Assembly (NCBI GenBank): GCA_030263595.1
Contig: SZPG01000006.1
Location: forward strand, 1-64,000
Length of the DNA: 64,000 nt
Reading direction: 5' to 3'
From: Chloroflexi bacterium CFX6
Lineage (GTDB): Bacteria; Chloroflexota; Anaerolineae; Anaerolineales; Villigracilaceae
In this document: piece by piece, positions 1-64,000 of the stretch
Numbering within the stretch: position 1 is the stretch's first letter
Layout of the letters: each line of letters opens with the position of its first letter
Notes under the pieces: generated by a model
Database searches by the model: none
What the model was told of the DNA's origin: nothing
Seen by the model: the letters and a program-made list of their open reading frames with translations, nothing else
Program-made: the position numbers and the translations under genes

Positions 1-1
1 G

Positions 2-373
2 CAGCAGTTCCGAGATGATCGTGATGCCGCGCTCGCCAGTTACGAGCAAGCCTTGAAGTTGTTCCGCGAGATTGGCGCTAAATTGGGCGAAGCCAACGTA
101 TTATCGGCGTTATGTCGAATATCCATCCGAGCGGGTGATGTGGAAATGGCAGAGAAGCAGTTGCTGGAAATTGTCGAAATGCGCCGGGCAATTGGCGCTA
201 TATACAGCGAAGGAGCCGATTATGGCAATTTTGCGATTGCTCTTTTGGAAAGTGGATATAAGTCAAAAGCAAAAGAGTATGCACAACGCGCTCGTCCCAT
301 TTTCGAGAAAATCAACCTCCCTGCAATTGTCGAAATGATGGATCGTTTAATTGCCGCAAGCGTAGAGGAATAG
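2..373 (+). CDS. TPR-repeat protein, C-terminal part (5' end outside window)
   Basis: The reading frame is open from the left edge of the window, so the gene is 5'-truncated here and only about the last 123 residues are visible. They show the helix-turn-helix pattern of tetratricopeptide repeats: a unit near ALASYEQALKLFREIG followed by a second unit around AEKQLLEIVEMRRAIG and a third around AKEYAQRARPIFEKI. TPR arrays mediate protein-protein contacts, and in this kind of genome they are often the C-terminal part of large regulatory ATPases or kinases. No catalytic domain lies in the visible part, so the role of the full protein cannot be stated. Confidence 0.7.
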   Translation, partial: QQFRDDRDAALASYEQALKLFREIGAKLGEANVLSALCRISIRAGDVEMAEKQLLEIVEMRRAIGAIYSEGADYGNFAIALLESGYKSKAKEYAQRARPIFEKINLPAIVEMMDRLIAASVEE

Positions 374-599
374 GGCAGGGGAGGGGGACTGCCATCCGCG
401 AATGAAGCCGCGAACACGCGAACGACGTGGTCGCGGGAAGGTATATTCGCCGAAAGTTCGTGGAAGGTTCTTAATCGAAATTCACGGATGCTCCTCTCGC
501 GAAGGGAGGGGGATTGCTTTACTTGCCAGGCTCAAGACGGGGCGCCGCTGGCAATGGTGGGCGTTCTCGTGCTTTCGATAAGTAACCTTATCAAAAACA
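374..599. other. Intergenic stretch before the recombinase
   Basis: This is about 230 bp between the TPR gene and the recombinase promoter. I see no convincing gene, strong hairpin or tRNA-like fold. An in-frame ATG at 488 would extend the recombinase by 49 residues, but that extension has no family resemblance and lies upstream of the consensus promoter, so I treat it as non-coding. Confidence 0.5.
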
Positions 600-627
600 T
601 TGACAGAAAAGCGAAACTTCGTATAAT
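600..627 (+). promoter_or_regulatory. Consensus sigma-70-type promoter, probably giving a leaderless mRNA
   Basis: TTGACA at 600-605 and TATAAT at 622-627 are separated by 16 bp. Both hexamers are perfect consensus. The recombinase ATG at 635 begins 7 nt after the -10 box, which is where transcription would be expected to start. No Shine-Dalgarno sequence precedes that ATG. Confidence 0.75.
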
Positions 628-634
628 GATCCTC

Positions 635-1660
635 ATGGCGACCACAGAGACCAAATCCCCGACGATTTCCGAGGCGATCAGCCGCTACCTGGACGTGGTG
701 AAAACCTCCCGCAGCAGGCACACAGCGCTTGCGTATAAAAACGCGCTGCAGATCTTCCGCCGCGTGCTTGCAGAACAATGGCTGGAACCTGAAACCGCTC
801 CCATAACGGAACTAACCGAAGACCTTCTTTCGCCCCTGATCGAATACCTGCACGCCTATTCGACCGCCACAGAGCAACTGTATTTGCAGGCTGTGAAGGG
901 TTTCTATTTGTTCGTGGACGCGGAACGCCTGACAGAGATCAACCAATCGCGCGTGCGCGTGCTTATACGCCAGCGTGCGCGCCGCCCCGGCATCCGCTTT
1001 CCCCAATTCCCCACAGACGAGATCGAACGGCTCCTGGAAAAGGCGGAGAACGTGCAGAACCTGATTCCCCCAACCCGGGAAGGCGAAGACCCCATGCTCG
1101 TTCACCTACGCGCAACCCGCGACCGGGCGTTTTTGATCACCCTGGCAGATACGGGCTTGCGCGTCCATGAAGCCTGCAACCTGCGGCGCGGCGACATTGA
1201 CTGGAACGAGGGGCGCGCCTTGATCGTCGGCAAGGGCGACAAACAGGCGGTCGTTCGCTTTACCTCCCGTTCGATTCAGGCGATCAAGGATTACCTGACC
1301 CAACGCGCCGCGCTGGACGGAAATTCGGGCCGCCAATTGACCTCCCTGCCGCTCTTCGCGCGTCACGACAAGGGCGCGGGAAAAAAGGTCAAGCCCATCA
1401 CGCCGACCACGGGCCGCAATATCGTAAAGGAACGCGTGGGACAGTTGCTGGGCAGCGAAATGGTCGGCAGGATCACGCCGCATTCGTTTCGCCACTATTT
1501 CGTCACCTCCGTATTGCAAAGATTGGGCAACCTCAAGATCGCGCAGGAACTCGCCCGCCACAAGAACATCCAGGTGACGCAGCGATACGCCCACCTCTCC
1601 AACGACGAACTGGACAAAGCCTATCACGAGGTCTTCGAGAGGAAGACAAAACGCGTCTGA
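635..1660 (+). CDS. Tyrosine recombinase / phage-integrase family (XerC/D-like)
   Basis: Site-specific DNA recombinase of 341 residues with an N-terminal SAM-like core-binding domain (about residues 10-110) and a C-terminal catalytic domain. The catalytic set is visible: Arg in DTGLRVHEA (about R176), Lys in the GKGDK beta-hairpin (about K200), the HSFRH box (H283, R286), a His in LARHKN (about H309) and the tyrosine nucleophile in QRYAHLS (Y318). The length matches XerC/XerD rather than large phage integrases. I chose the ATG at 635 because a consensus promoter directly precedes it; an ATG at 626 is in frame but overlaps the -10 box. It stands alone without an excisionase or phage genes, so it may be a Xer homologue or an orphan integron/ICE-type enzyme. 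No attachment site was recognised. Confidence 0.9.
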   Translation: MATTETKSPTISEAISRYLDVVKTSRSRHTALAYKNALQIFRRVLAEQWLEPETAPITELTEDLLSPLIEYLHAYSTATEQLYLQAVKGFYLFVDAERLTEINQSRVRVLIRQRARRPGIRFPQFPTDEIERLLEKAENVQNLIPPTREGEDPMLVHLRATRDRAFLITLADTGLRVHEACNLRRGDIDWNEGRALIVGKGDKQAVVRFTSRSIQAIKDYLTQRAALDGNSGRQLTSLPLFARHDKGAGKKVKPITPTTGRNIVKERVGQLLGSEMVGRITPHSFRHYFVTSVLQRLGNLKIAQELARHKNIQVTQRYAHLSNDELDKAYHEVFERKTKRV

Positions 1661-1728
1661 CCTCGCCCGCGCCTGATCCGTGCGGCGAGGAACCCGACCT
1701 CCCCTCCCCCACCGACCGCCCACCCGTC

Positions 1729-2493
1729 TCAACGATCGTTCAGATACTCGAACGCCGCGTCGAACAAAATGGACAATCCCCCATGCGCGGGCTCGAGATC
1801 GTCCGCCATCCGCCACTCCCCTCCCGACAACTGATCCGCGATCGAAAACATCGCCGCCGCCGACAGGTTGTACGCTTTCGCCACCGCCAGCATCGCCGCG
1901 GCTTCCATCTCCACAGCCAGGACTCCCTGCCTTTGATGCTCGATCGCATCCTTGCGTAATTCCCGAAACGGCGCGTCGGTCGTCCAGGCGGTTCCCAAGG
2001 CGTGAGGGTGGTTTTGCCCGGTGAGAATTTGGCTGATTCCCCGAACCATCCCCGGCGCAGACTCCACCGTTGGACCTGGAGGCAGGTAATGTCTCGATAC
2101 TCCCTCGCCGCGGATCGCGCCCGTTGCAACGACGAGACTTCCTGCGGTCAATTCGGGCTGCAATCCGCCGGCGAGTCCGACCAGGACGAATTGCGTTACG
2201 CCCAGCGCGGCAAATTCATCCGTGAGGCTTGCGATGGCGGGCGCGCCGACGCCGAAGCCGGTGGAGAGAGCGATCTGTCCGTGCGTGCGTTTGAGCAGGT
2301 AGAACTCTCCGAGGAAGCCTTTGATGCGTTTCGACGAATGACGGCGCAAGACGCGATCCGCCAGGCTCTTTTGCGGCGCGAAGATCACGGCGCGCGGCGC
2401 GGGGAAATCGGGCAACTGTCCGTTCGCGCGGAGGCGCGCGAGGAGGTCGGAGGGTTTGAGGACGGGTTCGGATGGTTGTTGGTCGTTAGTCAT
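1729..2493 (-). CDS. Nucleoside phosphorylase, PNP/UDP family (uridine phosphorylase-like)
   Basis: Predicted cytoplasmic nucleoside phosphorylase of 254 residues that would split nucleosides with phosphate for salvage. Family marks are the glycine-rich phosphate-binding region LVGLAGGLQPEL, the following ATGAIRGEGVSRHYLPPG segment typical of uridine phosphorylases, and the ribose-binding EMEAAAM box near residues 195-200. The exact base specificity cannot be read from sequence. The start ATG lies within a heptanucleotide tandem repeat (2478-2519), and the first codons overlap the end of the upstream flippase gene by 8 bp, so it is probably the last gene of the minus-strand polysaccharide operon. 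It is convergent with the recombinase gene. The family call is secure; the substrate is not. Confidence 0.85.
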   Translation of the reverse strand: MTNDQQPSEPVLKPSDLLARLRANGQLPDFPAPRAVIFAPQKSLADRVLRRHSSKRIKGFLGEFYLLKRTHGQIALSTGFGVGAPAIASLTDEFAALGVTQFVLVGLAGGLQPELTAGSLVVATGAIRGEGVSRHYLPPGPTVESAPGMVRGISQILTGQNHPHALGTAWTTDAPFRELRKDAIEHQRQGVLAVEMEAAAMLAVAKAYNLSAAAMFSIADQLSGGEWRMADDLEPAHGGLSILFDAAFEYLNDR

Positions 2494-2526
2494 TGGTCGT
2501 TAGTCGTTGGTCGTTAGTCGTTGCAA
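2478..2526. repeat. Heptanucleotide tandem repeat (GTTGGTC/GTTAGTC) across a gene junction
   Basis: Six 7-bp units alternate GTTGGTC, GTTAGTC and ATTGGTC from 2478 to 2519, with a decayed seventh unit. The array sits over the overlap of the flippase stop and the phosphorylase start, so it encodes the last residues of one protein and the first of the other. Confidence 0.8.
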
Positions 2527-3679
2527 TGACGAGGATGACTGCCTGAATTATCTCACCCATCAACGCGGCGCAGGCCGCGCCGGTGAGTTGATGAGTCGAA
2601 ATCAACCAAAGGTATAAAACGAGAAAGACGCCCAGCGAGATCGCAGTGGCTTTGACCAGCGTCCCCTCGCGCCCGCGCGCGACCAGATCCACAGAGAGGA
2701 AGGCGGAAACCGTGTACGGCGCGAGAGTCCACGCGAGGACCGTCAGCAATTCGATGGAGGGAGCGTAGTCCGCGCCGTAAAGCAGATTCACGATCGGGCG
2801 CGCGGTCAGGGTCACGGCGCCCGCCAGCAGCGCGCTGAATCCCAGCAAGCCGGGAAAGGAAACGCGAAAATTCCGCATTGCTCCCTGCGCGGCGCGCGAC
2901 ATGGCTGGCAGCAACGCGCCCAACACGGCGTAATGTCCAAGTTTCAAGCCTTCCACCACGCGCGCCGCAGCGGAGAAGTAACCGGCCTCGCGTTCGCTGA
3001 TCAACGTGGCGACAGAGAAAATTCCCAGCCGTTGGGAGAGGATGCTCATGGTGGCCAGCAAAGCGAAGGGAAGGGCGAGGCTGAAGATGGGACGAAAGTC
3101 CAGGAGCGGCAGCAGGCTGAAGGTCGGGAACGAAGCGGAGCAGATCGCAAGGGAAACCAGCGCGGCGGCGATGTATCCGATCGTCAGAAAAACGCAAAGG
3201 GAGAGTAAATCCCATGAGAGAACGACCGCGATCAATTGCGCGAGGCTGTTGACGAGACCCGCCAGCCAGAACAGATCCATGCGCTCGAAGCCGCGCATGG
3301 CGGCGGAGGCGATGGAGGACAGGGCGAGGGGAAACAGTGAAAGAGAATAGAGGAGGAGGAGGGAATTGGGTTCGAGGATGATTGTGACGATGACCCACAG
3401 GCTGGAGAATGCAAGTTGCAAGGCGAACGCGCGAGGGAGCAGGTCTGTGGCTTTGCCGGCGCGGGCGAGTTCGCGGATGAGCAGGGTGTCGCTGCCGAAG
3501 GTGGTGAACGCGTTGCCGACCAGCAGGGCCGCGGCAATGAAGGAGAATTGACCGAAGTCGGCGGCGCCCAGGCGGCGCGCGGCGAATGCGATGAAGAGGA
3601 CGCCCAGGGCGTGCGCGCTGAGGCGCGCCAATGCCAGCCAGAATGAATTTCCGCGTATCGAAGCAGCGGCGAACGTCAT
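2486..3679 (-). CDS. Polysaccharide flippase, MOP superfamily (Wzx-like)
   Basis: Integral membrane protein of about 397 residues with roughly 12 hydrophobic segments. It starts with the amphipathic helix and first TM segment typical of Wzx/RfbX-type O-antigen flippases (FWLALARLSAHALGVLF, then AARRLGAADFGQFSF). It probably flips lipid-linked glycan units across the cytoplasmic membrane. I place the start at 3679, where ATGA overlaps the stop codon of the upstream glycosyltransferase by 4 bp; a longer in-frame extension to 3823 reads into that gene and has no membrane character. The C-terminal tail (TTNDQRLTTND) is encoded by the heptamer repeat, so the natural C-terminus has been altered by repeat expansion. 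The operon context of transferases and an O-antigen ligase supports the role. Confidence 0.85.
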   Translation of the reverse strand: MTFAAASIRGNSFWLALARLSAHALGVLFIAFAARRLGAADFGQFSFIAAALLVGNAFTTFGSDTLLIRELARAGKATDLLPRAFALQLAFSSLWVIVTIILEPNSLLLLYSLSLFPLALSSIASAAMRGFERMDLFWLAGLVNSLAQLIAVVLSWDLLSLCVFLTIGYIAAALVSLAICSASFPTFSLLPLLDFRPIFSLALPFALLATMSILSQRLGIFSVATLISEREAGYFSAAARVVEGLKLGHYAVLGALLPAMSRAAQGAMRNFRVSFPGLLGFSALLAGAVTLTARPIVNLLYGADYAPSIELLTVLAWTLAPYTVSAFLSVDLVARGREGTLVKATAISLGVFLVLYLWLISTHQLTGAACAALMGEIIQAVILVIATTNDQRLTTND

Positions 3680-4833
3680 GGCTTGAATCGTCGAAGCCAG
3701 CCGACCAGGCGAAAGAGCATGGTTTGTCTCAAGGACGAACGCCCGCGGCTGGAATACTCGAACAATTTCCTGCGCGTCTCGATCTCGCTCCGTTTGTCCC
3801 ATAGCAGGTCGGCGGGTTTGCATAGATTGATCCCCTCCCCCTCCACGTCGAAAACGAGATTGGCTTCGGGCGGGCGCATGGCAAGCGCAAATGTCTTCAT
3901 CGGGTTACGGCAGGCGCGGGTCGTTACGACGTGATCCGCTTTGAAGTGACGGGGCTGTTTCGAGGCGTTCAGGTCCACGTCGAAATCCACGCCGCGCAGG
4001 CCGGGCGCCAGCCGTTGAAGGCAGCGCGACAGGAGTTCCATGAACGAGTCGTACACGGCGTTGGAGGTTTGCAAGTCGTTGAAATGGAACGAAGTCTTTT
4101 CGTGTTGCAGCGGGACTTGAAAATAGGACGTGTCGCGGATGAAGTGCGTGCCTGCGTCGCCGAAGCCGGTCGTCAACGAAACGCGCGGGAAGGCGTGGAA
4201 GCGATCCGTCGAGACGAGAAACTTCACCAGGATGGGAAAGTAATCGTCCGCGTCGAACTGCGACCAGAGATCGTGCAGCGTTTCGCCCCCGACCTTTGGG
4301 TTGGTCCCGCGCCATTGAGCGAACGCGTCCCATTGGGCTTTGTTCCACGCCTGCCCCAAAATGGATGCCGCCTGCATGAAGAACGCGTCGCTGGCGTCGG
4401 AAATTGGCTCGAAGGGCAGATGGGTGTATCCGTTGAACGCGTAACGGTGGAGGGAAATCCCTGCGACGTGCGGATCGTTTTCGAAACGGCGCAATGCTTG
4501 AGATGCGAAACGATAAAAGACCGGCGAGACGACGAGGTCGTCCTCCAGAAAAATGACGGAGCCGTATTGCGCGGTCAGGTCGCCGCAACAATAAAAGTTC
4601 TGCAACAATCCAAGATGCTTTTTGTGCAGGATGATTTCCTTTGAGCCGTGTTTCCAATCGAAGGACTCGGCAACCTCCTGCACGGCGGGATGGGGAACGC
4701 CATTTTCGGGGTCCAGGGAAATGACGAGTGGAATCGAAACGCCCGATGGGTAGTCCGCGGAGTGGAGGGAGGCGAGCAGCCGTTTCAACGCGTGCGGACG
4801 GTTGTAGACCGGGACGACGACGGCGGGATTCAT
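3676..4833 (-). CDS. Glycosyltransferase, family 2-like (GT-A fold)
   Basis: A 385-residue predicted cytoplasmic transferase. The N-terminus MNPAVVVPVYNRPHALKRLL is the typical first strand-helix of GT-A enzymes, and FLEDDLVVSP at about residue 100 is the DXD-type nucleotide-sugar/metal motif, here EDD. It resembles enzymes that use a single GT-A domain with a long variable C-terminal half that may select the acceptor. I use the start at 4833 because the extra N-terminal residues from 4872 lie outside the domain. The gene starts 1 bp after the upstream methyltransferase and overlaps the flippase start by 4 bp, showing translational coupling. Donor sugar and linkage are unknown. Confidence 0.85.
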   Translation of the reverse strand: MNPAVVVPVYNRPHALKRLLASLHSADYPSGVSIPLVISLDPENGVPHPAVQEVAESFDWKHGSKEIILHKKHLGLLQNFYCCGDLTAQYGSVIFLEDDLVVSPVFYRFASQALRRFENDPHVAGISLHRYAFNGYTHLPFEPISDASDAFFMQAASILGQAWNKAQWDAFAQWRGTNPKVGGETLHDLWSQFDADDYFPILVKFLVSTDRFHAFPRVSLTTGFGDAGTHFIRDTSYFQVPLQHEKTSFHFNDLQTSNAVYDSFMELLSRCLQRLAPGLRGVDFDVDLNASKQPRHFKADHVVTTRACRNPMKTFALAMRPPEANLVFDVEGEGINLCKPADLLWDKRSEIETRRKLFEYSSRGRSSLRQTMLFRLVGWLRRFKP

Positions 4834-4834
4834 C

Positions 4835-5545
4835 TCACCGCCTCCCCGATTTTTTGACGACCAACCACGCAAACGGCGAGTCGAATTTTCCGATCAGGCG
4901 TTTCACCGCAAGCGCGCGAGGAGAATAAAGGACTTGCGGCGAAAAGGATTTCAACTCGGAAAAACGATGATGAAAATAATAGTCCGCCATGTGCGGGAAG
5001 CCGAGGGATGCGTAGTAGTTTCGCGTTCTTTCCTTTGCCGCCTCCGCTTCGGCGTCCGCGTACAGCGGGCTGTCCAGGATGTGAATTTCACCGTTCGGTT
5101 TCAGGTAGTGCAGCAATCGGGTGAGCAGGGCGGGCAGGTCGGGAAAATACTGGATGACGCTGGCGAGCAGGATGAAGTCGAACATGCCGAAGGGAAACGG
5201 AGCGGAGAAGATATCCGCTTCGAGGAAGCAGAGGTCCGAGTTGGACGAAAACACGCGCGCGGCTTGACGGAGTTCGGTGCGGTTTTGGTCCACGCCGATC
5301 ACGCATTGACCGGAGCGCGCCAACAGATTGGAGAGCCAGCCGCTGCCGCAGCCCAGGTCAAGGAGGCGGAGCGGCTCGGGTCGGCGCGACAGGTAACGGG
5401 CCAGGCGCGAGGCGGAGGCGGAGCGGGCGCGCCATTCGTCCGCGAGCGGATGTCCGTTTGGAAGGGAGGGCAGGCGCGCCGCGACCTCATCCGAATACAG
5501 CCGTCCTTCCTTTTCGCGCACGCGCAGGTACAGGTCAACGTCCAT
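4835..5545 (-). CDS. Class I SAM-dependent methyltransferase
   Basis: A 236-residue Rossmann-fold methyltransferase. SAM-binding motif I is LLDLGCGSGWLS (about residues 60-71), followed by an acidic residue ending strand beta-2 in VIGVDQNR and motif III in FDFILLASVIQYFPD. The C-terminal part contains aromatic-rich HMADYYFHHRF, also seen in methyltransferases of glycan clusters. It lies between a second methyltransferase (11-bp overlap) and a glycosyltransferase (1-bp gap), which suggests modification of a sugar or lipid-linked glycan. The substrate cannot be read from sequence. Confidence 0.85.
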   Translation of the reverse strand: MDVDLYLRVREKEGRLYSDEVAARLPSLPNGHPLADEWRARSASASRLARYLSRRPEPLRLLDLGCGSGWLSNLLARSGQCVIGVDQNRTELRQAARVFSSNSDLCFLEADIFSAPFPFGMFDFILLASVIQYFPDLPALLTRLLHYLKPNGEIHILDSPLYADAEAEAAKERTRNYYASLGFPHMADYYFHHRFSELKSFSPQVLYSPRALAVKRLIGKFDSPFAWLVVKKSGRR

Positions 5546-6335
5546 GACGAAACGTGTAGAGGACGAAATCGCCCCAGGCGTTGAACGGCGGGCGGATACC
5601 GAGGCGCTCGTCCAGTTGCATGAGGCGGCGCGCCAGGCGCGGGAAGCGTTGAGGGAAGCGATCCATGAACGAGGGCGGGCAGAACAGCGAAAGCGAACGT
5701 TGATGAACGAGGCGGAAATCCGAGGGGAAGGCTTGGTGAACCCGCCTCGGCGTGAAATACCACGTCCGCACGCGCGCGCCTTCGACGTTTGCCAGCACGC
5801 CGTTCGGGTCGAGGCGCCGCGCCGCCACGCGAAACTTGCCGCGCAATATTTGGATCAACTCCCACGGGCAGACCGGCGGCATGATGACCCAAACGACACG
5901 ACCGCCGGGTTTGAGAATCGCCTGGAGATGCTTCGTGACCGCGCGCAGGTCGGGGATGCAATTCAAGCCGCCAAAGTTGGAAAAGACCAGGTCGTAGGGC
6001 GCGCCTTCCACGCGGTCGAGTTCGGTGAAGGAGAGCTGCTGGACGGTGAAGCGGTTGCCGGCATTGAGAGTGTTGATTTTGTGTCGTATCGCCGAGATCA
6101 TGCCCCCGGCAAGGTCCGTGGCGTGAACCCGATAGCCTCGTCCGACGAAATACGCCGCGTCCGCGCCTGTGCCGGCGTTCAGTTCGAGGATGGAGCCGCC
6201 GGGTTGCAGGCTTCGAACGACTTCTTCGCGTATGATGGTTCGCGTCCAACGGACGACGGGATGACTTTCGCAATAGGCGTCGTAGATGTCCGCTTTGCGC
6301 GAGAAGCCAAGATCCACTGCATTCAGGTCAGGCAT
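5535..6335 (-). CDS. Class I SAM-dependent methyltransferase
   Basis: A 266-residue methyltransferase with motif I ILELNAGTGADAAYF, an acidic strand-2 end in VHATDLAGGM, and motif LVFSNFGGLNCIPDL. The region YDAYCESHPVVRW in front of the SAM domain is common to methyltransferases in polysaccharide loci. I chose the start at MPDLNAVD (6335); an in-frame extension to 6431 is basic and low in complexity. Its 3' end overlaps the next methyltransferase by 11 bp, so the two probably work on the same pathway. The acceptor is unknown. Confidence 0.82.
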   Translation of the reverse strand: MPDLNAVDLGFSRKADIYDAYCESHPVVRWTRTIIREEVVRSLQPGGSILELNAGTGADAAYFVGRGYRVHATDLAGGMISAIRHKINTLNAGNRFTVQQLSFTELDRVEGAPYDLVFSNFGGLNCIPDLRAVTKHLQAILKPGGRVVWVIMPPVCPWELIQILRGKFRVAARRLDPNGVLANVEGARVRTWYFTPRRVHQAFPSDFRLVHQRSLSLFCPPSFMDRFPQRFPRLARRLMQLDERLGIRPPFNAWGDFVLYTFRHGR

Positions 6336-6495
6336 GGGAATTGGACCTTGCGCCGCATCCGCTGGAGGTCGTTCTCGATAAATTCGTCTAACGCTGCCCA
6401 TTCGTTTTCCTCGTTCGAACCACCGAGTCACGGAGACACTGGGAGACTTTTTATATCTCCGTGTCTCGGTGACTCCATGGTTTTCTCTCTCAAGA

Positions 6496-7929
6496 TTACA
6501 AAATAAATCTCCTCAATTGCCATTCACTTCTCACAAAGCCCAAAAGATTCCTCGGCATATTGACCAATCCCTTCAACGATGGTTGTCGCAGTATCTTCCG
6601 CGCCCGAAACTCGTAATGGACTCTGCCGTGCAATATCCGGTAAAACTCGGTCGGGAAGGGACCGCGATACAGCATCGCCAGATCCTCCGAATCCACCCAG
6701 TTTTGTTTTTCGCCGAGTTCCAATTTGACGCGCTCGTAAAACTTCGTGCCGGGCAGCGGATACGACACCGAAACGCCGATGTCGTCGGGCGCGCACTCGC
6801 GCACCATCTTCAACGTCTTTTGCACGTCGTCCCACGTCTCGCCGGGGTAGCCGAACTGTAAAAAGAATCCAACTTCGATGCCGTTCATCTTGAGCAAACC
6901 CGCCGCGCGGTAAATATCCTCCACCTTGTCGCCCTTCTCCATCGCGTCGAGAATCTTTTGCGAGCCGGACTCCGCGCCGATCCACACCGTCCTGCAACCC
7001 GCCTTTGCCAGCGCGGAGGCGGTCCTCTCGTTCACCAAATCCGCGCGCTGCAAACACTTGAACGGGATGATAGCGTCCGCTTCGTGCAATAGAGACGCGA
7101 ACCTTTCGATCCAATTCGGTTTCAATCCCAGGATGTCGTCTGCGAACCAGATGTGATCGGGCGCGAACGATTCCTTGAGCCACTTCATTTCCGCGACCAC
7201 GTTCTCCGGCGAACGCGAGTTGTAGCGCTGACCCCAGATCGGCTTGGCGCACCAGTTACAGCGATACGGACAGCCGCGCGTCGTCGCCATGTTCATCGAA
7301 AAATAGCCGTGCCGCGACAGCCAGATTTTTCGATACCGTTCGATGTCAATTAGGTCCCACGCTGGAAATGGAAGTTTGTCCAAATCCGTTATATCTGGAC
7401 GCCGCGGATTTCTGCTCACTGACCACTGATCACTGTTTACTGATGACTTCCATGCCAGCCCCAGGATGGATTCAAGCCCCGCCTCTCTTCTACCCGATAA
7501 CTGATCCAGCAATTCGAGCAGCGTTTCCTCCCCCTCGCCCATGACGCAGTAGTCGGCGCCCTGTTCGAGATATTTATCGTAATGGTCCGTCACGTCCGCG
7601 CCGCACAGGACGACCGTACAACCGCGCGCCTTCGCCATTTGAATCATCTCGAACGCGGCTGCGCGCATCCGCAAGAGGCACATCTTGGAGAGATAGTTGA
7701 AGTTATCCTCGTAGATGACCGCGTACTGCGGCTTGTGTTCGTCCAGCGCGCTCCCCCACTCCCCCTCTGACTCCGCCAGCATGGCGTCGAACAGCGCGAC
7801 CTGGTAGCCGTGCCGGCGCAGCCAACTGGCGGCGTACAACGTCCCCAGCGGCGGATAGGGCTGCATCGCCTTCCAGAGTTTGGGATCGAAGCGCAGGTAG
7901 TAGGATTGACCGAGGAGGATTTGGGTCAT
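6496..7929 (-). CDS. B12-binding-domain radical SAM protein
   Basis: A 477-residue enzyme with an N-terminal cobalamin-binding-like Rossmann domain (about 1-150, with PPLGTLYAASWLRRHG and CGADVT) and a radical-SAM barrel (about 190-430). The [4Fe-4S] ligands are the CxxxCxxC in TTRGCPYRCNWCAKP. The downstream GAESGS and GFFLQFGYPGET segments are standard for the BchE/HpnP-type class, which does methylations and other radical reactions on unactivated carbons. In this cluster it may modify a sugar or lipid. Oddly, about 12 residues around VNSDQWSVS, between the two domains, are encoded by a degenerate heptamer-type repeat (7411-7446). Substrate unknown. Confidence 0.88.
   Translation of the reverse strand: MTQILLGQSYYLRFDPKLWKAMQPYPPLGTLYAASWLRRHGYQVALFDAMLAESEGEWGSALDEHKPQYAVIYEDNFNYLSKMCLLRMRAAAFEMIQMAKARGCTVVLCGADVTDHYDKYLEQGADYCVMGEGEETLLELLDQLSGRREAGLESILGLAWKSSVNSDQWSVSRNPRRPDITDLDKLPFPAWDLIDIERYRKIWLSRHGYFSMNMATTRGCPYRCNWCAKPIWGQRYNSRSPENVVAEMKWLKESFAPDHIWFADDILGLKPNWIERFASLLHEADAIIPFKCLQRADLVNERTASALAKAGCRTVWIGAESGSQKILDAMEKGDKVEDIYRAAGLLKMNGIEVGFFLQFGYPGETWDDVQKTLKMVRECAPDDIGVSVSYPLPGTKFYERVKLELGEKQNWVDSEDLAMLYRGPFPTEFYRILHGRVHYEFRARKILRQPSLKGLVNMPRNLLGFVRSEWQLRRFIL
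7411..7446. repeat. Degenerate short tandem repeat inside the radical SAM gene
   Basis: Heptamer-like units of the CACTGAC/CACTGAT kind run for about 36 bp in frame within the interdomain linker of the radical SAM gene. On the coding strand they read as near-copies of CAGTGATCAGTGGTCAGTGA, a pattern usually seen between genes. Confidence 0.65.
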
Positions 7930-7953
7930 TTATTAGCCACAGATTCCATGGAT

Positions 7954-8871
7954 CTACACGAATTCTCCAATTCTCTCTTTGTTCGATTCAAATTGATTCA
8001 TCAACGATTCCATTTTCTCCATGTATATCCTGTGCGTCCATTTACGGTGATGATGGAAATTGCCCTGGCACACGTCGGCGGTGAAGATCGTTTCCTCGCC
8101 CGCGCCCGGTCGCCGTGCGATGCGCTTCATCTGGAGTTTCATCGTCCATTGCTCGAACCGGTCTCCCGATTTGCCGCGCAGGGGGACTTCGAGAAGATTT
8201 TGGAATCCAGAAGATTGCTTCTGGAAGGACGGCGGCAAGCCGCCTGAGTCCATAAAGGCGTTCGGCAAAAACCTCTCCGCCCATGGATTGACCTGCATCA
8301 GGCGCCGGTACACATCCAAGCCGGTGATCGGAATCATCTGGTACAACTCGCGGGCGGTGTAAAGATCGCGCCGGTTCCAGGCGAGGGCGTTTTCGGTGAC
8401 GAGCAGGTTCACGCAGATGACATGCCCGAAGGGACGCATGATCCGACCGAACGTGACGGCAAAAGCGCGGGCGGTCCACAATCGTCCCGGCGCGGTGATC
8501 AGCATGTAATCGAGGTCCGCCTGTTCGGAAACATTCCCCACCGCGAGCGAACCGGTCAGCGCGACCATGCGGACGAAGGGAAAAGAGCCGAGGGCGCGTC
8601 CGTATTTCAGGGCGACGGGAAGCAATTTCTTCGAACGCGCCGCGCGTCCCTTGCGGATTTCGACGATCGCCTCCCGCTTCTCGAGAAAATAGAAGTCCTC
8701 TTTCCTCCCCACCCGTCCGTTCAGCGACTTCAGGGCGTTGGACAACTCGTCCATTTCTGCGCGCACGGGGAGATAGCGATGCAGTTCGTCCAGCCGCAGG
8801 GGATAGTCGAAAATATCGGAGTACGCCAGCGCTTCGAGGACGGCGCGTTCGAGGGTGGGCATATTCTTCAT
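7954..8871 (-). CDS. Nucleotidyltransferase-fold protein of unknown substrate
   Basis: A 305-residue soluble protein. The central segment VALTGSLAVGNVSEQADLDYMLIT carries the GS...DxD pattern of the DNA polymerase-beta-like nucleotidyltransferase fold, with catalytic aspartates in ADLDY. The N-terminal 80 residues look like a winged-helix segment (AYSDIFDYPLRLDELHRYL). Related proteins sit in glycan and secondary-metabolite loci of Chloroflexota and Cyanobacteria, where their role is unproven. The start codon overlaps the stop of the upstream GT2 gene by 4 bp, so it belongs to the same operon. The fold is supported by motif; the reaction is not known. Confidence 0.65.
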   Translation of the reverse strand: MKNMPTLERAVLEALAYSDIFDYPLRLDELHRYLPVRAEMDELSNALKSLNGRVGRKEDFYFLEKREAIVEIRKGRAARSKKLLPVALKYGRALGSFPFVRMVALTGSLAVGNVSEQADLDYMLITAPGRLWTARAFAVTFGRIMRPFGHVICVNLLVTENALAWNRRDLYTARELYQMIPITGLDVYRRLMQVNPWAERFLPNAFMDSGGLPPSFQKQSSGFQNLLEVPLRGKSGDRFEQWTMKLQMKRIARRPGAGEETIFTADVCQGNFHHHRKWTHRIYMEKMESLMNQFESNKERIGEFV

Positions 8872-10352
8872 GGCGTTGATGCGGCAGGGCGAACCGCCAG
8901 GGATTGCAGAACGGTGAAACCCGATACAAACAACAATCCCAGGGCAAATATCGCGGCATAGATCCCGATCAACGGATTGCCGAGGCGCAAAGCGAGGAAG
9001 GCTGTATACAAATTGACGAGCGCCATGAGCAGTTCAAGAATCACAATGGCGTCCACGCGGACGTGATAGCGCCTGTGATTCCACCCCTGCCCGCGTTGAG
9101 TGATGCCGTATTTGGGCGTCCGTTCGAAGGCTGCCTTTCTTCCCAAGCCGATCTGAAGGGCGGCGCGGAGCGTGTTGAGCATCATCCCGGCGCCGAATAC
9201 AGAGGCGAATAAGACGGCGGGCAGGGTTTTCAACCATTTCCCGCCCAGGGAATGTTGGGCAACCATGAAGAAGGTCGTCGGCGCGAGCGCGGTGAAATTG
9301 AAGAGAGCCGCGATGCCGAACAGACTGATCAACGCAGGGTAACGGACGGAAAGCAGCAAAACGAAGGGATAAAGGATGGATAGCGCGAACAGGAAGAGAT
9401 GCACGCAATAGCCCGTGAGGTGAAGTATTGCCTCGATGCGCCTGGCAAGCGGCGCGTCCACGCGCCAGACCGCAGAGGCATATCGAATGGCGCATTCGAG
9501 ACTGCCCCGCGCCCAGCGATGTTGTTGACGCCGATATGCGGTCATGCTGACGGGCAATTCGGCAGGGACAACGATATCGCCTGCATACCGCGCCTCCCAT
9601 CCGCGCAGGAATGCCCGGTAGGAAAGGTCGAGATCTTCCGTGAGGGTTTCCGCCCGCCAGCCGCCGGCGTCCTCGATGGCGGATTTGCGCCATACGCCCG
9701 CCGTTCCGTTGAAATTGAACCAATAGCCAAAGCGGGAGCGCGCCAGTTGTTCCACCGCAAAGTGCGCGTCGATCGAGAGGGATTGGAGAAAGGTCAACAG
9801 GGAGTAATCGCGGTTGAGGTGTCCCCAGCGAGCCTGAACAAAGGCGACGCGGTCGTTGTCAAAGCGGGGAAGGACGCGCTTGAGGAAATCGGGCGGGGGG
9901 ACGAAATCGGCGTCCAGGATGAGGAGGAATTCGCCCCGCGCGGTCTTCATCCCTTCGGCAAGCGCGCCCGCCTTGAACCCGCGCCGGTCCGTACGATGCA
10001 GGTGTTCGATGTTCATCCCCGCGCCGCGCAGGCGTTCCACCGCTTCCTTCACGATCGAAAATGTGTCGTCCGTGGAATCGTCCAGCGCCTGGATTTCGAG
10101 CAGGTGGGAGGGATAATCCAGCGCGGCGGCGGCTTCGATCAGGCGGCGCGCCACGTATCGTTCATTGAAGATGGGCAGTTGCACCGTGACAGGCGGCAGG
10201 CGGGAGAGTTGGGCGGAAGCGGACTGTGTCAGATCGCTCCGCTCGCGATGCGCGCGCCACGCGAGGTGGAAGAAATTCAAACCATACGCGAACAACGCCA
10301 CGACAACGAGCAGGTAAACAACCGCTATGGGAACGAGGAGAAGGTCATTCAT
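8868..10352 (-). CDS. Processive membrane glycosyltransferase family 2 (cellulose/glucomannan synthase-like)
   Basis: A 494-residue membrane transferase with one N-terminal TM helix, a cytoplasmic GT-A domain and four or five C-terminal TM helices. Processive GT2 motifs are all present: ALDDSTDD, the DAD in LILDADF, TEDLD, and QQHRWARG for Q(Q/R)xRW. The layout and the motif sequence resemble CslA-type mannan/glucomannan synthases and bacterial beta-glycan synthases, so it probably polymerises a beta-linked hexose chain from a nucleotide sugar while threading it through the membrane. The start overlaps the preceding O-antigen ligase gene by 8 bp. The exact sugar is an inference. Confidence 0.88.
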   Translation of the reverse strand: MNDLLLVPIAVVYLLVVVALFAYGLNFFHLAWRAHRERSDLTQSASAQLSRLPPVTVQLPIFNERYVARRLIEAAAALDYPSHLLEIQALDDSTDDTFSIVKEAVERLRGAGMNIEHLHRTDRRGFKAGALAEGMKTARGEFLLILDADFVPPPDFLKRVLPRFDNDRVAFVQARWGHLNRDYSLLTFLQSLSIDAHFAVEQLARSRFGYWFNFNGTAGVWRKSAIEDAGGWRAETLTEDLDLSYRAFLRGWEARYAGDIVVPAELPVSMTAYRRQQHRWARGSLECAIRYASAVWRVDAPLARRIEAILHLTGYCVHLFLFALSILYPFVLLLSVRYPALISLFGIAALFNFTALAPTTFFMVAQHSLGGKWLKTLPAVLFASVFGAGMMLNTLRAALQIGLGRKAAFERTPKYGITQRGQGWNHRRYHVRVDAIVILELLMALVNLYTAFLALRLGNPLIGIYAAIFALGLLFVSGFTVLQSLAVRPAASTP

Positions 10353-11736
10353 GGCGCGTCAGGGAGGCGGACCAAAATCCCCAGGCGGTCCATTGCCACA
10401 AACGTCCCGGCACGAGCAGCCAGGTGTAGTAATCGAAGAACCCGACCACCGTCACTGCCAGCAGGAGGGCGGCGCAGGCAATGACCTGTGGGTCGCGCAG
10501 GAACCGGCTCCGCCCGACGATAAAGACGAGCGCGGGCAGCGCGGAGAGAAGAAAATAGAACGCGCCACCCAGGATGCCCGTCTCGAGCGCCGAAGCCAGC
10601 AGGGTGAAATGCGGCGGCTGGTAATTGATGGGAAAAACCGGGTATGCCTCCTTCAGGGCAACCGGTGAAACGCCCAACCCCACTCCGGTCAACGCGTTGC
10701 CTGCAAACAGGCGGTTGGACGCGTCGGAAAGATACGCGCGCTCCAGGATCGAACCGCGATCCCTGCTGGTCTGTGCGGAGGCGGAAGGTCCTACGTCGAA
10801 CCGGCCGAAGAAGAACGGCGCGTTGCGATGGACGAGCGGAGCGGCGAAGACCGCGCAAATCACCGCCAGGGTTATGGCGCGCTTCAAGGCTCGATCGTTT
10901 CGTTTGATCGCTTCCGCCCCGACGACCACCACACAGCCCGCGAAGAACGCGAGCCATCCCGAACGCGAGAATGTGACCAGCAGCGCGGCGAAACCCGGAA
11001 CGAAAACCGCCAATATCATCCAGGCGCGTTCCCTTTGATGCAGGAACGCGGCAAGCAGGATCAGGAGTCCGAACGCCAGGCACCCGCCCAGGATATTGGG
11101 GTGATCGCTCAACCCATACGCGCGTAAAAACCGGGCGTCGCCTCCTCCCAATACGCTGACGCCCTCCCAGAGCGGGTCCAATTCATATTCCCCGATCCAT
11201 TGCAAACCCAGGTCGCGCTGCAACAGGTATTGCCCGATGGCGACGATGGACTGTGACAACACTTGCAGACCGACGGCGGCGACCACCCAGGCGGGCGAAC
11301 CGACTTCGTTCACAACAAGGAGGAAAAAGAGAAACAACAGGCTCAACCGAACCGCGTGATAAAAAGAGAGCGGCGGGTCCCAACTGTTCGCCAGCGAAAC
11401 CCAGCCCGCCAGCGTCAACCCCAACAGCGGCGCCCGTACGTGAACCTTCCCAAAACGGATTCTTCGAGGCTGAACCAGAAACGTAAGCCCCCACAACGCC
11501 AGCGCGCCGATCATGGCAAGGTCCGGCGCGAAGAGCAGGAAATCCGTATAATCCCCGTACACAGGCGGATCGGGACGCGACAATACGACCATCCTCCATC
11601 GCATGGGCAAAAGGACAAGAGTCGCAAAGAACGAGTACTTCGCCAGCGATTCGAGGATATACACTTTGCGGGAAGAGGGAGCGGCGTCTCGATCCACAGG
11701 GAACCTGGTTATGGTTTGCCGATTACCGACTCGCAT
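10345..11736 (-). CDS. O-antigen ligase/polymerase family membrane protein (Wzy_C/WaaL-like)
   Basis: A 463-residue polytopic membrane protein with about 12 predicted TM segments and a large periplasmic-type loop between the later helices. Characteristic features are LSDHPNILGGCLAFG, LLVTFSRSGWLAFF and, after the big loop, GNALTGVGLGV and PPHFTLLASALETGILG. These match the O-antigen ligase/Wzy superfamily, which transfers or polymerises undecaprenyl-linked glycans. It heads the minus-strand polysaccharide operon. The region just upstream is a tandem array of small palindromes (11739-11835), so the operon's 5' regulatory region is repeat-derived. Ligase versus polymerase cannot be separated by sequence alone. 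Confidence 0.85.
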   Translation of the reverse strand: MRVGNRQTITRFPVDRDAAPSSRKVYILESLAKYSFFATLVLLPMRWRMVVLSRPDPPVYGDYTDFLLFAPDLAMIGALALWGLTFLVQPRRIRFGKVHVRAPLLGLTLAGWVSLANSWDPPLSFYHAVRLSLLFLFFLLVVNEVGSPAWVVAAVGLQVLSQSIVAIGQYLLQRDLGLQWIGEYELDPLWEGVSVLGGGDARFLRAYGLSDHPNILGGCLAFGLLILLAAFLHQRERAWMILAVFVPGFAALLVTFSRSGWLAFFAGCVVVVGAEAIKRNDRALKRAITLAVICAVFAAPLVHRNAPFFFGRFDVGPSASAQTSRDRGSILERAYLSDASNRLFAGNALTGVGLGVSPVALKEAYPVFPINYQPPHFTLLASALETGILGGAFYFLLSALPALVFIVGRSRFLRDPQVIACAALLLAVTVVGFFDYYTWLLVPGRLWQWTAWGFWSASLTRHE

Positions 11737-11738
11737 TC

Positions 11739-11835
11739 GCAGAGCGACATGAATGTCGCGATACGAATGGTGCAGAGCGACGTGAATGTCGCGATACGAA
11801 TGGTGCAGAGCGACATGAATGTCGCGGTACGATCA
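11739..11835. repeat. Three tandem 33-bp units, each with a 7-bp palindrome
   Basis: Units start at 11739, 11772 and 11805. Each contains GCGACAT-GA-ATGTCGC, or a close variant, so each could fold into a small hairpin or bind a dimeric protein. The array lies immediately upstream of the ligase start codon, between the two divergent polysaccharide transcription units. Confidence 0.85.
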
Positions 11836-11920
11836 TTTGCTAATTATAATTACGAATAAGACCCTGCATGTCGGATTTGGTTTTTCCCACACGAATATTA
11901 GCGTTTTCTCATACAGGTAA

Positions 11921-12130
11921 TGGATAACCCACGAAATCGTCGTCTCGGACGGCGACGCAGGGCTAATCGTCAGTTTATCCGAACCTGATACGCTAACGAA
12001 CGCCATGAAGACGCGCCTGCTCGATCGGGACCTGCGCCTGTCGTTGAGGGAAAAAGGCTTGGCGCGCGCAAAGCAATTCGCGCGGCACACCGCCGCCGAA
12101 CAAATATGGAGAACCTCGAATGAAATCTGA
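11921..12130 (+). pseudogene. Remnant of a GT4 glycosyltransferase C-terminus
   Basis: The plus-strand frame open from 11921 to the TGA at 12128 encodes about 69 residues that read as the end of a GT-B glycosyltransferase: SDGDAGLIVSLSEPDTL followed by LRLSLREKGLARAKQFA. This matches the conserved tail following the nucleotide-sugar site. No upstream catalytic part exists: a stop codon lies directly ahead, preceded by AT-rich sequence and tandem repeats. The 3' end overlaps the next intact GT gene by 11 bp, so this was probably once a full upstream partner gene. The rest was lost by deletion next to the repeat array. Confidence 0.75.
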
Positions 12131-13205
12131 ACCGCGCCTCGCTTTTGTGATTGACGCCCTTCCCTCCCTCGGCGGCGGGGAGAAGGTTCTCTTCGCCGCG
12201 CTCGAAGCGTATCCAGAGGCGGAGGTTTACACACTCGTTTACAACGACGGGTTCTTCACGCAAACGCCCCTCGCGGACAAAAAGGTCAACGCATCCTTCA
12301 TCAATTCGCTTCCGTTCGCGCGCGAACGCCACCGTCTATTCCTGCCGCTCATGCCCTTCGCCATCGAACGTTTTGACCTGCGCGCCTACGATCTCGTCGT
12401 TTGTTTCAGTTACGCGGTTGCGCACGGCGTAAAAAACCTCAACGGCGCGCGTCACGTCTCGTACACGTATACGCCCATGCGTTACGCGTGGACGGACATC
12501 CACCTCGACGGGACTCGCAAACGCAAGGACCTGATCCTCGACGGATTCATGCGCGCCTTCCGCAAATGGGATCGGAGAGCCGCTTCGCGCGTCCATCAAT
12601 TTGCCGCCATCTCCCAGGCAGTCTCCCAACGGATAGCGGACGCGTATCGCCGCGACGCCTCCGTCGTCTACCCTCCCGTTGACGTGGAGCGCTTCAAGTC
12701 TCGATTCCCGCGCGAGGAGTATTACCTCACAGTCACGAGGCTGGTTCCACACAAACGCGTGGATGTGATCGTGCAGGCATTCTCGCAATTGAACCTCCCG
12801 CTCGTCGTGGTCGGCGACGGACCCGAACTGCCGCGCCTGAGGAGCATGGCGTCCCCCAACATTCGATTTTTGGGATTCGAATCGGATGAAAGGATCGCGG
12901 CATTGATGAGCAAAGCGCGCGGCTTCGTCTGCGCGGCGGAGGAGGACTTCGGCATTGCCATCGTCGAGGCGCAGGCGGCGGGATGTCCCGTCATCGCTTA
13001 TCGCGCGGGCGGCGCGCTGGAAACCATACTGGACGGGAAGACAGGGATCTTCTTCGACGAACAATCCGCCGAAAGCCTTGCGGACGCGGTGAGACGGTTC
13101 GAAAGGCTTCATTCCGGGTTCGTCCCCGCCGATCTTGTCCGCCACGCTCGAAAATTTGGCAGGGAACGTTTTCTGCGGGAGTTTCAGGCGTTCGTCCGCT
13201 CCTAA
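12120..13205 (+). CDS. Glycosyltransferase family 4 (GT-B, group 1)
   Basis: A 361-residue cytoplasmic GT-B transferase. The N-terminal domain begins with FVIDALPSLGGGEKVLF, which has the usual glycine-rich acceptor-side loop. The C-terminal domain has LTVTRLVPHKRVD and the EX7E-type donor-binding motif in EEDFGIAIVEAQAAG. The family includes mannosyl- and glucosyl-transferases of polysaccharide assembly. Its start codon lies inside the end of a truncated GT4 remnant, suggesting translational coupling in the ancestral operon. It is convergent with the aminotransferase gene, overlapping by 4 bp. Donor and acceptor are unknown. Confidence 0.88.
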   Translation: MKSEPRLAFVIDALPSLGGGEKVLFAALEAYPEAEVYTLVYNDGFFTQTPLADKKVNASFINSLPFARERHRLFLPLMPFAIERFDLRAYDLVVCFSYAVAHGVKNLNGARHVSYTYTPMRYAWTDIHLDGTRKRKDLILDGFMRAFRKWDRRAASRVHQFAAISQAVSQRIADAYRRDASVVYPPVDVERFKSRFPREEYYLTVTRLVPHKRVDVIVQAFSQLNLPLVVVGDGPELPRLRSMASPNIRFLGFESDERIAALMSKARGFVCAAEEDFGIAIVEAQAAGCPVIAYRAGGALETILDGKTGIFFDEQSAESLADAVRRFERLHSGFVPADLVRHARKFGRERFLREFQAFVRS

Positions 13206-14101
13206 ATTCGTTCCGCATGTTTTTTGAGGTACGCCTCGTAAGCCTCCGACAATCGCCTTGTGACCTCCCCCACCTTCCCCTGCCCCACCGTCTTGTCGTC
13301 CATCATCACCACCGGCACCACACCGCGCGAACTGGACGTGAGAAATGCTTCATCGAAGTCTTCGCGCGGAGCGACGCGCGGCGCGCGGTATTCGATGGAC
13401 ATCCCCTCCCCTCTTGCCAGTTTCAGCACGACACTGCGCGTGACGCCGGGCAGGATTCCCTGACGGGCGGTAATCAACCGTATGTCATTGCGACCCGCGA
13501 AGCGCGGAAGCAATCCCCCACCGACAGAAGATTGCTTCGCCTGTCGGCTCGCAATGACATGCTTGATGATATAGAAATTCGAGGTCATCCCTTCCAGGAT
13601 TTTTCCGTTCCTCGTCAGCAACACTTCGAATATCTCCCCGCCCAGCAATCCTCTCTGCGTCGAACTTTCGGAGATGAAGCCCGTATCCTTGATGCGCGGA
13701 TCGTGCCGCGCCATTTCCGTTGTTACGACGCGCACGCCCTTCCTGTAAACCGATTCGGGCAGAGGGGCGAACGGCTCGACGCCGACGTATACCTCCCCCT
13801 TCTCCTTCGTCAGGATCAGGCGCACGCGCGATTCTTTGGGCAGGTTTTCCTTCACCGACTCCGTAATGTGCTGACGCAGCGTCCCTTCATCCACGCCGGG
13901 GCGTAATCCCAATTCGTTCGCGGGAACATACAATCTTTGCAGATGGGATCGCAAGCCCAACACCCGTGTCCCTCCCGCGAGGGTGGTGAAGGTGGTGTAG
14001 AAACCCTGCGGCAGCGCGCGCGTCATTTCATCGAGCGTGGAGGCGGAAATATCGAGCGGGATGATTCCGCGCGACGTGAGTTGATAACACTTTATCGTCA
14101 T
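13202..14101 (-). CDS. Class IV aminotransferase (BCAT / D-amino acid / ADC-lyase family) with in-frame repeat insertion
   Basis: PLP-dependent fold-type IV enzyme of 299 residues. The catalytic lysine is probably that in RIKDTGFI (about K140), and PLP/phosphate-binding segments are LEGMTSNFYII and LTSSSRGVVPV. The family includes branched-chain and D-amino acid transaminases and aminodeoxychorismate lyase; the unusual KDTGF around the lysine does not point clearly to one. About 27 residues after SNFYII, beginning HVIASRQAKQSS, are encoded by a palindromic intergenic-type repeat (13482-13560), replacing the usual short loop before ILPGVTR. The frame is intact, so the protein may still fold. 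A TATAAT box lies 8 nt before the ATG and suggests leaderless translation. Confidence 0.82.
   Translation of the reverse strand: MTIKCYQLTSRGIIPLDISASTLDEMTRALPQGFYTTFTTLAGGTRVLGLRSHLQRLYVPANELGLRPGVDEGTLRQHITESVKENLPKESRVRLILTKEKGEVYVGVEPFAPLPESVYRKGVRVVTTEMARHDPRIKDTGFISESSTQRGLLGGEIFEVLLTRNGKILEGMTSNFYIIKHVIASRQAKQSSVGGGLLPRFAGRNDIRLITARQGILPGVTRSVVLKLARGEGMSIEYRAPRVAPREDFDEAFLTSSSRGVVPVVMMDDKTVGQGKVGEVTRRLSEAYEAYLKKHAERI
13482..13560. repeat. Palindromic element (GTCATTGCGA family) inside a coding sequence
   Basis: Perfect 12-bp terminal arms ATGTCATTGCGA (13482-13493) and TCGCAATGACAT (13549-13560) enclose an interior with GAAGCAATC/GATTGCTTC pairing. The same family recurs at 25998, 28718 and 30622 and as a half copy near 29936. 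Here it is translated as part of the aminotransferase. Confidence 0.85.
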
Positions 14102-14109
14102 GCCGGGGC

Positions 14110-14151
14110 ATTATAGCGTAGTTGACGTTCTCTAACGTCAACATTGCGCTA
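14110..14151 (-). promoter_or_regulatory. Palindromic repeat carrying a -10-like box for the aminotransferase
   Basis: GTTGACGTT (14121-14129) and AACGTCAAC (14134-14142) form a perfect 9-bp hairpin with outer TAGCG/CGCTA pairing. On the minus strand the element's edge supplies TATAAT (14115 to 14110), 8 nt before the aminotransferase ATG. A TTGACG lies 20 bp further upstream, so the spacing is long. Promoter activity is inferred. Confidence 0.5.
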
Positions 14152-14261
14152 CACCTGCCCTGGCGGGCGGTGCCAGGGGAGAGCGCAGATTACGCTCTGT
14201 AGGTGACAAAACCAACTTTTCAGACACTTTCTTAGAGAACGCCGCCTACGCACGGTGATTC

Positions 14262-14918
14262 TTATCGGCTGACAACGAAATTGAACAACCCGATCTGACG
14301 ACCGTCCTGCGGGATCAACCGCACGGTCAGGTTTTCGATGGGCTGGTCGGGGAAGTAAAGTTGCGATGTCAACACTCCTCCGTTCGGCGGTTGGACTTTG
14401 ACGTGGATGTGACGAATGGGACGCGAGGAATACAAACCCGGCATCACGGTTTCGAGCGAATAGCGTCCCTGCTCGTCGGCGAATTGATGTCCGCGCAGGG
14501 TGTAGCCGGTGTTGTCGTATTCGCCGTCCGCGCCGGCTTGCCAGAAATCCAGCCATGCGCCCGGAATGGGAGCGCAATTTTGATCCAGCACGTAGCCGAT
14601 GAGGAGGAGTCTTTCCCCTCCCATGCCCTCTTCGAGCAGGGAGTTTCGTTCGGGCGTGTTCGGCGTGTAATAAGGACCTTCCGTCTGCGAAGGGGTCAAC
14701 GATCCGTCACAGGCGGGCGCGGGGAGCATGGCGAAGATGTCGGGCGCGTCGGTGGCGGGAACGGTTGGGGCGGGGGGAATGCTCGTTGGGGACGAAGCAG
14801 GCTGGGTCGGGGAAAGAGGCGGGGCGTCGGTCGCCGCCGGGGCTGCGGGTTCGGTCGTCTGAATCGAGGTGCAGGCGCTCATCAACAGAATGGTTCCAAT
14901 AAGAAAGGCTCGTTTCAT
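14262..14918 (-). CDS. Lipoprotein with intradiol ring-cleavage dioxygenase-like domain
   Basis: A 218-residue secreted lipoprotein. The signal peptide ends in the lipobox LLMSAC, followed by a Pro/Thr/Ala-rich linker to about residue 60 and then a catalytic-type domain. The domain shows TEGPYYTPNTPERN (first iron-ligand tyrosine region), GAWLDFWQAGADGEYDNTGY, and IRHIHVKV with the histidine pair, matching protocatechuate 3,4-dioxygenase beta-type folds. Known enzymes of this family cleave catechols with non-haem Fe(III). Extracellular lipoprotein versions exist in many bacteria but their substrates are poorly known. Spacing to neighbours suggests a single-gene unit. Confidence 0.82.
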   Translation of the reverse strand: MKRAFLIGTILLMSACTSIQTTEPAAPAATDAPPLSPTQPASSPTSIPPAPTVPATDAPDIFAMLPAPACDGSLTPSQTEGPYYTPNTPERNSLLEEGMGGERLLLIGYVLDQNCAPIPGAWLDFWQAGADGEYDNTGYTLRGHQFADEQGRYSLETVMPGLYSSRPIRHIHVKVQPPNGGVLTSQLYFPDQPIENLTVRLIPQDGRQIGLFNFVVSR

Positions 14919-15017
14919 CGGGTTCTCCTTTTCAACCCTGACGGGAGAACGGAAATGGGTCTTACCGCATGAACGCCCGGCGATGGGTATAATCAGCGGG
15001 TTTATTGCGGAGGCGCC

Positions 15018-16397
15018 GTGCTGAACAAGTTATTCGATCATTATCGAGACCGGGAATATTTCCCGAACATTTGGAGGATCGGTTTTCCGATCTTCGTCCA
15101 GCAACTTGCCTTCGCCGGGCTGAACATGCTAGGCGTGCTGTTCGTCGGGCAGAAGGGCGAGACGGCGGTGGCGGCGGTGGGGCTGGCGGGACAGGTGGCG
15201 TTCCTGTTGAACCTGGTGCATTTCGGCGTGATTAGCGGCGCGGCGATGTTCACCGCGCAGTTTTGGGGCAGGGGCGATATCGCCAACCTGCGGCGCGTGC
15301 TGGGCTTGTGCCTTGCGCTGGCGGTTTCGGTGAGCCTGATCTTTCTGGCGCTGGCGCAGTTCTTCCCCGAAGGCATTTTGCGCATCTATTCGAAGGATGA
15401 AGCCGTGATCGCTCTGGGCGCGGACTACATCCGCACGTTCTCGTGGACGTTTTTGTTCTTTGCCGTCACGTTCAGTTATGCGATGGTGATGCGTTCGACG
15501 GGGAACGTGAAATTGCCGACCATCATCAGCGTGAGCGCGCTGGCGTTGAGCACGTTTCTTTCCTATGCCCTGCTGTTCGGGCGGTTCGGGTTCCCGGAAC
15601 TTGGCGTGAACGGCGTGGCGGTGGCCGCGGTCGTCGCCCGCGCGTTGGAATGCGTCGTCCTATTGACCGTCGTTTATGCGCTCAAATCCCCTGTGGCGGG
15701 GTCGCTGAAGGAATTGTTCAATTTCGACCTCCCCTTTGTGGGACGGGTGATCCGCCCGATGTTCCCCGTGATCCTGAACGAGTTGTTCTGGTCGCTGGGG
15801 ATCACCGCGTATTATGCGATCTACGGCAACATGGGGACGGAATCCATCGCGGCGATGAACATCGTCAATTCCATCGAGCAGGTCGCGTTCACCTTCTTCA
15901 TCGCGCTTTCCAACGCCACGTCGGTGCATGTGGGCAACCGCATCGGCGCGGAGCGGGAGGACGACGCCTATTCGTTTGCGGGGCGTTCGCTCGGGCTTGG
16001 CATCGCAGGCGGGATCCTGGTCGGCGCCCTGCTGCAGGTCGTCAAGGCGCCCATCCTTTCGTTGTACAACGTCTCGCCCGATGTGATTTGGAATGCCAGC
16101 GTCGTCCTGCTGGTATCGGGAGCGTTCCTGGCTGTCCGCATCAACAACATGACCATCGTGGTCGGCATCCTGCGCGCCGGCGGAGATACGAAGTTTTCGA
16201 TGTTCCTGGACGGCTTCATCATTTGGATCGTGGGCGTGCCGCTGGCGGCGGTCGGCGCTTTTGTTTTCGATTTGCCGGTGTATCTTGTGTATCTGTGCGC
16301 CATGGCGGAGGAGGTCACGAAATGGATCCTGGGGATGAGGCGTTACCGTTCGCGCCGCTGGATACACAACCTGACGAAACAGGTGGATGGGATATAA
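15018..16397 (+). CDS. MATE-family efflux transporter
   Basis: A 459-residue membrane protein with about 12 TM helices in two homologous halves. It has FPIFVQQLAFAGLNMLGVLFVG at the N-terminus and the MATE-typical AAVGLAGQVAFLLN. It would export cationic or hydrophobic compounds using an ion gradient. It starts at GTG (15018), preceded by a GGAGG-type ribosome site at about 15009-15013. A TATAAT box at 14988-14993 gives a short untranslated leader; no good -35 element is at standard spacing. Substrate unknown. Confidence 0.9.
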   Translation: MLNKLFDHYRDREYFPNIWRIGFPIFVQQLAFAGLNMLGVLFVGQKGETAVAAVGLAGQVAFLLNLVHFGVISGAAMFTAQFWGRGDIANLRRVLGLCLALAVSVSLIFLALAQFFPEGILRIYSKDEAVIALGADYIRTFSWTFLFFAVTFSYAMVMRSTGNVKLPTIISVSALALSTFLSYALLFGRFGFPELGVNGVAVAAVVARALECVVLLTVVYALKSPVAGSLKELFNFDLPFVGRVIRPMFPVILNELFWSLGITAYYAIYGNMGTESIAAMNIVNSIEQVAFTFFIALSNATSVHVGNRIGAEREDDAYSFAGRSLGLGIAGGILVGALLQVVKAPILSLYNVSPDVIWNASVVLLVSGAFLAVRINNMTIVVGILRAGGDTKFSMFLDGFIIWIVGVPLAAVGAFVFDLPVYLVYLCAMAEEVTKWILGMRRYRSRRWIHNLTKQVDGI

Positions 16398-16436
16398 AAC
16401 CGGCTCTTTGGGGTTTATTGGGGTAAAAACCCTGCT

Positions 16437-16535
16437 GGACACGGATGACGCGGATTTCACGGAAAAGCACGGATATTTCTTTGATCTTTCCGTGAAAATC
16501 CGTCAATCCGTGGAATCCGTGTATCCCATTTTTTA
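16437..16535. repeat. Intergenic repeat of ACGGAT/ATCCGT units
   Basis: A stretch built of CACGGATGACGCGGATTTCA-like words followed by their inverted counterparts (CCGTGAAAATCCGTCAATCC) downstream of the MATE gene. It can fold into one long imperfect hairpin. Related words occur at 59187-59222. Confidence 0.7.
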
Positions 16536-16547
16536 ATGAAACCATCC

Positions 16548-16577
16548 TTGACACATCTTCCCGCATCGGTGTAAACT
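16548..16577 (+). promoter_or_regulatory. Probable promoter of the ABC exporter unit
   Basis: TTGACA (16548-16553) and TAAACT (16572-16577) are separated by 18 bp. The -35 box is perfect and the -10 box moderate. It lies upstream of a short ORF with a good ribosome site and of a terminator-like hairpin. Confidence 0.55.
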
Positions 16578-16619
16578 CACCCCGCTTTAAGCAAAATCTC
16601 ACAGAAAGGAGCGCATTAC

Positions 16620-16730
16620 ATGAGCACGTACACCGTCACCAAACTCTTCATCGCGCCGGTTGTCGCCGGATTCTTACCTTGTCGTAATGCGCCCTTCGAC
16701 AGGCTCAGGGTAACACCCATAGACCGTTAG
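16620..16730 (+). CDS. Short ORF (36 aa), possible leader peptide upstream of ABC exporter
   Basis: ATG at 16620 follows an AGAAAGGAG ribosome site at good spacing. The peptide begins MSTYTVTKLFIAPVVAGFL, and its second half (about from PCRNAPFDRLRVTP) is encoded by a dispersed TTCGACAGGCTCAGGGTAAC-type palindrome. It has no recognisable family. It lies between a promoter and an intrinsic terminator in front of a heterodimeric ABC exporter, the layout of a leader peptide controlling attenuation. A relic gene broken by the repeat is equally possible. Confidence 0.4.
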   Translation: MSTYTVTKLFIAPVVAGFLPCRNAPFDRLRVTPIDR

Positions 16731-16753
16731 GTCTGTCCTTTCCTGTCCTTTCA

Positions 16754-16782
16754 GGCTGTGGCGCATCCGCCGCAGCCTTTTT
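16754..16782 (+). terminator. Rho-independent terminator or attenuator before the ABC exporter
   Basis: GGCTGTGGCG (16754-16763) pairs with CGCCGCAGCC (16768-16777) with one mismatch and a 4-nt loop, followed by five T residues. It lies 87 bp before the ABC exporter start, so it could terminate the leader transcript conditionally. Confidence 0.7.
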
Positions 16783-16797
16783 GTTTAATTCGATGCG

Positions 16798-16850
16798 GCG
16801 TAGCAGGCGCTCTCTAGCGCCAAACACGCATTAGAGAATGCGCGCTACGC
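16798..16850. repeat. Double-hairpin palindromic repeat
   Basis: Outer arms GCGTAGC (16798-16804) and GCTACGC (16844-16850) enclose GGCGCT/AGCGCC and a second CGCATT/AATGCG hairpin. It resembles the element at 14110-14151 (TAGCG and TCTCTA words), so both probably belong to one dispersed family. Confidence 0.7.
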
Positions 16851-16868
16851 GAATCCTCGGAGAATGAA

Positions 16869-18722
16869 ATGACCACGCTACAACCAACCTACGAACCCGC
16901 CATCACCTACGACTTCCGTCACTCGCTGGACGAGAACCGCCTCAAAGGGCTGTGGAAGATGATGAAGGATTACCGCCTGCCGTACATCATGGCGACGGTC
17001 GCCCTTGCCATCTCCGCGCTCTCGAAGACCTTTACCTACCTCCTCCTCCGCTTCTTCGCGGACGATGTGCTGGTTCAAAAAACCTACATCGGCTCCACGC
17101 TGACGACGACTCTCGTGTGGATCGGCGTTGGATTCATCGCGCTGGCGGCGTTCGAGGGAGGCTTTGCGTTTCTTTCGGGACGCCTGGCGGCGTACACCGC
17201 GGAAGGCATCACCCGCCGCCTGAGGGACTTCCTCTTCGACCACATCCAGCGGTTGAGTTTCTCGTATCACGCCACAACACCGACCGGCGACCTGATCGAG
17301 CGCGTGACCTCGGACGTGGACGCGCTACGCCGCTTCTTCAGCGAGCAAGCCATCGGCGTGGGACGCATCCTCCTGCTGTTCGTCATCAACTTCATCGCCA
17401 TCCTCAACTTGAACACGGAGCTCGCGCTGGTGTCGGTGGTGGTCATTCCCGTCATCCTGCTGGTGTCATTGTGGTTCTTCAAAAAGGTGACCAAGGCATA
17501 CGAGGCATACCAGGCGCAGGAAGCGGTGCTGTCCACGACCTTGCAGGAGAACCTGACCGGCGTGCGCGTGGTGAAAGCCTTTGCGCGGCAGGATTACGAA
17601 AAGAAGAAATTCGAGAAGGACAACTGGGGCAAGTTCCTGAAGGGCAAGATCCTGCTCTTCATGCACTCCATGTTCTGGCCCCTCTCGGACATCGTGCTGG
17701 GATTCCAGATGCTGTTCGGTTTCGTCCACGGCGCGACCATGGCGATCAACGGAGAGATTTCCGTCGGCACGTACATCGCCTACGTCGGTTTGGTCGTCTG
17801 GCTGATCTGGCCCATCCGCAACCTGGGACGCATCATCGTGCAAACCTCAACGGGCATGGTGAGTTATGGACGCCTGATGGAGGTGGTCAGGCAGCAGCGT
17901 GAGCCGCTGTTCGATGGGAAGATCCAGCCCAGGGGTCCGGTGCGAGGCGATGTGGTCTTTGACGACGTCTCGTTCATGTACTCGGACGGCAAGTCGGACG
18001 TGTTGAAGAACGTCACGTTCCACGTCAGACCGGGGCAGGCAGTGGCACTGCTTGGGTCAACAGGTTCGGGCAAGACCTCGCTGGTGAACCTGCTGCCGCG
18101 CTTCCACGAATATACGGGCGGGCGCATCCTGCTCGACGGCGTGGAGTTGAAGGATTACCCGCGCGCCTACCTGCGCAAGCAGATCGGCATCGTGGAGCAG
18201 GAACCGTTCCTGTTCAGCCGCTCGATCCGCGAAAACATCGCCTATGGCGTGGGGCACGACGTGACGCAGGAAGAGATCGAACGCGCTGCGCGAGCCGCCG
18301 CCATCCATGACGTGATCCTCGGATTCCCCGACGGTTACAACACGCTGGTCGGCGAGAAGGGCGTGACGCTCTCCGGCGGTCAGAAACAGCGCGTGGCAAT
18401 CGCGCGAACGCTGTTGAAGAACCCGAAGATCCTGATCTTCGACGACTCGACCTCCGCTGTGGACACCGAGACCGAAGCCGAGATCCGCGAGGCGTTGAAC
18501 GAATTGATGAAGGAACGCACGACGTTCATCATCGCGCATCGCATCCAATCGGTGATGGTCGCGGACTTGATCCTCGTGCTGGATAAAGGCGAGGTCGTGC
18601 AGATGGGTACGCACGCCAAGTTGCTGCGGGACGAGGACGGCATGTACCGCAGGATCTACGACATTCAGACGAAGATAGATGCGGAACTCGAAAAAGAAAT
18701 AAGAATGAATGATGAAGGATGA
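16869..18722 (+). CDS. ABC exporter half-transporter (TMD-NBD), degenerate ATP site subunit
   Basis: A 617-residue multidrug-type exporter subunit with six TM helices (about 30-330) and a C-terminal ATPase. Walker A is GSTGSGKTS (about 394), the signature is LSGGQKQR (about 500), and Walker B is ILIFDDSTSAVD, where the catalytic glutamate is replaced by Asp. Such a change is known in heterodimeric exporters such as BmrCD/TmrAB, where one of two ATP sites is weak. The partner with a normal Walker B is at 19259, interrupted by a four-helix-bundle cassette. A GGAG site lies 8 nt before the ATG. Substrates may be drugs or lipids; this is an inference. Confidence 0.9.
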   Translation: MTTLQPTYEPAITYDFRHSLDENRLKGLWKMMKDYRLPYIMATVALAISALSKTFTYLLLRFFADDVLVQKTYIGSTLTTTLVWIGVGFIALAAFEGGFAFLSGRLAAYTAEGITRRLRDFLFDHIQRLSFSYHATTPTGDLIERVTSDVDALRRFFSEQAIGVGRILLLFVINFIAILNLNTELALVSVVVIPVILLVSLWFFKKVTKAYEAYQAQEAVLSTTLQENLTGVRVVKAFARQDYEKKKFEKDNWGKFLKGKILLFMHSMFWPLSDIVLGFQMLFGFVHGATMAINGEISVGTYIAYVGLVVWLIWPIRNLGRIIVQTSTGMVSYGRLMEVVRQQREPLFDGKIQPRGPVRGDVVFDDVSFMYSDGKSDVLKNVTFHVRPGQAVALLGSTGSGKTSLVNLLPRFHEYTGGRILLDGVELKDYPRAYLRKQIGIVEQEPFLFSRSIRENIAYGVGHDVTQEEIERAARAAAIHDVILGFPDGYNTLVGEKGVTLSGGQKQRVAIARTLLKNPKILIFDDSTSAVDTETEAEIREALNELMKERTTFIIAHRIQSVMVADLILVLDKGEVVQMGTHAKLLRDEDGMYRRIYDIQTKIDAELEKEIRMNDEG

Positions 18723-18761
18723 TGTGCAAGGATGAATGATGATGTGCAAGGATGAATGGTG

Positions 18762-19226
18762 AAGGATGAAGGATGAATAAACAATGATAAAGAAAGAGAG
18801 CAAAAGATGAACGCACAACCGCAGGATTTGAGAACGCGCACGAGCGAGTTTGCTTTGCGGATCATTCGGTTGTATGTAAGCCTGCCGAAGTCAACCGAGG
18901 CGCAGGTGATCGGAAAACAAGTCCTTCGTTCCGGCACTTCCGTCGGAGCGCATTATCGCGAAGGACATCGAGCCAAGTCCGACGCCGACATCGTGAACAA
19001 ATTCGGCACTGCCTTGCAGGAATTGGATGAAACTGATTACTGGCTGGATTTGCTCGTTAGAGGCGGCATTGCTCCCGCTAAAAAACTGGAATCGTTTATC
19101 AAGGAAACCAACGAATTGATCGCGATCTTTACGACGATTGTGACAAAGATCAAGAAAAGAATGAACAGGAAATGAGGATGATATTGATTACAGGATTTCA
19201 TCCTTCATAATTCATCCTTCATCCTT
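18762..19226. mobile_element. Cassette with 17-bp perfect inverted repeats around the four-helix-bundle gene
   Basis: AAGGATGAAGGATGAAT at 18762-18778 is exactly inverted at 19210-19226. Further degenerate GATGAA words flank both arms. The only gene inside is the four-helix-bundle protein. The arrangement looks like a small inserted cassette, but the low-complexity arms could also arise from repeat expansion. Confidence 0.5.
18807..19175 (+). CDS. Four-helix-bundle protein (23S rRNA-intervening-sequence-protein family)
   Basis: A 122-residue protein with the family hallmarks TSEFALRIIRLYVSLP, VLRSGTSVGAHYREGHRAKS and LDETDYWLDLL. Homologues were first found as ORFs within intervening sequences of 23S rRNA and form pentameric helical bundles; their function is unknown. 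It stands between the two halves of an ABC exporter, inside a pair of perfect 17-bp inverted repeats, so it was probably inserted later. It has no recognisable transposase. A weak AAAGA-type ribosome site precedes the ATG. Confidence 0.88.
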   Translation: MNAQPQDLRTRTSEFALRIIRLYVSLPKSTEAQVIGKQVLRSGTSVGAHYREGHRAKSDADIVNKFGTALQELDETDYWLDLLVRGGIAPAKKLESFIKETNELIAIFTTIVTKIKKRMNRK

Positions 19227-19258
19227 TTCCCTCCCGGTCACTGTTTTGGAGACTAACA

Positions 19259-21118
19259 ATGTCTGACACCGAACTTATCGAACTCGAAGAAGAGGAATTT
19301 ACTTCACAGTTAACCGCCCCGGTGCTGAAACGCATTCTGGGGTTGCTGCGCCCGCATTGGAAATGGGTGGTGGGATTCTTTATCACCATCGCCATCACCT
19401 CGGGTTTGGACGCGTACTTCACGTTCCTGAACAAGCAGTTCATTGACCAGGGCATCATGCTCGGCGACAGGGAACGCCTGATGCAGCTCGCCGCGATCTA
19501 CGGAAGTTTCATCGTCCTGCAGGCGGGCGCGGTGTTCACTTTCATCTACCTGGCGGGCGTGCTGGGCGAGCGGATTCAATACGACCTGCGCAAGATGCTC
19601 TTCGATCACCTGCAGGACCTCTCGCTCTCGTACTACGCGCAGAACGCGGTGGGACGCCTGATCGCGCGCGTCACCTCGGACACGGGGCGCGTCTCGGACC
19701 TGCTGACCTGGGGCATCGTGGATACCACCTGGGCGCTGATGAACATCCTCTCGTCCACGATCTTCATGGCGATCATCAACTGGCGGCTGGCGCTCATCGT
19801 GCTGACCATCATCCCGATCATGGCGTACGTGGGCATCGAATTCCGCAAGAAGATCCTGGCGGAGTTCCGCGTCTCGCGGCGCGCCAACAGCCGGATCACC
19901 GGCGCGTTCAACGAGAACTTCCAGGGCGTGCGCGTGGTCAAGGCGCTGGGACGCGAGGACCGCAACACGCAGGAATTCCAGGGATTGACGACGAAGATGT
20001 ACAACGCCTCGTACCGCGCGGCGTGGCTTTCGGCGCTCTTCCTGCCCACCGTGCAGATCATCGCGGCGGTGGCGCTCGGCGTGATCGTCGGCTACGGCGG
20101 CAACCAGATCACGGTCGGCTTGATGACCATCGGCGGCATCCAGGCTTTCGTCTCGTACCTGACCTTTATGATGTGGCCCATCCAGGACCTGGCGCGCGTC
20201 TACGCGGAGATGCAGCACAGCATCGCGTCGGCGGAGAGAATATTCAAATTGGCGGACACCCCGCCCGAGGTCCATGACCGAAGCGGCGCCGTCGAAGCGA
20301 AGACCCTGCTCGGCGAGATCGAATTCGATCGCGTGGATTTCTTCTACGAAGACCGCAAGCCCGTCCTGACCGACTTCACGCTGAAGGTCGCGCCCGGCGA
20401 AATGATCGCTCTGGTCGGACCGACGGGCGGCGGCAAGTCCACGATCGTGAACCTGCTCTGCCGCTTTTACGAACCGCGCCAGGGCGTGATCCGCATCAAC
20501 GGACGCGACTACATGGATTACATGCTGGAATCGATCCACAACAAGATCGGCATCGTCCTGCAAACCCCGCACCTGTTCTCCGGGACGGTGCGCGAGAACA
20601 TCCGCTACGGAAGATTGGACGCGACCGACGAGGAAGTGGAGAACGCCGCGAAGATCGCCGGCGCGCACGATTTCATCGTCACGCTCGAAAAGGGCTACGA
20701 CCACAACGTGGGCGAAGGCGGCAACCTGCTCTCGGTCGGACAGAAGCAGTTGATCTCGCTGGCGCGCGCGGCGCTGGCAAAGCCCGAACTGTTCATCATG
20801 GACGAAGCCACGTCCTCGGTGGACACGCTGACCGAAGCGCTCATCCAGCGCGGCATGGAGGCGTTGATGAAGGGACGCACATCGTTCGTCATCGCGCACC
20901 GCCTCAGCACCATCCGCCGCGCGGACAGAATTCTGGTGATCGAAGACGGGCGCATCGCCGAACAAGGCACGCACGCCGAACTGCTGAGAATGCGCGGGCA
21001 TTACTATCGCCTGTACACCCAGCAGTTCCGGCACGAATTGGAAACGCAATATGGGTTTGCGGAGGCTGTGGGCGTCGAGGAAGAGGAAGAAGCGCCCGAA
21101 CCGCTGGCGGCAGACTAG
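19259..21118 (+). CDS. ABC exporter half-transporter (TMD-NBD), catalytic partner subunit
   Basis: A 619-residue exporter subunit with six TM helices (about 40-330) and an ATPase domain. Walker A is GPTGGGKST (about 387), the signature is LSVGQKQL (about 491), and Walker B is LFIMDEATSSVD with the normal catalytic glutamate. It carries acidic extensions at both ends (LIELEEEEF; EEEEEAPEPL). Together with the gene at 16869, whose Walker B glutamate is Asp, it forms a likely heterodimeric exporter with one active and one degenerate ATP site. A TTTTGGAGAC ribosome site precedes the ATG. Confidence 0.9.
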   Translation: MSDTELIELEEEEFTSQLTAPVLKRILGLLRPHWKWVVGFFITIAITSGLDAYFTFLNKQFIDQGIMLGDRERLMQLAAIYGSFIVLQAGAVFTFIYLAGVLGERIQYDLRKMLFDHLQDLSLSYYAQNAVGRLIARVTSDTGRVSDLLTWGIVDTTWALMNILSSTIFMAIINWRLALIVLTIIPIMAYVGIEFRKKILAEFRVSRRANSRITGAFNENFQGVRVVKALGREDRNTQEFQGLTTKMYNASYRAAWLSALFLPTVQIIAAVALGVIVGYGGNQITVGLMTIGGIQAFVSYLTFMMWPIQDLARVYAEMQHSIASAERIFKLADTPPEVHDRSGAVEAKTLLGEIEFDRVDFFYEDRKPVLTDFTLKVAPGEMIALVGPTGGGKSTIVNLLCRFYEPRQGVIRINGRDYMDYMLESIHNKIGIVLQTPHLFSGTVRENIRYGRLDATDEEVENAAKIAGAHDFIVTLEKGYDHNVGEGGNLLSVGQKQLISLARAALAKPELFIMDEATSSVDTLTEALIQRGMEALMKGRTSFVIAHRLSTIRRADRILVIEDGRIAEQGTHAELLRMRGHYYRLYTQQFRHELETQYGFAEAVGVEEEEEAPEPLAAD

Positions 21119-21211
21119 AACGGGTCTGCGCGGATGCCCATGAACATTATCTTCCTGTTGTAGTGTGCGGAAGGCGCGCGCGATATGCCTTCCGCACAGA
21201 AGGCGAACATC

Positions 21212-21991
21212 ATGAACAAAGATCGTTTACTCGTGAGATACGACAAGGACCTCCGCCTGCGCGTCATGTATCCCGAAGCGCGCAGGGAGGTCACCGGCGA
21301 TGTGGTGCGTTTCATCCGCAAGGCGCCGGGCATGAACTTCATCTCGTTCACGTTTGCGACCGAACCGCGGCTGGAGCGGGTCATTGACAGCGAACTGGAT
21401 TACTTTACCCCGATGAACCAGCCGTTCACCTGGAAGGTTTACGATCACGACCGGCTGCCGGGACTGAAAACGAAACTGGAGGCTCGCAACTTCATCCCCG
21501 ACGACGACCCGGCCGCAGTGATGGCGCTGGATGTGAACGAAGCCCCTGAACGCCTCTTCCAACCGGCCGAGGCAGATATACGACGCATCGCCGTCCCCGA
21601 AAGACTCGAGGACGTGATCGCCGTCCTGGATGAAGTCTATGGAGGTCACAACGCCTGGGTCAATGACAGGCTTGGGATGCACCTCAAAATCCCCGGCTAC
21701 CTGAGCGTCTACGCGGCATACGCGGACGACAAGCCTGTCTCCATTGCCTGGACCTATTTCCCCGGCGGACGTTTCGCCACGCTGTTCGGCGGCACGACCC
21801 TGGCTGCATACCGGGGACGCGGACTGTACACCGGCCTCCTCTTCACGCGGCTTAGGGAGATCCGCGCACGCGGCTACCCTTTCGCCATCGTCGAGGCGGG
21901 ACCGATGAGCAAGCCCATCGTGGAAAAACACGGCTTCAAACACCTGACCACGGTCTGGGATTACGAGTGGAACGAGTGGAAGAGGAACTGA
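21212..21991 (+). CDS. GNAT-family N-acetyltransferase
   Basis: A roughly 259-residue protein with a C-terminal acetyltransferase fold. The acetyl-CoA pyrophosphate-binding loop is AAYRGRGLYTGLLFTR (R/Q-x-x-G-x-A/G type), preceded by ATLFGGTTL, and followed by the AIVEAGPMSKPIVEKHGF strand-helix typical of GNATs. The N-terminal half is a second, degenerate GNAT-like or substrate-binding region. I prefer the ATG at 21212, since the upstream in-frame ATG at 21185 adds nine residues with no support. The substrate is unknown, and the gene stands alone. Confidence 0.82.
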   Translation: MNKDRLLVRYDKDLRLRVMYPEARREVTGDVVRFIRKAPGMNFISFTFATEPRLERVIDSELDYFTPMNQPFTWKVYDHDRLPGLKTKLEARNFIPDDDPAAVMALDVNEAPERLFQPAEADIRRIAVPERLEDVIAVLDEVYGGHNAWVNDRLGMHLKIPGYLSVYAAYADDKPVSIAWTYFPGGRFATLFGGTTLAAYRGRGLYTGLLFTRLREIRARGYPFAIVEAGPMSKPIVEKHGFKHLTTVWDYEWNEWKRN

Positions 21992-22080
21992 CGCCCCCTC
22001 CAACCCGCGAGGCAAGACGACCTCCCCCAAAACGGCAGAAGTTCGCCGCTTTGGGGGAGGTCAGCGCGAGGATCGGCGGG

Positions 22081-22182
22081 TTATTTCTTATACGGTCTGA
22101 AATACTCGGCGGTATATTTGCCCACCAGCCAGGCGAGGGCGGCGAGAACGGCGACGCCGATCCATTTGAATAGAACGAACAT
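22081..22182 (-). CDS. Small single-pass membrane protein (33 aa)
   Basis: A short ORF with a strong AAGGAGCGCAAAC ribosome site immediately before its ATG at 22182. The peptide starts MFVLFKWIGVAVLAALAWLV, one clear TM helix, and ends with a basic, aromatic tail (YFRPYKK). Size and pattern match small membrane proteins often missed by gene finders. It is convergent with the acetyltransferase gene. No family was recognised; the evidence is the ribosome site plus the clean hydrophobic pattern. Confidence 0.55.
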   Translation of the reverse strand: MFVLFKWIGVAVLAALAWLVGKYTAEYFRPYKK

Positions 22183-22430
22183 GTTTGCGCTCCTTCGATA
22201 ATGTGCCTGCATGACGGGGAGAACGCAAAAAGGTATACCGAAAATACTTACAAATAGGTTGGGAAAATCTCCACTTAACGATCACCCCAAAACAATGAAA
22301 ATGCTACATAATTGGAAACGGGCTTCTGCTATCATGTACCTGATGGGAAATCCATTCCGTATGGGATTTTGGAGGAATAGCCGGCCGATCAAGTCGTAAA
22401 TCTGGAAAAATAATTTCCAAGCCGCCGCTA
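22183..22430. other. AT-rich intergenic region before the CRISPR-Cas locus
   Basis: About 250 bp, clearly richer in A+T than its surroundings. A 62-codon frame (22211-22399) has no ribosome site or family resemblance and I do not accept it. It probably contains the promoter of the HTH-cas operon, but no pair of good -35/-10 boxes stands out. Confidence 0.4.
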
Positions 22431-22459
22431 TCCTGAAAGTGATCAAACCACTTTCAGGA
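22431..22459 (+). promoter_or_regulatory. Perfect 11-bp inverted repeat overlapping a ribosome site (candidate operator or RNA hairpin)
   Basis: TCCTGAAAGTG (22431-22441) and CACTTTCAGGA (22449-22459) are exact inverts with a 7-nt spacer. The right arm runs into the AGGAGG ribosome site of the mini-HTH gene. It could be the DNA target of the HTH/WYL regulators encoded downstream, or an RNA hairpin that hides the ribosome site. There is no T-run, so it is not an ordinary terminator. Confidence 0.65.
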
Positions 22460-22467
22460 GGCGCGCA

Positions 22468-22668
22468 ATGGCTCGGTTGCAGAAAGGCGAACGTGAAGAG
22501 AAGGAAAGCGCTTTATACCGCCTGCTTCGGAGATTGCGATTCGGGGTTCGAGAGTCGGAGGTTTCCGAGGAATTGGGCTGGCACAGGCGCACGGTCAATA
22601 ATTACCTGCGGAAACTAAAGAAAGAAGAGAAGGCGGAACGGGAAGGTCGTTCGTGGTTTGCAAAATAG
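22468..22668 (+). CDS. Mini helix-turn-helix protein (66 aa), paralogue of the WYL-Cas3 N-terminus
   Basis: A DNA-binding domain only: LRFGVRESEVSEELGWHRRTVNNYLRKLKKEEKAEREGRSW. The same pattern begins the downstream Cas3 fusion (LTEAEIADEVNIQRRTVNNYLQELEYQGKAFKDGIYW), with RRTVNNYL identical. It has a good AGGAGG ribosome site and a perfect inverted repeat in front. It lacks the WYL domain, so it may be a truncated copy, an autorepressor, or an antagonist that competes for the same operator. It lies 107 bp before cas3, in the same direction. Confidence 0.7.
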   Translation: MARLQKGEREEKESALYRLLRRLRFGVRESEVSEELGWHRRTVNNYLRKLKKEEKAEREGRSWFAK

Positions 22669-22775
22669 CAGGGCAAATGCCTCTTCGTAATTTTCTAACT
22701 GGCGAATAGAATACGAAGCGCCGCAGATTCCACGTGAATTTCAAAAAGGCTGCGGTACAGTAAAGGAAACATCCC

Positions 22776-25700
22776 ATGCCGCGAATAAACGATGAAGACA
22801 AACGAGACAGGCTGGAGCGAATCCATCTCCTGTTGAAACGCAACCCGCGCGGACTCACCGAAGCCGAGATTGCGGACGAGGTGAATATCCAACGTCGCAC
22901 GGTCAATAACTACCTTCAGGAACTCGAATATCAGGGGAAAGCCTTCAAGGACGGCATCTACTGGTTCCCGCTGGCTCTCAAAGAGTCGCAACTGCGTTCG
23001 TTCGACCTTTCTCCCGAAGAAGCCGTCACCTTATATCTTGGCGCCCGTCTGCTCTCCAAGCAACAGGACAAGCGCAACGAACCCGCCGAGACCGCCCTGC
23101 TCAAACTGGCGAGCGTCTTGAAGGCAGATGCAGGTGTAGGCGCGGAGATCGAGCAAGCCGCGCGCGAACTGGCGGGTAGACCCATTCAAAAGGATTACCA
23201 GCCGATCTTCCGCGACGTAGTGCGGGGCTATATCTATCGCAAGAAGATCGAGATCGCCTACCGCCCGCTCAACTGGAACAAATCCTTTACGACCCTCTTC
23301 TCCACCTATCTTTTGGAGCCCTCCCCCATCGGCTTCACCACCTACCTGATCGGGCACAGTTCCATCGTGGACAAGTGGCGCGCCTATAAACTGGAGCGGA
23401 TCGAATCAGTCCGCCTGACGAAAGAGGAATACGCCCTGCCGCCCGATTTTCCAGGGCTTGAAATCCTGCGCAATGCGTGGAGCATCGTCATGGGCGAAGA
23501 GACCGTTCGAGTCGTCCTGCGGTTCAACGAGAAGGTAAAAGCCCGCGTACTCGAAACGCGCTGGCATCCCTCCCAGCAGACGCGTGATGACCCGGAGAAG
23601 CCAGGTTCCCTGTTATGGGAAGTGCAGGTGGCGGATACGCTCGATCTGCTCCCCTGGGTGCGCGGCTGGGGCGCGGATGTGGAGGTGTTGGAGCCAAATG
23701 AATTGCGCGAGGCGCTGGAGAGGGAGGTGAAGAGATTGGCGAGGGTGTATGGGGTGGGAAAAGTAGCTGCGCCGCAAACCCGTTTCTTTGCCCATCGGCG
23801 CGAAGGTGAAGACCGCGAAAACTGGCAACCACTTATCGAGCATTTGCAGAAAACGGCGGAAATGGCGCGTGATTTTGGCGCGGACGCCAACATAGCGGAC
23901 TTGGCGTATATCGCTGGTTTGATTCATGACTTGGGCAAGTACTCCGCTGAGTTTCAAAAGCGGCTGGAGGGTACTGGTCCGCGCGTGGACCATTCCACGG
24001 CTGGCGCAAAGGAACTCAAAGCATTGCTCAAAGGCATGCCGCAGGAGGTCTTTGCTCAACTTCTGGCATATCCCATTATGGGACATCACACAGGATTGCC
24101 CGATCACGGTAATGAGACCGACTTGGAAGGCGGAACGGTTTGCGCGCGACTGAAAAATAACGTTCCCAAGTACAGCGATTACAAGAGCGAATTGGATCTA
24201 TCCACGCTTCCGTTCCCGCAAAGTTTAAATATCCGCTGGGCGAAAGATAAACTTGGCTTCTCGCTTTCGTTCCTAACGCGTATGGTCTATTCCGCGCTGG
24301 TGGACGCTGACTTTCAGGAAACCGAAACCTACATGCAGCGCAGAGCAAAGCCGCGCGGCGGACACGAAGACATCCCTGCCCTGCGCGAGAAACTGGACGC
24401 GCACTTGAAGCAATTCGAGAATCCGACCAGCGACATCAACCGCAAGCGCAGTGAGACGCTCCAAGCCTGCATCGAAAAAGGCAAGAGGGAAAAGCCTGGT
24501 TTCTTCTCGCTCACCGTCCCGACCGGCGGCGGCAAGACGCTGGCTTCGATGGCGTTCGGTCTCCATCACGCCGCTGAGCATGGCTTGAAGCGCATTATCT
24601 ACGTCATCCCGTTCACCACCATCATAGAGCAGAACGCCAAAGTGTTCAAAAACATCTTCGGCGAAGAGCATGTATTAGAACATCACTCCAACTTCGATTG
24701 GGAGGGCAAGAAACGTGAAAACTCCGATGACCGCACGAACAGCGCGCTTGCCAAACTCAAACTGGCGGCGGAGAACTGGGATATTCCCATCGTGGTCACG
24801 ACCAACGTGCAGTTTTTCGAGTCGCTGTTTGCTAACAGGTCATCGCGCTGCCGCAAGCTTCACAACATCGCCAAAAGCGTAATTATCTTCGATGAGGCGC
24901 AAATGCTGCCGCGCGAGTACATGCGTCCCGCGATGGCAGCGGTATGGGAATTGGTAACCAATTACGGAGCAAGCGCGGTCTTTTGCACTGCCACGCAACC
25001 TGGGCTGGAACGCTTCCTGCCTGAAGAGACACGAGTTGAAGAACTTGCGCCCAATCCGCAGGAGTTGTTCGATTTCTACAAGCGCGTGGAGGTTAAGAAC
25101 TTGGGGACGTTGCCCGATGAAGACCTGCTCGCCCGCCTGAACGCGCACGATCAAGCCCTGTGCATTGTCAACACCCGCCGCCACGCCAGCGGACTTTTCA
25201 GCGGCTTGCAAGGCGATGGAAATTTCCACCTTTCAACTCTGATGTGTCCCGCGCACCGACGGGAAAAACTGGCAGAAATTGAGAAACGATTGAAGAGCAA
25301 ACAGCCCTGCCGCGTGGTTTCAACAACGGTGATGGAAGCGGGTATTGACCTGGACTTCCCCGTCGGCTATCGCGCGCTCACGGGATTGGATTCCATCAAT
25401 CAGGCTGCGGGACGCGTCAACCGCGAGATGAAGCGCAGTGTGAGCGCGATGTTCGTCTTCGAGCCGAAATCGGAGTTCATCAAGCGGACGCCGTCTTTCC
25501 TGAAACAGACAGCGGAAGTTGCCCGCATGGTCTTGCGCGACCACGCCGAAGCGCCGATTTCCATCCCCGCTATCCAGGCGTTTTTCGAGCGGTTGTATGA
25601 CCTGCAAGACCCGAACATCTCGTTTGATGTCAAGCGTATCATGGAATGTTTTGAGGACGAAAGATTCAAGTTCGAGACGGCGGCGCGCGCCTTCCAAATC

Positions 25701-25988
25701 ATCGAAGACCCGACCGAAACAGTGATTATCCCTTACGACGAGGAGGCGAAAGAACTTATCGAAAAATTGAAAGACACTTTATATCCATCCAAAATCCTGC
25801 GGAAACTTCAGCCCTACACGGTTTCGATTTTTGAGGGCGAGTTTGATAAACTCAGTTCAAAAGGAGTAATTTTGACCATTGACGATACTTATCAGGTTCT
25901 CAATCCCGATTACATGCAAGAGTATTATGACTCTGAAAGGGGTCTGCTCGTTCCCGAAAGCGGCGGAGGGGATGGGTTGTTTTTCTAA
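22776..25988 (+). CDS. cas3: Cas3 nuclease-helicase of type I-C fused to an N-terminal HTH-WYL regulator
   Basis: A single frame of 1070 residues. Residues 15-65 form a winged HTH (RRTVNNYL at 41-48) and about 75-325 a WYL-type regulator (region KIEIAYRPLNW at 157-167, the C-terminal extension to RLARVYGVG at about 328). From about 340 follows the full Cas3: HD nuclease with H355 and HD in LIHDLGKYS (384-385), Walker A TGGGKT (583-588), DEAQ box (706-709), TAT (738-740), EAGIDLD (854-860) and QAAGRVNR (876-883). Cas3 nicks and degrades target DNA recruited by Cascade. WYL domains are known to sense ligands or nucleic acid and often regulate CRISPR and other defence loci; here the regulator is covalently joined to the effector. 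Joining by a sequencing frameshift is unlikely, as no stop or frame change is needed. First large gene of the cas operon. Confidence 0.93.
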   Translation: MPRINDEDKRDRLERIHLLLKRNPRGLTEAEIADEVNIQRRTVNNYLQELEYQGKAFKDGIYWFPLALKESQLRSFDLSPEEAVTLYLGARLLSKQQDKRNEPAETALLKLASVLKADAGVGAEIEQAARELAGRPIQKDYQPIFRDVVRGYIYRKKIEIAYRPLNWNKSFTTLFSTYLLEPSPIGFTTYLIGHSSIVDKWRAYKLERIESVRLTKEEYALPPDFPGLEILRNAWSIVMGEETVRVVLRFNEKVKARVLETRWHPSQQTRDDPEKPGSLLWEVQVADTLDLLPWVRGWGADVEVLEPNELREALEREVKRLARVYGVGKVAAPQTRFFAHRREGEDRENWQPLIEHLQKTAEMARDFGADANIADLAYIAGLIHDLGKYSAEFQKRLEGTGPRVDHSTAGAKELKALLKGMPQEVFAQLLAYPIMGHHTGLPDHGNETDLEGGTVCARLKNNVPKYSDYKSELDLSTLPFPQSLNIRWAKDKLGFSLSFLTRMVYSALVDADFQETETYMQRRAKPRGGHEDIPALREKLDAHLKQFENPTSDINRKRSETLQACIEKGKREKPGFFSLTVPTGGGKTLASMAFGLHHAAEHGLKRIIYVIPFTTIIEQNAKVFKNIFGEEHVLEHHSNFDWEGKKRENSDDRTNSALAKLKLAAENWDIPIVVTTNVQFFESLFANRSSRCRKLHNIAKSVIIFDEAQMLPREYMRPAMAAVWELVTNYGASAVFCTATQPGLERFLPEETRVEELAPNPQELFDFYKRVEVKNLGTLPDEDLLARLNAHDQALCIVNTRRHASGLFSGLQGDGNFHLSTLMCPAHRREKLAEIEKRLKSKQPCRVVSTTVMEAGIDLDFPVGYRALTGLDSINQAAGRVNREMKRSVSAMFVFEPKSEFIKRTPSFLKQTAEVARMVLRDHAEAPISIPAIQAFFERLYDLQDPNISFDVKRIMECFEDERFKFETAARAFQIIEDPTETVIIPYDEEAKELIEKLKDTLYPSKILRKLQPYTVSIFEGEFDKLSSKGVILTIDDTYQVLNPDYMQEYYDSERGLLVPESGGGDGLFF

Positions 25989-25997
25989 ATTGCAAAT

Positions 25998-26077
25998 GTC
26001 ATTGCGAGGGCGGCGTTCTTCCGCCCGAAGCAATCTCCACTTTGGCGAGGGGACTGCTTCGCTTCGCTCGCAGTGAC
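25998..26077. repeat. Palindromic element (GTCATTGCGAG family) between cas3 and cas5
   Basis: GTCATTGCGAG opens the element and CTCGCAGTGAC closes it, with GAAGCAATC and GACTGCTTC inside. It starts 9 bp after the cas3 stop and ends just before the AGGAGG ribosome site of cas5. Confidence 0.85.
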
Positions 26078-26104
26078 ACGAAAAACTGAAAGGAGGTTCG
26101 ACAC

Positions 26105-26785
26105 ATGGGATACGGTATCACCATCCGCGTACAGGGATGCTACGCCCTGTTTACCCGTCCCGAAATGAAAGTGGAGCGCGTCAGTTACGATGTCATCACC
26201 CCATCGGCGGCGCGCGGCATCATCGAGGCGGTCTATTGGAAGCCCGCCATTCGCTGGGTGATAGATAAAATCCACGTCCTGCGCGAAATCGAGTTCACCA
26301 ACATCCGCCGCAACGAGGTGAGCGATAAGGTTTCCGTGGACAATGCCATGCAGGTGATGAAGGGCGGGAACAAACCGCTTTACATCGCCGCCACCGAAGC
26401 CCGCCAGCAGCGCGCCGCAATGGTCTTGAAGGATGTGGATTACGTCATCGAGGCGCACTTTGAATTGACTCAACCCACAGGCAACCGCGAGACTGACGAG
26501 CAGGAAGAGAAAAAACACTACAACATGGTTTTGCGCCGCCTGCGTGAAGGGCAGCGCTTCCACGCGCCCTGCCTGGGCACGCGCGAGTTCCCCGCCAAAG
26601 TGACGCTCATCGAAGACAAAGGCGACATTCCCAAAAGTCCCCTGACGGGCAAGCGTGACTTTGGCTGGATGCTCTACGACTTGGATTTCTCCAATCCGCG
26701 CGACATTCAGCCGATGTTCTATCACGCTGTCATGCAGGACGGGATGATTGACGTGCGCGCGCTGGCAAAGGAGGTGCGGCGATGA
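26105..26785 (+). CDS. cas5c: Cas5c (Cas5d), pre-crRNA endonuclease of type I-C Cascade
   Basis: A 226-residue RAMP protein. The N-terminus GYGITIRVQGCYALFTRPEMKVERVSY and TPSAARGIIEAVYWKP are diagnostic for type I-C Cas5, which in this subtype replaces Cas6 and cuts pre-crRNA at the base of the repeat hairpin. The DFGWMLYDLDF segment near the end is also conserved. A strong AAAGGAGG site precedes the ATG. It overlaps cas8c by 4 bp (ATGA). With the repeat seen here, cleavage after the 7-bp stem would leave the usual 11-nt 5' handle. Confidence 0.95.
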   Translation: MGYGITIRVQGCYALFTRPEMKVERVSYDVITPSAARGIIEAVYWKPAIRWVIDKIHVLREIEFTNIRRNEVSDKVSVDNAMQVMKGGNKPLYIAATEARQQRAAMVLKDVDYVIEAHFELTQPTGNRETDEQEEKKHYNMVLRRLREGQRFHAPCLGTREFPAKVTLIEDKGDIPKSPLTGKRDFGWMLYDLDFSNPRDIQPMFYHAVMQDGMIDVRALAKEVRR

Positions 26786-28716
26786 TTTTGCAGTCGCTTT
26801 ACAACTACTACCAGATTTTGCTGGACAATCGCTCTGATGTAGAAATTGCCGAGCCTGGGTACAGCGCGGCAAACGTCAGTTTCGCACTCAACCTTTCTGC
26901 TGAGGGCGAATTGCAGGACATTGTCCCATTGCCGTCTAAGATTTTCGATGGCAAGAAAATGCGAGATGTTAACTACCAGCGGACGATTGTTCCCGAACAA
27001 GTAAAACGTGCAGGGAGTAATCCGAAGCCGAACTTCTTGTGGGACAACAGCACTTTTGTTTTAGGCATATCGAACAATGACCAAGATGATCCTGAATATA
27101 GCCTGAAACGATTTAAAGCCTTTCGTGACTTCAACGTTGAAATCCTGTCCCAAGCGGACAGTGACGCCGCTCGTGCCGTAATTGCTTTCCTGAAAAAGCA
27201 CGATCCACAAAAAGCCAGGGAACACGAAGTTATCAACCGATACCTGGATGACTTGCTGAAAGGCGGCAATCTCATCTTTCGCGTTCAAGGGAAAAATATA
27301 CTGGACGACCCTGAAATAGTGAGAGTATGGGAAGAGCATAGGACTGGCGAAAAGGCGGTCAAAATGCAATGTCTGGTAACAGGCGAAATTGAACCAATAG
27401 CCCGCTTACATCCAAACATTCAGGGAGTGCTTGGCGCAAAATCAACAGGTGCATCTCTTGTTAGTTTTGATGACCCATCGTTTCAATCCTACAATCGAAA
27501 AGACAAGGAGACAAAAGGGCTAAATTCTCCTGTCAGCCGCCGCGCGGCATCGGGGTATGGCGTAGCGCTGAACTATCTGCTTTCCAACCAAAACCCAAAC
27601 CGCAAAATCTATTTTGGCGATACCACAGTGGTCTATTGGGCGGATGCGCCCGATACACGTTACGCCAGTACGTTCTACTCTTTTCTGAATCCAGAGTACC
27701 AGCAGGAAGAGGAAGACAATGAGAGCGAAGAACCTAAAGGTAAGGGAAAGCGAAAGCGCGCTAAAGAAACAGAACAGCAGATGGGTGAATGGGCTAAAAC
27801 GGTGCAGCAGGGAAAAGCAATTGACCTTGCCGAGTTGCGCAAACAAGTAGAGAAAGAATTGGACAAAGATACGCGCTTCTATGTGCTTGGGTTGGCTCCG
27901 AGCGCAGCGCGTCTCGCCGTGCGCTTCTTTCTCACCGAACCGTTTGGCGTGTTTGCTGAACGCATCATGCAACATTACGAAGACTTGAAAATTGACCGAG
28001 AGCAATCCTGGCAAAGGGAATATATTTCCCCAGGTCAAATCTTAAAGGAGTGCATCCCTTCTGCGATTACTGACCCAAAAAGCAGGCAAAAACTTCTCAA
28101 ATCATCTTGGTCGCTGCTGGGAGGCGCGTTCATGCGCGCCATTCTCACGGGCGCGCCCTACCCCGAAGGTTTGTACGCCGCCTTCATCAACCGCATCCGT
28201 CACGACACGGACGAAACCAACGACGAAGGCAGAAGGCGAAACGTCAAGATCAATTACATCCGCGCCGCGTATATCAAGGCGCATCTCATCCGCAAGTATC
28301 GCCGCTCAGGCAACAATCCCTATCAGGAGGCTTTGCAAATGTCACTCAACGAATCCTACACCCATCCCGCCTATGTGCTGGGACGCCTGTTCGCATGGCT
28401 GGAACGGGCGCAGCGCGCAGCCCTGGGTCAGAACATCAACGCCACCATCAAAGACCGCTACTTTACGTCCGCCTGCGCTTCGCCAGCCAGCGTGTTTCCC
28501 ATCCTGCTGCGGCTCTCGCATCATCATCTTGAAAAAGCCGAGTATGGGAAATATTTCGAAAGGCAAATCGAAGGTCTGCTTGCCACGTTGGAAGCCAAGC
28601 CCTTCCCTGCCCACCTGACGCTGGATGAACAGGGTATTTTCATCCTGGGCTACTATCACCAGCGCGCTTTCAGAAAAAGCGATGAAGCCGAGGAAGCAAA
28701 TCAACCCGAAGGATAA
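26782..28716 (+). CDS. cas8c: Cas8c (Csd1), large subunit of type I-C Cascade
   Basis: A 644-residue large subunit that in known systems recognises the PAM and holds the R-loop. It begins MILQSLYNYYQIL, as most Csd1 proteins do, and contains RFYVLGLAPSAARLAVRFF (about 370-390), the conserved Cas8c block. A strongly charged linker (EEEDNESEEPKGKGKRKRAK, about 310-330) separates two regions and looks specific to this lineage. In type I-C an internal start inside cas8c produces the small subunit Cas11c; a start in the last third is expected but I cannot fix it by eye. The gene ends directly at a palindromic repeat. Confidence 0.93.
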   Translation: MILQSLYNYYQILLDNRSDVEIAEPGYSAANVSFALNLSAEGELQDIVPLPSKIFDGKKMRDVNYQRTIVPEQVKRAGSNPKPNFLWDNSTFVLGISNNDQDDPEYSLKRFKAFRDFNVEILSQADSDAARAVIAFLKKHDPQKAREHEVINRYLDDLLKGGNLIFRVQGKNILDDPEIVRVWEEHRTGEKAVKMQCLVTGEIEPIARLHPNIQGVLGAKSTGASLVSFDDPSFQSYNRKDKETKGLNSPVSRRAASGYGVALNYLLSNQNPNRKIYFGDTTVVYWADAPDTRYASTFYSFLNPEYQQEEEDNESEEPKGKGKRKRAKETEQQMGEWAKTVQQGKAIDLAELRKQVEKELDKDTRFYVLGLAPSAARLAVRFFLTEPFGVFAERIMQHYEDLKIDREQSWQREYISPGQILKECIPSAITDPKSRQKLLKSSWSLLGGAFMRAILTGAPYPEGLYAAFINRIRHDTDETNDEGRRRNVKINYIRAAYIKAHLIRKYRRSGNNPYQEALQMSLNESYTHPAYVLGRLFAWLERAQRAALGQNINATIKDRYFTSACASPASVFPILLRLSHHHLEKAEYGKYFERQIEGLLATLEAKPFPAHLTLDEQGIFILGYYHQRAFRKSDEAEEANQPEG

Positions 28717-28717
28717 T

Positions 28718-28849
28718 GTCGTTGCGAGGGTTGATAGTCGAGTAGCGTTCGTTGCGTATCGAGACCACAGCCCGAAGCAATCCCCTGCTTGGCAAGGAGA
28801 CTGCTTCGCTTGCTCCTTCGCTACCGCTCAGGACAAGGCTCGCAGTGAC
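28718..28849. repeat. Palindromic element (GTCATTGCGAG family) with inner insertion, between cas8c and cas7
   Basis: GTCGTTGCGAG at the left and CTCGCAGTGAC at the right end with GAAGCAATCC/GACTGCTTCG inside. Extra sequence on both sides of the core makes it longer (132 bp) than its relatives, suggesting repeat-in-repeat insertion. It begins 1 bp after the cas8c stop. Confidence 0.8.
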
Positions 28850-28906
28850 ATGACCAATCATAAATCTTCAATCGAAAATCCAAAATCACAAAGGAGACTG
28901 TAAACC

Positions 28907-29794
28907 ATGACTACCCTTTCCAACCGCTACGAATTCGTCCTGCTCTATGACGTAGAGAACGGCAATCCCAACGGCGACCCCGACGCGGGCAACATGCCGC
29001 GCATTGACCCCGAAACAGGCTACGGCATCGTCACCGATGTCTGCCTGAAGCGCAAAATCCGCAATTATGTGGAGATGAGAACGGGAGACAAGCCGCCTTA
29101 CAAGATTTACATCAAAGAAAACATCCCCCTGAACGTCCAACACAAAGAAGCCTATATTGCCACAGGCACACCTGTTCCGACCAATGACAATGAAAGAAAA
29201 GCCATTCGCAACAACGCCGCCAAAATTCAAGAATTGCGTCAATGGATGTGCGGCAACTTCTTCGATATTCGCACTTTCGGCGCTGTGATGAACACAGACG
29301 TTCCTGCTGGCATTGTGCGCGGTCCAGTTCAAATAAACTTCTCTCGAAGCATTGACCCAATCGTTCAACAGGAAGTGACAATCACGCGGCTCACCGTCAC
29401 TGAAGAAGGGCAGGACAAAATAACCGAGATGGGACGCAAGCACATCGTCCCCTACGGCTTGTACCGCGCCGAAGGCTACATTTCCGCCAAACTTGCCAAT
29501 GATCCCACCAAAGGCACGGGCTTTTCGGAAGAAGACTTGAACCTATTCTGGGAAGCGCTGGTCAATATGTTCGAGCATGACCGCTCGGCGGCGCGCGGCA
29601 AGATGGCGGCGCGCAGGCTGATTGTCTTCAAGCACGAAAGCGATCTGGGCAATGCTCCCGCGCATAAGTTGTTCGAGTTGGTCAAGGTCAACAAAAAACC
29701 AGAAGCCAATCCGCCGCGCAGTTTCGGTGATTACGAAGTGGCGGTGGAAAAGGCTGGCGTGCCGCAAGGCGTGGAGTTGATCGAGAAACTTTGA
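28907..29794 (+). CDS. cas7c: Cas7c (Csd2), backbone subunit of type I-C Cascade
   Basis: A 295-residue RAMP protein that lines the crRNA in multiple copies. The N-terminus with YEFVLLYDVENGNPNGDPD, then PRIDPETGYGIVTDVCLKRKIRNY, is the hallmark of Csd2. The middle VRGPVQINFSRSIDPI and the SAARGKMAARRLIVFKHES segment are conserved as well. A GGAG ribosome site precedes the ATG. Length is normal for the family. Confidence 0.95.
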   Translation: MTTLSNRYEFVLLYDVENGNPNGDPDAGNMPRIDPETGYGIVTDVCLKRKIRNYVEMRTGDKPPYKIYIKENIPLNVQHKEAYIATGTPVPTNDNERKAIRNNAAKIQELRQWMCGNFFDIRTFGAVMNTDVPAGIVRGPVQINFSRSIDPIVQQEVTITRLTVTEEGQDKITEMGRKHIVPYGLYRAEGYISAKLANDPTKGTGFSEEDLNLFWEALVNMFEHDRSAARGKMAARRLIVFKHESDLGNAPAHKLFELVKVNKKPEANPPRSFGDYEVAVEKAGVPQGVELIEKL

Positions 29795-29814
29795 TTCGGC
29801 GGAATGAATTCCTG

Positions 29815-29960
29815 CCTCAGTTCGTGGAAGTCCACTGAAGTGGACTCCGCATACCAGTCCCGCAGGGACTTCCATGTACTGAGCAGGGGATTTATCCCCG
29901 CGAACGATGATTCACCAAACACGCAACCATGTAACGAGGAGATTGCTTCGGCAATGACAA
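29815..29960. repeat. Cluster of short palindromes between cas7 and vapC
   Basis: Three small palindromes follow each other: AGTCCACT-GA-AGTGGACT, AGTCCC-GCA-GGGACT and GGGGATTTATCCCC. The right end carries a half copy of the GTCATTGCGAG family (GATTGCTTCGGCAATGAC, to 29958). No gene is visible here. Confidence 0.7.
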
Positions 29961-29961
29961 G

Positions 29962-30351
29962 TTAATACGGTCTTTCCACCTTCACTTCTGGTAAAGGATG
30001 AAAATGCTTATCGTTCAATGTGCAAATCGTGAGACCGTAGTGGTGAGCGCTTGCCCCGATCAGGCAATCGAGAAAACCGATGCCGTGACTCAGATGAAAC
30101 TGACGATACCAATCCAACGCCGTCTGCGAGATCGCGCCCGATATGTGAACCACCGGGTAAAGCATCAACTCTTTTTCCACGATACCTTGCTCACGACGAT
30201 TGCGACAGCCTGCAAGCAGTTCAGCGGCGGTTACCACGGAATACGCCAGTTCGCCTGTGGAGAAACCACCGATCCACGCTTTGGCAGTTTCGCTGCCGCG
30301 CAGGAAGTCAATGAAAATGGAGGTGTCCAGCAGGCGCGCCGCATCAGCCAT
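29962..30351 (-). CDS. PIN-domain ribonuclease toxin (VapC-like)
   Basis: A 129-residue PIN domain. Acidic active-site residues are seen in LLDTSIFIDFL (D9), VVTAAELL (E), GFLDCLIGASA (D) and the TLNDKHF tail. VapC toxins cut tRNA or rRNA and are held by a partner antitoxin. The gene is encoded opposite to the cas genes, between cas7 and cas4, and overlaps its putative antitoxin gene by 8 bp. A standard chromosomal TA pair that entered the cas operon is the simplest view; a role in retaining the CRISPR locus is possible but not shown. Confidence 0.88.
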   Translation of the reverse strand: MADAARLLDTSIFIDFLRGSETAKAWIGGFSTGELAYSVVTAAELLAGCRNRREQGIVEKELMLYPVVHISGAISQTALDWYRQFHLSHGIGFLDCLIGASAHHYGLTICTLNDKHFHPLPEVKVERPY

Positions 30352-30586
30352 CTTGCCGCCGCTCCATGTCCTGGCGAAGTTTCAAGGCAAAGGCGGCGGG
30401 ATCGCTCGCTTCAGGATAATCCGCCCAAATGCCAAATGCGGCATGTTCGCCGGAAGTGGAGGGGCGAAGCGTTTGCCCTCGAAATTGAAGAAATTCGATG
30501 AATTGGGCAACCTCCACCAACGCATCTTTGGAGAGCGTATCCAACTGGCGAAAAATGAACTCTTTTGTTACTTGTTGAGATACCAT
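30344..30586 (-). CDS. Putative antitoxin partner of VapC (DUF2281-like)
   Basis: An 80-residue protein starting MVSQQVTKEFIFRQLDTLS, with LVEVAQFIEFLQFRG, a segment typical of small DUF2281-type antitoxins. The C-terminal half (FGIWADYPEASDPAAFALKLRQDMERR) would be the part that wraps the PIN toxin. It precedes and overlaps the toxin gene, the normal order for VapBC pairs. An obvious DNA-binding fold is not visible. Confidence 0.75.
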   Translation of the reverse strand: MVSQQVTKEFIFRQLDTLSKDALVEVAQFIEFLQFRGQTLRPSTSGEHAAFGIWADYPEASDPAAFALKLRQDMERRQDG

Positions 30587-30621
30587 GTCTACCTCTAATA
30601 GGATTTTAGCACATTATGACG

Positions 30622-30724
30622 ATGTCATTGCGAGCGCACGCTGCGAAGCAATCTCCTGTTGATGGAGCGTCTCTCATGCGTGAGGAGATTGCTTCGACGG
30701 ACGAACGCCGTCTCGCAATGACAT
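30622..30724. repeat. Palindromic element (GTCATTGCGAG family) between the TA pair and cas4
   Basis: ATGTCATTGCGAG (30622-30634) and CTCGCAATGACAT (30712-30724) are exact 13-bp inverts. GAAGCAATCTCC and GGAGATTGCTTC pair inside. It ends 9 bp before the cas4 start, so cas4 lacks its own ribosome site. Confidence 0.88.
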
Positions 30725-30733
30725 GAGCGAACC

Positions 30734-31456
30734 ATGACCGAATACACCCCCGAAGACCTGCTCCCCCTCTCGGGCATTCAGCACTTCCTGTTTTGCCGCC
30801 GGCAGTGGGCGCTGATCCACATCGAGCAACAGTGGAAGGAGAACGCGCTCACCGCCGAAGGCAGGATCATGCACAAGCGCGCCGACGACCCGTTCTTCAC
30901 TGAAACGCGGAACGGCATCGTCACGGCGCGCTCCGTGCCGGTGGCTTCGTATCGGTTGGGATTATCGGGTGTGTGTGATGTGGTGGAATTTCTCCCCTCA
31001 CCCCCAGCCCCTCTCCCAGGGGGAGAGGGGAGCAAGGAGGGAAAGGGGAGCGCGGGCGTCAAACTCCCAAACCGCGAAGGCTTCTACTTTCCCGTTCCCA
31101 TCGAATACAAACGCGGCAAACCCAAGCGCGAACCCGTGGATGAAGCTCAGTTGTGCGCGCAGGCGATGTGCCTGGAGGAAATGCTCTCCACCAGCGTCCC
31201 GCGCGGCTATTTGTACTACGGTCAAACCCGTCACCGCGAAGAGATCGAATTTACGCCGCAGTTACGCACATTGGTAGAGGAGATGTCCGCTGAGATGCAC
31301 AACTATTTCAGCAGAGGCTACACCCCGAAGGTCAAGACTCATAAAGGTTGTCGTTCCTGTTCGCTGGCGGACGTGTGCCTGCCTGTGTTACAGGAGAAGG
31401 TCGTCGCCGCGTCGAGGTATATGAGGTATATAAAACAATATTTGGAGCAGACCTGA
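30734..31456 (+). CDS. cas4: Cas4 exonuclease (adaptation module) with in-frame repeat insertion
   Basis: A 240-residue Cas4 of the PD-(D/E)XK type with an iron-sulphur cluster. Visible elements are SGIQHFLFCRRQWALI with the first cysteine, the catalytic Asp in GVCDVVEF, the ExK in PIEYKRGK, and the cysteines of KGCRSCSLADVC. Cas4 trims prespacers and selects PAM and orientation together with Cas1-Cas2. Between the catalytic Asp and ExK about 20 extra residues (starting PSPPAPLPGGEG) come from a palindromic G/C-rich repeat. The stop codon lies within the left arm of another repeat (31449-31544), so the C-terminus was also remodelled. No ribosome site is apparent. Confidence 0.92.
   Translation: MTEYTPEDLLPLSGIQHFLFCRRQWALIHIEQQWKENALTAEGRIMHKRADDPFFTETRNGIVTARSVPVASYRLGLSGVCDVVEFLPSPPAPLPGGEGSKEGKGSAGVKLPNREGFYFPVPIEYKRGKPKREPVDEAQLCAQAMCLEEMLSTSVPRGYLYYGQTRHREEIEFTPQLRTLVEEMSAEMHNYFSRGYTPKVKTHKGCRSCSLADVCLPVLQEKVVAASRYMRYIKQYLEQT
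30994..31052. repeat. Palindromic repeat inserted in frame in cas4
   Basis: CCCCTCTCCC (31008-31017) and GGGAGAGGGG (31021-31030) form a perfect 10-bp hairpin, preceded by CCCCTCACCCCCAG. This word combination is a widespread intergenic repeat type. Here it is translated as PSPPAPLPGGEGSKEGKG inside the nuclease domain. Confidence 0.8.
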
Positions 31457-31544
31457 CAGGTTTTATTATGGCGCACGTTAATCGGACTTCTCCGAATGGT
31501 TCGATACTCAATCAATCACGGCTCTGCGAAAACCTGTCAGGTCT
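31449..31544. mobile_element. MITE-like palindromic element, left of cas1
   Basis: Perfect 16-bp terminal inverted repeats AGACCTGACAGGTTTT (31449-31464) and AAAACCTGTCAGGTCT (31529-31544), 96 bp in all. The left arm contains the cas4 stop codon; the right arm ends 12 bp before the cas1 ATG, which therefore has no Shine-Dalgarno sequence. A second copy follows cas1. Confidence 0.82.
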
Positions 31545-31556
31545 TTATACACTATT

Positions 31557-32588
31557 ATGAAACACCTCGGTAACATTCTCTACATCACCACGCCCGAAGC
31601 GTATCTCTCGCTCGACGGCGAGAATATCGTCGTCCAGAAGGATGAAAAAACCTCTACGCGGCTGCCCTTGCACAACATCGAGAACATCGTCTGCTTCACG
31701 TGGCAGGGAGCCAGTCCCGCGTTGATGGGCGCGTGCGCCGAACGAAACATCGGGTTGTGTTTTCTCACGCCGAACGGGCGCTTTCAGGCGCGGGTCACGG
31801 GCCGGGTGAAGGGAAATGTCCTTTTGCGGAAGAGTCAGTTTCAGGTCGCGGAAAAAGAAGCGCAGAGCGTCCCCATCGCCGCGTCGTTTCTGCTGGGAAA
31901 GATCTCCAATTGCCGCAAGATCATCGAGCGCGCCCTCCGTGATCATTCGATGCTTGTGAACGTGGAGGCTCTGTCGGGCGCGTCGTCCTTCATGAAAGAG
32001 ACGCTCAAAGCCATCCCGAACTGCACGACGACCGCGGACCTTATGGGTTTCGAGGGAAGCGCGGCGAAGATCTATTTTGGCGTGTTCGATAATATGATCC
32101 TGCATCAACGCGAGGATTTCTTTTTCAAGGAACGTTCACGCCGCCCGCCGCTGGATAACATGAACAGCCTGCTCTCGTTCCTGTACACTTTGCTGACGAA
32201 CGAATGCGCCTCGGCTCTCGAGACCGTGGGGCTGGATCCGTTTGTGGGCTTTCTCCACGCCGACAGACCGGGCCGCCCTTCGCTCGCGCTGGACCTGATG
32301 GAGGAACTGCGTCCCGTGATGGTGGACCGCCTGGCGCTTTCGCTGGTGAACCGCAGGCAGATCACGGGCAAGGGTTTCACACAAAAGGAGAGTGGAGGCA
32401 TTCTGATGGACGACGAGACGCGTAAAGCCGTATTGACCGCCTGGCAGGAGAGGAAGAAGGAAGAGATCGTGCATCCATATTTGAAGGAGAAGATCCTCTA
32501 CGGGCTGCTTCCGCACGTTCAGGCGATGCTGTTGGCGCGTCATCTGCGCGGCGACCTGGACGCCTACCCGCCGTTCTTTTGGAGTTAA
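31557..32588 (+). CDS. cas1: Cas1 integrase of the adaptation complex
   Basis: A 343-residue Cas1. Metal-binding active-site residues are the Glu in MGFEGSAAKIYF (about E189), the His in GFLHADRPGRPSLALDLMEE (about H254) and the acidic residues following in the same segment. It integrates spacers as a dimer-of-dimers with Cas2. The N-terminal beta domain (NILYITTPEAYLSL) and the KGFTQKESGGILMDD segment are typical of the I-C type. It is flanked on both sides by copies of the same palindromic element and has no visible ribosome site, so its expression may depend on read-through or the element itself. Confidence 0.95.
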   Translation: MKHLGNILYITTPEAYLSLDGENIVVQKDEKTSTRLPLHNIENIVCFTWQGASPALMGACAERNIGLCFLTPNGRFQARVTGRVKGNVLLRKSQFQVAEKEAQSVPIAASFLLGKISNCRKIIERALRDHSMLVNVEALSGASSFMKETLKAIPNCTTTADLMGFEGSAAKIYFGVFDNMILHQREDFFFKERSRRPPLDNMNSLLSFLYTLLTNECASALETVGLDPFVGFLHADRPGRPSLALDLMEELRPVMVDRLALSLVNRRQITGKGFTQKESGGILMDDETRKAVLTAWQERKKEEIVHPYLKEKILYGLLPHVQAMLLARHLRGDLDAYPPFFWS

Positions 32589-32595
32589 TCGTGAG

Positions 32596-32692
32596 AGACC
32601 TGACGGGTTTTCGCGGAGGTTCGCTCAACCGGGCAGATCGCCGTTCGGAGAATCCAGGATCATCACGCGTCACAACGAAACCCGTCAGGTCT
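32596..32692. mobile_element. MITE-like palindromic element, right of cas1
   Basis: AGACCTGACGGGTTT (from 32596) and AAACCCGTCAGGTCT (to 32692) form the ends of a 97-bp element, almost the same size as the copy left of cas1. The arms differ from the left copy by a compensated A/G change. The interior is unrelated in detail, as expected for a structure-conserved element. Confidence 0.82.
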
Positions 32693-32709
32693 TAAGAAAG
32701 GAAGTTTGT

Positions 32710-33000
32710 ATGATGGTCTTGATCACCTACGACGTAAGCACTGAATCCGAGGCAGGCAAGAGACGATTACGCAAGGTCTCGAAGAAATGCCAGGATTACG
32801 GTCAGCGCGTGCAGAACTCGGTCTTCGAATGCCTGATTGACCCGGCGCAGTTGAAGGAGTTACAGCACATCCTGCTGAAGATCATTGACCCGGAAGTGGA
32901 CAGCCTGCGTTATTATTACCTCGGCGATAATTGGAAACACCGCGTGGAACACGTCGGCGCGAAGCCGGGCATTGACCTGGAGGGTACGATCATTACATAA
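32710..33000 (+). CDS. cas2: Cas2 of the adaptation complex
   Basis: A 96-residue ferredoxin-fold protein: VLITYDVSTESEAGKRRLRK with the conserved Asp after the first strand, VQNSVFECLIDPAQLKEL and DSLRYYYLGDNW are standard for type I-C Cas2. It bridges the Cas1 dimers during spacer integration. AAAGGAAG precedes the ATG. It is the last cas gene; the leader and array follow in the same direction. Confidence 0.95.
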   Translation: MMVLITYDVSTESEAGKRRLRKVSKKCQDYGQRVQNSVFECLIDPAQLKELQHILLKIIDPEVDSLRYYYLGDNWKHRVEHVGAKPGIDLEGTIIT

Positions 33001-33214
33001 TGTTCAGTATGTCACTCTGAGCGACCGAAGGGAGCGAAGAGTCTTGTTGCGAACCCGATGCTCACGTGAAAACAAGGGAAGGTTCGCAGATAATTTTGCA
33101 CTTTAACAATTGAATAGCGCTTTGAAAAGTATGATTCTGGCGGATTCGCGACTATAATAAAAAATGTAAGACCAATATCTGGCGGTAGAGATATTTTTTT
33201 ACCCAGATGTTGCC
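33001..33214 (+). promoter_or_regulatory. CRISPR leader with -10 box
   Basis: 214 bp between cas2 and the first repeat. The first part (about 33009-33050) is a palindromic repeat (CTCTGAGCGACCGAAGGGAG-type). The second is AT-rich and has a TATAAT box at 33153-33158, about 57 bp before the first repeat, with no good -35 at standard spacing. ATCTGG and CCAGAT near 33177-33207 can pair around a T7 run. Its position by cas2 and repeat orientation mark this as the acquisition end. Confidence 0.75.
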
Positions 33215-36200
33215 GTCGCTCCCTTCATTGGGAGCGTGGATTGAAACGATATTCGGTTGTCCCATCGAGTTGGTCTCTGCAAGTCGCTCCCTTCATTGGG
33301 AGCGTGGATTGAAACGTCCAGTACGCAAAACACCGTTGCGTCATTGGTTCGTCGCTCCCTTCATTGGGAGCGTGGATTGAAACCTCTACGCGCATCTCCT
33401 GGACAACGCCAATCTCGTCGCTCCCTTCATTGGGAGCGTGGATTGAAACGTGCGCGCGGCGGGGCGTTGTGAGTGTACCGGCGAAGTCGCTCCCTTCATT
33501 GGGAGCGTGGATTGAAACACAAATCCGAAAAGTAGATAGTCCCAAAACCCGGGTCGCTCCCTTCATTGGGAGCGTGGATTGAAACCCACAATCCGCCACA
33601 GTGCATTCAACACGCCGACGTCGCTCCCTTCATTGGGAGCGTGGATTGAAACATTGTCACCATTGACGAAAGCGGCTCGATGGCGGAGGTCGCTCCCTTC
33701 ATTGGGAGCGTGGATTGAAACATTGGTTTTGGATGGGGTGGATGAAATCAGACCGCGTCGCTCCCTTCATTGGGAGCGTGGATTGAAACCTTGAATTGTG
33801 GAGGCTCTTTAGTCACCTCCTGCCGTCGCTCCCTTCATTGGGAGCGTGGATTGAAACCTGCCATGCTATTCTCCTTTCATCTTCGCCCGCGTCGCTCCCT
33901 TCATTGGGAGCGTGGATTGAAACACAATGAGACGGGATGCGCATCAGCCACGCCCGCGTCGCTCCCTTCATTGGGAGCGTGGATTGAAACCCGCTGGCGG
34001 GGGTATCAAAGACCGATTGGCGTAGTCGCTCCCTTCATTGGGAGCGTGGATTGAAACAAAGATAAAAATCATCTTTGAGACGTGCGGGCAATGTCGCTCC
34101 CTTCATTGGGAGCGTGGATTGAAACACCGCGCTGTGTTTTGATTTGGCTTTCCAATTCGTCGCTCCCTTCATTGGGAGCGTGGATTGAAACTGATGAACG
34201 ACTATCCTTTGTTCGGCGGCGTGTGGTCGCTCCCTTCATTGGGAGCGTGGATTGAAACGACATGATAGGCGACCGTACAGAGTTTACAATAGCGTCGCTC
34301 CCTTCATTGGGAGCGTGGATTGAAACGAGGCAAAGCGGTGATCGTCGCTTTTGTTCTTTAGTCGCTCCCTTCATTGGGAGCGTGGATTGAAACCTGGTTG
34401 TAGTGGTCATGGTTGATCTATCCTTTGTCGCTCCCTTCATTGGGAGCGTGGATTGAAACTCGATGTGCGTTACCAGACTCCCCCACATCCTCGTCGCTCC
34501 CTTCATTGGGAGCGTGGATTGAAACGATGAGTTGCCCGGCTGACCCCTCGGGGATGTTGTCGTCGCTCCCTTCATTGGGAGCGTGGATTGAAACGCCGAA
34601 GTTCTCGTCATCTTCGGAGTTGCTCTCGTCGCTCCCTTCATTGGGAGCGTGGATTGAAACCTTTGGCGGATTAGCCGCCCAACTAATGTATTAAGTCGCT
34701 CCCTTCATTGGGAGCGTGGATTGAAACATATTTGGAACGATCCCTTGTGGGTTGATTGGCGTCGCTCCCTTCATTGGGAGCGTGGATTGAAACCCCGAAA
34801 AATCTCCGGATACTCAGGAATCTGTACGTCGCTCCCTTCATTGGGAGCGTGGATTGAAACCGAAGCAGGTCGTTATCTTCGCAAGTATTCTTATGTCGCT
34901 CCCTTCATTGGGAGCGTGGATTGAAACCCGATAGAATGGTTCCAGCGCTGGCAGTTTCCAGTCGCTCCCTTCATTGGGAGCGTGGATTGAAACAGAAACC
35001 AACTTAGACCCAGGCTGACTTATTTTAGTCGCTCCCTTCATTGGGAGCGTGGATTGAAACGCCTGCGGCGCGTCCTTGACCTCCACGTAGCCGGCGTCGC
35101 TCCCTTCATTGGGAGCGTGGATTGAAACGCACACAAGACCCGCAAGCGCTACGCCTGCTCGAGTCGCTCCCTTCATTGGGAGCGTGGATTGAAACCTCGT
35201 TTGTTGGGGGGAGCGCAGCGCATCTGAGCGTCGCTCCCTTCATTGGGAGCGTGGATTGAAACTTCAAGATTATCATTTCGACTCCTTGCCCGAAAGGTCG
35301 CTCCCTTCATTGGGAGCGTGGATTGAAACCGCTTGTTGCTTTGTTTGGTGGGGCGATGGGTAGTCGCTCCCTTCATTGGGAGCGTGGATTGAAACGGCGG
35401 GTCCTAGATAATTCGAGTCGCGCGCCTTGTCGCTCCCTTCATTGGGAGCGTGGATTGAAACTTTATCTATCGAACTTATACCCCAGGACATCTATAGTCG
35501 CTCCCTTCATTGGGAGCGTGGATTGAAACTCATACACGAAGGCGTCGTGGTAGAGGCGGTACTGGTCGCTCCCTTCATTGGGAGCGTGGATTGAAACTTT
35601 GTGACCCTCATCTCAGTGACCAAGGAATACCAAGTCGCTCCCTTCATTGGGAGCGTGGATTGAAACCTGTTCGTCGAACTCCACGCGGAAGTAGGTCAGG
35701 TCGCTCCCTTCATTGGGAGCGTGGATTGAAACAGGTTGTCCGCCACGGAATGACGCGGCGGTTTCGGGTCGCTCCCTTCATTGGGAGCGTGGATTGAAAC
35801 CACGATAATTGTACGCCGTCGATCCGGGTCCCCAGGTCGCTCCCTTCATTGGGAGCGTGGATTGAAACCCGTTCGGGGTCTGGAATATTGCGCCCTTGGG
35901 GGGTCGCTCCCTTCATTGGGAGCGTGGATTGAAACACCTGCGAGGGGTAACTCGATCTGATACGCGTCGAGTCGCTCCCTTCATTGGGAGCGTGGATTGA
36001 AACAGGGTGATGCCCTTGTAAAAACGGGTCTGCGGGAGTCGCTCCCTTCATTGGGAGCGTGGATTGAAACTTGCCTGAGACGTTGGAATATATCCAGCGT
36101 TTACGTCGCTCCCTTCATTGGGAGCGTGGATTGAAACAGGTCGGGCAAGGTGAAGGATGCACCGATCTCGTGTCGCTCCCTTCATTGGGAGCGTGGATTG

Positions 36201-39200
36201 AAACACATTTTCGGACGTTTTCTCCACCGATGGACTGAGTCGCTCCCTTCATTGGGAGCGTGGATTGAAACCCATCTTGACCAATCGACGCGCTATATCA
36301 TTGATGTCGCTCCCTTCATTGGGAGCGTGGATTGAAACTTTGTTGTGAGTATCACACGTAGAAAAGATACTAGGTCGCTCCCTTCATTGGGAGCGTGGAT
36401 TGAAACGCAGAGGAAAGCGAAAGCGTCGGGTATATATCCACCGTCGCTCCCTTCATTGGGAGCGTGGATTGAAACCAGCAGATCATCGTTGCCATAAACG
36501 GGACAAACAAGTCGCTCCCTTCATTGGGAGCGTGGATTGAAACTTGTCCGGCGAATATGGAGGCGTCATTGAGGACTAGTCGCTCCCTTCATTGGGAGCG
36601 TGGATTGAAACACGCTCGATCGCATGGACAACGAGGAAATGCTCGGGTCGCTCCCTTCATTGGGAGCGTGGATTGAAACAGCGTGACGTACATCACGTCG
36701 ACGACCGATTCCGTCGCTCCCTTCATTGGGAGCGTGGATTGAAACAACGTCGGCCTTGCATACGGGACGTTATCCGACCGTCGCTCCCTTCATTGGGAGC
36801 GTGGATTGAAACGGTGGCGAGGCGGTAGAACTTGTGCAGATGCTCGTCGCTCCCTTCATTGGGAGCGTGGATTGAAACCCATCGAACGCGGCACGAACTA
36901 CCTGCAACCGCGCGTCGCTCCCTTCATTGGGAGCGTGGATTGAAACGAGGCTGGTAATTCCGTCCACAACCTTGCCGCCCTGGTCGCTCCCTTCATTGGG
37001 AGCGTGGATTGAAACCAGAAGACCCAGAAGACATAAAAGCCCTAAAAGGCGTCGCTCCCTTCATTGGGAGCGTGGATTGAAACCTCCCTGTTGTTCAGGG
37101 GGTAGAGATTGCAAAATGGTCGCTCCCTTCATTGGGAGCGTGGATTGAAACTCTGACTGGATCGACGAATATGTCGACTAATCAAGTCGCTCCCTTCATT
37201 GGGAGCGTGGATTGAAACTCGATTGAGGTCGTCATTGACGACCTCTGGGAGTCGTCGCTCCCTTCATTGGGAGCGTGGATTGAAACCCCAATTATGTATG
37301 ACGCCTCGCTGGCGTCATAGTCGCTCCCTTCATTGGGAGCGTGGATTGAAACGGCGTTACATACCCGGCAAGAACCGAAGGACAATAGTCGCTCCCTTCA
37401 TTGGGAGCGTGGATTGAAACGTTTCTGGATGACTGTGGAGTATCAAATTATTGGAGTCGCTCCCTTCATTGGGAGCGTGGATTGAAACTTCTTCCTTCTC
37501 GGGCTTTTTTATAATTATGCCTGTCGCTCCCTTCATTGGGAGCGTGGATTGAAACTTTATCTATCTTCTTCATTCAATAAATCTGTTGTCGCTCCCTTCA
37601 TTGGGAGCGTGGATTGAAACACCTTGCAAAGAGGCATTATGAAAATAAAAATCGGGTCGCTCCCTTCATTGGGAGCGTGGATTGAAACATCCTCGGTGCC
37701 TTTGTAGGGTACGCTCTGGGAAGTGGTCGCTCCCTTCATTGGGAGCGTGGATTGAAACAGGGCATTCTCCGGCCGCCTGGAAGTCAAACAAGAGTCGCTC
37801 CCTTCATTGGGAGCGTGGATTGAAACCCCCACGCTCCGAAGTCGTATTGTAATCCTGCATCGTCGCTCCCTTCATTGGGAGCGTGGATTGAAACTTTTCT
37901 GCTTCCCTCCAAGCAATTTCTCCAATCCTGTCGCTCCCTTCATTGGGAGCGTGGATTGAAACATCGCTGCGATCGTGTAACGCTTGACGCTGTGTCAAGT
38001 CGCTCCCTTCATTGGGAGCGTGGATTGAAACCAGCCTCAGTGGTGTACTTGGCGACCTTTTCGGTCGCTCCCTTCATTGGGAGCGTGGATTGAAACTCTA
38101 TGTATTTCCCTGCTTCTCGAATCTGTATTGTCGCTCCCTTCATTGGGAGCGTGGATTGAAACTACAGGTGATTGAGGCCCCTGCGTCGTATTATCAAGTC
38201 GCTCCCTTCATTGGGAGCGTGGATTGAAACTCGAATCTGTATTGTGGAGTATGAATTTGGTGACTACGTCGCTCCCTTCATTGGGAGCGTGGATTGAAAC
38301 ATCTATGCTAATCAGGGCGGCGGCGGGTAACGCAAGTCGCTCCCTTCATTGGGAGCGTGGATTGAAACCTACGGTCAACCTGTCTTTGTCGATGATGATG
38401 GGGTCGCTCCCTTCATTGGGAGCGTGGATTGAAACGAGGTTCCGCATTGCGGCTTGCTCTGCCTGGTATTGTCGCTCCCTTCATTGGGAGCGTGGATTGA
38501 AACTTTGACAATCTTGAAAGAAGCCAAACGGATACAAGTCGCTCCCTTCATTGGGAGCGTGGATTGAAACCAGCCTTGCCGCCCTTGCTTTGCCCATCGG
38601 TGGTGTCGCTCCCTTCATTGGGAGCGTGGATTGAAACGTCGGGCCTTGCAGGTCAGCCGCTCTATTTATAGTCGCTCCCTTCATTGGGAGCGTGGATTGA
38701 AACTTTGATTTATACTCTCCGCACCTCTGCATAATGGTCGCTCCCTTCATTGGGAGCGTGGATTGAAACCGAAAATGGTACTAACGACACGCTTGACGCT
38801 CCGGGTCGCTCCCTTCATTGGGAGCGTGGATTGAAACGAGCCAGTCTGGGACAAAATATCCGGCTTCGAAGTCGCTCCCTTCATTGGGAGCGTGGATTGA
38901 AACAAGCCTGGGATTGGATTACGTCGAACTGGCACGGGTCGCTCCCTTCATTGGGAGCGTGGATTGAAACCGACAATCGTTGCTATATTTGCATTTTCTC
39001 ATTTTGTCGCTCCCTTCATTGGGAGCGTGGATTGAAACACTGATTATGTAGAGGCACATAACTACGCCGTTAAGTCGCTCCCTTCATTGGGAGCGTGGAT
39101 TGAAACATCAAAAAGTATCTTGATGGCAAGTGGAGCGCCAAGTCGCTCCCTTCATTGGGAGCGTGGATTGAAACTGCAATGCCACAAGTGCAGGCATAAC

Positions 39201-42200
39201 CACCAGACGTCGCTCCCTTCATTGGGAGCGTGGATTGAAACCTGTTCTGGCGAACTGGGATTGACATAATCAGCGGTCGCTCCCTTCATTGGGAGCGTGG
39301 ATTGAAACTTCGCTCCTTATTGCGTAGAAATCGTCAGAATGGCGTCGCTCCCTTCATTGGGAGCGTGGATTGAAACTTATCGAAGCGAATATGGGGGTGA
39401 GCCCCCCACCGTCGCTCCCTTCATTGGGAGCGTGGATTGAAACGTTGATCCAGTCGGAAAATGTCACTTCGGCTAAGTCGCTCCCTTCATTGGGAGCGTG
39501 GATTGAAACCAAGACCATGCAAGGAGATCATACCACGCCTCCAGTCGCTCCCTTCATTGGGAGCGTGGATTGAAACGACTTGATTTGAGTTTTGATTGTG
39601 GTCATTGCTATGTCGCTCCCTTCATTGGGAGCGTGGATTGAAACTTGGCACTGATTGTGTAACGCTTGTGCTGCCCATCCTGTCGCTCCCTTCATTGGGA
39701 GCGTGGATTGAAACTATTGATGGCAAAGCATGGATGAACCCGCCATTCGTCGCTCCCTTCATTGGGAGCGTGGATTGAAACAGGTTCGCGCCGCGCATGG
39801 CGGCCTGTAGAAGTGCGTCGCTCCCTTCATTGGGAGCGTGGATTGAAACTCCGATCAGCGCCTCGAAATGCGCCAGCGTGTCGTCGCTCCCTTCATTGGG
39901 AGCGTGGATTGAAACGCGGTAGGCGTTTTGCCAAGCCCTGAAAGTATCCAGTCGCTCCCTTCATTGGGAGCGTGGATTGAAACGTGAAGGCATACAACCC
40001 TAAAACGGATAAGTACGGTCGCTCCCTTCATTGGGAGCGTGGATTGAAACATCGTTGGCGACGAATGGATACCTTTGAGTAAAGGTCGCTCCCTTCATTG
40101 GGAGCGTGGATTGAAACAGGTCGGAGATGGTGAAGGACACGCCGATCTCGTGTCGCTCCCTTCATTGGGAGCGTGGATTGAAACGTCAGATCAGAACAAA
40201 CGCCACTCATACCGATTGGGTCGCTCCCTTCATTGGGAGCGTGGATTGAAACTGCTTTCACGAGCCGCCGCCCGCCCTTGTCGCTTGGTCGCTCCCTTCA
40301 TTGGGAGCGTGGATTGAAACGGCTTTTGCGTAATCTGCCGCCGTGAGAAGTTGGTCGCTCCCTTCATTGGGAGCGTGGATTGAAACTTCCGATCAGCGCC
40401 TCGAAATGCGCCAGCGTGTCGTCGCTCCCTTCATTGGGAGCGTGGATTGAAACAGGTCGGACAGGGTAAAAGATGCGCCGATCTCGTCGTCGCTCCCTTC
40501 ATTGGGAGCGTGGATTGAAACCGATGTACGAGGCGACGCAACGGCAGAGGGAGATCGTCGCTCCCTTCATTGGGAGCGTGGATTGAAACGATTTCAGCCA
40601 TACGCGCTTTGATTTCGGCGGTATAGTCGCTCCCTTCATTGGGAGCGTGGATTGAAACTCCCAGGCTACGCCGTGGATCTGGCGGCTCGTGTAGTCGCTC
40701 CCTTCATTGGGAGCGTGGATTGAAACTTAATGAATTCTTTGCAGCGGTAGGTGTCGCCTTTGTCGCTCCCTTCATTGGGAGCGTGGATTGAAACGGCTTG
40801 AGAGCCGTATCTTTTAGCAAGTTGGTTGAGGTCGCTCCCTTCATTGGGAGCGTGGATTGAAACTTGAGTTTTGATAATAAGGCAATATTAGCTGCCTGTC
40901 GCTCCCTTCATTGGGAGCGTGGATTGAAACGATGTTGTTAGTATAGCATATACGCTATACATTGTCGCTCCCTTCATTGGGAGCGTGGATTGAAACTTTA
41001 CAGCGGTAGGTGTCGCCTTTAATGAGCACGCCGTGTCGCTCCCTTCATTGGGAGCGTGGATTGAAACGAGATATTGCTCGGTTGTACTCGTCGGATCTTG
41101 GTCGCTCCCTTCATTGGGAGCGTGGATTGAAACCAGTATGGATTTGCTGCGTTTTTTGCAGCAAATCGTCGCTCCCTTCATTGGGAGCGTGGATTGAAAC
41201 AACGCGTTACCTTGATAGGGGTTACTTTTTTTGGTCGCTCCCTTCATTGGGAGCGTGGATTGAAACAGGCTCTGGGGTTGCAGAGTGTTTTTCGGTATTT
41301 TGTCGCTCCCTTCATTGGGAGCGTGGATTGAAACGCTCAAAAATATTGTACTCCAGAACGTTATCTTGAAGTCGCTCCCTTCATTGGGAGCGTGGATTGA
41401 AACAAAAGTAGAATCGTATAACAGGGACGGGATTGATGTCGCTCCCTTCATTGGGAGCGTGGATTGAAACTTGGCAGGGATGTAATCATCTCCACGAATT
41501 GCAAAGTCGCTCCCTTCATTGGGAGCGTGGATTGAAACCCGTCCGTTCGTCCGCCGCATGACGATCTCCAAAGTCGCTCCCTTCATTGGGAGCGTGGATT
41601 GAAACACTATCATGTGCAAAAACAACAGAAGAAAAATATAGTCGCTCCCTTCATTGGGAGCGTGGATTGAAACCAACGACTGTATGCCGTCGCGGTTTCT
41701 GGCTCGCTGTCGCTCCCTTCATTGGGAGCGTGGATTGAAACCGGGAGACCGCCGGAACGGGACTTTCGGCGCACACGTCGCTCCCTTCATTGGGAGCGTG
41801 GATTGAAACTGAAGCAGGTCGCTATCTTCGCAGGTATTCTTATGTCGCTCCCTTCATTGGGAGCGTGGATTGAAACATATCTGGAACGATCCCTTGTGGG
41901 TTGATTGGTCGTCGCTCCCTTCATTGGGAGCGTGGATTGAAACCATATCCAAAGACCACCAAATAGCGACGAAGAAAAGTCGCTCCCTTCATTGGGAGCG
42001 TGGATTGAAACTCCTACTGTTATGCGCCAATCTATGTTCCTTGAATGTCGCTCCCTTCATTGGGAGCGTGGATTGAAACGTCACCACACCCTCACAAGGA
42101 AGCTCCCGCACCGGTCGCTCCCTTCATTGGGAGCGTGGATTGAAACGGCGTTATTGTCATCGCGAGGCTTGCGCCTCTTGGTCGCTCCCTTCATTGGGAG

Positions 42201-45200
42201 CGTGGATTGAAACAGGGATATAACGTGCATATTATCAGCGGGATGATGCAGGAGGTCGCTCCCTTCATTGGGAGCGTGGATTGAAACGTCCCAAGCGTAG
42301 CCAGTTCGCCCATTGGGATAAGTCGCTCCCTTCATTGGGAGCGTGGATTGAAACTTGTATCCCACAGGAGCGAACATGAATAAAACAAGTCGCTCCCTTC
42401 ATTGGGAGCGTGGATTGAAACGGATACAGTTTCGGCATTTTCGGATACAGTTTGCGGTCGCTCCCTTCATTGGGAGCGTGGATTGAAACAAAACTGCGGA
42501 TATGACGCGCATTAGCGCGTACCCCGTCGCTCCCTTCATTGGGAGCGTGGATTGAAACACGGTAAGCAGCAAATGGTGGATCGCAGTAGCCATGTCGCTC
42601 CCTTCATTGGGAGCGTGGATTGAAACCCGTGTCCAACACGCAGAACACCGTCGCATCGTGTCGCTCCCTTCATTGGGAGCGTGGATTGAAACCTTTCATT
42701 GGTTGCCCTTACCCCTGGCGGGACAAGGTCGCTCCCTTCATTGGGAGCGTGGATTGAAACTCGCACTCGCGGGTTACGCAAACCGTTAGCCGCCGTCGCT
42801 CCCTTCATTGGGAGCGTGGATTGAAACTATTAGCTTACGGTCACAGAAAGGGCAAGCATCGTCGCTCCCTTCATTGGGAGCGTGGATTGAAACCATTTGA
42901 CACCTTTTCTCTCCGATACTATGCCTACGTCGCTCCCTTCATTGGGAGCGTGGATTGAAACATATACCAAGAGGCTGGATAACGGACTAGCGTTTGGTCG
43001 CTCCCTTCATTGGGAGCGTGGATTGAAACTTATATCCCTGTCTGTGAACCGCAAAAACGGCAAGTCGCTCCCTTCATTGGGAGCGTGGATTGAAACGGCG
43101 CGGGCTTTGTTTTGTAAATCAGTGTTTGCGTCGCTCCCTTCATTGGGAGCGTGGATTGAAACGATTCCCAATGTCGGGGTATTCACGATTACGCCGGTCG
43201 CTCCCTTCATTGGGAGCGTGGATTGAAACGATTACGACTGGTTGATTAACGCGCCCGGTAAGGGTCGCTCCCTTCATTGGGAGCGTGGATTGAAACCTCG
43301 GATATTCTCGCTGCCTCATCCCCGACCACGGTCGCTCCCTTCATTGGGAGCGTGGATTGAAACTGCCGCTCTATCCACCTGCGGCTCGGCGTCAACGGGT
43401 CGCTCCCTTCATTGGGAGCGTGGATTGAAACTCCAGCCCGATTTGACCTTCCACGCCATAATCACGTCGCTCCCTTCATTGGGAGCGTGGATTGAAACTT
43501 ACGACATGCCCAACATCCCAGATAACACCCCGTCGCTCCCTTCATTGGGAGCGTGGATTGAAACTGTAGACTTCACGAAATCGGGATAAGAACGATCTGG
43601 TCGCTCCCTTCATTGGGAGCGTGGATTGAAACACGCTGTCAAGGGTTAGGATGGTCAAAAACTCCAGGTCGCTCCCTTCATTGGGAGCGTGGATTGAAAC
43701 CATTGTCGGCGTTCGTCGGTTTCGCCACGTTGGGTCGCTCCCTTCATTGGGAGCGTGGATTGAAACATCATTCAAGCGCCCAAGCGTTTCGATCCGTGCA
43801 GTCGCTCCCTTCATTGGGAGCGTGGATTGAAACAACTGCTCCGAGTTCGGAACAAACGCCTTTGCCTGTCGCTCCCTTCATTGGGAGCGTGGATTGAAAC
43901 CCGGACGAAGATCGCCCGACGAAAGAAGGCATTACGAGTCGCTCCCTTCATTGGGAGCGTGGATTGAAACGTCTTATGCTCACGATCCATCAACTGGCGA
44001 AAGGGTCGCTCCCTTCATTGGGAGCGTGGATTGAAACATCCGGGAAAAGGATTATGTCCCATCGGCAGACAAGTCGCTCCCTTCATTGGGAGCGTGGATT
44101 GAAACGAGCAAGGGAAGAGTTTGACGGTGGAGCAAGCGCGTCGCTCCCTTCATTGGGAGCGTGGATTGAAACCATCTATCGCCTGCTGGAACGCTCGCGT
44201 TAACTGTCGCTCCCTTCATTGGGAGCGTGGATTGAAACGCTGACAGAGATGCTTGTCAGGCTTACAATGTCATCTAGTCGCTCCCTTCATTGGGAGCGTG
44301 GATTGAAACATAACACCTCAATCTGTAATCGCTGCGCTTGCTCGTCGCTCCCTTCATTGGGAGCGTGGATTGAAACGCACATTCAGGGCGGAAAGATCGG
44401 ACAGATCAATGTCGCTCCCTTCATTGGGAGCGTGGATTGAAACTGATTATGTCGTTTGTGACAGCGCGGAACCCAAAGTCGCTCCCTTCATTGGGAGCGT
44501 GGATTGAAACGCTCTCGTGGACGATGCGGGCAACGATTATGACGGTCGCTCCCTTCATTGGGAGCGTGGATTGAAACGCCGCCGAAGATGCAATCATCAA
44601 CGGTGATGGTGTCGCTCCCTTCATTGGGAGCGTGGATTGAAACCTTGACAGAACAGCCGCGCGCCATTCTCTCGACAGTCGCTCCCTTCATTGGGAGCGT
44701 GGATTGAAACAGGCCCGTTGCCTTGAACGGGTTCAAACGCTTGTGTCGCTCCCTTCATTGGGAGCGTGGATTGAAACTCGTCCATGATATTGTTCTCCTG
44801 TTTGATTTGTGTCGCTCCCTTCATTGGGAGCGTGGATTGAAACTCTTTGTTTGTTTTTTATAACGGTCGGTTTCCGGTCGCTCCCTTCATTGGGAGCGTG
44901 GATTGAAACCGCCAGGTTTGACAAGGCGATGCGACAGTTCTATCGTCGCTCCCTTCATTGGGAGCGTGGATTGAAACATTCCAACGCGCATTAAATCCGT
45001 CCTGTTTTAGCGTCGCTCCCTTCATTGGGAGCGTGGATTGAAACACGTTATTCCGGTATGGCTACCGCGATCCACCAGTCGCTCCCTTCATTGGGAGCGT
45101 GGATTGAAACATCAAAGCGTCTAATTTGCCTGTCGGATACATCTTCGTCGCTCCCTTCATTGGGAGCGTGGATTGAAACTTAGACATAGAGACTCCCATC

Positions 45201-48200
45201 GTTGTTGATTGTGTCGCTCCCTTCATTGGGAGCGTGGATTGAAACTCCGTCGCGTCCGCGCTCTGCGCCTTGCCGCTGGTCGCTCCCTTCATTGGGAGCG
45301 TGGATTGAAACATGTCCATGCCCAAACCAGCCATGACGGTAGATAGGTCGCTCCCTTCATTGGGAGCGTGGATTGAAACACGAAATCGTCAATCGGCACG
45401 CCGGACGAATACGTCGCTCCCTTCATTGGGAGCGTGGATTGAAACCACCGGCTCTCGTTGTGAACGGATACGGAACCTGGTCGCTCCCTTCATTGGGAGC
45501 GTGGATTGAAACGTCGCCAGCTGTAAATGCTCCGCCGCCATAAAGAGTCGCTCCCTTCATTGGGAGCGTGGATTGAAACGTTCCAGGGCTGTGGTATCTT
45601 GACAACCGATGCGGGTCGCTCCCTTCATTGGGAGCGTGGATTGAAACTTCAAACGTAATCATTCGATACCTCTTTCTAGGGCGTCGCTCCCTTCATTGGG
45701 AGCGTGGATTGAAACGTCGTCGGAAATTGCGCGGCAAGAGGCGATAGAGTCGCTCCCTTCATTGGGAGCGTGGATTGAAACCCTCGAATATCCACTTGTG
45801 CCTGTAAACGTAGAAGGTCGCTCCCTTCATTGGGAGCGTGGATTGAAACTCGGCTACTGCAAAATACTTTGACGAGATTTCACAGCGTCGCTCCCTTCAT
45901 TGGGAGCGTGGATTGAAACAGCTAGGACGTAACGACCATGCGGGGGGATAATGGTCGCTCCCTTCATTGGGAGCGTGGATTGAAACACTTGACCAGAAAG
46001 AGGTTGGCGACCATCCAGCGTCGCTCCCTTCATTGGGAGCGTGGATTGAAACCCTGTACCCTGTCGGGCGTCCACTGTCTGGCAACGTCGCTCCCTTCAT
46101 TGGGAGCGTGGATTGAAACGCAGGCGCGGGTCTGTTGTTCTTCGGCGACACGAAGTCGCTCCCTTCATTGGGAGCGTGGATTGAAACTCTCGCGCGGGTA
46201 GTCGTGTTGCCACATGCCTGTCGTCGCTCCCTTCATTGGGAGCGTGGATTGAAACCCCGAGGTACACAAATGGCAAAGGCGTTTGAAGGTCGCTCCCTTC
46301 ATTGGGAGCGTGGATTGAAACCTGCCAGTTGCGCTTATCCACACAGGTATAGTAGTCGCTCCCTTCATTGGGAGCGTGGATTGAAACCCTTGACCTGCTT
46401 TTTTTGCTGCTCCAAGACATAGTCGCTCCCTTCATTGGGAGCGTGGATTGAAACCACTTGAACCAACCCCGCCACGCCGCGACATTGGTCGCTCCCTTCA
46501 TTGGGAGCGTGGATTGAAACGTCACCGAGGCGTACAATTCGAGCCTGTACTTCGTCGCTCCCTTCATTGGGAGCGTGGATTGAAACTGAACGAGCAGAAG
46601 ACGGTGGCGGTCACACCGTCGTCGCTCCCTTCATTGGGAGCGTGGATTGAAACACAATACCTCAATCTGTAATCGCTGCGCTTGCTCCAGTCGCTCCCTT
46701 CATTGGGAGCGTGGATTGAAACTGTCAGGATGGTGAAATAATCGACCAGCATATTGAGTCGCTCCCTTCATTGGGAGCGTGGATTGAAACGCTGAAATCC
46801 TACGGGAACTGAAAGCAAGCGGTTGTCGCTCCCTTCATTGGGAGCGTGGATTGAAACGACGAGCTGGTGAACCCTGCCGCAGAAGATGACGACGTCGCTC
46901 CCTTCATTGGGAGCGTGGATTGAAACAGGCTGTGAACCAGACCGACCTGCACCAGCCAGATGTCGCTCCCTTCATTGGGAGCGTGGATTGAAACTTGTCA
47001 TCATTGGCGGCGATGCTTACACCGTCCGAGTCGCTCCCTTCATTGGGAGCGTGGATTGAAACACGAGCCAGACGTAATCCTGCACGCCCGCCCACGTCGC
47101 TCCCTTCATTGGGAGCGTGGATTGAAACATAATACATCAATCTGTAATCGCTGCGCTTGCTCCAGTCGCTCCCTTCATTGGGAGCGTGGATTGAAACTTC
47201 GTTGAAACTCGCTTTCTCCGCGTCTGCGGGTCGCTCCCTTCATTGGGAGCGTGGATTGAAACAGCATCCGGCAAAGACAAAAGTGCTGGCGATGGGGTCG
47301 CTCCCTTCATTGGGAGCGTGGATTGAAACCTTGTCGAAGCCCTGTAACGATAGAGAAGGAAGGTCGTCGCTCCCTTCATTGGGAGCGTGGATTGAAACCA
47401 CTGTCCATCTTTCCCCTTATCCATACGGCGAGTCGCTCCCTTCATTGGGAGCGTGGATTGAAACCATCCCGGCAGTAGTATCGGGGATAATAATGATGTC
47501 GCTCCCTTCATTGGGAGCGTGGATTGAAACTCTTCTGGAACGGGAGCGGGGAATAGGGGCGTATTGTCGCTCCCTTCATTGGGAGCGTGGATTGAAACAC
47601 CATCAATACCCTGGAACAAATCCCGGTGAAAAAGGTCGCTCCCTTCATTGGGAGCGTGGATTGAAACGTCAATGGCATCAAGCGCCTGTTGTACTTCCTG
47701 TTGTCGCTCCCTTCATTGGGAGCGTGGATTGAAACTCGTCGTCCCACCACTGGCTAACGTTGCGCTCATGGTCGCTCCCTTCATTGGGAGCGTGGATTGA
47801 AACGCCAGTCTTGTAGCCGATGGTGTTGGCATTCGTGTCGTCGCTCCCTTCATTGGGAGCGTGGATTGAAACTTCAAAAAACGCCAGCAACTCCTCAGCC
47901 GTTGCGGGTCGCTCCCTTCATTGGGAGCGTGGATTGAAACACCAATCAACAGGGCGATCAAATTGACGGGTTCGTCGCTCCCTTCATTGGGAGCGTGGAT
48001 TGAAACACCGACTGCGCCCCGAAATCTTCCACCTTTTTTGTCGCTCCCTTCATTGGGAGCGTGGATTGAAACAAAACGTGGGGGACGCTTGGCGGCTGGA
48101 CGCCCTTGTCGCTCCCTTCATTGGGAGCGTGGATTGAAACATTTTGTCCACGTATGCCAATATTGTTTTGGCGTGTCGCTCCCTTCATTGGGAGCGTGGA

Positions 48201-50029
48201 TTGAAACTTATATTTGTCTCGATAACTATTGCGCGAATATCGTCGCTCCCTTCATTGGGAGCGTGGATTGAAACCTTTCTATCTGCCTAACTATGGATTG
48301 AACGGAATTGTCGCTCCCTTCATTGGGAGCGTGGATTGAAACATTTGCATAGGTTTGTTGACGACAAATACCAACTCGTCGCTCCCTTCATTGGGAGCGT
48401 GGATTGAAACCCTCTGCATCCGCAGTTTCGTTCGCCGATCATCCCGTCGCTCCCTTCATTGGGAGCGTGGATTGAAACTGATAGGTGGTCTTTGGCAAGG
48501 CGGCATCCTTGTGTCGCTCCCTTCATTGGGAGCGTGGATTGAAACCTCAATACGACCTTACCGATGCGGTCGGTACCAAGTCGCTCCCTTCATTGGGAGC
48601 GTGGATTGAAACACCACAGGGAGGCGAAAAGTGTTAGTACCAAGGAGGTCGCTCCCTTCATTGGGAGCGTGGATTGAAACATTGCATAGAATCCTCAGCG
48701 TCATTGTGGCGCATGTCGCTCCCTTCATTGGGAGCGTGGATTGAAACCTGCACAACATCGTCCACGATGCGCTCGATGTCCGTCGCTCCCTTCATTGGGA
48801 GCGTGGATTGAAACCAGGTCGAGGTAAGGCTTGAGGAGTTCGGGGAGTTGTCGCTCCCTTCATTGGGAGCGTGGATTGAAACACTACTCAAGGGCGTTGG
48901 GAGTATCAATACCTTGAGTCGCTCCCTTCATTGGGAGCGTGGATTGAAACCCGCGACAGTTGATCGAATGGTTCTTCCCTGGTGAAAGTCGCTCCCTTCA
49001 TTGGGAGCGTGGATTGAAACCTTGAATTGGTTGAAGAGTGTATCACGGTCGAGCGTCGCTCCCTTCATTGGGAGCGTGGATTGAAACGCCTCTGTCTACG
49101 TCGTCGCGTGGGTGGTGTTCGAGTCGCTCCCTTCATTGGGAGCGTGGATTGAAACAAACTCAACCAGGCGGTGACAACTCCCAAGGGTCGTCGCTCCCTT
49201 CATTGGGAGCGTGGATTGAAACTTGACCTCCTCCACGTTCGTGCCAAACAAGCCAAGGTCGCTCCCTTCATTGGGAGCGTGGATTGAAACTACTTTTGGG
49301 TGCCTGCGTGACGATGTCCCTGGCGTCGCTCCCTTCATTGGGAGCGTGGATTGAAACCTCGTCGGTCTGTTTGCGAGACGATCTCCCCTCCAGTCGCTCC
49401 CTTCATTGGGAGCGTGGATTGAAACCTAAGGATCCTCGGACTGATAGCCAGGTTTTTAATGTCGCTCCCTTCATTGGGAGCGTGGATTGAAACCAGCATG
49501 GCGGTCACTCGTTCGGCAGGCAGGTTTAGTCGCTCCCTTCATTGGGAGCGTGGATTGAAACGTGTAGTGATCTTCCGGTGATTATACCTCACCGGTCGCT
49601 CCCTTCATTGGGAGCGTGGATTGAAACGTTCCACCTGTTCGCCCACAACTGCGCCCGCTGGTCGCTCCCTTCATTGGGAGCGTGGATTGAAACTACTTGC
49701 CGCCGCGTGCCACTCCCTGTTGGTCTCGTGTCGCTCCCTTCATTGGGAGCGTGGATTGAAACACTACAGTTGCGTAAAAAGTGTTAGTACCAAGGAGTCG
49801 CTCCCTTCATTGGGAGCGTGGATTGAAACAGGTTAGATTACCCTGCAAGAGCAAAGACAGATGGTCGCTCCCTTCATTGGGAGCGTGGATTGAAACATTG
49901 CGGTCGTGTTGTCTGTGTCGGACGCGGCTCGTCGCTCCCTTCATTGGGAGCGTGGATTGAAACTCCAGCAACTCGGGCGCGTCGCGCTCAACCGCCGTCG
50001 CTCCCTTCATTGGGAGCGTGGATTGAAAC
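33215..50029 (+). CRISPR. Type I-C CRISPR array, about 250 repeats (33 nt) and 249 spacers
   Basis: The first repeat is 33215-33247 and the last 49997-50029. I counted repeat starts line by line and obtained 250, for a mean period of 67.4 bp; spacers are mostly 33-37 nt, a few up to 38. Repeats end in GTGGATTGAAAC, the type I-C signature, and hold a 7-bp stem CGCTCCC/GGGAGCG with loop TTCATT; cutting after the stem leaves an 11-nt handle. I saw no variant copy, even at the end far from the leader. Several groups of spacers are near-identical or overlapping. All frames running through the array are artefacts of the 33-nt unit. The sequence after the last repeat is an rhs remnant. Confidence 0.98.
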
Positions 50030-50190
50030 TATGGCATCGCCGAGGAAGTATTCTGTTCCTGTGTTCACCTGTGCGATCCTGCCAACCCCGTAAATGTAAT
50101 GATTCGTGCCATCACTCAAGGCTTGCGTGAGACCGGTGCTGAGGTCCATCGTAAAAGTAGTTGTAACACCATTGACGGTCTCTTACAAGC
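50030..50190 (-). pseudogene. rhs/YD-repeat protein fragment abutting the last CRISPR repeat
   Basis: On the minus strand the frame reads ETVNGVTTTFTMDLSTGLTQ, then LSDGTNHYIYGVGRIAQ, then TEYFLGDAI, and stops exactly where the last repeat begins. This is the strongly conserved segment of the Rhs/YD-repeat core just before its usual GSVRQL continuation. No start or full domain remains. The junction shows that array and rhs sequence were joined by a rearrangement. Confidence 0.8.
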
Positions 50191-50239
50191 GTTGTCCTGA
50201 GTTTCTCGAAGGGCGGTCGCCGAGCCCTTGTAGGGAAGA
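50191..50239. repeat. Short palindromic repeat copy
   Basis: CCTGAGTTTCTCGAAGGGCG resembles the inverted form of the CCTTCGACAGGCTCAGG family found at 16680 and 54913. It lies between the rhs fragment and the next promoter. Confidence 0.45.
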
Positions 50240-50270
50240 TTGACTCCGGGCCCGGCCGCTGGTGTATAAT
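50240..50270 (+). promoter_or_regulatory. Probable promoter for a leaderless transcript
   Basis: TTGACT (50240-50245) and TATAAT (50265-50270) with 19 bp between. The ATG at 50278 lies 7 nt after the -10 box, the same geometry as at 622-635, and no ribosome site precedes it. Confidence 0.6.
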
Positions 50271-50277
50271 TTCAAGC

Positions 50278-50601
50278 ATGAGCGAACGCGAATTCCTGAT
50301 TTACCTTGATCCGGAAATCCGTTTGTGCCGTTACCGCCATTATCACGTTTCCAACGGCAAGGAGATCGTCGAGTTCCGCATTCAATTGGAAATATCGGTG
50401 GATGAAGAATGGCATCCTGTTGTCCGTTATGATACAGCGCACGGATCGCCCCACCGTGACATTCTTCATCCCAACGGCGAGCAGACAAAGGATTGGTTCG
50501 AAGGCTATTCTGTGACAGAAGTGCTGACCATCGGACAGAAGGATATCATGGACAATTGGCTTTCCTATCGAGACCGTTTTATCAAAGAGATGAAAAAATG
50601 A
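50278..50601 (+). CDS. Small conserved-type protein of unknown function (DUF7718-like)
   Basis: A 107-residue soluble protein: REFLIYLDPEIRLCRYRHYH, EIVEFRIQLEISVDEEWHPVVRYDTAHG and HRDILHPNGEQTKDWF. The layout resembles a family I recall as DUF7718, usually found next to a second small gene as here; I cannot verify this. It overlaps the next gene by 4 bp (ATGA). The HxxxHP-like element may be functional, but no catalytic role is established. A two-gene unit of this kind next to a CRISPR array could be a toxin-antitoxin or other defence pair. Confidence 0.55.
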   Translation: MSEREFLIYLDPEIRLCRYRHYHVSNGKEIVEFRIQLEISVDEEWHPVVRYDTAHGSPHRDILHPNGEQTKDWFEGYSVTEVLTIGQKDIMDNWLSYRDRFIKEMKK

Positions 50602-50867
50602 ACGAGTTTTACCGGGCAAAATTCAACGAATTATTCATGGAGTTTACGCGCTACCTCATCACGCATCCAGATTTCGGCGAGGATATACCGAAGGGCGCGG
50701 AGGTCATTTTGCTGGATCGCCTTGACCCCGGATACACCAACTACATGTTGGAGAAAGCACCCAGACAAGATGTGGTTTTCGTGGATGTCGGTAAACTCGC
50801 CCCGATTCGATCGAGGCTGAGAAAGCCGAAAATCATTTCACGCCCACCTGCGATCCTCACAGGCTAA
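50598..50867 (+). CDS. Small conserved-type protein of unknown function (DUF5647-like)
   Basis: An 89-residue protein: MNEFYRAKFNELFMEFTRYL, then FGEDIPKGAEVILLDRLDPGY and a basic tail (IRSRLRKPKIISRPPAIL). It starts inside the stop codon of the preceding gene and a terminator follows 6 bp after its stop, so the two form a small operon. It resembles proteins labelled DUF5647, from memory only. Function unknown. Confidence 0.55.
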   Translation: MNEFYRAKFNELFMEFTRYLITHPDFGEDIPKGAEVILLDRLDPGYTNYMLEKAPRQDVVFVDVGKLAPIRSRLRKPKIISRPPAILTG

Positions 50868-50873
50868 GAAAAG

Positions 50874-50911
50874 ACTCGCCCTAAAGGAAGTTTCATGGGC
50901 GAGTTTTTGTT
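50874..50911 (+). terminator. Rho-independent terminator after the small gene pair
   Basis: ACTCGCCC (50874-50881) pairs with GGGCGAGT (50897-50904), followed by TTTTTGTTTG. Confidence 0.85.
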
Positions 50912-50992
50912 TGTCGAACCTACTGCGTCACCCAAGTTGCTAAATCACTCCACTCGAAGGTGGGCCGAACTGTTCCCAGTTTGGTTCATCTT

Positions 50993-51016
50993 TTCATTGG
51001 GAGCGTGGATTGAAAC
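50993..51016 (+). repeat. Isolated CRISPR repeat tail (24 nt)
   Basis: The last 24 nt of the array repeat, TTCATTGGGAGCGTGGATTG plus AAAC, occur once, 964 bp after the array. The 5' part of the repeat is missing. An rhs fragment follows directly, as at the array end. Confidence 0.9.
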
Positions 51017-51230
51017 AGTCCCGTCTGCGTAGCAATACCAACCCCATAAGCCTCTCCCGTAAACGCGTATGAAGTTTGCGAAGAACCAGGCGTTTGAGTT
51101 ACAACCCCATAGGGATCATAGGCGCGGGCATACGTAATCTCACCGCTTGAATTGGCAAGCTGCCTTACAAATCCATCATGAAGGTAGTTGTAATCCCTTT
51201 CACGGTTTCCAGTGAGCTTTTCCACAGCTG
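51017..51230 (-). pseudogene. Second rhs/YD-repeat fragment, frameshifted, abutting a CRISPR repeat tail
   Basis: On the minus strand one frame reads ETVKGITTTFMMDL and then hits a stop; the next frame gives VRQLANSSGEITYARAYDPY and then GVVTQTPGSSQTSYAFTGEA. Compared with the fragment at 50030-50190 it matches in the TTTF-MDL part but lacks the segment up to GDA, so it has an internal deletion with frameshift. It ends at the isolated repeat tail. Confidence 0.75.
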
Positions 51231-51260
51231 GCAAAACTGTGTCGAAGGGCGTTTGACCCC

Positions 51261-51650
51261 TCATTTGATCCAATTTTGAAGTTCCAAGCCCTTGATGCGT
51301 TTGAAATGATTGGTATTGTTGGTAGCCAGAGGGAGGGCGTTTTCGATGGCGCTGCTGGCAATTTGCAAGTCCAGATCGTCCAACGGTTCGCCTCTGGTTT
51401 CCAGATCCGCTTTCAAAGCTCCAAACCGCCGTCCCGCCGATTCATCGAAAGGCAGGATCGTGAGCGCTGCAAACAATACTTCCAGGCGGGCCAGGTTGTC
51501 TTCACGATGCTTGGACCGGTGCGCGCCGTGCGTCAACTCCGCCACACTGATTGCGGAGATAAACAGTTCTTCCTCCGCCTTGACATGCTCGCGCAAATCG
51601 AGTTTCTTGCGCAGGATGGCGATGCAATGATCGGTGTCGAGCATCTTCAT
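51261..51650 (-). CDS. PIN-domain ribonuclease toxin (VapC-like)
   Basis: A 129-residue PIN domain with MLDTDHCIAILRKK (D4, D6), ISAISVAELTHGA (E), LDDLDLQIASSAI and LATNNTNHFKRI, matching VapC/FitB-like toxins. It overlaps its antitoxin gene by 4 bp. It is unrelated in detail to the PIN protein in the cas locus. RNA cleavage is the known activity of the family; target RNA is unknown. Confidence 0.9.
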   Translation of the reverse strand: MKMLDTDHCIAILRKKLDLREHVKAEEELFISAISVAELTHGAHRSKHREDNLARLEVLFAALTILPFDESAGRRFGALKADLETRGEPLDDLDLQIASSAIENALPLATNNTNHFKRIKGLELQNWIK

Positions 51651-51988
51651 AATTCGACGCTCGGACGGGTGGAAGCGCGGCGGTTTTCCAGCACCAAATT
51701 CTCGAGGTCAGCCAGATCGTCCTCATCCTTCCACAGACCATAGGCGGCCATGGCGGGATGGATCTTCCCCGCTTCTATCCCCTCGAGTAGTTTGGCGGAT
51801 TGCCCGAGGGTCTGCGCCAGCCGTCGGGTGATCTCAGCGGCGCGATTCAAGCGTTCCAATTCGCCCGCGCTGATTATGGCTGCGAGCGGACGGGCACGCC
51901 GCACGACGAGAAACCGTTCGCCGCCTGCAGCGCGCGACAGAAACTCGGAAAAGCGGCTCTTGACTTCGGTGATACTGATAGTTTCCAT
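51647..51988 (-). CDS. Phd/YefM-type antitoxin
   Basis: A 113-residue antitoxin: METISITEVKSRFSEFLSRA is the canonical Phd/YefM N-terminal DNA-binding domain, followed by GERFLVVRRARPLAAIIS. The C-terminal half (DEDDLADLENLVLENRR) would neutralise the PIN toxin. I start it at 51988, since the longer version has a Cys-rich extension outside the family. It probably represses its own operon. Confidence 0.88.
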   Translation of the reverse strand: METISITEVKSRFSEFLSRAAGGERFLVVRRARPLAAIISAGELERLNRAAEITRRLAQTLGQSAKLLEGIEAGKIHPAMAAYGLWKDEDDLADLENLVLENRRASTRPSVEL

Positions 51989-52100
51989 TTTACACTCCAG
52001 ACAGGTCATTATGACCCGTTCGATTGTACCACGACGAGCATTCTGATCATCTGCAAGCAGGGAGCCGTTGACGTGGGAAATCAGCCTGTTTATGATGGTC

Positions 52101-52122
52101 GTACGGATTGTTCAATCCGTAC
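52101..52122. repeat. Perfect 10-bp hairpin
   Basis: GTACGGATTG-TT-CAATCCGTAC lies in the 200-bp gap between the antitoxin start and the methyltransferase end. No T-run follows on either strand, so it is not an obvious terminator. Confidence 0.6.
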
Positions 52123-52166
52123 TTGGTATCGTCCCATCTATCATGGTCTTGATGGAAGGTGAAGGT

Positions 52167-52182
52167 GAGCGTGGATCGAAAC
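52167..52182 (+). repeat. Second CRISPR repeat-like relic (15 of 16 nt)
   Basis: GAGCGTGGATCGAAAC matches the last 16 nt of the array repeat with one change (T to C). It lies 7 bp from the end of the methyltransferase gene, 2.1 kb beyond the array. Confidence 0.6.
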
Positions 52183-52189
52183 AGGAAGG

Positions 52190-53107
52190 TCAATTCAAAA
52201 CGATCCCCACCTCTGTAATCGGCACTGCATTTCCGCAAGACTCACATCTCAGAGCGTTGGAGGTTTCATCCCACTGAATGTTCCCACAGTTGGAACACCT
52301 CAACACGTCCCGCAGGGCGCGCTTTTTCACGGGGTCTGAATTGCCGTTCTTGACCGCGATCACACGATCGAACAATTTCCACCATCTGACAACCTGCACG
52401 TTCCCGAATCCGTTTGCCTCGAGCAGGGACGTGAACGCTTCCGCGCTCTTCACCTTCGCCTTGCGCCCGGATTCCTCTGTGCCGCGTGAGGTGAGCAGGA
52501 TTCCGCCCGGGCGAAGGACGCGCGAAAACTCCGCCAGCGCCGCGTCCATATCGGGCAACAACTCCAGCGCCTCGAGACAACACACCGCATCGAACGTCGC
52601 CTCCGCGAAAGGCAGCGGGAAGGTCCGATGACGCAAAAAATCAACACGCGCATCTTCCGCTGGTCGAATAGAGGGGGTGATCGTTCCGCTCGCATCGAGA
52701 CCGGCAAGCTTTTCATGCGCCTTTTCCAACATTCCTTGTGAGATGTCAATTGCAATAATCCGCCCCTTGAATTCCGCCCGCTTCACCAGAGCGAACGACA
52801 ACCGCCCCGTCCCTGTGGCGAAATCCAAAACGAACGGCTCCACTCCTCCCAATTCTCCTTGTTCCCAGCCCTCTGTGCGGCTGAACTGAACGCTCGTCGC
52901 CTCCAATAAAGGCTGGGCGAGCATCTCGTCGTCGCGCAATTGACTCTCGCGTTTGTCCGCGTCGTATTTCTTCGCCCAGCGGTCGTACAGCCACGCCTGC
53001 ACGCGGGGACCGAGATGCACGCCTTCGTAAAAATAGATCTCGCGGTCGAGAAGATAGCCTGCCAACAGAATCAGCGCGATCGAACCCAGCCAGCCGTAAA
53101 AATCCAT
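52190..53107 (-). CDS. Membrane-anchored class I methyltransferase with C-terminal zinc ribbon
   Basis: A 305-residue protein with one N-terminal TM helix (WLGSIALILLAGYLL), a UbiE-type SAM domain (motif I VLDFATGTGRLS, then IIAIDISQGML and VCCLEALELLPD), and a C-terminal zinc ribbon with two CxxC pairs (RCSNCGN, RCESCGN). The family methylates small molecules or lipids; a ribbon at the end is uncommon and may bind a partner. It lies 8 bp after an MFS exporter gene on the same strand. Substrate unknown. Confidence 0.83.
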   Translation of the reverse strand: MDFYGWLGSIALILLAGYLLDREIYFYEGVHLGPRVQAWLYDRWAKKYDADKRESQLRDDEMLAQPLLEATSVQFSRTEGWEQGELGGVEPFVLDFATGTGRLSFALVKRAEFKGRIIAIDISQGMLEKAHEKLAGLDASGTITPSIRPAEDARVDFLRHRTFPLPFAEATFDAVCCLEALELLPDMDAALAEFSRVLRPGGILLTSRGTEESGRKAKVKSAEAFTSLLEANGFGNVQVVRWWKLFDRVIAVKNGNSDPVKKRALRDVLRCSNCGNIQWDETSNALRCESCGNAVPITEVGIVLN

Positions 53108-53115
53108 CTCAACAC

Positions 53116-54327
53116 CTATGCGTCCGCCAGCAAGGTTTCCGCCTCGCGCACTTCACGAACCCGATACCCGGCGAGAAACGTCAGCGCGCCGAAAAGCCCG
53201 GAAACGATCAGAACGCTTGCGATCGTCCCTGCCTCCGCCAGATAGCCCGCCGCGAGAATACCGAACAAATACGGGATTTGCACCAGCAGGTGCCGCGCCG
53301 AAAACACGCGTCCCTGCGCGTCGGCCGGCACTTTTGTTTGCCAGATCGCCAGATTGCCGCCCTCCACGAACGGCTCGAAGAACGCAAAGAAAAAACTCCC
53401 GATCGCCCACAGGACGACCGCCCTGCCCAACCCCAGCCATAGGATGCCCAGGATGCACGCGCCCGCCCCGCCGATCAGGACGTTGTGGATGCGGCGCCGC
53501 GAACCGCCCCACAGACTCAGGATCACGGCTCCCGCGACGCCGCCAACTGCCCCCGTGGATTGGACCGTCGCCAACGCCGATTCATCGTTCCCCGTCCCGC
53601 TCAGCGCCAGCGGAGCCATGAGCGTCGCGCCGATGGCAAGGAAGATCCCGGCAGCCATGAACAGGATCGTCAACGCGCGCAGGCTGCGCTTCCCGTTGAT
53701 ATAACGAAAGCCAAAGGTGATCTCCTTCCACAGCGATCCTTTGCCTTGCGACCCCGTCTCGGTTCGCCTGGGCTGCGGCACGCGGACGATCAGCAATGCG
53801 CCAAACGCAAACAGGAACGTGGCGAGATCAATCAACATGATGCCGGTCAGACCGATGACGCCGAGCAATGCCGCGGCGAAGATCGGCGCAAGGATTCCCG
53901 AAAGCGCCCGCGCCGAACCGAACATCCCTTCGGCGCGGGCGTAATCCTCCCTGGAGAGCATCGTCGTCACTACGGCGGACCAGGCGGGATATTGAAACGC
54001 CGTGAAGAAACCCGCCAGGATGCTCACGAGATAGATGTGCCAGATTTGCAGGTCGCCGAATGTGTAAATGAGCAGCACGATCAAGGTCCCCAGCGCGGTC
54101 GCCAGGTCGCTGAGCAGCATCACGAGTTTGCGGTTCCAGCGGTCCACGAACGCGCCGGCAATGGGACTGAAAAGAACGGTGGGAAGGAAGGCGAAGAAAC
54201 CGATCGTCGCCAGCGCGGAGGCTTTACCCGTTTCCTCCCACGCCCAGATCGTGAACGCGAACCACGTCATCGCGCTGCCGATAAGCGAGACCATCTGTCC
54301 AAGCCAGAGAAGGGTGAAGGAACGCAT
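53116..54327 (-). CDS. MFS transporter (DHA3-type exporter)
   Basis: A 403-residue permease with 12 TM helices. It has MVSLIGSAMTWFAFTIWAWEETG at the start and the motif-A-like GAFVDRWNRKLVMLLSD between helices 2 and 3, typical of the DHA3 group (MefA/EntS-like), which exports macrolides, siderophores and other compounds. The gene follows the TrmH-like RNA methyltransferase gene by about 24 bp on the same strand. Substrate unknown. Confidence 0.88.
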   Translation of the reverse strand: MRSFTLLWLGQMVSLIGSAMTWFAFTIWAWEETGKASALATIGFFAFLPTVLFSPIAGAFVDRWNRKLVMLLSDLATALGTLIVLLIYTFGDLQIWHIYLVSILAGFFTAFQYPAWSAVVTTMLSREDYARAEGMFGSARALSGILAPIFAAALLGVIGLTGIMLIDLATFLFAFGALLIVRVPQPRRTETGSQGKGSLWKEITFGFRYINGKRSLRALTILFMAAGIFLAIGATLMAPLALSGTGNDESALATVQSTGAVGGVAGAVILSLWGGSRRRIHNVLIGGAGACILGILWLGLGRAVVLWAIGSFFFAFFEPFVEGGNLAIWQTKVPADAQGRVFSARHLLVQIPYLFGILAAGYLAEAGTIASVLIVSGLFGALTFLAGYRVREVREAETLLADA

Positions 54328-54351
54328 GGATGTTTTGCGCCGCGGTACGGT

Positions 54352-55146
54352 CTATTTCCTCTGCCTTAGCGCTTCGTACACGATCAACGCCGTTGAAACC
54401 GACACATTCAACGAGTTGACCCTGCCCAGCATGGGTATTTTTACTTTTACGTCCGCGTTGGACAGCCAGAAATCGGTGAGACCCTCATCTTCCGCGCCGA
54501 CGGCGATGGCTGTTGGTTCGCGCATATCCACGTCGGAGTACAGCGCATCTGCGGAGGGGGTCGCGGCGAGGATTCGAATCCCGCGCGCTCTCGACCATTC
54601 CAAAGCGGAGGCGTTATCACATTCCACGACCGGTACGCTGAAGACGGCTCCCCGGCTGGCGCGCACGACGTTGGGATTCCACGCGTCCACGCGCGGGTCG
54701 CAGACGAGGACGGCATCCACGCGCGCCGCATCCGCAGTGCGGAGGATGGCGCCGAGGTTGCCGGGTTTTTCGATGGATTCGGCGACGATGACCAGCGAGT
54801 CCAGCAAACCGGCTGAGTCCAAACTCACTTTTGGGATGGGAAAGATTGCCAGCCAGCCGTCGGGGTTGTCGCGGTAGGACATCTTCTCGAAGACCGCGCG
54901 GGAGACGGTCAAGGTCTCGACAGGCTCGACCCGGCGTGTTTCAGCGGAGGGAAAGGCTGATTGACCTGAAGCAAGTTCGGGCGAAGTGAGAACCGTCTGC
55001 GGGTTATGTCCAGCCGCGAGCGCAAGGGCGATCTCGTCGAATCCCTCCACGAGCATCGCTCCATCCTTTTGCCTTTGCCGTTTGTCCTCGCGCAGTTTGA
55101 CGATGTGTTTGACGCGCGGGTTTTGAAGGCTGGTGATGTCCATCAT
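54352..55146 (-). CDS. RNA 2'-O-methyltransferase, SpoU/TrmH family, with repeat-derived insertion
   Basis: A 264-residue SPOUT enzyme. The N-terminal substrate-binding domain starts MMDITSLQNPRVKHIVKLRE. The C-terminal knot domain shows VIVAESIEKPGNLGAILRTADA (motif 1), IAVGAEDEGLTDFW (motif 2) and KVKIPMLGRVNSLNVSVSTA (motif 3). It probably methylates a ribose in tRNA or rRNA. Between the domains, about 15 residues (around ETRRVEPVETLT) come from a dispersed palindrome (54913-54965). The start overlaps the stop of the upstream ATPase gene by 4 bp (ATGA). Confidence 0.9.
   Translation of the reverse strand: MMDITSLQNPRVKHIVKLREDKRQRQKDGAMLVEGFDEIALALAAGHNPQTVLTSPELASGQSAFPSAETRRVEPVETLTVSRAVFEKMSYRDNPDGWLAIFPIPKVSLDSAGLLDSLVIVAESIEKPGNLGAILRTADAARVDAVLVCDPRVDAWNPNVVRASRGAVFSVPVVECDNASALEWSRARGIRILAATPSADALYSDVDMREPTAIAVGAEDEGLTDFWLSNADVKVKIPMLGRVNSLNVSVSTALIVYEALRQRK
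54913..54965. repeat. TCGACAGGCTCGAC-type repeat inside the RNA methyltransferase gene
   Basis: GGTCTCGACAGGCTCGACC at 54914-54932 is a near-palindrome of the family also seen at about 16681 (TTCGACAGGCTCAGGG) and 50194. It is translated in frame in the linker between the two domains of the SpoU protein. Confidence 0.65.
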
Positions 55147-56135
55147 GGATCGAGCAGTAAACACGCCGCCCGGTGGGTTTCCGTGATTTTCGTCAAACGC
55201 GGGTCGGTTTGTTTGCAGGCGTCCATGACCGCCGGACAGCGCGGATGGAAACGGCATCCCGAGGGCAGGTCAATCGGGTTGGGAGTTTCGCCCTGCAAGA
55301 TCAGCCTCTTCTTCCTCATGCGCGGATTCGGGACGGGGATGACCGAGAGCAGCGCCTGTGTGTAGGGATGTTTGGGGGCTTCCAACACTTCGCGCATCGC
55401 GCCGATCTCGACGATGCGGCCCAGGTACATGACCGCCACGCGATCCGCAAAATAACCGACCGTGCCGAGATCGTGCGTGATGAAAATGACGGAGATGTTG
55501 CGCGTGCGCCGCAGGTCGGCGAGCAGGTTGATGATCTCGGCGCGGATGGAAACGTCGAGCATCGAGACCGGTTCGTCCGCGAGGAGAAGATGCGGCTCCA
55601 GGACGAGCGCGCCGGCAATGACCACGCGTTGTCTCTGTCCGCCGGAGAGTTGATGAGGAAAACGATGCAGGAAGTCCTCGGCGGGTTTCAACCCGGAATC
55701 TTCGAGGGCGCGCAGGACGCGCGATCTCCGTTCGTTTGCGCGCAATGCCAGCCCATGGACGACAAGAGGTTCCGCGACGATCTCCTCGATGGTCTGCGTC
55801 GGGTTCAACGATTCGTAAGGGTCCTGGAAGACCATTTGGATCTTTTGCCGGAGCGCCTTTTTTCCCTTTTCGTTCAGGCGGGTGACGTCGCTGCCTTCGA
55901 AGAGGATGCTGCCTTCGGTGGTTTCTTCGAGGAGCATCAACGTAAGCGCCAGCGTGGATTTGCCGCATCCGCTCTCGCCGACCAGCGCGATCACTTCGCC
56001 GCGCTCGAGTTGCAGATCCACGCCGTCCACCGCGTGGACAAAATCCTCCCTGCGCGAGAACCAGCCGGGTTTGCCCGCCCGGAAGTATTTCTTCAGGCTT
56101 TTCACTTCGAGAATGTATTCGTTGGTTTTGGACAT
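55143..56135 (-). CDS. dppF: Peptide ABC transporter ATP-binding protein (DppF/OppF-type)
   Basis: A 330-residue ATPase: LEVKSLKKYFRAGKPGWFSR, Walker A GESGCGKST, Q-loop VFQDPYESLNP, signature LSGGQRQR, Walker B LLLADEPVSMLD, and the C-terminal oligopeptide-type zinc/cysteine region GCRFHPRCPAVMDAC. It powers import of peptides together with the DppB and fused DppC-DppD proteins encoded upstream. Start chosen at MSKTNEYILEV; two further ATGs just before are possible. It overlaps the RNA methyltransferase gene by 4 bp. Confidence 0.9.
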   Translation of the reverse strand: MSKTNEYILEVKSLKKYFRAGKPGWFSRREDFVHAVDGVDLQLERGEVIALVGESGCGKSTLALTLMLLEETTEGSILFEGSDVTRLNEKGKKALRQKIQMVFQDPYESLNPTQTIEEIVAEPLVVHGLALRANERRSRVLRALEDSGLKPAEDFLHRFPHQLSGGQRQRVVIAGALVLEPHLLLADEPVSMLDVSIRAEIINLLADLRRTRNISVIFITHDLGTVGYFADRVAVMYLGRIVEIGAMREVLEAPKHPYTQALLSVIPVPNPRMRKKRLILQGETPNPIDLPSGCRFHPRCPAVMDACKQTDPRLTKITETHRAACLLLDP

Positions 56136-56174
56136 GAGCATGATCACGCGCCAGCGGCGCTCTACGCAAATATA

Positions 56175-58109
56175 TTACGCGGGTTCGACGAGGTGACAAC
56201 TCGCAATGTGACCGTTTCCAAGATTGTGCTGTTGCGGCGTTTCGAGCGAGCATCGTTCGAACGCGACCGGGCAACGCGGCGCAAAGCGGCAGCCCGGCGG
56301 CAGCGCATCCAGTTTGGGCGGATAACCGGGGATGGAGGAAAGTTGTTTCTCGAGGTTGGAAAGGTCCGGGAATGCCTTGAGCAGTTCCTGGGTGTAGGGG
56401 TGACGCGGCGCGTTATAGATCGTGTCCACGTCCGCGTATTCGGCGGTCACGCCTCCGTACATCACCAGCACTGCATCGCACATCTCCGCCACCACGCCGA
56501 GATCGTGCGTCACAAAGACGACGGCGAGCCCGAGTTTCCGGCGGAGTTCATCGAGCAGTTCGAGGATCTGCGCCTGGATCATCACGTCCAGCGCGGTGGT
56601 CGGCTCGTCCGCGATCACGACCTGCGGGTTGCACGAAAGAGCCATCGCGATCATGGCGCGCTGGCGCATCCCGCCGGAATATTGATGGGGGTAATGATCC
56701 TTGTGATCGGCGGTGATGCCCACCAGATCCAAGAGTTCGACCACGCGTTCCCGCAATTGCGCCTCGCTTGCCACCGGCACGTGCTTTCCGATCGCCTCCG
56801 CGATCTGGTCGCCGACCGTCCGCACCGGGTTGAGGGCGTTCATCGCTCCCTGAAAAATGATCGAAATGCCGCTCCAGCGGATGTTCGCCAGTTCCTCCTC
56901 GCTGGCTGTCGCCAAATCCACGCCGTTGAACAGCGCCCTGCCGCCGACGATCTGCCCGGTGGATGGCAACAGCCGGTTCACTGCCATGATCAGGGTCGTC
57001 TTGCCGCATCCGCTCTCGCCCACCAGCCCCATCAATTCGCCCTCGTGCAGGCGGAAACTGACGTTCTCCACCGCGCGCGCCGGGGGACCTCCCTCGATCA
57101 CGTATTGGACGGAAAGATTCTGTACTTCGAGGAGGACCGGCGCCTTCATCGCGGGTCCGGCGGAGGGGACGATCTCCGCTTCATCCCTGACCGTGAGCCT
57201 GCCCGGCGTCAAATGATGCGCCTCCAGCCTGGGGTTGAGCACCTGCTCGAGTCCGTGCCCGAGCAGCGTCAAACCGAGGACGACCCACACGATGCCAAAG
57301 CCCGGCGTGACCAACGCCCACCATGCGCCCGTGCTCATCGCCCCGCGCCCGAATGCAAAGTTGAGCATCTGCCCCCACGAAATGGCGGTCGGGTCGCCCA
57401 GCCCGAGGAACGAGAGGGTCGATTCGTTCAGGATCGCAAGTGAAATGACCAAGATCGCGTTGACCACCAGCAGGGGCATCACCAGCGGCAGGATGTGATG
57501 CAGGATGATGTGCCAGTTCCCCGCGCCGATGGCTCGCGCGCGCAACACGAACTTGCGCGACTTTACCGCCAGCGTCTGCGAACGAACGATGCGCGCGGTC
57601 GTCGTCCAGCCGAGCAGACCGATGACGAAGATGATGTTGAGCAGGCTGGGCTTGGTCAACGCGACGATCACCACGATCAACGGCAAATCTGGAATGACCA
57701 GCATGGTATCCGTGAAGCGCATGAGGAAGTTTTCGACGCGCCCGCCGAAGAATCCCGCCGCGATGCCGATCAACCCACCGATGACGATGGAGATGAACGC
57801 CGCGAAGAATCCGACGGTCAACGAGACGCGCGAGCCGTACATGAAACTGGAAAGCACGTCCTTCCCGGCGTCGTCCGTTCCGAGCCAGTGCGCCGCGCTG
57901 GGCGGGTTGTAAATATCGCTCGACTGGATGCCTTCATAGGATTTGGGATCGTACGGCGCGAGAAGCGGCGCGAAGATCGCAACGATGACGATTACAACCA
58001 ACATGAACAACCCGACCACCGCCAGGCGGTTTTTGCTGAAAACGTTCCAGAAGCCCCGGAACGGGGAGGAAGGCACGGCAGGTTTGAGTTCCACAGTCTG
58101 GACAGCCAT
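56175..58109 (-). CDS. Fused peptide ABC permease and ATPase (DppC-DppD)
   Basis: A 644-residue fusion. Residues 1-300 are a DppC-type permease: SKNRLAVVGLFMLVVIVIV, the GTDDAGKDVLSSFMYGSRVSL box, and the EAA loop ARAIGAGNWHIILHHILP. Residues from about 330 are a DppD-type ATPase: Walker A GESGCGKTT, Q-loop IIFQGAMNALNP, signature YSGGMRQR, Walker B VVIADEPTTALD, and PPGCRFAPRCPVAFERC. In most bacteria these are two genes; here one frame links them with about 30 residues. It lies 3 bp after dppB. Peptide import is inferred from family; glycans or other solutes are possible. Confidence 0.92.
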   Translation of the reverse strand: MAVQTVELKPAVPSSPFRGFWNVFSKNRLAVVGLFMLVVIVIVAIFAPLLAPYDPKSYEGIQSSDIYNPPSAAHWLGTDDAGKDVLSSFMYGSRVSLTVGFFAAFISIVIGGLIGIAAGFFGGRVENFLMRFTDTMLVIPDLPLIVVIVALTKPSLLNIIFVIGLLGWTTTARIVRSQTLAVKSRKFVLRARAIGAGNWHIILHHILPLVMPLLVVNAILVISLAILNESTLSFLGLGDPTAISWGQMLNFAFGRGAMSTGAWWALVTPGFGIVWVVLGLTLLGHGLEQVLNPRLEAHHLTPGRLTVRDEAEIVPSAGPAMKAPVLLEVQNLSVQYVIEGGPPARAVENVSFRLHEGELMGLVGESGCGKTTLIMAVNRLLPSTGQIVGGRALFNGVDLATASEEELANIRWSGISIIFQGAMNALNPVRTVGDQIAEAIGKHVPVASEAQLRERVVELLDLVGITADHKDHYPHQYSGGMRQRAMIAMALSCNPQVVIADEPTTALDVMIQAQILELLDELRRKLGLAVVFVTHDLGVVAEMCDAVLVMYGGVTAEYADVDTIYNAPRHPYTQELLKAFPDLSNLEKQLSSIPGYPPKLDALPPGCRFAPRCPVAFERCSLETPQQHNLGNGHIASCHLVEPA

Positions 58110-58112
58110 GCG

Positions 58113-59141
58113 TCACTCCGACTGCACGCGCGGGTCGAGGTAGGAATAGGTCAGGTCCGCGATCAGGTTCGCGGCGATCACGCTGACAGCGATCAACAGG
58201 AACGCGCCCTGCAGGACCGGGAAATCCCGCCTGCCGACCGATTCGAAGATCGCGCCGCCCAGGCCGGGCCACGAAAAGACCGCTTCGATCTGGATCGCGC
58301 CCGCCACCGTGAATCCCAGGTTGATGGCAATGATGGTCACGATCGGGAGCATGGCGTTCTTGAGCGCGTGATCCTTGAGGATCTGGAACGTGCTTAGTCC
58401 CTTTGCCTTTGCGGTCAGAATGTAATCCTCCGCAAGCACGTCGAGCAGGCTGGAACGCATCACCAGCAGGTATTCGCCCATGTAAACGATGGTGTAGGTC
58501 AGCGTCGGCAGAATCATGTGCCGGGCGATGTCGCCAGCCTGATAAAGAAATGGCATGGAACTCGTGCCGGGCGTCGCCTTGCCCCCGATTGGGAATCCGT
58601 TGTTGCTTCCCCAGAATAATAGAATAATGCCGAGCCAGAACGTCGGCAGGCTCCATGCGACCAGCCCCGTGATGAGCGCGCCGTAGTCAATGGGCGTGCG
58701 CGCCTTCCACGCCGCGAAGACGCCCAGCAGGATGCCGGCAATGATCGAAAGGATCTGTCCCGCGCCGATGAGCAGGATCGTGTTCCACAGCCGCTCGACC
58801 AAAATGTCGGCGACGGGACGGTTGGTGTGGTAACTGATCCCCAGTTCCCCCTGCGTCAGGTTGCGGAGATAGATGAAGAATTGGGTGTCGAGAGGGTTGA
58901 CCCCGCAATCCCCAAGTTTGATCGGGTTGAGAGTCTCGAAGCAGTTGATGACGGGTTTATCCAGCCCAAAGCGGACGCGCAACGCTTCGATGGCGTCCTT
59001 CTTCAAGCGCGGGTCGTGAATGCCGGCGCGGGCGGGGTCGCCGGGCAGGACGCGGAAGAGAAAAAAATTGAGGACGAGAACGAACAGAATGGTGGAGACG
59101 GACCAGCCGATCTTTTTGAGCAGATAGCGATATCGTTTCAA
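58113..59141 (-). CDS. dppB: Peptide ABC transporter permease (DppB-type)
   Basis: A 342-residue permease with six TM helices. It has the DppB start KKIGWSVSTILFVLVLNFFLFRVLPGDPA, and the C-terminal EAA loop KAKGLSTFQILKDHALKNAMLPI. I choose a TTG start at 59141 because GGAGAAG lies at the right distance ahead of it; the longer frame to 59204 begins in an intergenic ACGCGGAT repeat. It is followed by the fused DppC-DppD after 3 bp. Confidence 0.88.
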   Translation of the reverse strand: MKRYRYLLKKIGWSVSTILFVLVLNFFLFRVLPGDPARAGIHDPRLKKDAIEALRVRFGLDKPVINCFETLNPIKLGDCGVNPLDTQFFIYLRNLTQGELGISYHTNRPVADILVERLWNTILLIGAGQILSIIAGILLGVFAAWKARTPIDYGALITGLVAWSLPTFWLGIILLFWGSNNGFPIGGKATPGTSSMPFLYQAGDIARHMILPTLTYTIVYMGEYLLVMRSSLLDVLAEDYILTAKAKGLSTFQILKDHALKNAMLPIVTIIAINLGFTVAGAIQIEAVFSWPGLGGAIFESVGRRDFPVLQGAFLLIAVSVIAANLIADLTYSYLDPRVQSE

Positions 59142-59186
59142 CGGACTTCTCCGGAATATACGATCACTTTGATTACCTAAACTTTG

Positions 59187-59222
59187 GATTGGGACGCGGA
59201 TCAACGCGGATGGACGCGGATT
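59187..59222. repeat. ACGCGGAT short tandem repeat
   Basis: ACGCGGAT words recur around 59194, 59204 and 59214 in the gap before dppB. Similar words form the long repeat at 16437-16535. Confidence 0.6.
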
Positions 59223-59328
59223 TTTAGAGGAAACGCCCGAAAAAGCGCGTTACATCCGCGCTCACGGGCGGGCAGGTGGGATTCTCTTGCGTTGCCTACG
59301 CGTGGGTTTTCAGACACTCTCCAAGACA

Positions 59329-59360
59329 AAGAGGGGCGGCGCACGTGCGCCGCCCCTCTT
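59329..59360 (-). terminator. Perfect 32-nt palindrome between substrate-binding protein and permease genes
   Basis: A 16-bp-arm palindrome centred on GCGCACGTGCGC. On the minus strand it is followed by TTTGTCTT. It lies 16 bp after the binding-protein stop, where partial terminators or RNA-stabilising loops commonly set a high binding-protein to permease ratio. Confidence 0.75.
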
Positions 59361-59375
59361 CGATGAACACGCGGT

Positions 59376-61094
59376 TTACTCGACCGGTTCGATCACAACC
59401 AGCGAACTGACGTCGGACAATTCGACCTTGTCCTTGTCCAGTATCCAGCCTTTGAAGCGGTCGACGCGGAAAGCCTGGATCGCCTGTTCGTAATATGGGA
59501 TGACGTACACCACGTCCTCGAACGCGATCCGCTGCATTTCCCAGACGATCTCCCTGCGTTTCTCCGTATCGAGCTCGATTCCCTGTTGGACGTAGAGATC
59601 GTCCAGTGCAGGGTTCGAGTATCCGGTTTCGTTATAGCCGTTCGGGATCTCGTCGGTGGTGTGGACGGCAAGCAGAAGATTCGGATCCGGGTCGGAGCCC
59701 CAGCCCCACAGGATGATGTCGAAATCGAACGCCGGGCAACATTCGGCTGTGAGCGCATCGGGATCAACGGCTTGCAGTTCGGTCTCGATGTTCACCTGGC
59801 TCCACATCTCGCTGAGCAGTTCCGCCAGGCGCGGGGCGTCAATACTGTCGCTGGGCCAATGCACGCGGAAGTTCAAAGGCTGTGAGCCGTCCGGCATCTG
59901 GCGGACGCCGTCGCCGTCCGTATCGAGGTACCCGGCGTCGTCGAGCATCTGGTTGGCTTTGGCAATATCGTATTCGTAATCAACGAGCGAGTCATTGTAC
60001 CAATGCCCAAGACCGTCGGGGATGAGCGTAAGACCCGGAGAACCGAAGCCAAGCAGCACCACGTCAATCAACTTTTGCTTGTCGGTGGCGTGGGCAAGCG
60101 CCAGGCGCACGTTGCGGTCGCGCAGCGCGGGATGACCGGTGCATAGACCGCCCACGTCCGTCGGGCATTTATCCGGGTCCGCCTGGTTGAAAATAATATC
60201 CGAAACGGTCGGAGCGAAGGGCGCGCCGGTCACAACCTGGACGTTGGGATCGTTCTTCAACGTTTCGACAGCGGTGGCGGGCATCTCGGTGATCATATCC
60301 ACCTGCCCGCTTTTGAGGGATTGCACCAGCACGTCCTGGCTTTCGAAGGTCTGGAAGACGACCTCGTCAATCTTTGGCGGGTTTTCGAAATGATCCTTGT
60401 TCGCCGCGAGATGCACGAATTCGTTCTGCCTGTATTCCACCATCCTGAAGGGACCCGTGCCGATCATCTCTTCGTTCTCGAATTCCGTGGAGGCGGGCGC
60501 TTCCGCGTAATCCTTCCAGATGTGTTCCGGCACAATATACAGATAGGAGAGCAGGTAGTCCATATTTGGAACGGGATCGGTGAGCGTTATGACCACATTC
60601 CCGTCGTCCGTCGCCTCGACCGTGTCGAAATTCGCCGTATAGGCGTTCAGATAGACGTAATCGCCATTGTCCTTATACAGGTTGATCGAAAAGGCGACGT
60701 CGTTTGCCGTCATCGGTTGTCCGTCGTGGAAGGCGATCCCGTCGCGGATCTTGAATGTCCACGTCAAGCCGTCGTCGGATACGTCGGCGCTTTCCGCGAC
60801 ATCCAATTTATAGGTGCCGTCGAGCTGGTACTCGTAGATGGTATCGTACACGAGGGCAAAGATCGTGTACGCCTCGCTAAGCACCGCCGTTCCCGGATTC
60901 AACGTATCGGGACTCCCAGCCCACCCTATCCGCAAAACGACCGGCGCGCTCGGAGGGGGCGGCGGTTGCGTTGCTGCGGGTTCGCCGGGTCCTTCCGGCT
61001 CCGTGGCCGGCTGTGTCTGCCCTCCCCCGCCGCAAGCGGAGAGGATCAGAGCGAACGCGATCACCAAAACTGGAAACGTGCGTTTTACATTCAT
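59376..61094 (-). CDS. dppA: Peptide ABC transporter substrate-binding lipoprotein (family 5)
   Basis: A 572-residue lipoprotein. The signal peptide ends in LILSAC; a Pro/Glu-rich linker leads into an SBP_bac_5 domain: VLRIGWAGSPDTLNPGTA, then YEYQLDGTYKLDVAESADVS, WTFKIRDGIAFHDGQPM, and IGTGPFRMVEYRQNEFV. It catches peptides or similar solutes outside the membrane and delivers them to DppB/DppC. AAAGGAGGAGC precedes the ATG. First gene of the transporter operon. Confidence 0.92.
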   Translation of the reverse strand: MNVKRTFPVLVIAFALILSACGGGGQTQPATEPEGPGEPAATQPPPPPSAPVVLRIGWAGSPDTLNPGTAVLSEAYTIFALVYDTIYEYQLDGTYKLDVAESADVSDDGLTWTFKIRDGIAFHDGQPMTANDVAFSINLYKDNGDYVYLNAYTANFDTVEATDDGNVVITLTDPVPNMDYLLSYLYIVPEHIWKDYAEAPASTEFENEEMIGTGPFRMVEYRQNEFVHLAANKDHFENPPKIDEVVFQTFESQDVLVQSLKSGQVDMITEMPATAVETLKNDPNVQVVTGAPFAPTVSDIIFNQADPDKCPTDVGGLCTGHPALRDRNVRLALAHATDKQKLIDVVLLGFGSPGLTLIPDGLGHWYNDSLVDYEYDIAKANQMLDDAGYLDTDGDGVRQMPDGSQPLNFRVHWPSDSIDAPRLAELLSEMWSQVNIETELQAVDPDALTAECCPAFDFDIILWGWGSDPDPNLLLAVHTTDEIPNGYNETGYSNPALDDLYVQQGIELDTEKRREIVWEMQRIAFEDVVYVIPYYEQAIQAFRVDRFKGWILDKDKVELSDVSSLVVIEPVE

Positions 61095-61343
61095 CTTGCT
61101 CCTCCTTTTGAAAATTGGTCAGCGGCTGCGCCGCTTAAAACAAAATGCACCGACGGTCGAATCAACCGCGATGCAGGACGCACCCTGGAACGTGGATGGA
61201 ATTCATATAACTGATTGGTTCAGTGGCGCTCATTCACAATGATTTTACTGTAATTCCTTTGATGGGGTAAGGTGGCTGGTGGTTTGGTTTGTTATGGTTT
61301 TATGTTCGAGTAGTGAGTTTGGTGAAACTGACTACGCGAAAAT
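61095..61343. other. Intergenic region upstream of the peptide transporter operon
   Basis: About 250 bp holding the ribosome site of the binding-protein gene and, presumably, its promoter on the minus strand. No clear -35/-10 pair and no gene could be picked out. Confidence 0.4.
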
Positions 61344-61384
61344 AACAAATTCACCCCGAAAGTTGATTTCGGGGTGAATTTGTT
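61344..61384 (-). terminator. Long-stem terminator after the TSP3 protein gene
   Basis: Arms 61344-61361 and 61367-61384 pair perfectly over 18 bp (core TTCACCCCGAAA/TTTCGGGGTGAA). On the minus strand the right-hand A-rich arm reads as a weak T-run, so it probably ends the transcript of the thrombospondin-repeat gene. Confidence 0.75.
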
Positions 61385-61404
61385 TTGTGAATCGCGGACG
61401 CTGT

Positions 61405-62997
61405 TTAGTCGCGATGCGGAGCGCAAAGCAGACCGTTGTTGTACGCGTCCAGTTTGAGATAGAGCGGTTCGCCCACCTTCCACGCGGCGCTGCTCGCCTT
61501 GACCTTGGAGCCGGGCTCGTACACGTTGAGCCAGTCATACGCCGACGCCAGCGTGCCGGCAATGCAACTGGAGTCGTTGCCGATCAGGACGTTGAGGTAG
61601 GCGGAAACATAGGCGCGGAAGAGCGTGTAGGATTTATCGCCATCCGGCATCTTGATCAAAGCAATCGCCTGCGCCTTGGTGAAGGTATCTTCGCCAATGG
61701 TGATGCTGTCCACGGGCCAGGCTTCGGGGTGATTCTTCCAGTAACCGGGCGTGCCGGTGCCGGGATTGGTCGCTTCGCAAGCGTCGCCAATGCCATCGCC
61801 ATCGCCATCTTCCTGACCGGGATTGTAGGTGGAAGCGCAGTTGTCACACGCGTCGCCTACACCGTCATTGTCCATGTCCTCCTGGCCGGGGTTGTAGGTG
61901 GAGACACAGTTGTCGCATGCGTCGCCTACGCCGTCATTGTCCATATCCTCCTGGCCGGGGTTGTAGGTGGAAGCGCAGTTGTCGCATGCGTCGCCTACGC
62001 CGTCATTGTCCATGTCCTCCTGACCGGGGTTGTAGGTGGAAGCGCAGTTGTCGCACGCGTCGCCTACACCGTCATTGTCCATGTCCTCCTGACCGGGGTT
62101 GTAGGTGGAGACACAGTTGTCGCATGCATCGCCGTAGCCATCGCCATCCATGTCTTCCTGACCGGGATTGTAGGTGGAAGCGCAGTTGTCACACGCGTCG
62201 CCTACACCGTCATTGTCCATGTCCTCCTGGCCGGGGTTGTAGGTGGAAACGCAGTTGTCGCATGCATCGCCGTAGCCGTCACCATCCATGTCTTCCTGGC
62301 CGGGATTGTAGGTGGAAACGCAGTTATCACAGACATCGCCTACGCCGTCATTGTCCATGTCCTCCTGACCGGGGTTGTAGGTGTATGGGCAGTTGTCGTC
62401 GGTATCGCAAACGCCATCGCCGTCGCTATCGGCGCAGACCGAAGGAACGGTCACTTCGATCATGGTGTCCTGATAGCCGTGCGAACCAAATCCGTCTGCA
62501 TAGATCAATACAGCAACGATCTGACCGGGGCCCGGCACGAAACCGGAGCCATTCGCCACGGCATCGTTATACATGGCTTGGGCGGCGGGCGTAACCGGGA
62601 AGGTGAAGGAATTTCCGCCGGTCAGCATCCAGATCGCAGCCTGGACTTCCTCTTTTGTGCCGTTCTTGTGGTTCAACAGGTAGTTGACCTTGTCCCAGGG
62701 ACCGGCAAGATTGGCGGGCAGGGGACCGGTGCTATCGTATAGGATCACGGAGCCGTCGAAATCGTCCTGGAAGTTGTCCTCGATACACCAGCCCACGTAA
62801 GCGCCGTTGCCGACATCGTAACCCGCGCCGACGCCGCTCAGGGTGATGTCAATGGTGCCGCCCAGCACGCCCTGATTCCAGGGTCCGTGCGAAACGGTGA
62901 CGGACGCCGCAGGCAGGTTGAGCAGCCCGGCGGCAAACGCTACCGTGACGGCAACCAGGGCAAACGTAACAGCAAGCGGCAGGGAAAGTTTCTTCAT
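61405..62997 (-). CDS. Secreted protein with thioester-like domain and thrombospondin type 3 repeats
   Basis: A 530-residue exported protein with a signal peptide (MKKLSLPLAVTFALVAVTVA). Residues about 25-190 include VGWCIEDNF, KVNYLLNHK and VQAAIWML, which resemble the Cys and Gln segments of TQXA-type intramolecular thioester adhesion domains. Then come about nine calcium-binding TSP3 units of 23 residues (DNDGVGDACDNCASTYNPGQ), encoded by a 69-bp tandem repeat. The C-terminal 110 residues start with TPGYWKNHPEAWP, a motif at the end of many secreted bacterial proteins. I see no sortase or membrane anchor. A surface role, perhaps adhesion, is an inference. A terminator follows. Confidence 0.8.
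   Translation of the reverse strand: MKKLSLPLAVTFALVAVTVAFAAGLLNLPAASVTVSHGPWNQGVLGGTIDITLSGVGAGYDVGNGAYVGWCIEDNFQDDFDGSVILYDSTGPLPANLAGPWDKVNYLLNHKNGTKEEVQAAIWMLTGGNSFTFPVTPAAQAMYNDAVANGSGFVPGPGQIVAVLIYADGFGSHGYQDTMIEVTVPSVCADSDGDGVCDTDDNCPYTYNPGQEDMDNDGVGDVCDNCVSTYNPGQEDMDGDGYGDACDNCVSTYNPGQEDMDNDGVGDACDNCASTYNPGQEDMDGDGYGDACDNCVSTYNPGQEDMDNDGVGDACDNCASTYNPGQEDMDNDGVGDACDNCASTYNPGQEDMDNDGVGDACDNCVSTYNPGQEDMDNDGVGDACDNCASTYNPGQEDGDGDGIGDACEATNPGTGTPGYWKNHPEAWPVDSITIGEDTFTKAQAIALIKMPDGDKSYTLFRAYVSAYLNVLIGNDSSCIAGTLASAYDWLNVYEPGSKVKASSAAWKVGEPLYLKLDAYNNGLLCAPHRD
61790..62400. repeat. 69-bp tandem repeats encoding TSP3 units
   Basis: About nine copies of a 69-bp unit. Two unit types, DNDGVGD and DGDGYGD, are arranged irregularly, and some neighbouring copies are almost identical in DNA, which points to recent duplication. 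Confidence 0.85.
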
Positions 62998-63030
62998 TGA
63001 ATTCTTCTTATTTTGAAATATAAAAGTCAA

Positions 63031-63241
63031 CGACGCACTTACAACGCAAGGATATGAAAATTTTTGTGGTTTCCCAAAACGCCTCCTTTTCCTGGATGAA
63101 TTATCCCTGACAATTTTGAAACCTTGCTATTCTGCAAGGTTGTTTCCATGACTACAGTGTACATTAAAAGTTACACAGATTCAATAAGATTCGAGCGGGT
63201 TTCTAACCATTAAAAGGTTACAGGTCGAAATACTCCGAATT
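63031..63241. other. AT-rich intergenic region upstream of the TSP3 gene
   Basis: An AT-rich stretch that probably holds the promoter of the TSP3 gene. It contains an 8-bp hairpin AACCTTGC/GCAAGGTT at 63120-63141. No gene is visible. Confidence 0.4.
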
Positions 63242-63284
63242 GACAAAAAAGCGGTTGGACGCCAGGTCCAACCGCTTTTTTGTC
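63242..63284 (-). terminator. Bidirectional-looking terminator after the RIO-like kinase gene
   Basis: A 19-bp perfect stem (arms 63242-63260 and 63266-63284), with GCGGTTGGAC/GTCCAACCGC flanked by A6 and T6 runs, so it can terminate on either strand. It is 7 bp past the end of the kinase gene. Confidence 0.88.
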
Positions 63285-63290
63285 GAGACA

Positions 63291-64000
63291 TCATCCCAAC
63301 TTTTGTCTCTCCCACAATTTTCTATCGTTAGGATCCTCCGCGTTCAGGTGGCTTGGATGGATCTCTTTCGCGATCTTGTGTCCGCGCGAGGTCCACAGGT
63401 CCGCTGCGAGTTTGCGCGCGTCGCGCTTCACGCCTTGTGAGGCGAAATATTGACAGAGGCGCGTCACGTCCCTTTGAAAGATCGCCCACGCGGAGGGATT
63501 TGATTCGGGATGCACAACCTGGGGAAAATCTATCAGCGTGATGTCGCCGTCCCAGTAGAGAATGTTGTACGCCGATAAATCGCCGTGGATCCGCTCGTTT
63601 TGGAGGAGCAGGTCAACGTTAAGGATGACGCGGTCGAATAGTTGGCGCGCCTCGTCCCGGTCGAGGGTCACCGAATTGAGCGTCGGCGCGGGCATCCCAT
63701 CGTCGCCGAAGTATTCCATCAGGATGGAGTTTTTCAGCATGGCATACGGTTTTGGCACATCGGCGCCAGCCGAGTGCAATATTTCGAGCGTTTTGAATTC
63801 GTAGGCGATCCAGGAGGTGTGGCGGAGTTCCTCGCCGTATTTGGTGCGTTTGATGATGGCGTTGACGTCCGCCTCACGGAAAAGGGCGGCGCCGTCCTCG
63901 CCCAAATCAATGCGGCCCATGCGATAGATGGCGTCGTTCTTCAGGTTCCGCAAGGTGCGCGGGCGATATACCTTGGCGGCAAGCAGGCGCGCATCAATGG
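63291..64000 (-). CDS. RIO-like serine/threonine kinase (5' end outside window)
   Basis: The frame is open to the right edge (first visible residues IDARLLAAKVYRPRTLRN), so the N-terminus is missing. The catalytic loop is IHGDLSAYNILYWDGD, with the HGDLSxYN form of RIO kinases, followed by LIDFPQVVHP in place of DFG. ELRHTSWIAYEFKTLEILHSAG is the helix carrying the ion-pair glutamate. RIO kinases act in ribosome maturation in archaea and eukaryotes; bacterial members are poorly understood. The metal-binding Asp (LIDF) and catalytic Asp (HGD) are both present, so it may be active. Confidence 0.85.
   Translation of the reverse strand, partial: IDARLLAAKVYRPRTLRNLKNDAIYRMGRIDLGEDGAALFREADVNAIIKRTKYGEELRHTSWIAYEFKTLEILHSAGADVPKPYAMLKNSILMEYFGDDGMPAPTLNSVTLDRDEARQLFDRVILNVDLLLQNERIHGDLSAYNILYWDGDITLIDFPQVVHPESNPSAWAIFQRDVTRLCQYFASQGVKRDARKLAADLWTSRGHKIAKEIHPSHLNAEDPNDRKLWERQKLG

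Follow-up and report, generated by a model that had tools for sequence, protein, structure and literature searches.

The window, i.e., the whole 64-kb stretch of DNA analyzed here, contains a type I-C CRISPR locus in which a gene for an HTH-WYL-WCX-Cas3 fusion is preceded by a small gene for a wHTH protein (mini-wHTH, or mini). The features of this region, in their order along the DNA, are as follows:

22402..22420, plus strand: box1, a conserved palindrome, (C/T)TGGAA-AAATAAT-TTCCAA, of the type TTGGAA-N7-TTCCAA, with its centre at the -35 position
22429..22434, plus strand: predicted -10, TATCCT, 8 bp after box1; its last four bases start the 5' arm
22431..22441, plus strand: hairpin 5' arm, TCCTGAAAGTG, spanning the -10 to the predicted start (about 22441)
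22442..22448, plus strand: hairpin loop, ATCAAAC, 7 nt
22449..22459, plus strand: hairpin 3' arm, CACTTTCAGGA, including the first four Shine-Dalgarno (SD) bases
22456..22461, plus strand: SD, AGGAGG, of the mini-wHTH gene
22468..22668, plus strand: mini-wHTH gene, 66 aa, with the conserved RRTxNNYLR
22688..22712, plus strand: box2 and -10, TAATTTTCTAA-N8-TAGAAT, the predicted fusion promoter, with the right half-site alone and no hairpin
22776..25988, plus strand: HTH-WYL-WCX-Cas3 (HD and helicase) fusion, 1070 aa, type I-C

The genes downstream of the fusion are those of a type I-C system (cas5c, cas8c, cas7c, cas4, cas1, and cas2), followed by an array with the repeat GTCGCTCCCTTCATTGGGAGCGTGGATTGAAAC. 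A 167-aa ORF between cas7c and cas4 (29998-30501) has no Pfam or NCBIfam match. Three gaps between cas genes (25989-26104, 28717-28906, and 30502-30733) contain related palindromes, CATTGCGAG...GAAGCAATC, that are REP- or MITE-like, while the cas4-cas1 (31457-31556) and cas1-cas2 (32589-32709) gaps share ACCTG(T/A)C(A/G)GG...TTTTCGC, possibly another small repeat. Among solved structures, those nearest to the WYL/WCX part of the fusion were the WYL proteins 7u02, 7tzv, and 9pfq and the DeoR-family regulator 8tp8; its similarity to PafBC was weak. The mini ORF resembles wHTH families and aligns with the N-terminus of the fusion at 35% identity over 65 residues (E = 1e-10), and this alignment includes the RRTVNNYL that the initial annotation of the region had described as common to both proteins. 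A structure model of the mini protein (helices at residues 3-23, 29-36, and 40-64; mean pLDDT 74) supports a three-helix HTH and nothing more. RRTxNNYLR and W63 were invariant in the 18 minis first aligned; the divergent mini of G959 has RRVVNNYLR instead. In a tree of HTH domains, which we trust for the broad split alone because it is based on few columns, 21 of 22 minis clustered apart from the HTHs of WYL proteins. This separation indicates that the mini-wHTH is a long-standing paralogue of the wHTH within the fusion, kept beside its partner, and no recent fragment of it.

The initial annotation had also pointed to a perfect 11-bp inverted repeat overlapping the ribosome site of the mini gene. 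TCCTGAAAGTG-ATCAAAC-CACTTTCAGGA is indeed exact (22431-22441/22449-22459), and since the SD occupies 22456-22461, its first four bases fall inside the 3' arm. Allowing up to three mismatches, the repeat occurs a single time in the 4.07-Mb genome. Perfect 11-bp inverted repeats with a short loop were found four times in the window outside the CRISPR array, compared with ~0.14 expected from base composition; with four of them present, the repeat by itself would be weak evidence. A covariance-model search of Rfam returned one chance miRNA match on the minus strand (E = 0.079; 21 bits, gathering score 86). We also considered a stem common to the hairpin and the CRISPR repeat (GTCGCTCCC...GTGGATTGAAAC) and saw no stem sequence shared by the two.

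Stronger evidence comes from conservation. Our sample consisted of 23 genomes or contigs of Chloroflexota relatives, mostly metagenome assemblies, with a mini-wHTH gene immediately before an HTH-WYL gene; they were gathered by searches for the mini protein and for the fusion. Where the contig could be read, the HTH-WYL gene that follows the mini usually proved to be the WYL-Cas3 fusion (in G130 it is an open frame of 352 aa). A stem-loop is present at the equivalent position in 22 of these 23 orthologous loci, even as its arm sequences change; this supports a conserved regulatory role of the element for the mini-wHTH gene. The exception, G959 (L155), is also the sole mini locus without box1; its hairpin is weak only, and a different dyad, TTCTAAGTTAGAA, lies upstream. 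A scan of the phylum with a mini profile gave no clear additional mini genes, and in the stretch read upstream of 18 more distant WYL-Cas3 fusions (~35% identical) there was no mini, box1, or comparable SD hairpin; the device thus belongs to the mini lineage. A separate lineage of WYL-Cas3 genes, represented by the regions L006, L009, L013, L016, and L043 upstream of distant fusions, has a conserved promoter box of its own, TGTTGC(A/G)GAATTC, followed 15 bp on by TATGCT, TATTCT, or TATCCT, and no mini gene or SD hairpin was seen there.

Across the 22 hairpin loci, folding energies ranged from -13 to -29 kcal/mol and the SD lay in or adjoined the 3' arm at each locus, whatever the arm sequence. 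In the predicted folds, 4-6 of the 6 bases of the SD window were paired at 21 of 22 loci; at the remaining one (L040), where the SD sits 2 bases further upstream, 2 of 6 were paired. The arms themselves differ strongly, e.g., CCTCCAGATAT...ACATCTGGAGG in G222 vs. CTCTGTGAAG...CTTCACGGAG in G300, with further divergent arms, CTCTCAAGAT...ATCTTGGGAG and CCTTGAAAT...ATTTCAAGG, in L059 and G835. We performed a permutation test in which each 5' segment was paired with the 3' segments of other loci, retaining the common -10 and SD motifs; the segments were placed by the -10 spacing rule, which does not choose the pairing. Since the loci are related and represent fewer than 22 independent events, the test was performed on 14 clade representatives. 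Cognate arms paired at -21.9 kcal/mol vs. -14.0 (sd 1.0) for permuted arms, and none of 100,000 permutations was as low; the outcome was the same for the first 11. Compared with dinucleotide-shuffled 5' segments, the mini promoters had a mean z of -4.1 (negative in 22 of 22) and 10 mini-less box promoters one of -1.1; the promoters of the fusion itself averaged -0.06. These last were represented by 21 sites that had been scanned as box2, including the mini promoter of G810, whose sequence matches the box2 pattern as well. The hairpin is therefore specific to mini promoters. Four distinct loci found after the hypothesis had been formed (G875, G835, G798, and G810) all carry the stem; in the first three the locus's own 3' arm ranked first of 22, while G810 was a weak fit (z = -1.8, own arm seventh of 22).

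Pair types at single positions include G-C, C-G, A-T, T-A, and G-U, at least one G-U pair occurs in 19 of 22 folds, loops vary from 4 to 11 nt, and bulges are present. Although shuffles and permutation alone cannot separate an RNA stem from a DNA dyad, these G-U pairs, bulges, and variable loops, together with the unconserved arms, indicate RNA pairing, which tolerates such features where a dimer site does not. RNAalifold found no consensus structure in a MAFFT alignment, as the arms shift by one base and the loops differ from locus to locus; folding of each sequence and arm permutation were used for this reason. By its pattern of change, then, the repeat appears to be a fast-evolving yet always-paired RNA stem-loop that would hide the ribosome site. 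The compensating changes that the initial annotation had proposed looking for in relatives are present, as pairing is kept while arm sequences vary, and they back its second option, control by RNA folding over the SD.

These results bear equally on its main proposal, that the 11-bp repeat is a DNA operator for the mini-wHTH and/or HTH-WYL-Cas3. Such a site would have parallels: the repeats recognized by BrxR, downstream of its promoter, are 11 bp long and have a 5-bp spacer (PMC9122601), and the sites of CapW extend over the -10 (PMC9122588). The repeat in the window likewise overlaps the predicted -10. However, the arms differ among loci whose recognition helices (RRTxNNYLR) are nearly invariant, the spacing, bulges, and G-U pairs are as described above, the repeat is missing from the fusion's own promoter, and the dyad that is conserved in sequence is box1. 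Since the arm sequences change while pairing is kept, we rejected the repeat as a shared operator, and consider this reading very improbable.

Box1 ends 10 bp upstream of the 11-bp repeat and is the sole such palindrome in the window and in the genome. Its core positions carry 2.0 bits of information (13-14 clade representatives), compared with 0.5-1.06 bits for the arm positions p10+6 to p10+12, where p10 is the first base of the -10. The right half of box1 recurs before the fusion gene (22693), and TTCYAA-N8-TAnnnT occurs in the 64 kb at two sites alone, one ahead of the mini and the other ahead of the fusion. In each of the 22 mini loci with the box, TAnnnT follows TTCCAA at exactly 8 bp. 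Mini-less WYL genes have TTGGAA-N7-TTCCAA and then, again at exactly 8 bp, a near-consensus -10 (such as TATACT, TAGAAT, TAGACT, or TATAGT), whereas the -10s of mini loci (TATCCT, TACTCT, and TACCCT) match TATAAT weakly. No conserved -35 hexamer was found across the loci, the centre of the box occupying its place. The full box1-N8-TAnnnT pattern was found in 12 of 396 genomes of the class, at one site each (reversed control, 0). Mini or WYL genes account for ten of the 12 sites; the remaining two (G332 and G142) precede a cas8a-like gene (PADLOC E = 5e-44 for the G332 copy, which was the one tested) 3-4 kb from the WYL gene on the same contig, suggesting a small regulon. L121 and L122 are the second box1 sites of G332 and G142, and in L121 the cas8a-like gene follows a Cas3-HD ORF.

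Box1 is a candidate binding site of WYL-Cas3 and/or the mini-wHTH. It, and not the 11-bp repeat, is the dyad that is conserved in promoters of the WYL gene and its defense operon. The earlier idea of two HTHs at one palindrome holds insofar as paralogous wHTHs share a DNA motif within the locus, but that motif is box1/box2 and not the repeat. A full palindrome precedes the mini and a half-site precedes the fusion, while mini-less WYL genes keep the full palindrome; this distribution would fit a mini that has taken over the palindrome, as competitor or dimer partner. The suggestion that the mini protein antagonizes the fusion accordingly survives, as a possibility, at box1/box2 instead of at the 11-bp repeat. 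In one mini-less WYL gene (L077), an upstream hairpin, CTGAAATTAGA/TCTAATTTTAG, begins at the -10 and extends over the putative SD of a 9-codon ORF. The stop codon of this ORF overlaps the start of the WYL gene, and the ORF may be what is left of the mini gene or a replacement for it.

The N8 spacing and its conservation place the -10 at TATCCT (22429-22434), from which a start is expected near 22441, where the 5' arm has its final base. The 5' arm would therefore end where the transcript should begin. Pairing on the 5' side was seen in 19-22 of the 22 loci from p10+2 to p10+11 and then fell to 16, 12, 6, and 3 loci at p10+12, +13, +14, and +15. With the -10 inside the 5' arm, and with the arm extending no further than the predicted start, transcripts from the mini gene's own promoter would lack the arm. 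Over the 22 loci, the mean predicted probability that the SD is unpaired was 0.20 when the 5' arm was present; it rose to 0.36 when the arm was shuffled and to 0.47 when it was removed, the last value being only a moderate exposure for the short transcript. In G300 and G130 the stem runs past the predicted start site, and removing the arm does not expose the SD any further in G130.

We propose that two separate elements, the box1 DNA site and an RNA stem-loop, are stacked within ~70 bp. Box1, centred near -35 and a fixed 8 bp before a weak -10, would be the regulator's site, with the box2 half-site playing the same part for the WYL-Cas3 gene; a WYL protein with this promoter geometry could be activating like DriD or repressing like BrxR. 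The hairpin's 3' strand coincides with the SD region of the mini-wHTH gene, and the 5' strand with the predicted -10 to +1 stretch of the promoter. RNA arriving from upstream would carry both strands, fold, and hide the SD, while RNA from the gene's own promoter, lacking the 5' strand, would be translated. With read-through RNA blocked in this way, the mini-wHTH would be made solely when the box1 promoter fires. We assign a probability of roughly 0.6 to this reading, in which the hairpin silences the mini gene in read-through RNA alone and a DriD- or BrxR-like WYL protein acts on box1.

The hairpin could instead be part of the gene's normal mRNA, with a start at or before box1 and a structure that damps mini-wHTH translation or switches it through a protein, temperature, or another RNA. 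Covariation needs merely both arms in one RNA, the outer stem often extends past the -10 and to the AUG, the -10 is weak in mini loci, and box1 contains an AATAAT-like sequence, all of which this alternative would accommodate. However, TAnnnT is invariant in the 22 loci although its A2 is unpaired in 13 of 22 folds, no conserved candidate -35 for an earlier start was found upstream of box1, mini-less promoters retain a good -10 at N8 while the box centre diverges, and the 5' arm stops at the start predicted from TAnnnT. We therefore regard a hairpin in the normal mRNA as rather unlikely. It is far less probable still that the stem serves mainly in 5'-end protection or RNA stability, as a structure at the 5' end of any longer leader might, and overlaps the SD incidentally, since the 3' arm contains or adjoins the SD at every hairpin locus regardless of arm sequence.

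Silencing of read-through RNA by such a layout has precedents. In T4 gene e, longer transcripts hide the SD and late promoters in the 5' strand give transcripts that do not (PMC3014915), and I-TevI has a leader hairpin of the gene e layout plus a protein operator over the promoter (PMC2988022). By analogy, the proposed arrangement resembles that of gene e (lysozyme), soc, and I-TevI, with the SD hidden in the long RNA and the promoter in the 5' strand; however, the T4 systems use phage late promoters, whereas the gene here is a chromosomal CRISPR regulator with a -10 of ordinary bacterial type. In IS10/Tn10 and IS200, secondary structure keeps read-through RNA untranslated, as we propose here, although the gene concerned is that of a transposase and not a regulator. 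Studies by Davis in 1985 and Beuzon in 1999, both cited in PMC2965389, reportedly deal with the protection of IS10/Tn10 and IS200 against external promoters. The end of the arm at the predicted start, the SD exposure values, and the gene e/I-TevI layout together favor insulation from read-through over both a hairpin in the normal mRNA and an operator.

The proposed DNA site likewise has counterparts. In DriD, a wHTH-WYL activator of Caulobacter, the half-sites and the DNA-binding domains flank a poor -35, and their distance from the -10 is fixed (PMC12340889). Box1 is similarly a pseudo-palindrome around -35 at constant distance from the -10, and the fusion's WYL/WCX part is similar to WYL regulators; unlike DriD, the protein here is fused to Cas3. 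PafBC uses a -26 motif (PMC11804915). BrxR and CapW are wHTH-WYL-WCX proteins beside a defense operon with a promoter palindrome, as here (PMC9122601, PMC9122589, PMC9122588); unlike those repressors, this locus has TTGGAA/TTCCAA half-sites, an extra mini-wHTH, and the Cas3 fusion. Fusions of WYL to Cas3 have been described before in type I systems (Makarova 2014, PMC4012209), in passages that say nothing of the mini-wHTH, box1/box2, or hairpin.

The locus may be a self-contained CRISPR switch in which the Cas3 effector is itself a transcription factor (wHTH-WYL). The WYL domains of PafBC and DriD sense single-stranded DNA, and if that of the fusion does so as well, Cas3 interference could switch the fusion's own and the mini promoters via box1/box2, with the insulated mini-wHTH, made only then, acting as antagonist or heterodimer partner; we offer this circuit tentatively and think it unlikely. 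For WYL-Cas3 CRISPR systems, whose regulation was not described in the literature that we found, the insulation model supplies a defined circuit open to experimental test. Box1/box2 provides a high-specificity DNA motif for the regulator, and the mini-wHTH is a conserved micro-gene of a kind usually too small for naming. RNA insulation, as known in phage T4 and in insertion sequences, now probably has an example before a CRISPR regulator, and shielding of this kind would suit a locus that is carried from one genomic context to another.

What the first reader, a model, noticed from the sequence alone, without database searches (positions are those of the whole stretch)
33215..50029. Giant, uniform type I-C array: about 250 repeats
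My hand count is 250 repeats (249 spacers) over 16.8 kb, far above the tens typical for a bacterial array. No repeat copy seemed to differ, not even the leader-distal ones, where decay is normal. This implies frequent acquisition with very low loss, or homogenisation of repeats. It also provides an unusually long infection record.
Basis: seen in the sequence. Interest (0 to 1): 0.72.

Follow-up and report, generated by a model that had tools for sequence, protein, structure and literature searches.

The report
Very long uniform CRISPR memory array
This bacterium (by its closest Cas1 relatives a Chloroflexota/Anaerolineales species) carries an ordinary type I-C CRISPR immune system with an exceptionally long but otherwise normal memory bank of 249 distinct virus fragments between 250 identical repeats; the length is rare, while the uniformity turns out to be common.

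Summary
The count is exact: 250 perfect 33-bp repeats and 249 spacers (32-41 nt), none duplicated, at 33215-50029, beside a complete type I-C cas operon (cas3-5-8c-7-4-1-2) and a leader conserved in relatives. No other copy of the array and no second cas1 were found in the 4.07-Mb assembly. It is the largest count in a 400-genome phylum sample (next in any genome counted: 173), yet below the published 587 and 1,131 spacers. The uniformity needs no special explanation: 11 of 20 related I-C arrays of 50 or more repeats have no internal variant, 15 of 28 with a readable end have a perfect last repeat, and the nearest relative's is 155/155. Absence of duplicated spacers argues against recombinational homogenisation and assembly duplication. 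Spacers hit a prophage and a phage contig in relatives; the PAM is 5'-TTC, read twice from overlapping spacers. Six targets were sampled repeatedly, up to 106 positions apart, so the array records repeated contact with diverging viruses. Verdict: real, rare in size, a new member of a known kind. Long reads remain the missing check.

The parts
33215..50029 (+). CRISPR array, 250 identical 33-bp repeats, 249 unique spacers
33165..33214 (+). leader end with a spaced inverted repeat (CAATATCTGG ... CCAGATGTTGC) next to repeat 1, conserved in most Anaerolineae I-C loci; putative integration anchor
   Evidence: function inferred
22776..25988 (+). Cas3 (HD nuclease + helicase) with N-terminal HTH-WYL/WCX regulator fusion, 1070 aa
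26105..26785 (+). Cas5c (Cas5d)
26782..28716 (+). Cas8c / Csd1
28907..29794 (+). Cas7 / Csd2
29962..30351 (-). VapC-like PIN toxin inserted between effector and adaptation genes
30344..30586 (-). VapB-like antitoxin candidate (sub-threshold match)
30734..31456 (+). Cas4
31557..32588 (+). Cas1c, the only cas1 found in the assembly
32710..33000 (+). Cas2
50030..50191 (-). remnant of an Rhs/YD-repeat-like gene abutting the last repeat
   Evidence: Rhs assignment from sequence motifs only, no Pfam hit
50984..51016 (+). decayed CRISPR repeat outside the array (28/33)
51017..51211 (-). second remnant of an Rhs/YD-repeat-like gene, abutting the decayed repeat
   Evidence: frame 2; D4
52150..52182 (+). 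second decayed CRISPR repeat (16 of the last 18 nt)

Best explanation
An ordinary type I-C adaptive immune locus with a very long array. Cas4-Cas1-Cas2 insert new spacers at the leader and copy repeat 1 each time; the array is transcribed and cut by Cas5c at the repeat hairpin; Cas8c-Cas7-Cas5 complexes find targets with a 5'-TTC PAM and Cas3 degrades them. Repeats are identical because each is a recent faithful copy of the leader-proximal repeat; no homogenising process is needed. The array grew by about 249 separate acquisitions, some from the same diverging virus lineages. The older, decayed end lies outside the present array: decayed solo repeats persist 1-2 kb downstream, mixed with Rhs-like gene debris and a toxin-antitoxin pair. 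Shown: anatomy, uniqueness of spacers, PAM, phage targets, comparators. Inferred: activity, growth by acquisition, break-up of the old end.
For: 250/250 identical repeats, 249 unique spacers. Complete I-C gene set over curated cut-offs, single cas1. Repeat forms a 7-bp hairpin, -14.3 kcal/mol, z -4.4. Leader conserved in relatives. Spacer 110 matches a prophage in a same-genus genome with 2/36 mismatches next to TTC; spacer 97 matches a contig with terminase, portal, head and integrase genes, 2/34 mismatches, TTT. Spacers 73/75 and 112/116 overlap head to tail, so the bases 5' of 75 and 116 can be read from the partner: TTC both times. TTC is the known I-C PAM (PMC7913775). Repeated targets: 23/129, 25/128, 44/103/108, 99/107, 165/200/207, 229/246. 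Uniform repeats are common in relatives. Solo repeats also occur in relatives, as expected if arrays collapse by repeat-repeat recombination (PMC8047081).
Against: No expression, acquisition or interference data. Only a handful of 249 spacers have an identifiable target (no INPHARED or PLSDB megablast hit; IMG/VR pattern scans empty). Spacer 142 hits with CCC rather than TTC in two of three genomes. Array length rests on a draft assembly of 141 contigs without read evidence.
Confidence: 0.88

Rival explanations
1. Repeats are kept identical by recombination or gene conversion between repeats (homogenisation).
For: Perfect identity over 8,250 repeat bases, at most about 3.6e-4 substitutions per site at 95%; solo repeats in relatives suggest recombination happens.
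Against: Unequal recombination should leave duplicated spacers: none among 249, while two relatives have 6 and 8 duplicated spacers. Copying of repeat 1 already predicts identity. Related arrays show variant blocks that persist, e.g. 37 consecutive variant repeats in L129, so such homogenisation is not general.
Confidence: 0.05
2. Assembly artefact: the array is inflated by duplication, or is a mosaic of several strains' arrays.
For: Draft genome, 141 contigs, 90.9% complete; many related metagenome contigs end inside an array.
Against: No spacer is repeated, so duplication is excluded; all repeat units are regular; the array lies well inside a 184-kb contig. A strain mosaic is not excluded.
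Confidence: 0.07
3. The array is a very recent burst (few generations of intense acquisition), hence uniform. This concerns its age and is compatible with the main explanation.
For: No repeat substitution; no spacer shared with relatives.
Against: Re-sampled targets have diverged by 2-7 substitutions between array positions, which suggests time for virus evolution, unless diverged viruses co-circulated.
Confidence: 0.15

Closest known systems
Type I-C CRISPR-Cas array of Anaerolineae MAG CFX11 (L043/L119)
   Same: Identical repeat, conserved leader, Cas1 92%, Cas2 96%, HTH-WYL-Cas3 N-terminus 86%; 155/155 identical repeats with a perfect last repeat
   Different: 155 repeats instead of 250; six duplicated spacers; a different effector cassette (Cas3 core, Cas5, Cas7 about 32%, Cas8 23%; still Csd1/Cas5d/Cas7 by Pfam)
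Ornatilinea apprima type I-C array (L029/L126)
   Same: 172 of 173 repeats identical, perfect last repeat, same gene order
   Different: Shorter; repeat differs in the stem
Haliangium ochraceum DSM 14365 array (587 spacers) and the metagenomic maximum of 1,131 spacers
   Same: Very long single CRISPR arrays (PMC7145573; PMC8026048)
   Different: More than twice and four times as long; subtypes not compared here
WYL-Cas3 fusions described in 2014
   Same: A WYL domain fused to HD-helicase Cas3 in some type I systems (PMC4012209)
   Different: Nothing essential; here the fusion is found throughout the Chloroflexota I-C loci examined

Membership tests
Type I-C CRISPR-Cas | Cas8c/Csd1 signature protein | tested here: met
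   TIGR01863, 418.7 bits (cut-off 218.65)
Type I-C CRISPR-Cas | Cas5c and Cas7/Csd2 | tested here: met
   TIGR01876 185.4 bits, TIGR02589 362.6 bits
Type I-C CRISPR-Cas | Cas3 with HD and helicase domains | tested here: met
   TIGR01587 and TIGR01596 over cut-off; extra HTH-WCX part
Type I-C CRISPR-Cas | Cas4-Cas1c-Cas2 adaptation genes | tested here: met
   TIGR00372, TIGR03640, TIGR01573, (Cas4 and Cas2 over cut-off, Cas1c 491.9 bits against 385)
Type I-C CRISPR-Cas | 5'-TTC PAM | tested here: met
   3 of 4 best-supported protospacers (spacers 110, 75, 116; 97 has TTT); spacer 142 mixed
Type I-C CRISPR-Cas | hairpin-forming repeat of about 32-33 nt ending GTGGATTGAAAC | tested here: met
   same ending in I-C relatives
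Type I-C CRISPR-Cas | no Cas6; Cas5c processes crRNA | tested here: inconclusive
   no Cas6 match among operon proteins; processing not testable here
Type I-C CRISPR-Cas | active acquisition and interference | not testable with these tools
   no reads or expression data

The most novel reading that the evidence does not exclude
The array is a readable record of virus escape and recapture: the same protospacer was taken up two or three times from successively changed versions of one virus. In the group 165/200/207 the only differing positions are 2, 5 and 8, in the PAM-proximal seed and in codon-like spacing; over all groups 17 of 23 variable sites lie in the PAM-proximal half (p about 0.017, sites not independent; seed positions 1-8 alone p about 0.15).
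Probability: 0.25. Interest if true: 0.55.

Novelty: new member of a known kind. Interest (0 to 1): 0.36.

Why it matters
A 249-spacer array with unique spacers and a perfect repeat is a long ordered sample of the viruses met by an uncultured Chloroflexota lineage whose viruses are almost absent from the databases searched here. It can be used as bait to find those viruses, and its re-sampled targets give a way to test whether phages escape by seed mutation and are captured again. It also shows that array uniformity should not be read as a sign of homogenisation.

Tried and rejected
Whole-array megablast against phages and plasmids: no hit. Word-11 blastn against phages gave only weak single-spacer hits of E about 2-9 plus matches of three unannotated faecal records that follow the repeat pattern rather than spacers. 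IMG/VR pattern scans for four re-sampled or overlapping targets: nothing. Phage relatives fetched by terminase from IMG/VR (92 contigs) gave no match below 7 mismatches; spacer 169 at 7 mismatches translates to an INGDG stretch like that of capsid proteins, not counted. Several BLAST hits in relatives turned out to be repeats at contig ends or solo repeats, not targets (read against the coordinates). Self-targeting: no protospacer in the window flanks and none found in the own genome (that search scores a limited number of candidates). Homology of the Rhs-like debris to other copies in the own genome: none listed (the list is dominated by the repeat). Homogenisation and assembly duplication rejected as leading explanations (see rivals).

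Full report
Observation. Exact search finds 250 identical copies of the 33-bp repeat GTCGCTCCCTTCATTGGGAGCGTGGATTGAAAC from 33215 to 50029, and 249 spacers of 32-41 nt, with no exact duplicate among them. The array lies inside a 184-kb contig of a 4.07-Mb assembly in 141 contigs; no other array with this repeat was found and only one cas1.

What it is. Upstream, on the same strand, is a complete type I-C operon: Cas3, Cas5c, Cas8c/Csd1, Cas7/Csd2, Cas4, Cas1c, Cas2. The repeat RNA folds into a 7-bp hairpin (-14.3 kcal/mol, z -4.4). The leader next to repeat 1 carries a spaced inverted repeat, CAATATCTGG ... CCAGATGTTGC, conserved across most Anaerolineae loci examined and absent from the eight outgroup leaders printed; that it anchors integration is inference.

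Is the size unusual? In a 400-genome sample of the phylum the window genome has the most GCGTGGATNGAAAC sites, 252 (250 repeats plus two decayed ones); the next are 166, 157 and 124. Among further genomes counted, Ornatilinea apprima has 173. Draft assemblies break in arrays, so the comparison is biased against rivals. Published maxima are 587 spacers in Haliangium ochraceum (PMC7145573) and 1,131 in metagenomes, where the mean is 12.7 (PMC8026048). Under the distribution fitted in that paper, arrays of 249 or more have probability about 2e-5 to 7e-5. So it is a far-tail but not a record array.

Is the uniformity unusual? No. In 40 comparator arrays next to Cas1 relatives, 81 of 2,624 internal repeats differ (3.1%), 37 of them in one block of one array; 11 of the 20 arrays with 50 or more repeats have no internal variant, and 15 of 28 arrays with a readable end have an exact last repeat. 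Full arrays: 155/155, 165/165 and 111/111 identical, 172/173. Zero changes in 8,250 repeat bases bounds divergence at about 3.6e-4 per site. Each new repeat is copied from the leader-proximal one (established knowledge), so identity is expected.

Homogenisation or artefact? Unequal recombination should duplicate spacers. The window array has no duplicate, whereas two relatives have six and eight duplicated spacers. The same fact excludes inflation by assembly duplication. A strain mosaic cannot be excluded without reads.

The distal end. Beyond the last repeat are decayed repeats on the same strand at 50984-51016 and 52150-52182, the only other such sites in the genome. Both the last array repeat and the first decayed repeat abut fragments whose reverse-strand translation looks like an Rhs/YD-repeat protein (no Pfam hit for the first). 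Between and after them lie DUF7718 and DUF5647 genes and a PIN/Phd-YefM pair. The simplest reading is that the old, decaying end was broken up by insertions and deletions. Relatives also contain isolated repeats, and collapse of arrays by repeat-repeat recombination is discussed in the literature (PMC8047081).

Targets and PAM. Spacer 110 matches a prophage (RecT, endolysin, terminases, portal) of a same-genus genome with 2 of 36 mismatches, flanked by TTC. Spacer 97 matches a methyltransferase-like gene of a contig with terminase, portal, head protein and integrase, 2 of 34 mismatches, flanked by TTT. Independently of any database, spacer 75 begins inside spacer 73 and spacer 116 inside spacer 112, and the preceding bases are TTC in both. 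Excluding spacer 142, which is mixed, three of four flanks are TTC. Reversed spacers gave no match at the same stringency. Public phage and plasmid records hold no megablast match.

Repeated sampling. Six groups of spacers share a target, nearly all with changed letters (99/107 differ only by a one-base shift of the start): 23/129, 25/128, 44/103/108, 99/107, 165/200/207, 229/246; 162 overlaps 200/207 on the other strand. Partners lie up to 106 positions apart, so the same virus lineages were met again after many acquisitions. In 165/200/207 only positions 2, 5 and 8 vary, which fits seed escape followed by recapture; the overall bias is weak.

Verdict. A genuine type I-C array of exceptional length, ordinary in mechanism and in uniformity. 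New member of a known kind.

Noticed in passing
window 22776-33000; L043, L025: Chimeric locus: the HTH-WYL part of Cas3 and Cas4/Cas1/Cas2 are 86/81/92/96% identical to L043, but Cas3 core/Cas5/Cas8/Cas7 only 32/32/23/32%; those are 84/81/68/79% identical to L025. The effector cassette appears to have been exchanged with breakpoints inside cas3 and between cas7 and cas4, while the identical repeat was kept.
   Followed up: partly
window 29962-30586 (-); L043 8481-9174; L013 8601-9285; L027 8694-9382: The cas7-cas4 gap holds different toxin-antitoxin modules in different relatives, all antisense to cas: VapC with a weak VapB-like match here, HEPN/MNT in L043 and L013, PemK with DUF2281 in L027; L016 keeps a lone relative (78%) of the window's antitoxin. 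Large gaps also occur at cas4-cas1, so specificity is unproven.
   Followed up: partly
window spacer 142 (42761-42794); L185, L146, L186: Spacer 142 matches repeats about 128 nt long spaced about 700 nt that look like integron attC sites in several relatives; flank TTC in L186, CCC in L185 and L146.
   Followed up: partly
window 22776-23800; L009-L043: HTH-WYL(WCX) fusion to Cas3 is found throughout the Chloroflexota I-C loci examined; WYL-Cas3 fusions are already described (PMC4012209).
   Followed up: yes
window 33165-33214: Conserved spaced inverted repeat in the leader directly before repeat 1.
   Followed up: partly
L129 (Bellilinea relative) repeats 41-77: A block of 37 consecutive repeats carries the same variant inside an otherwise nearly uniform array, a natural marker of a past change of the template repeat.
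   Followed up: no
window 51261-52009 (-): PIN toxin with Phd/YefM-type antitoxin just downstream of the array, between the two decayed repeats.
   Followed up: no
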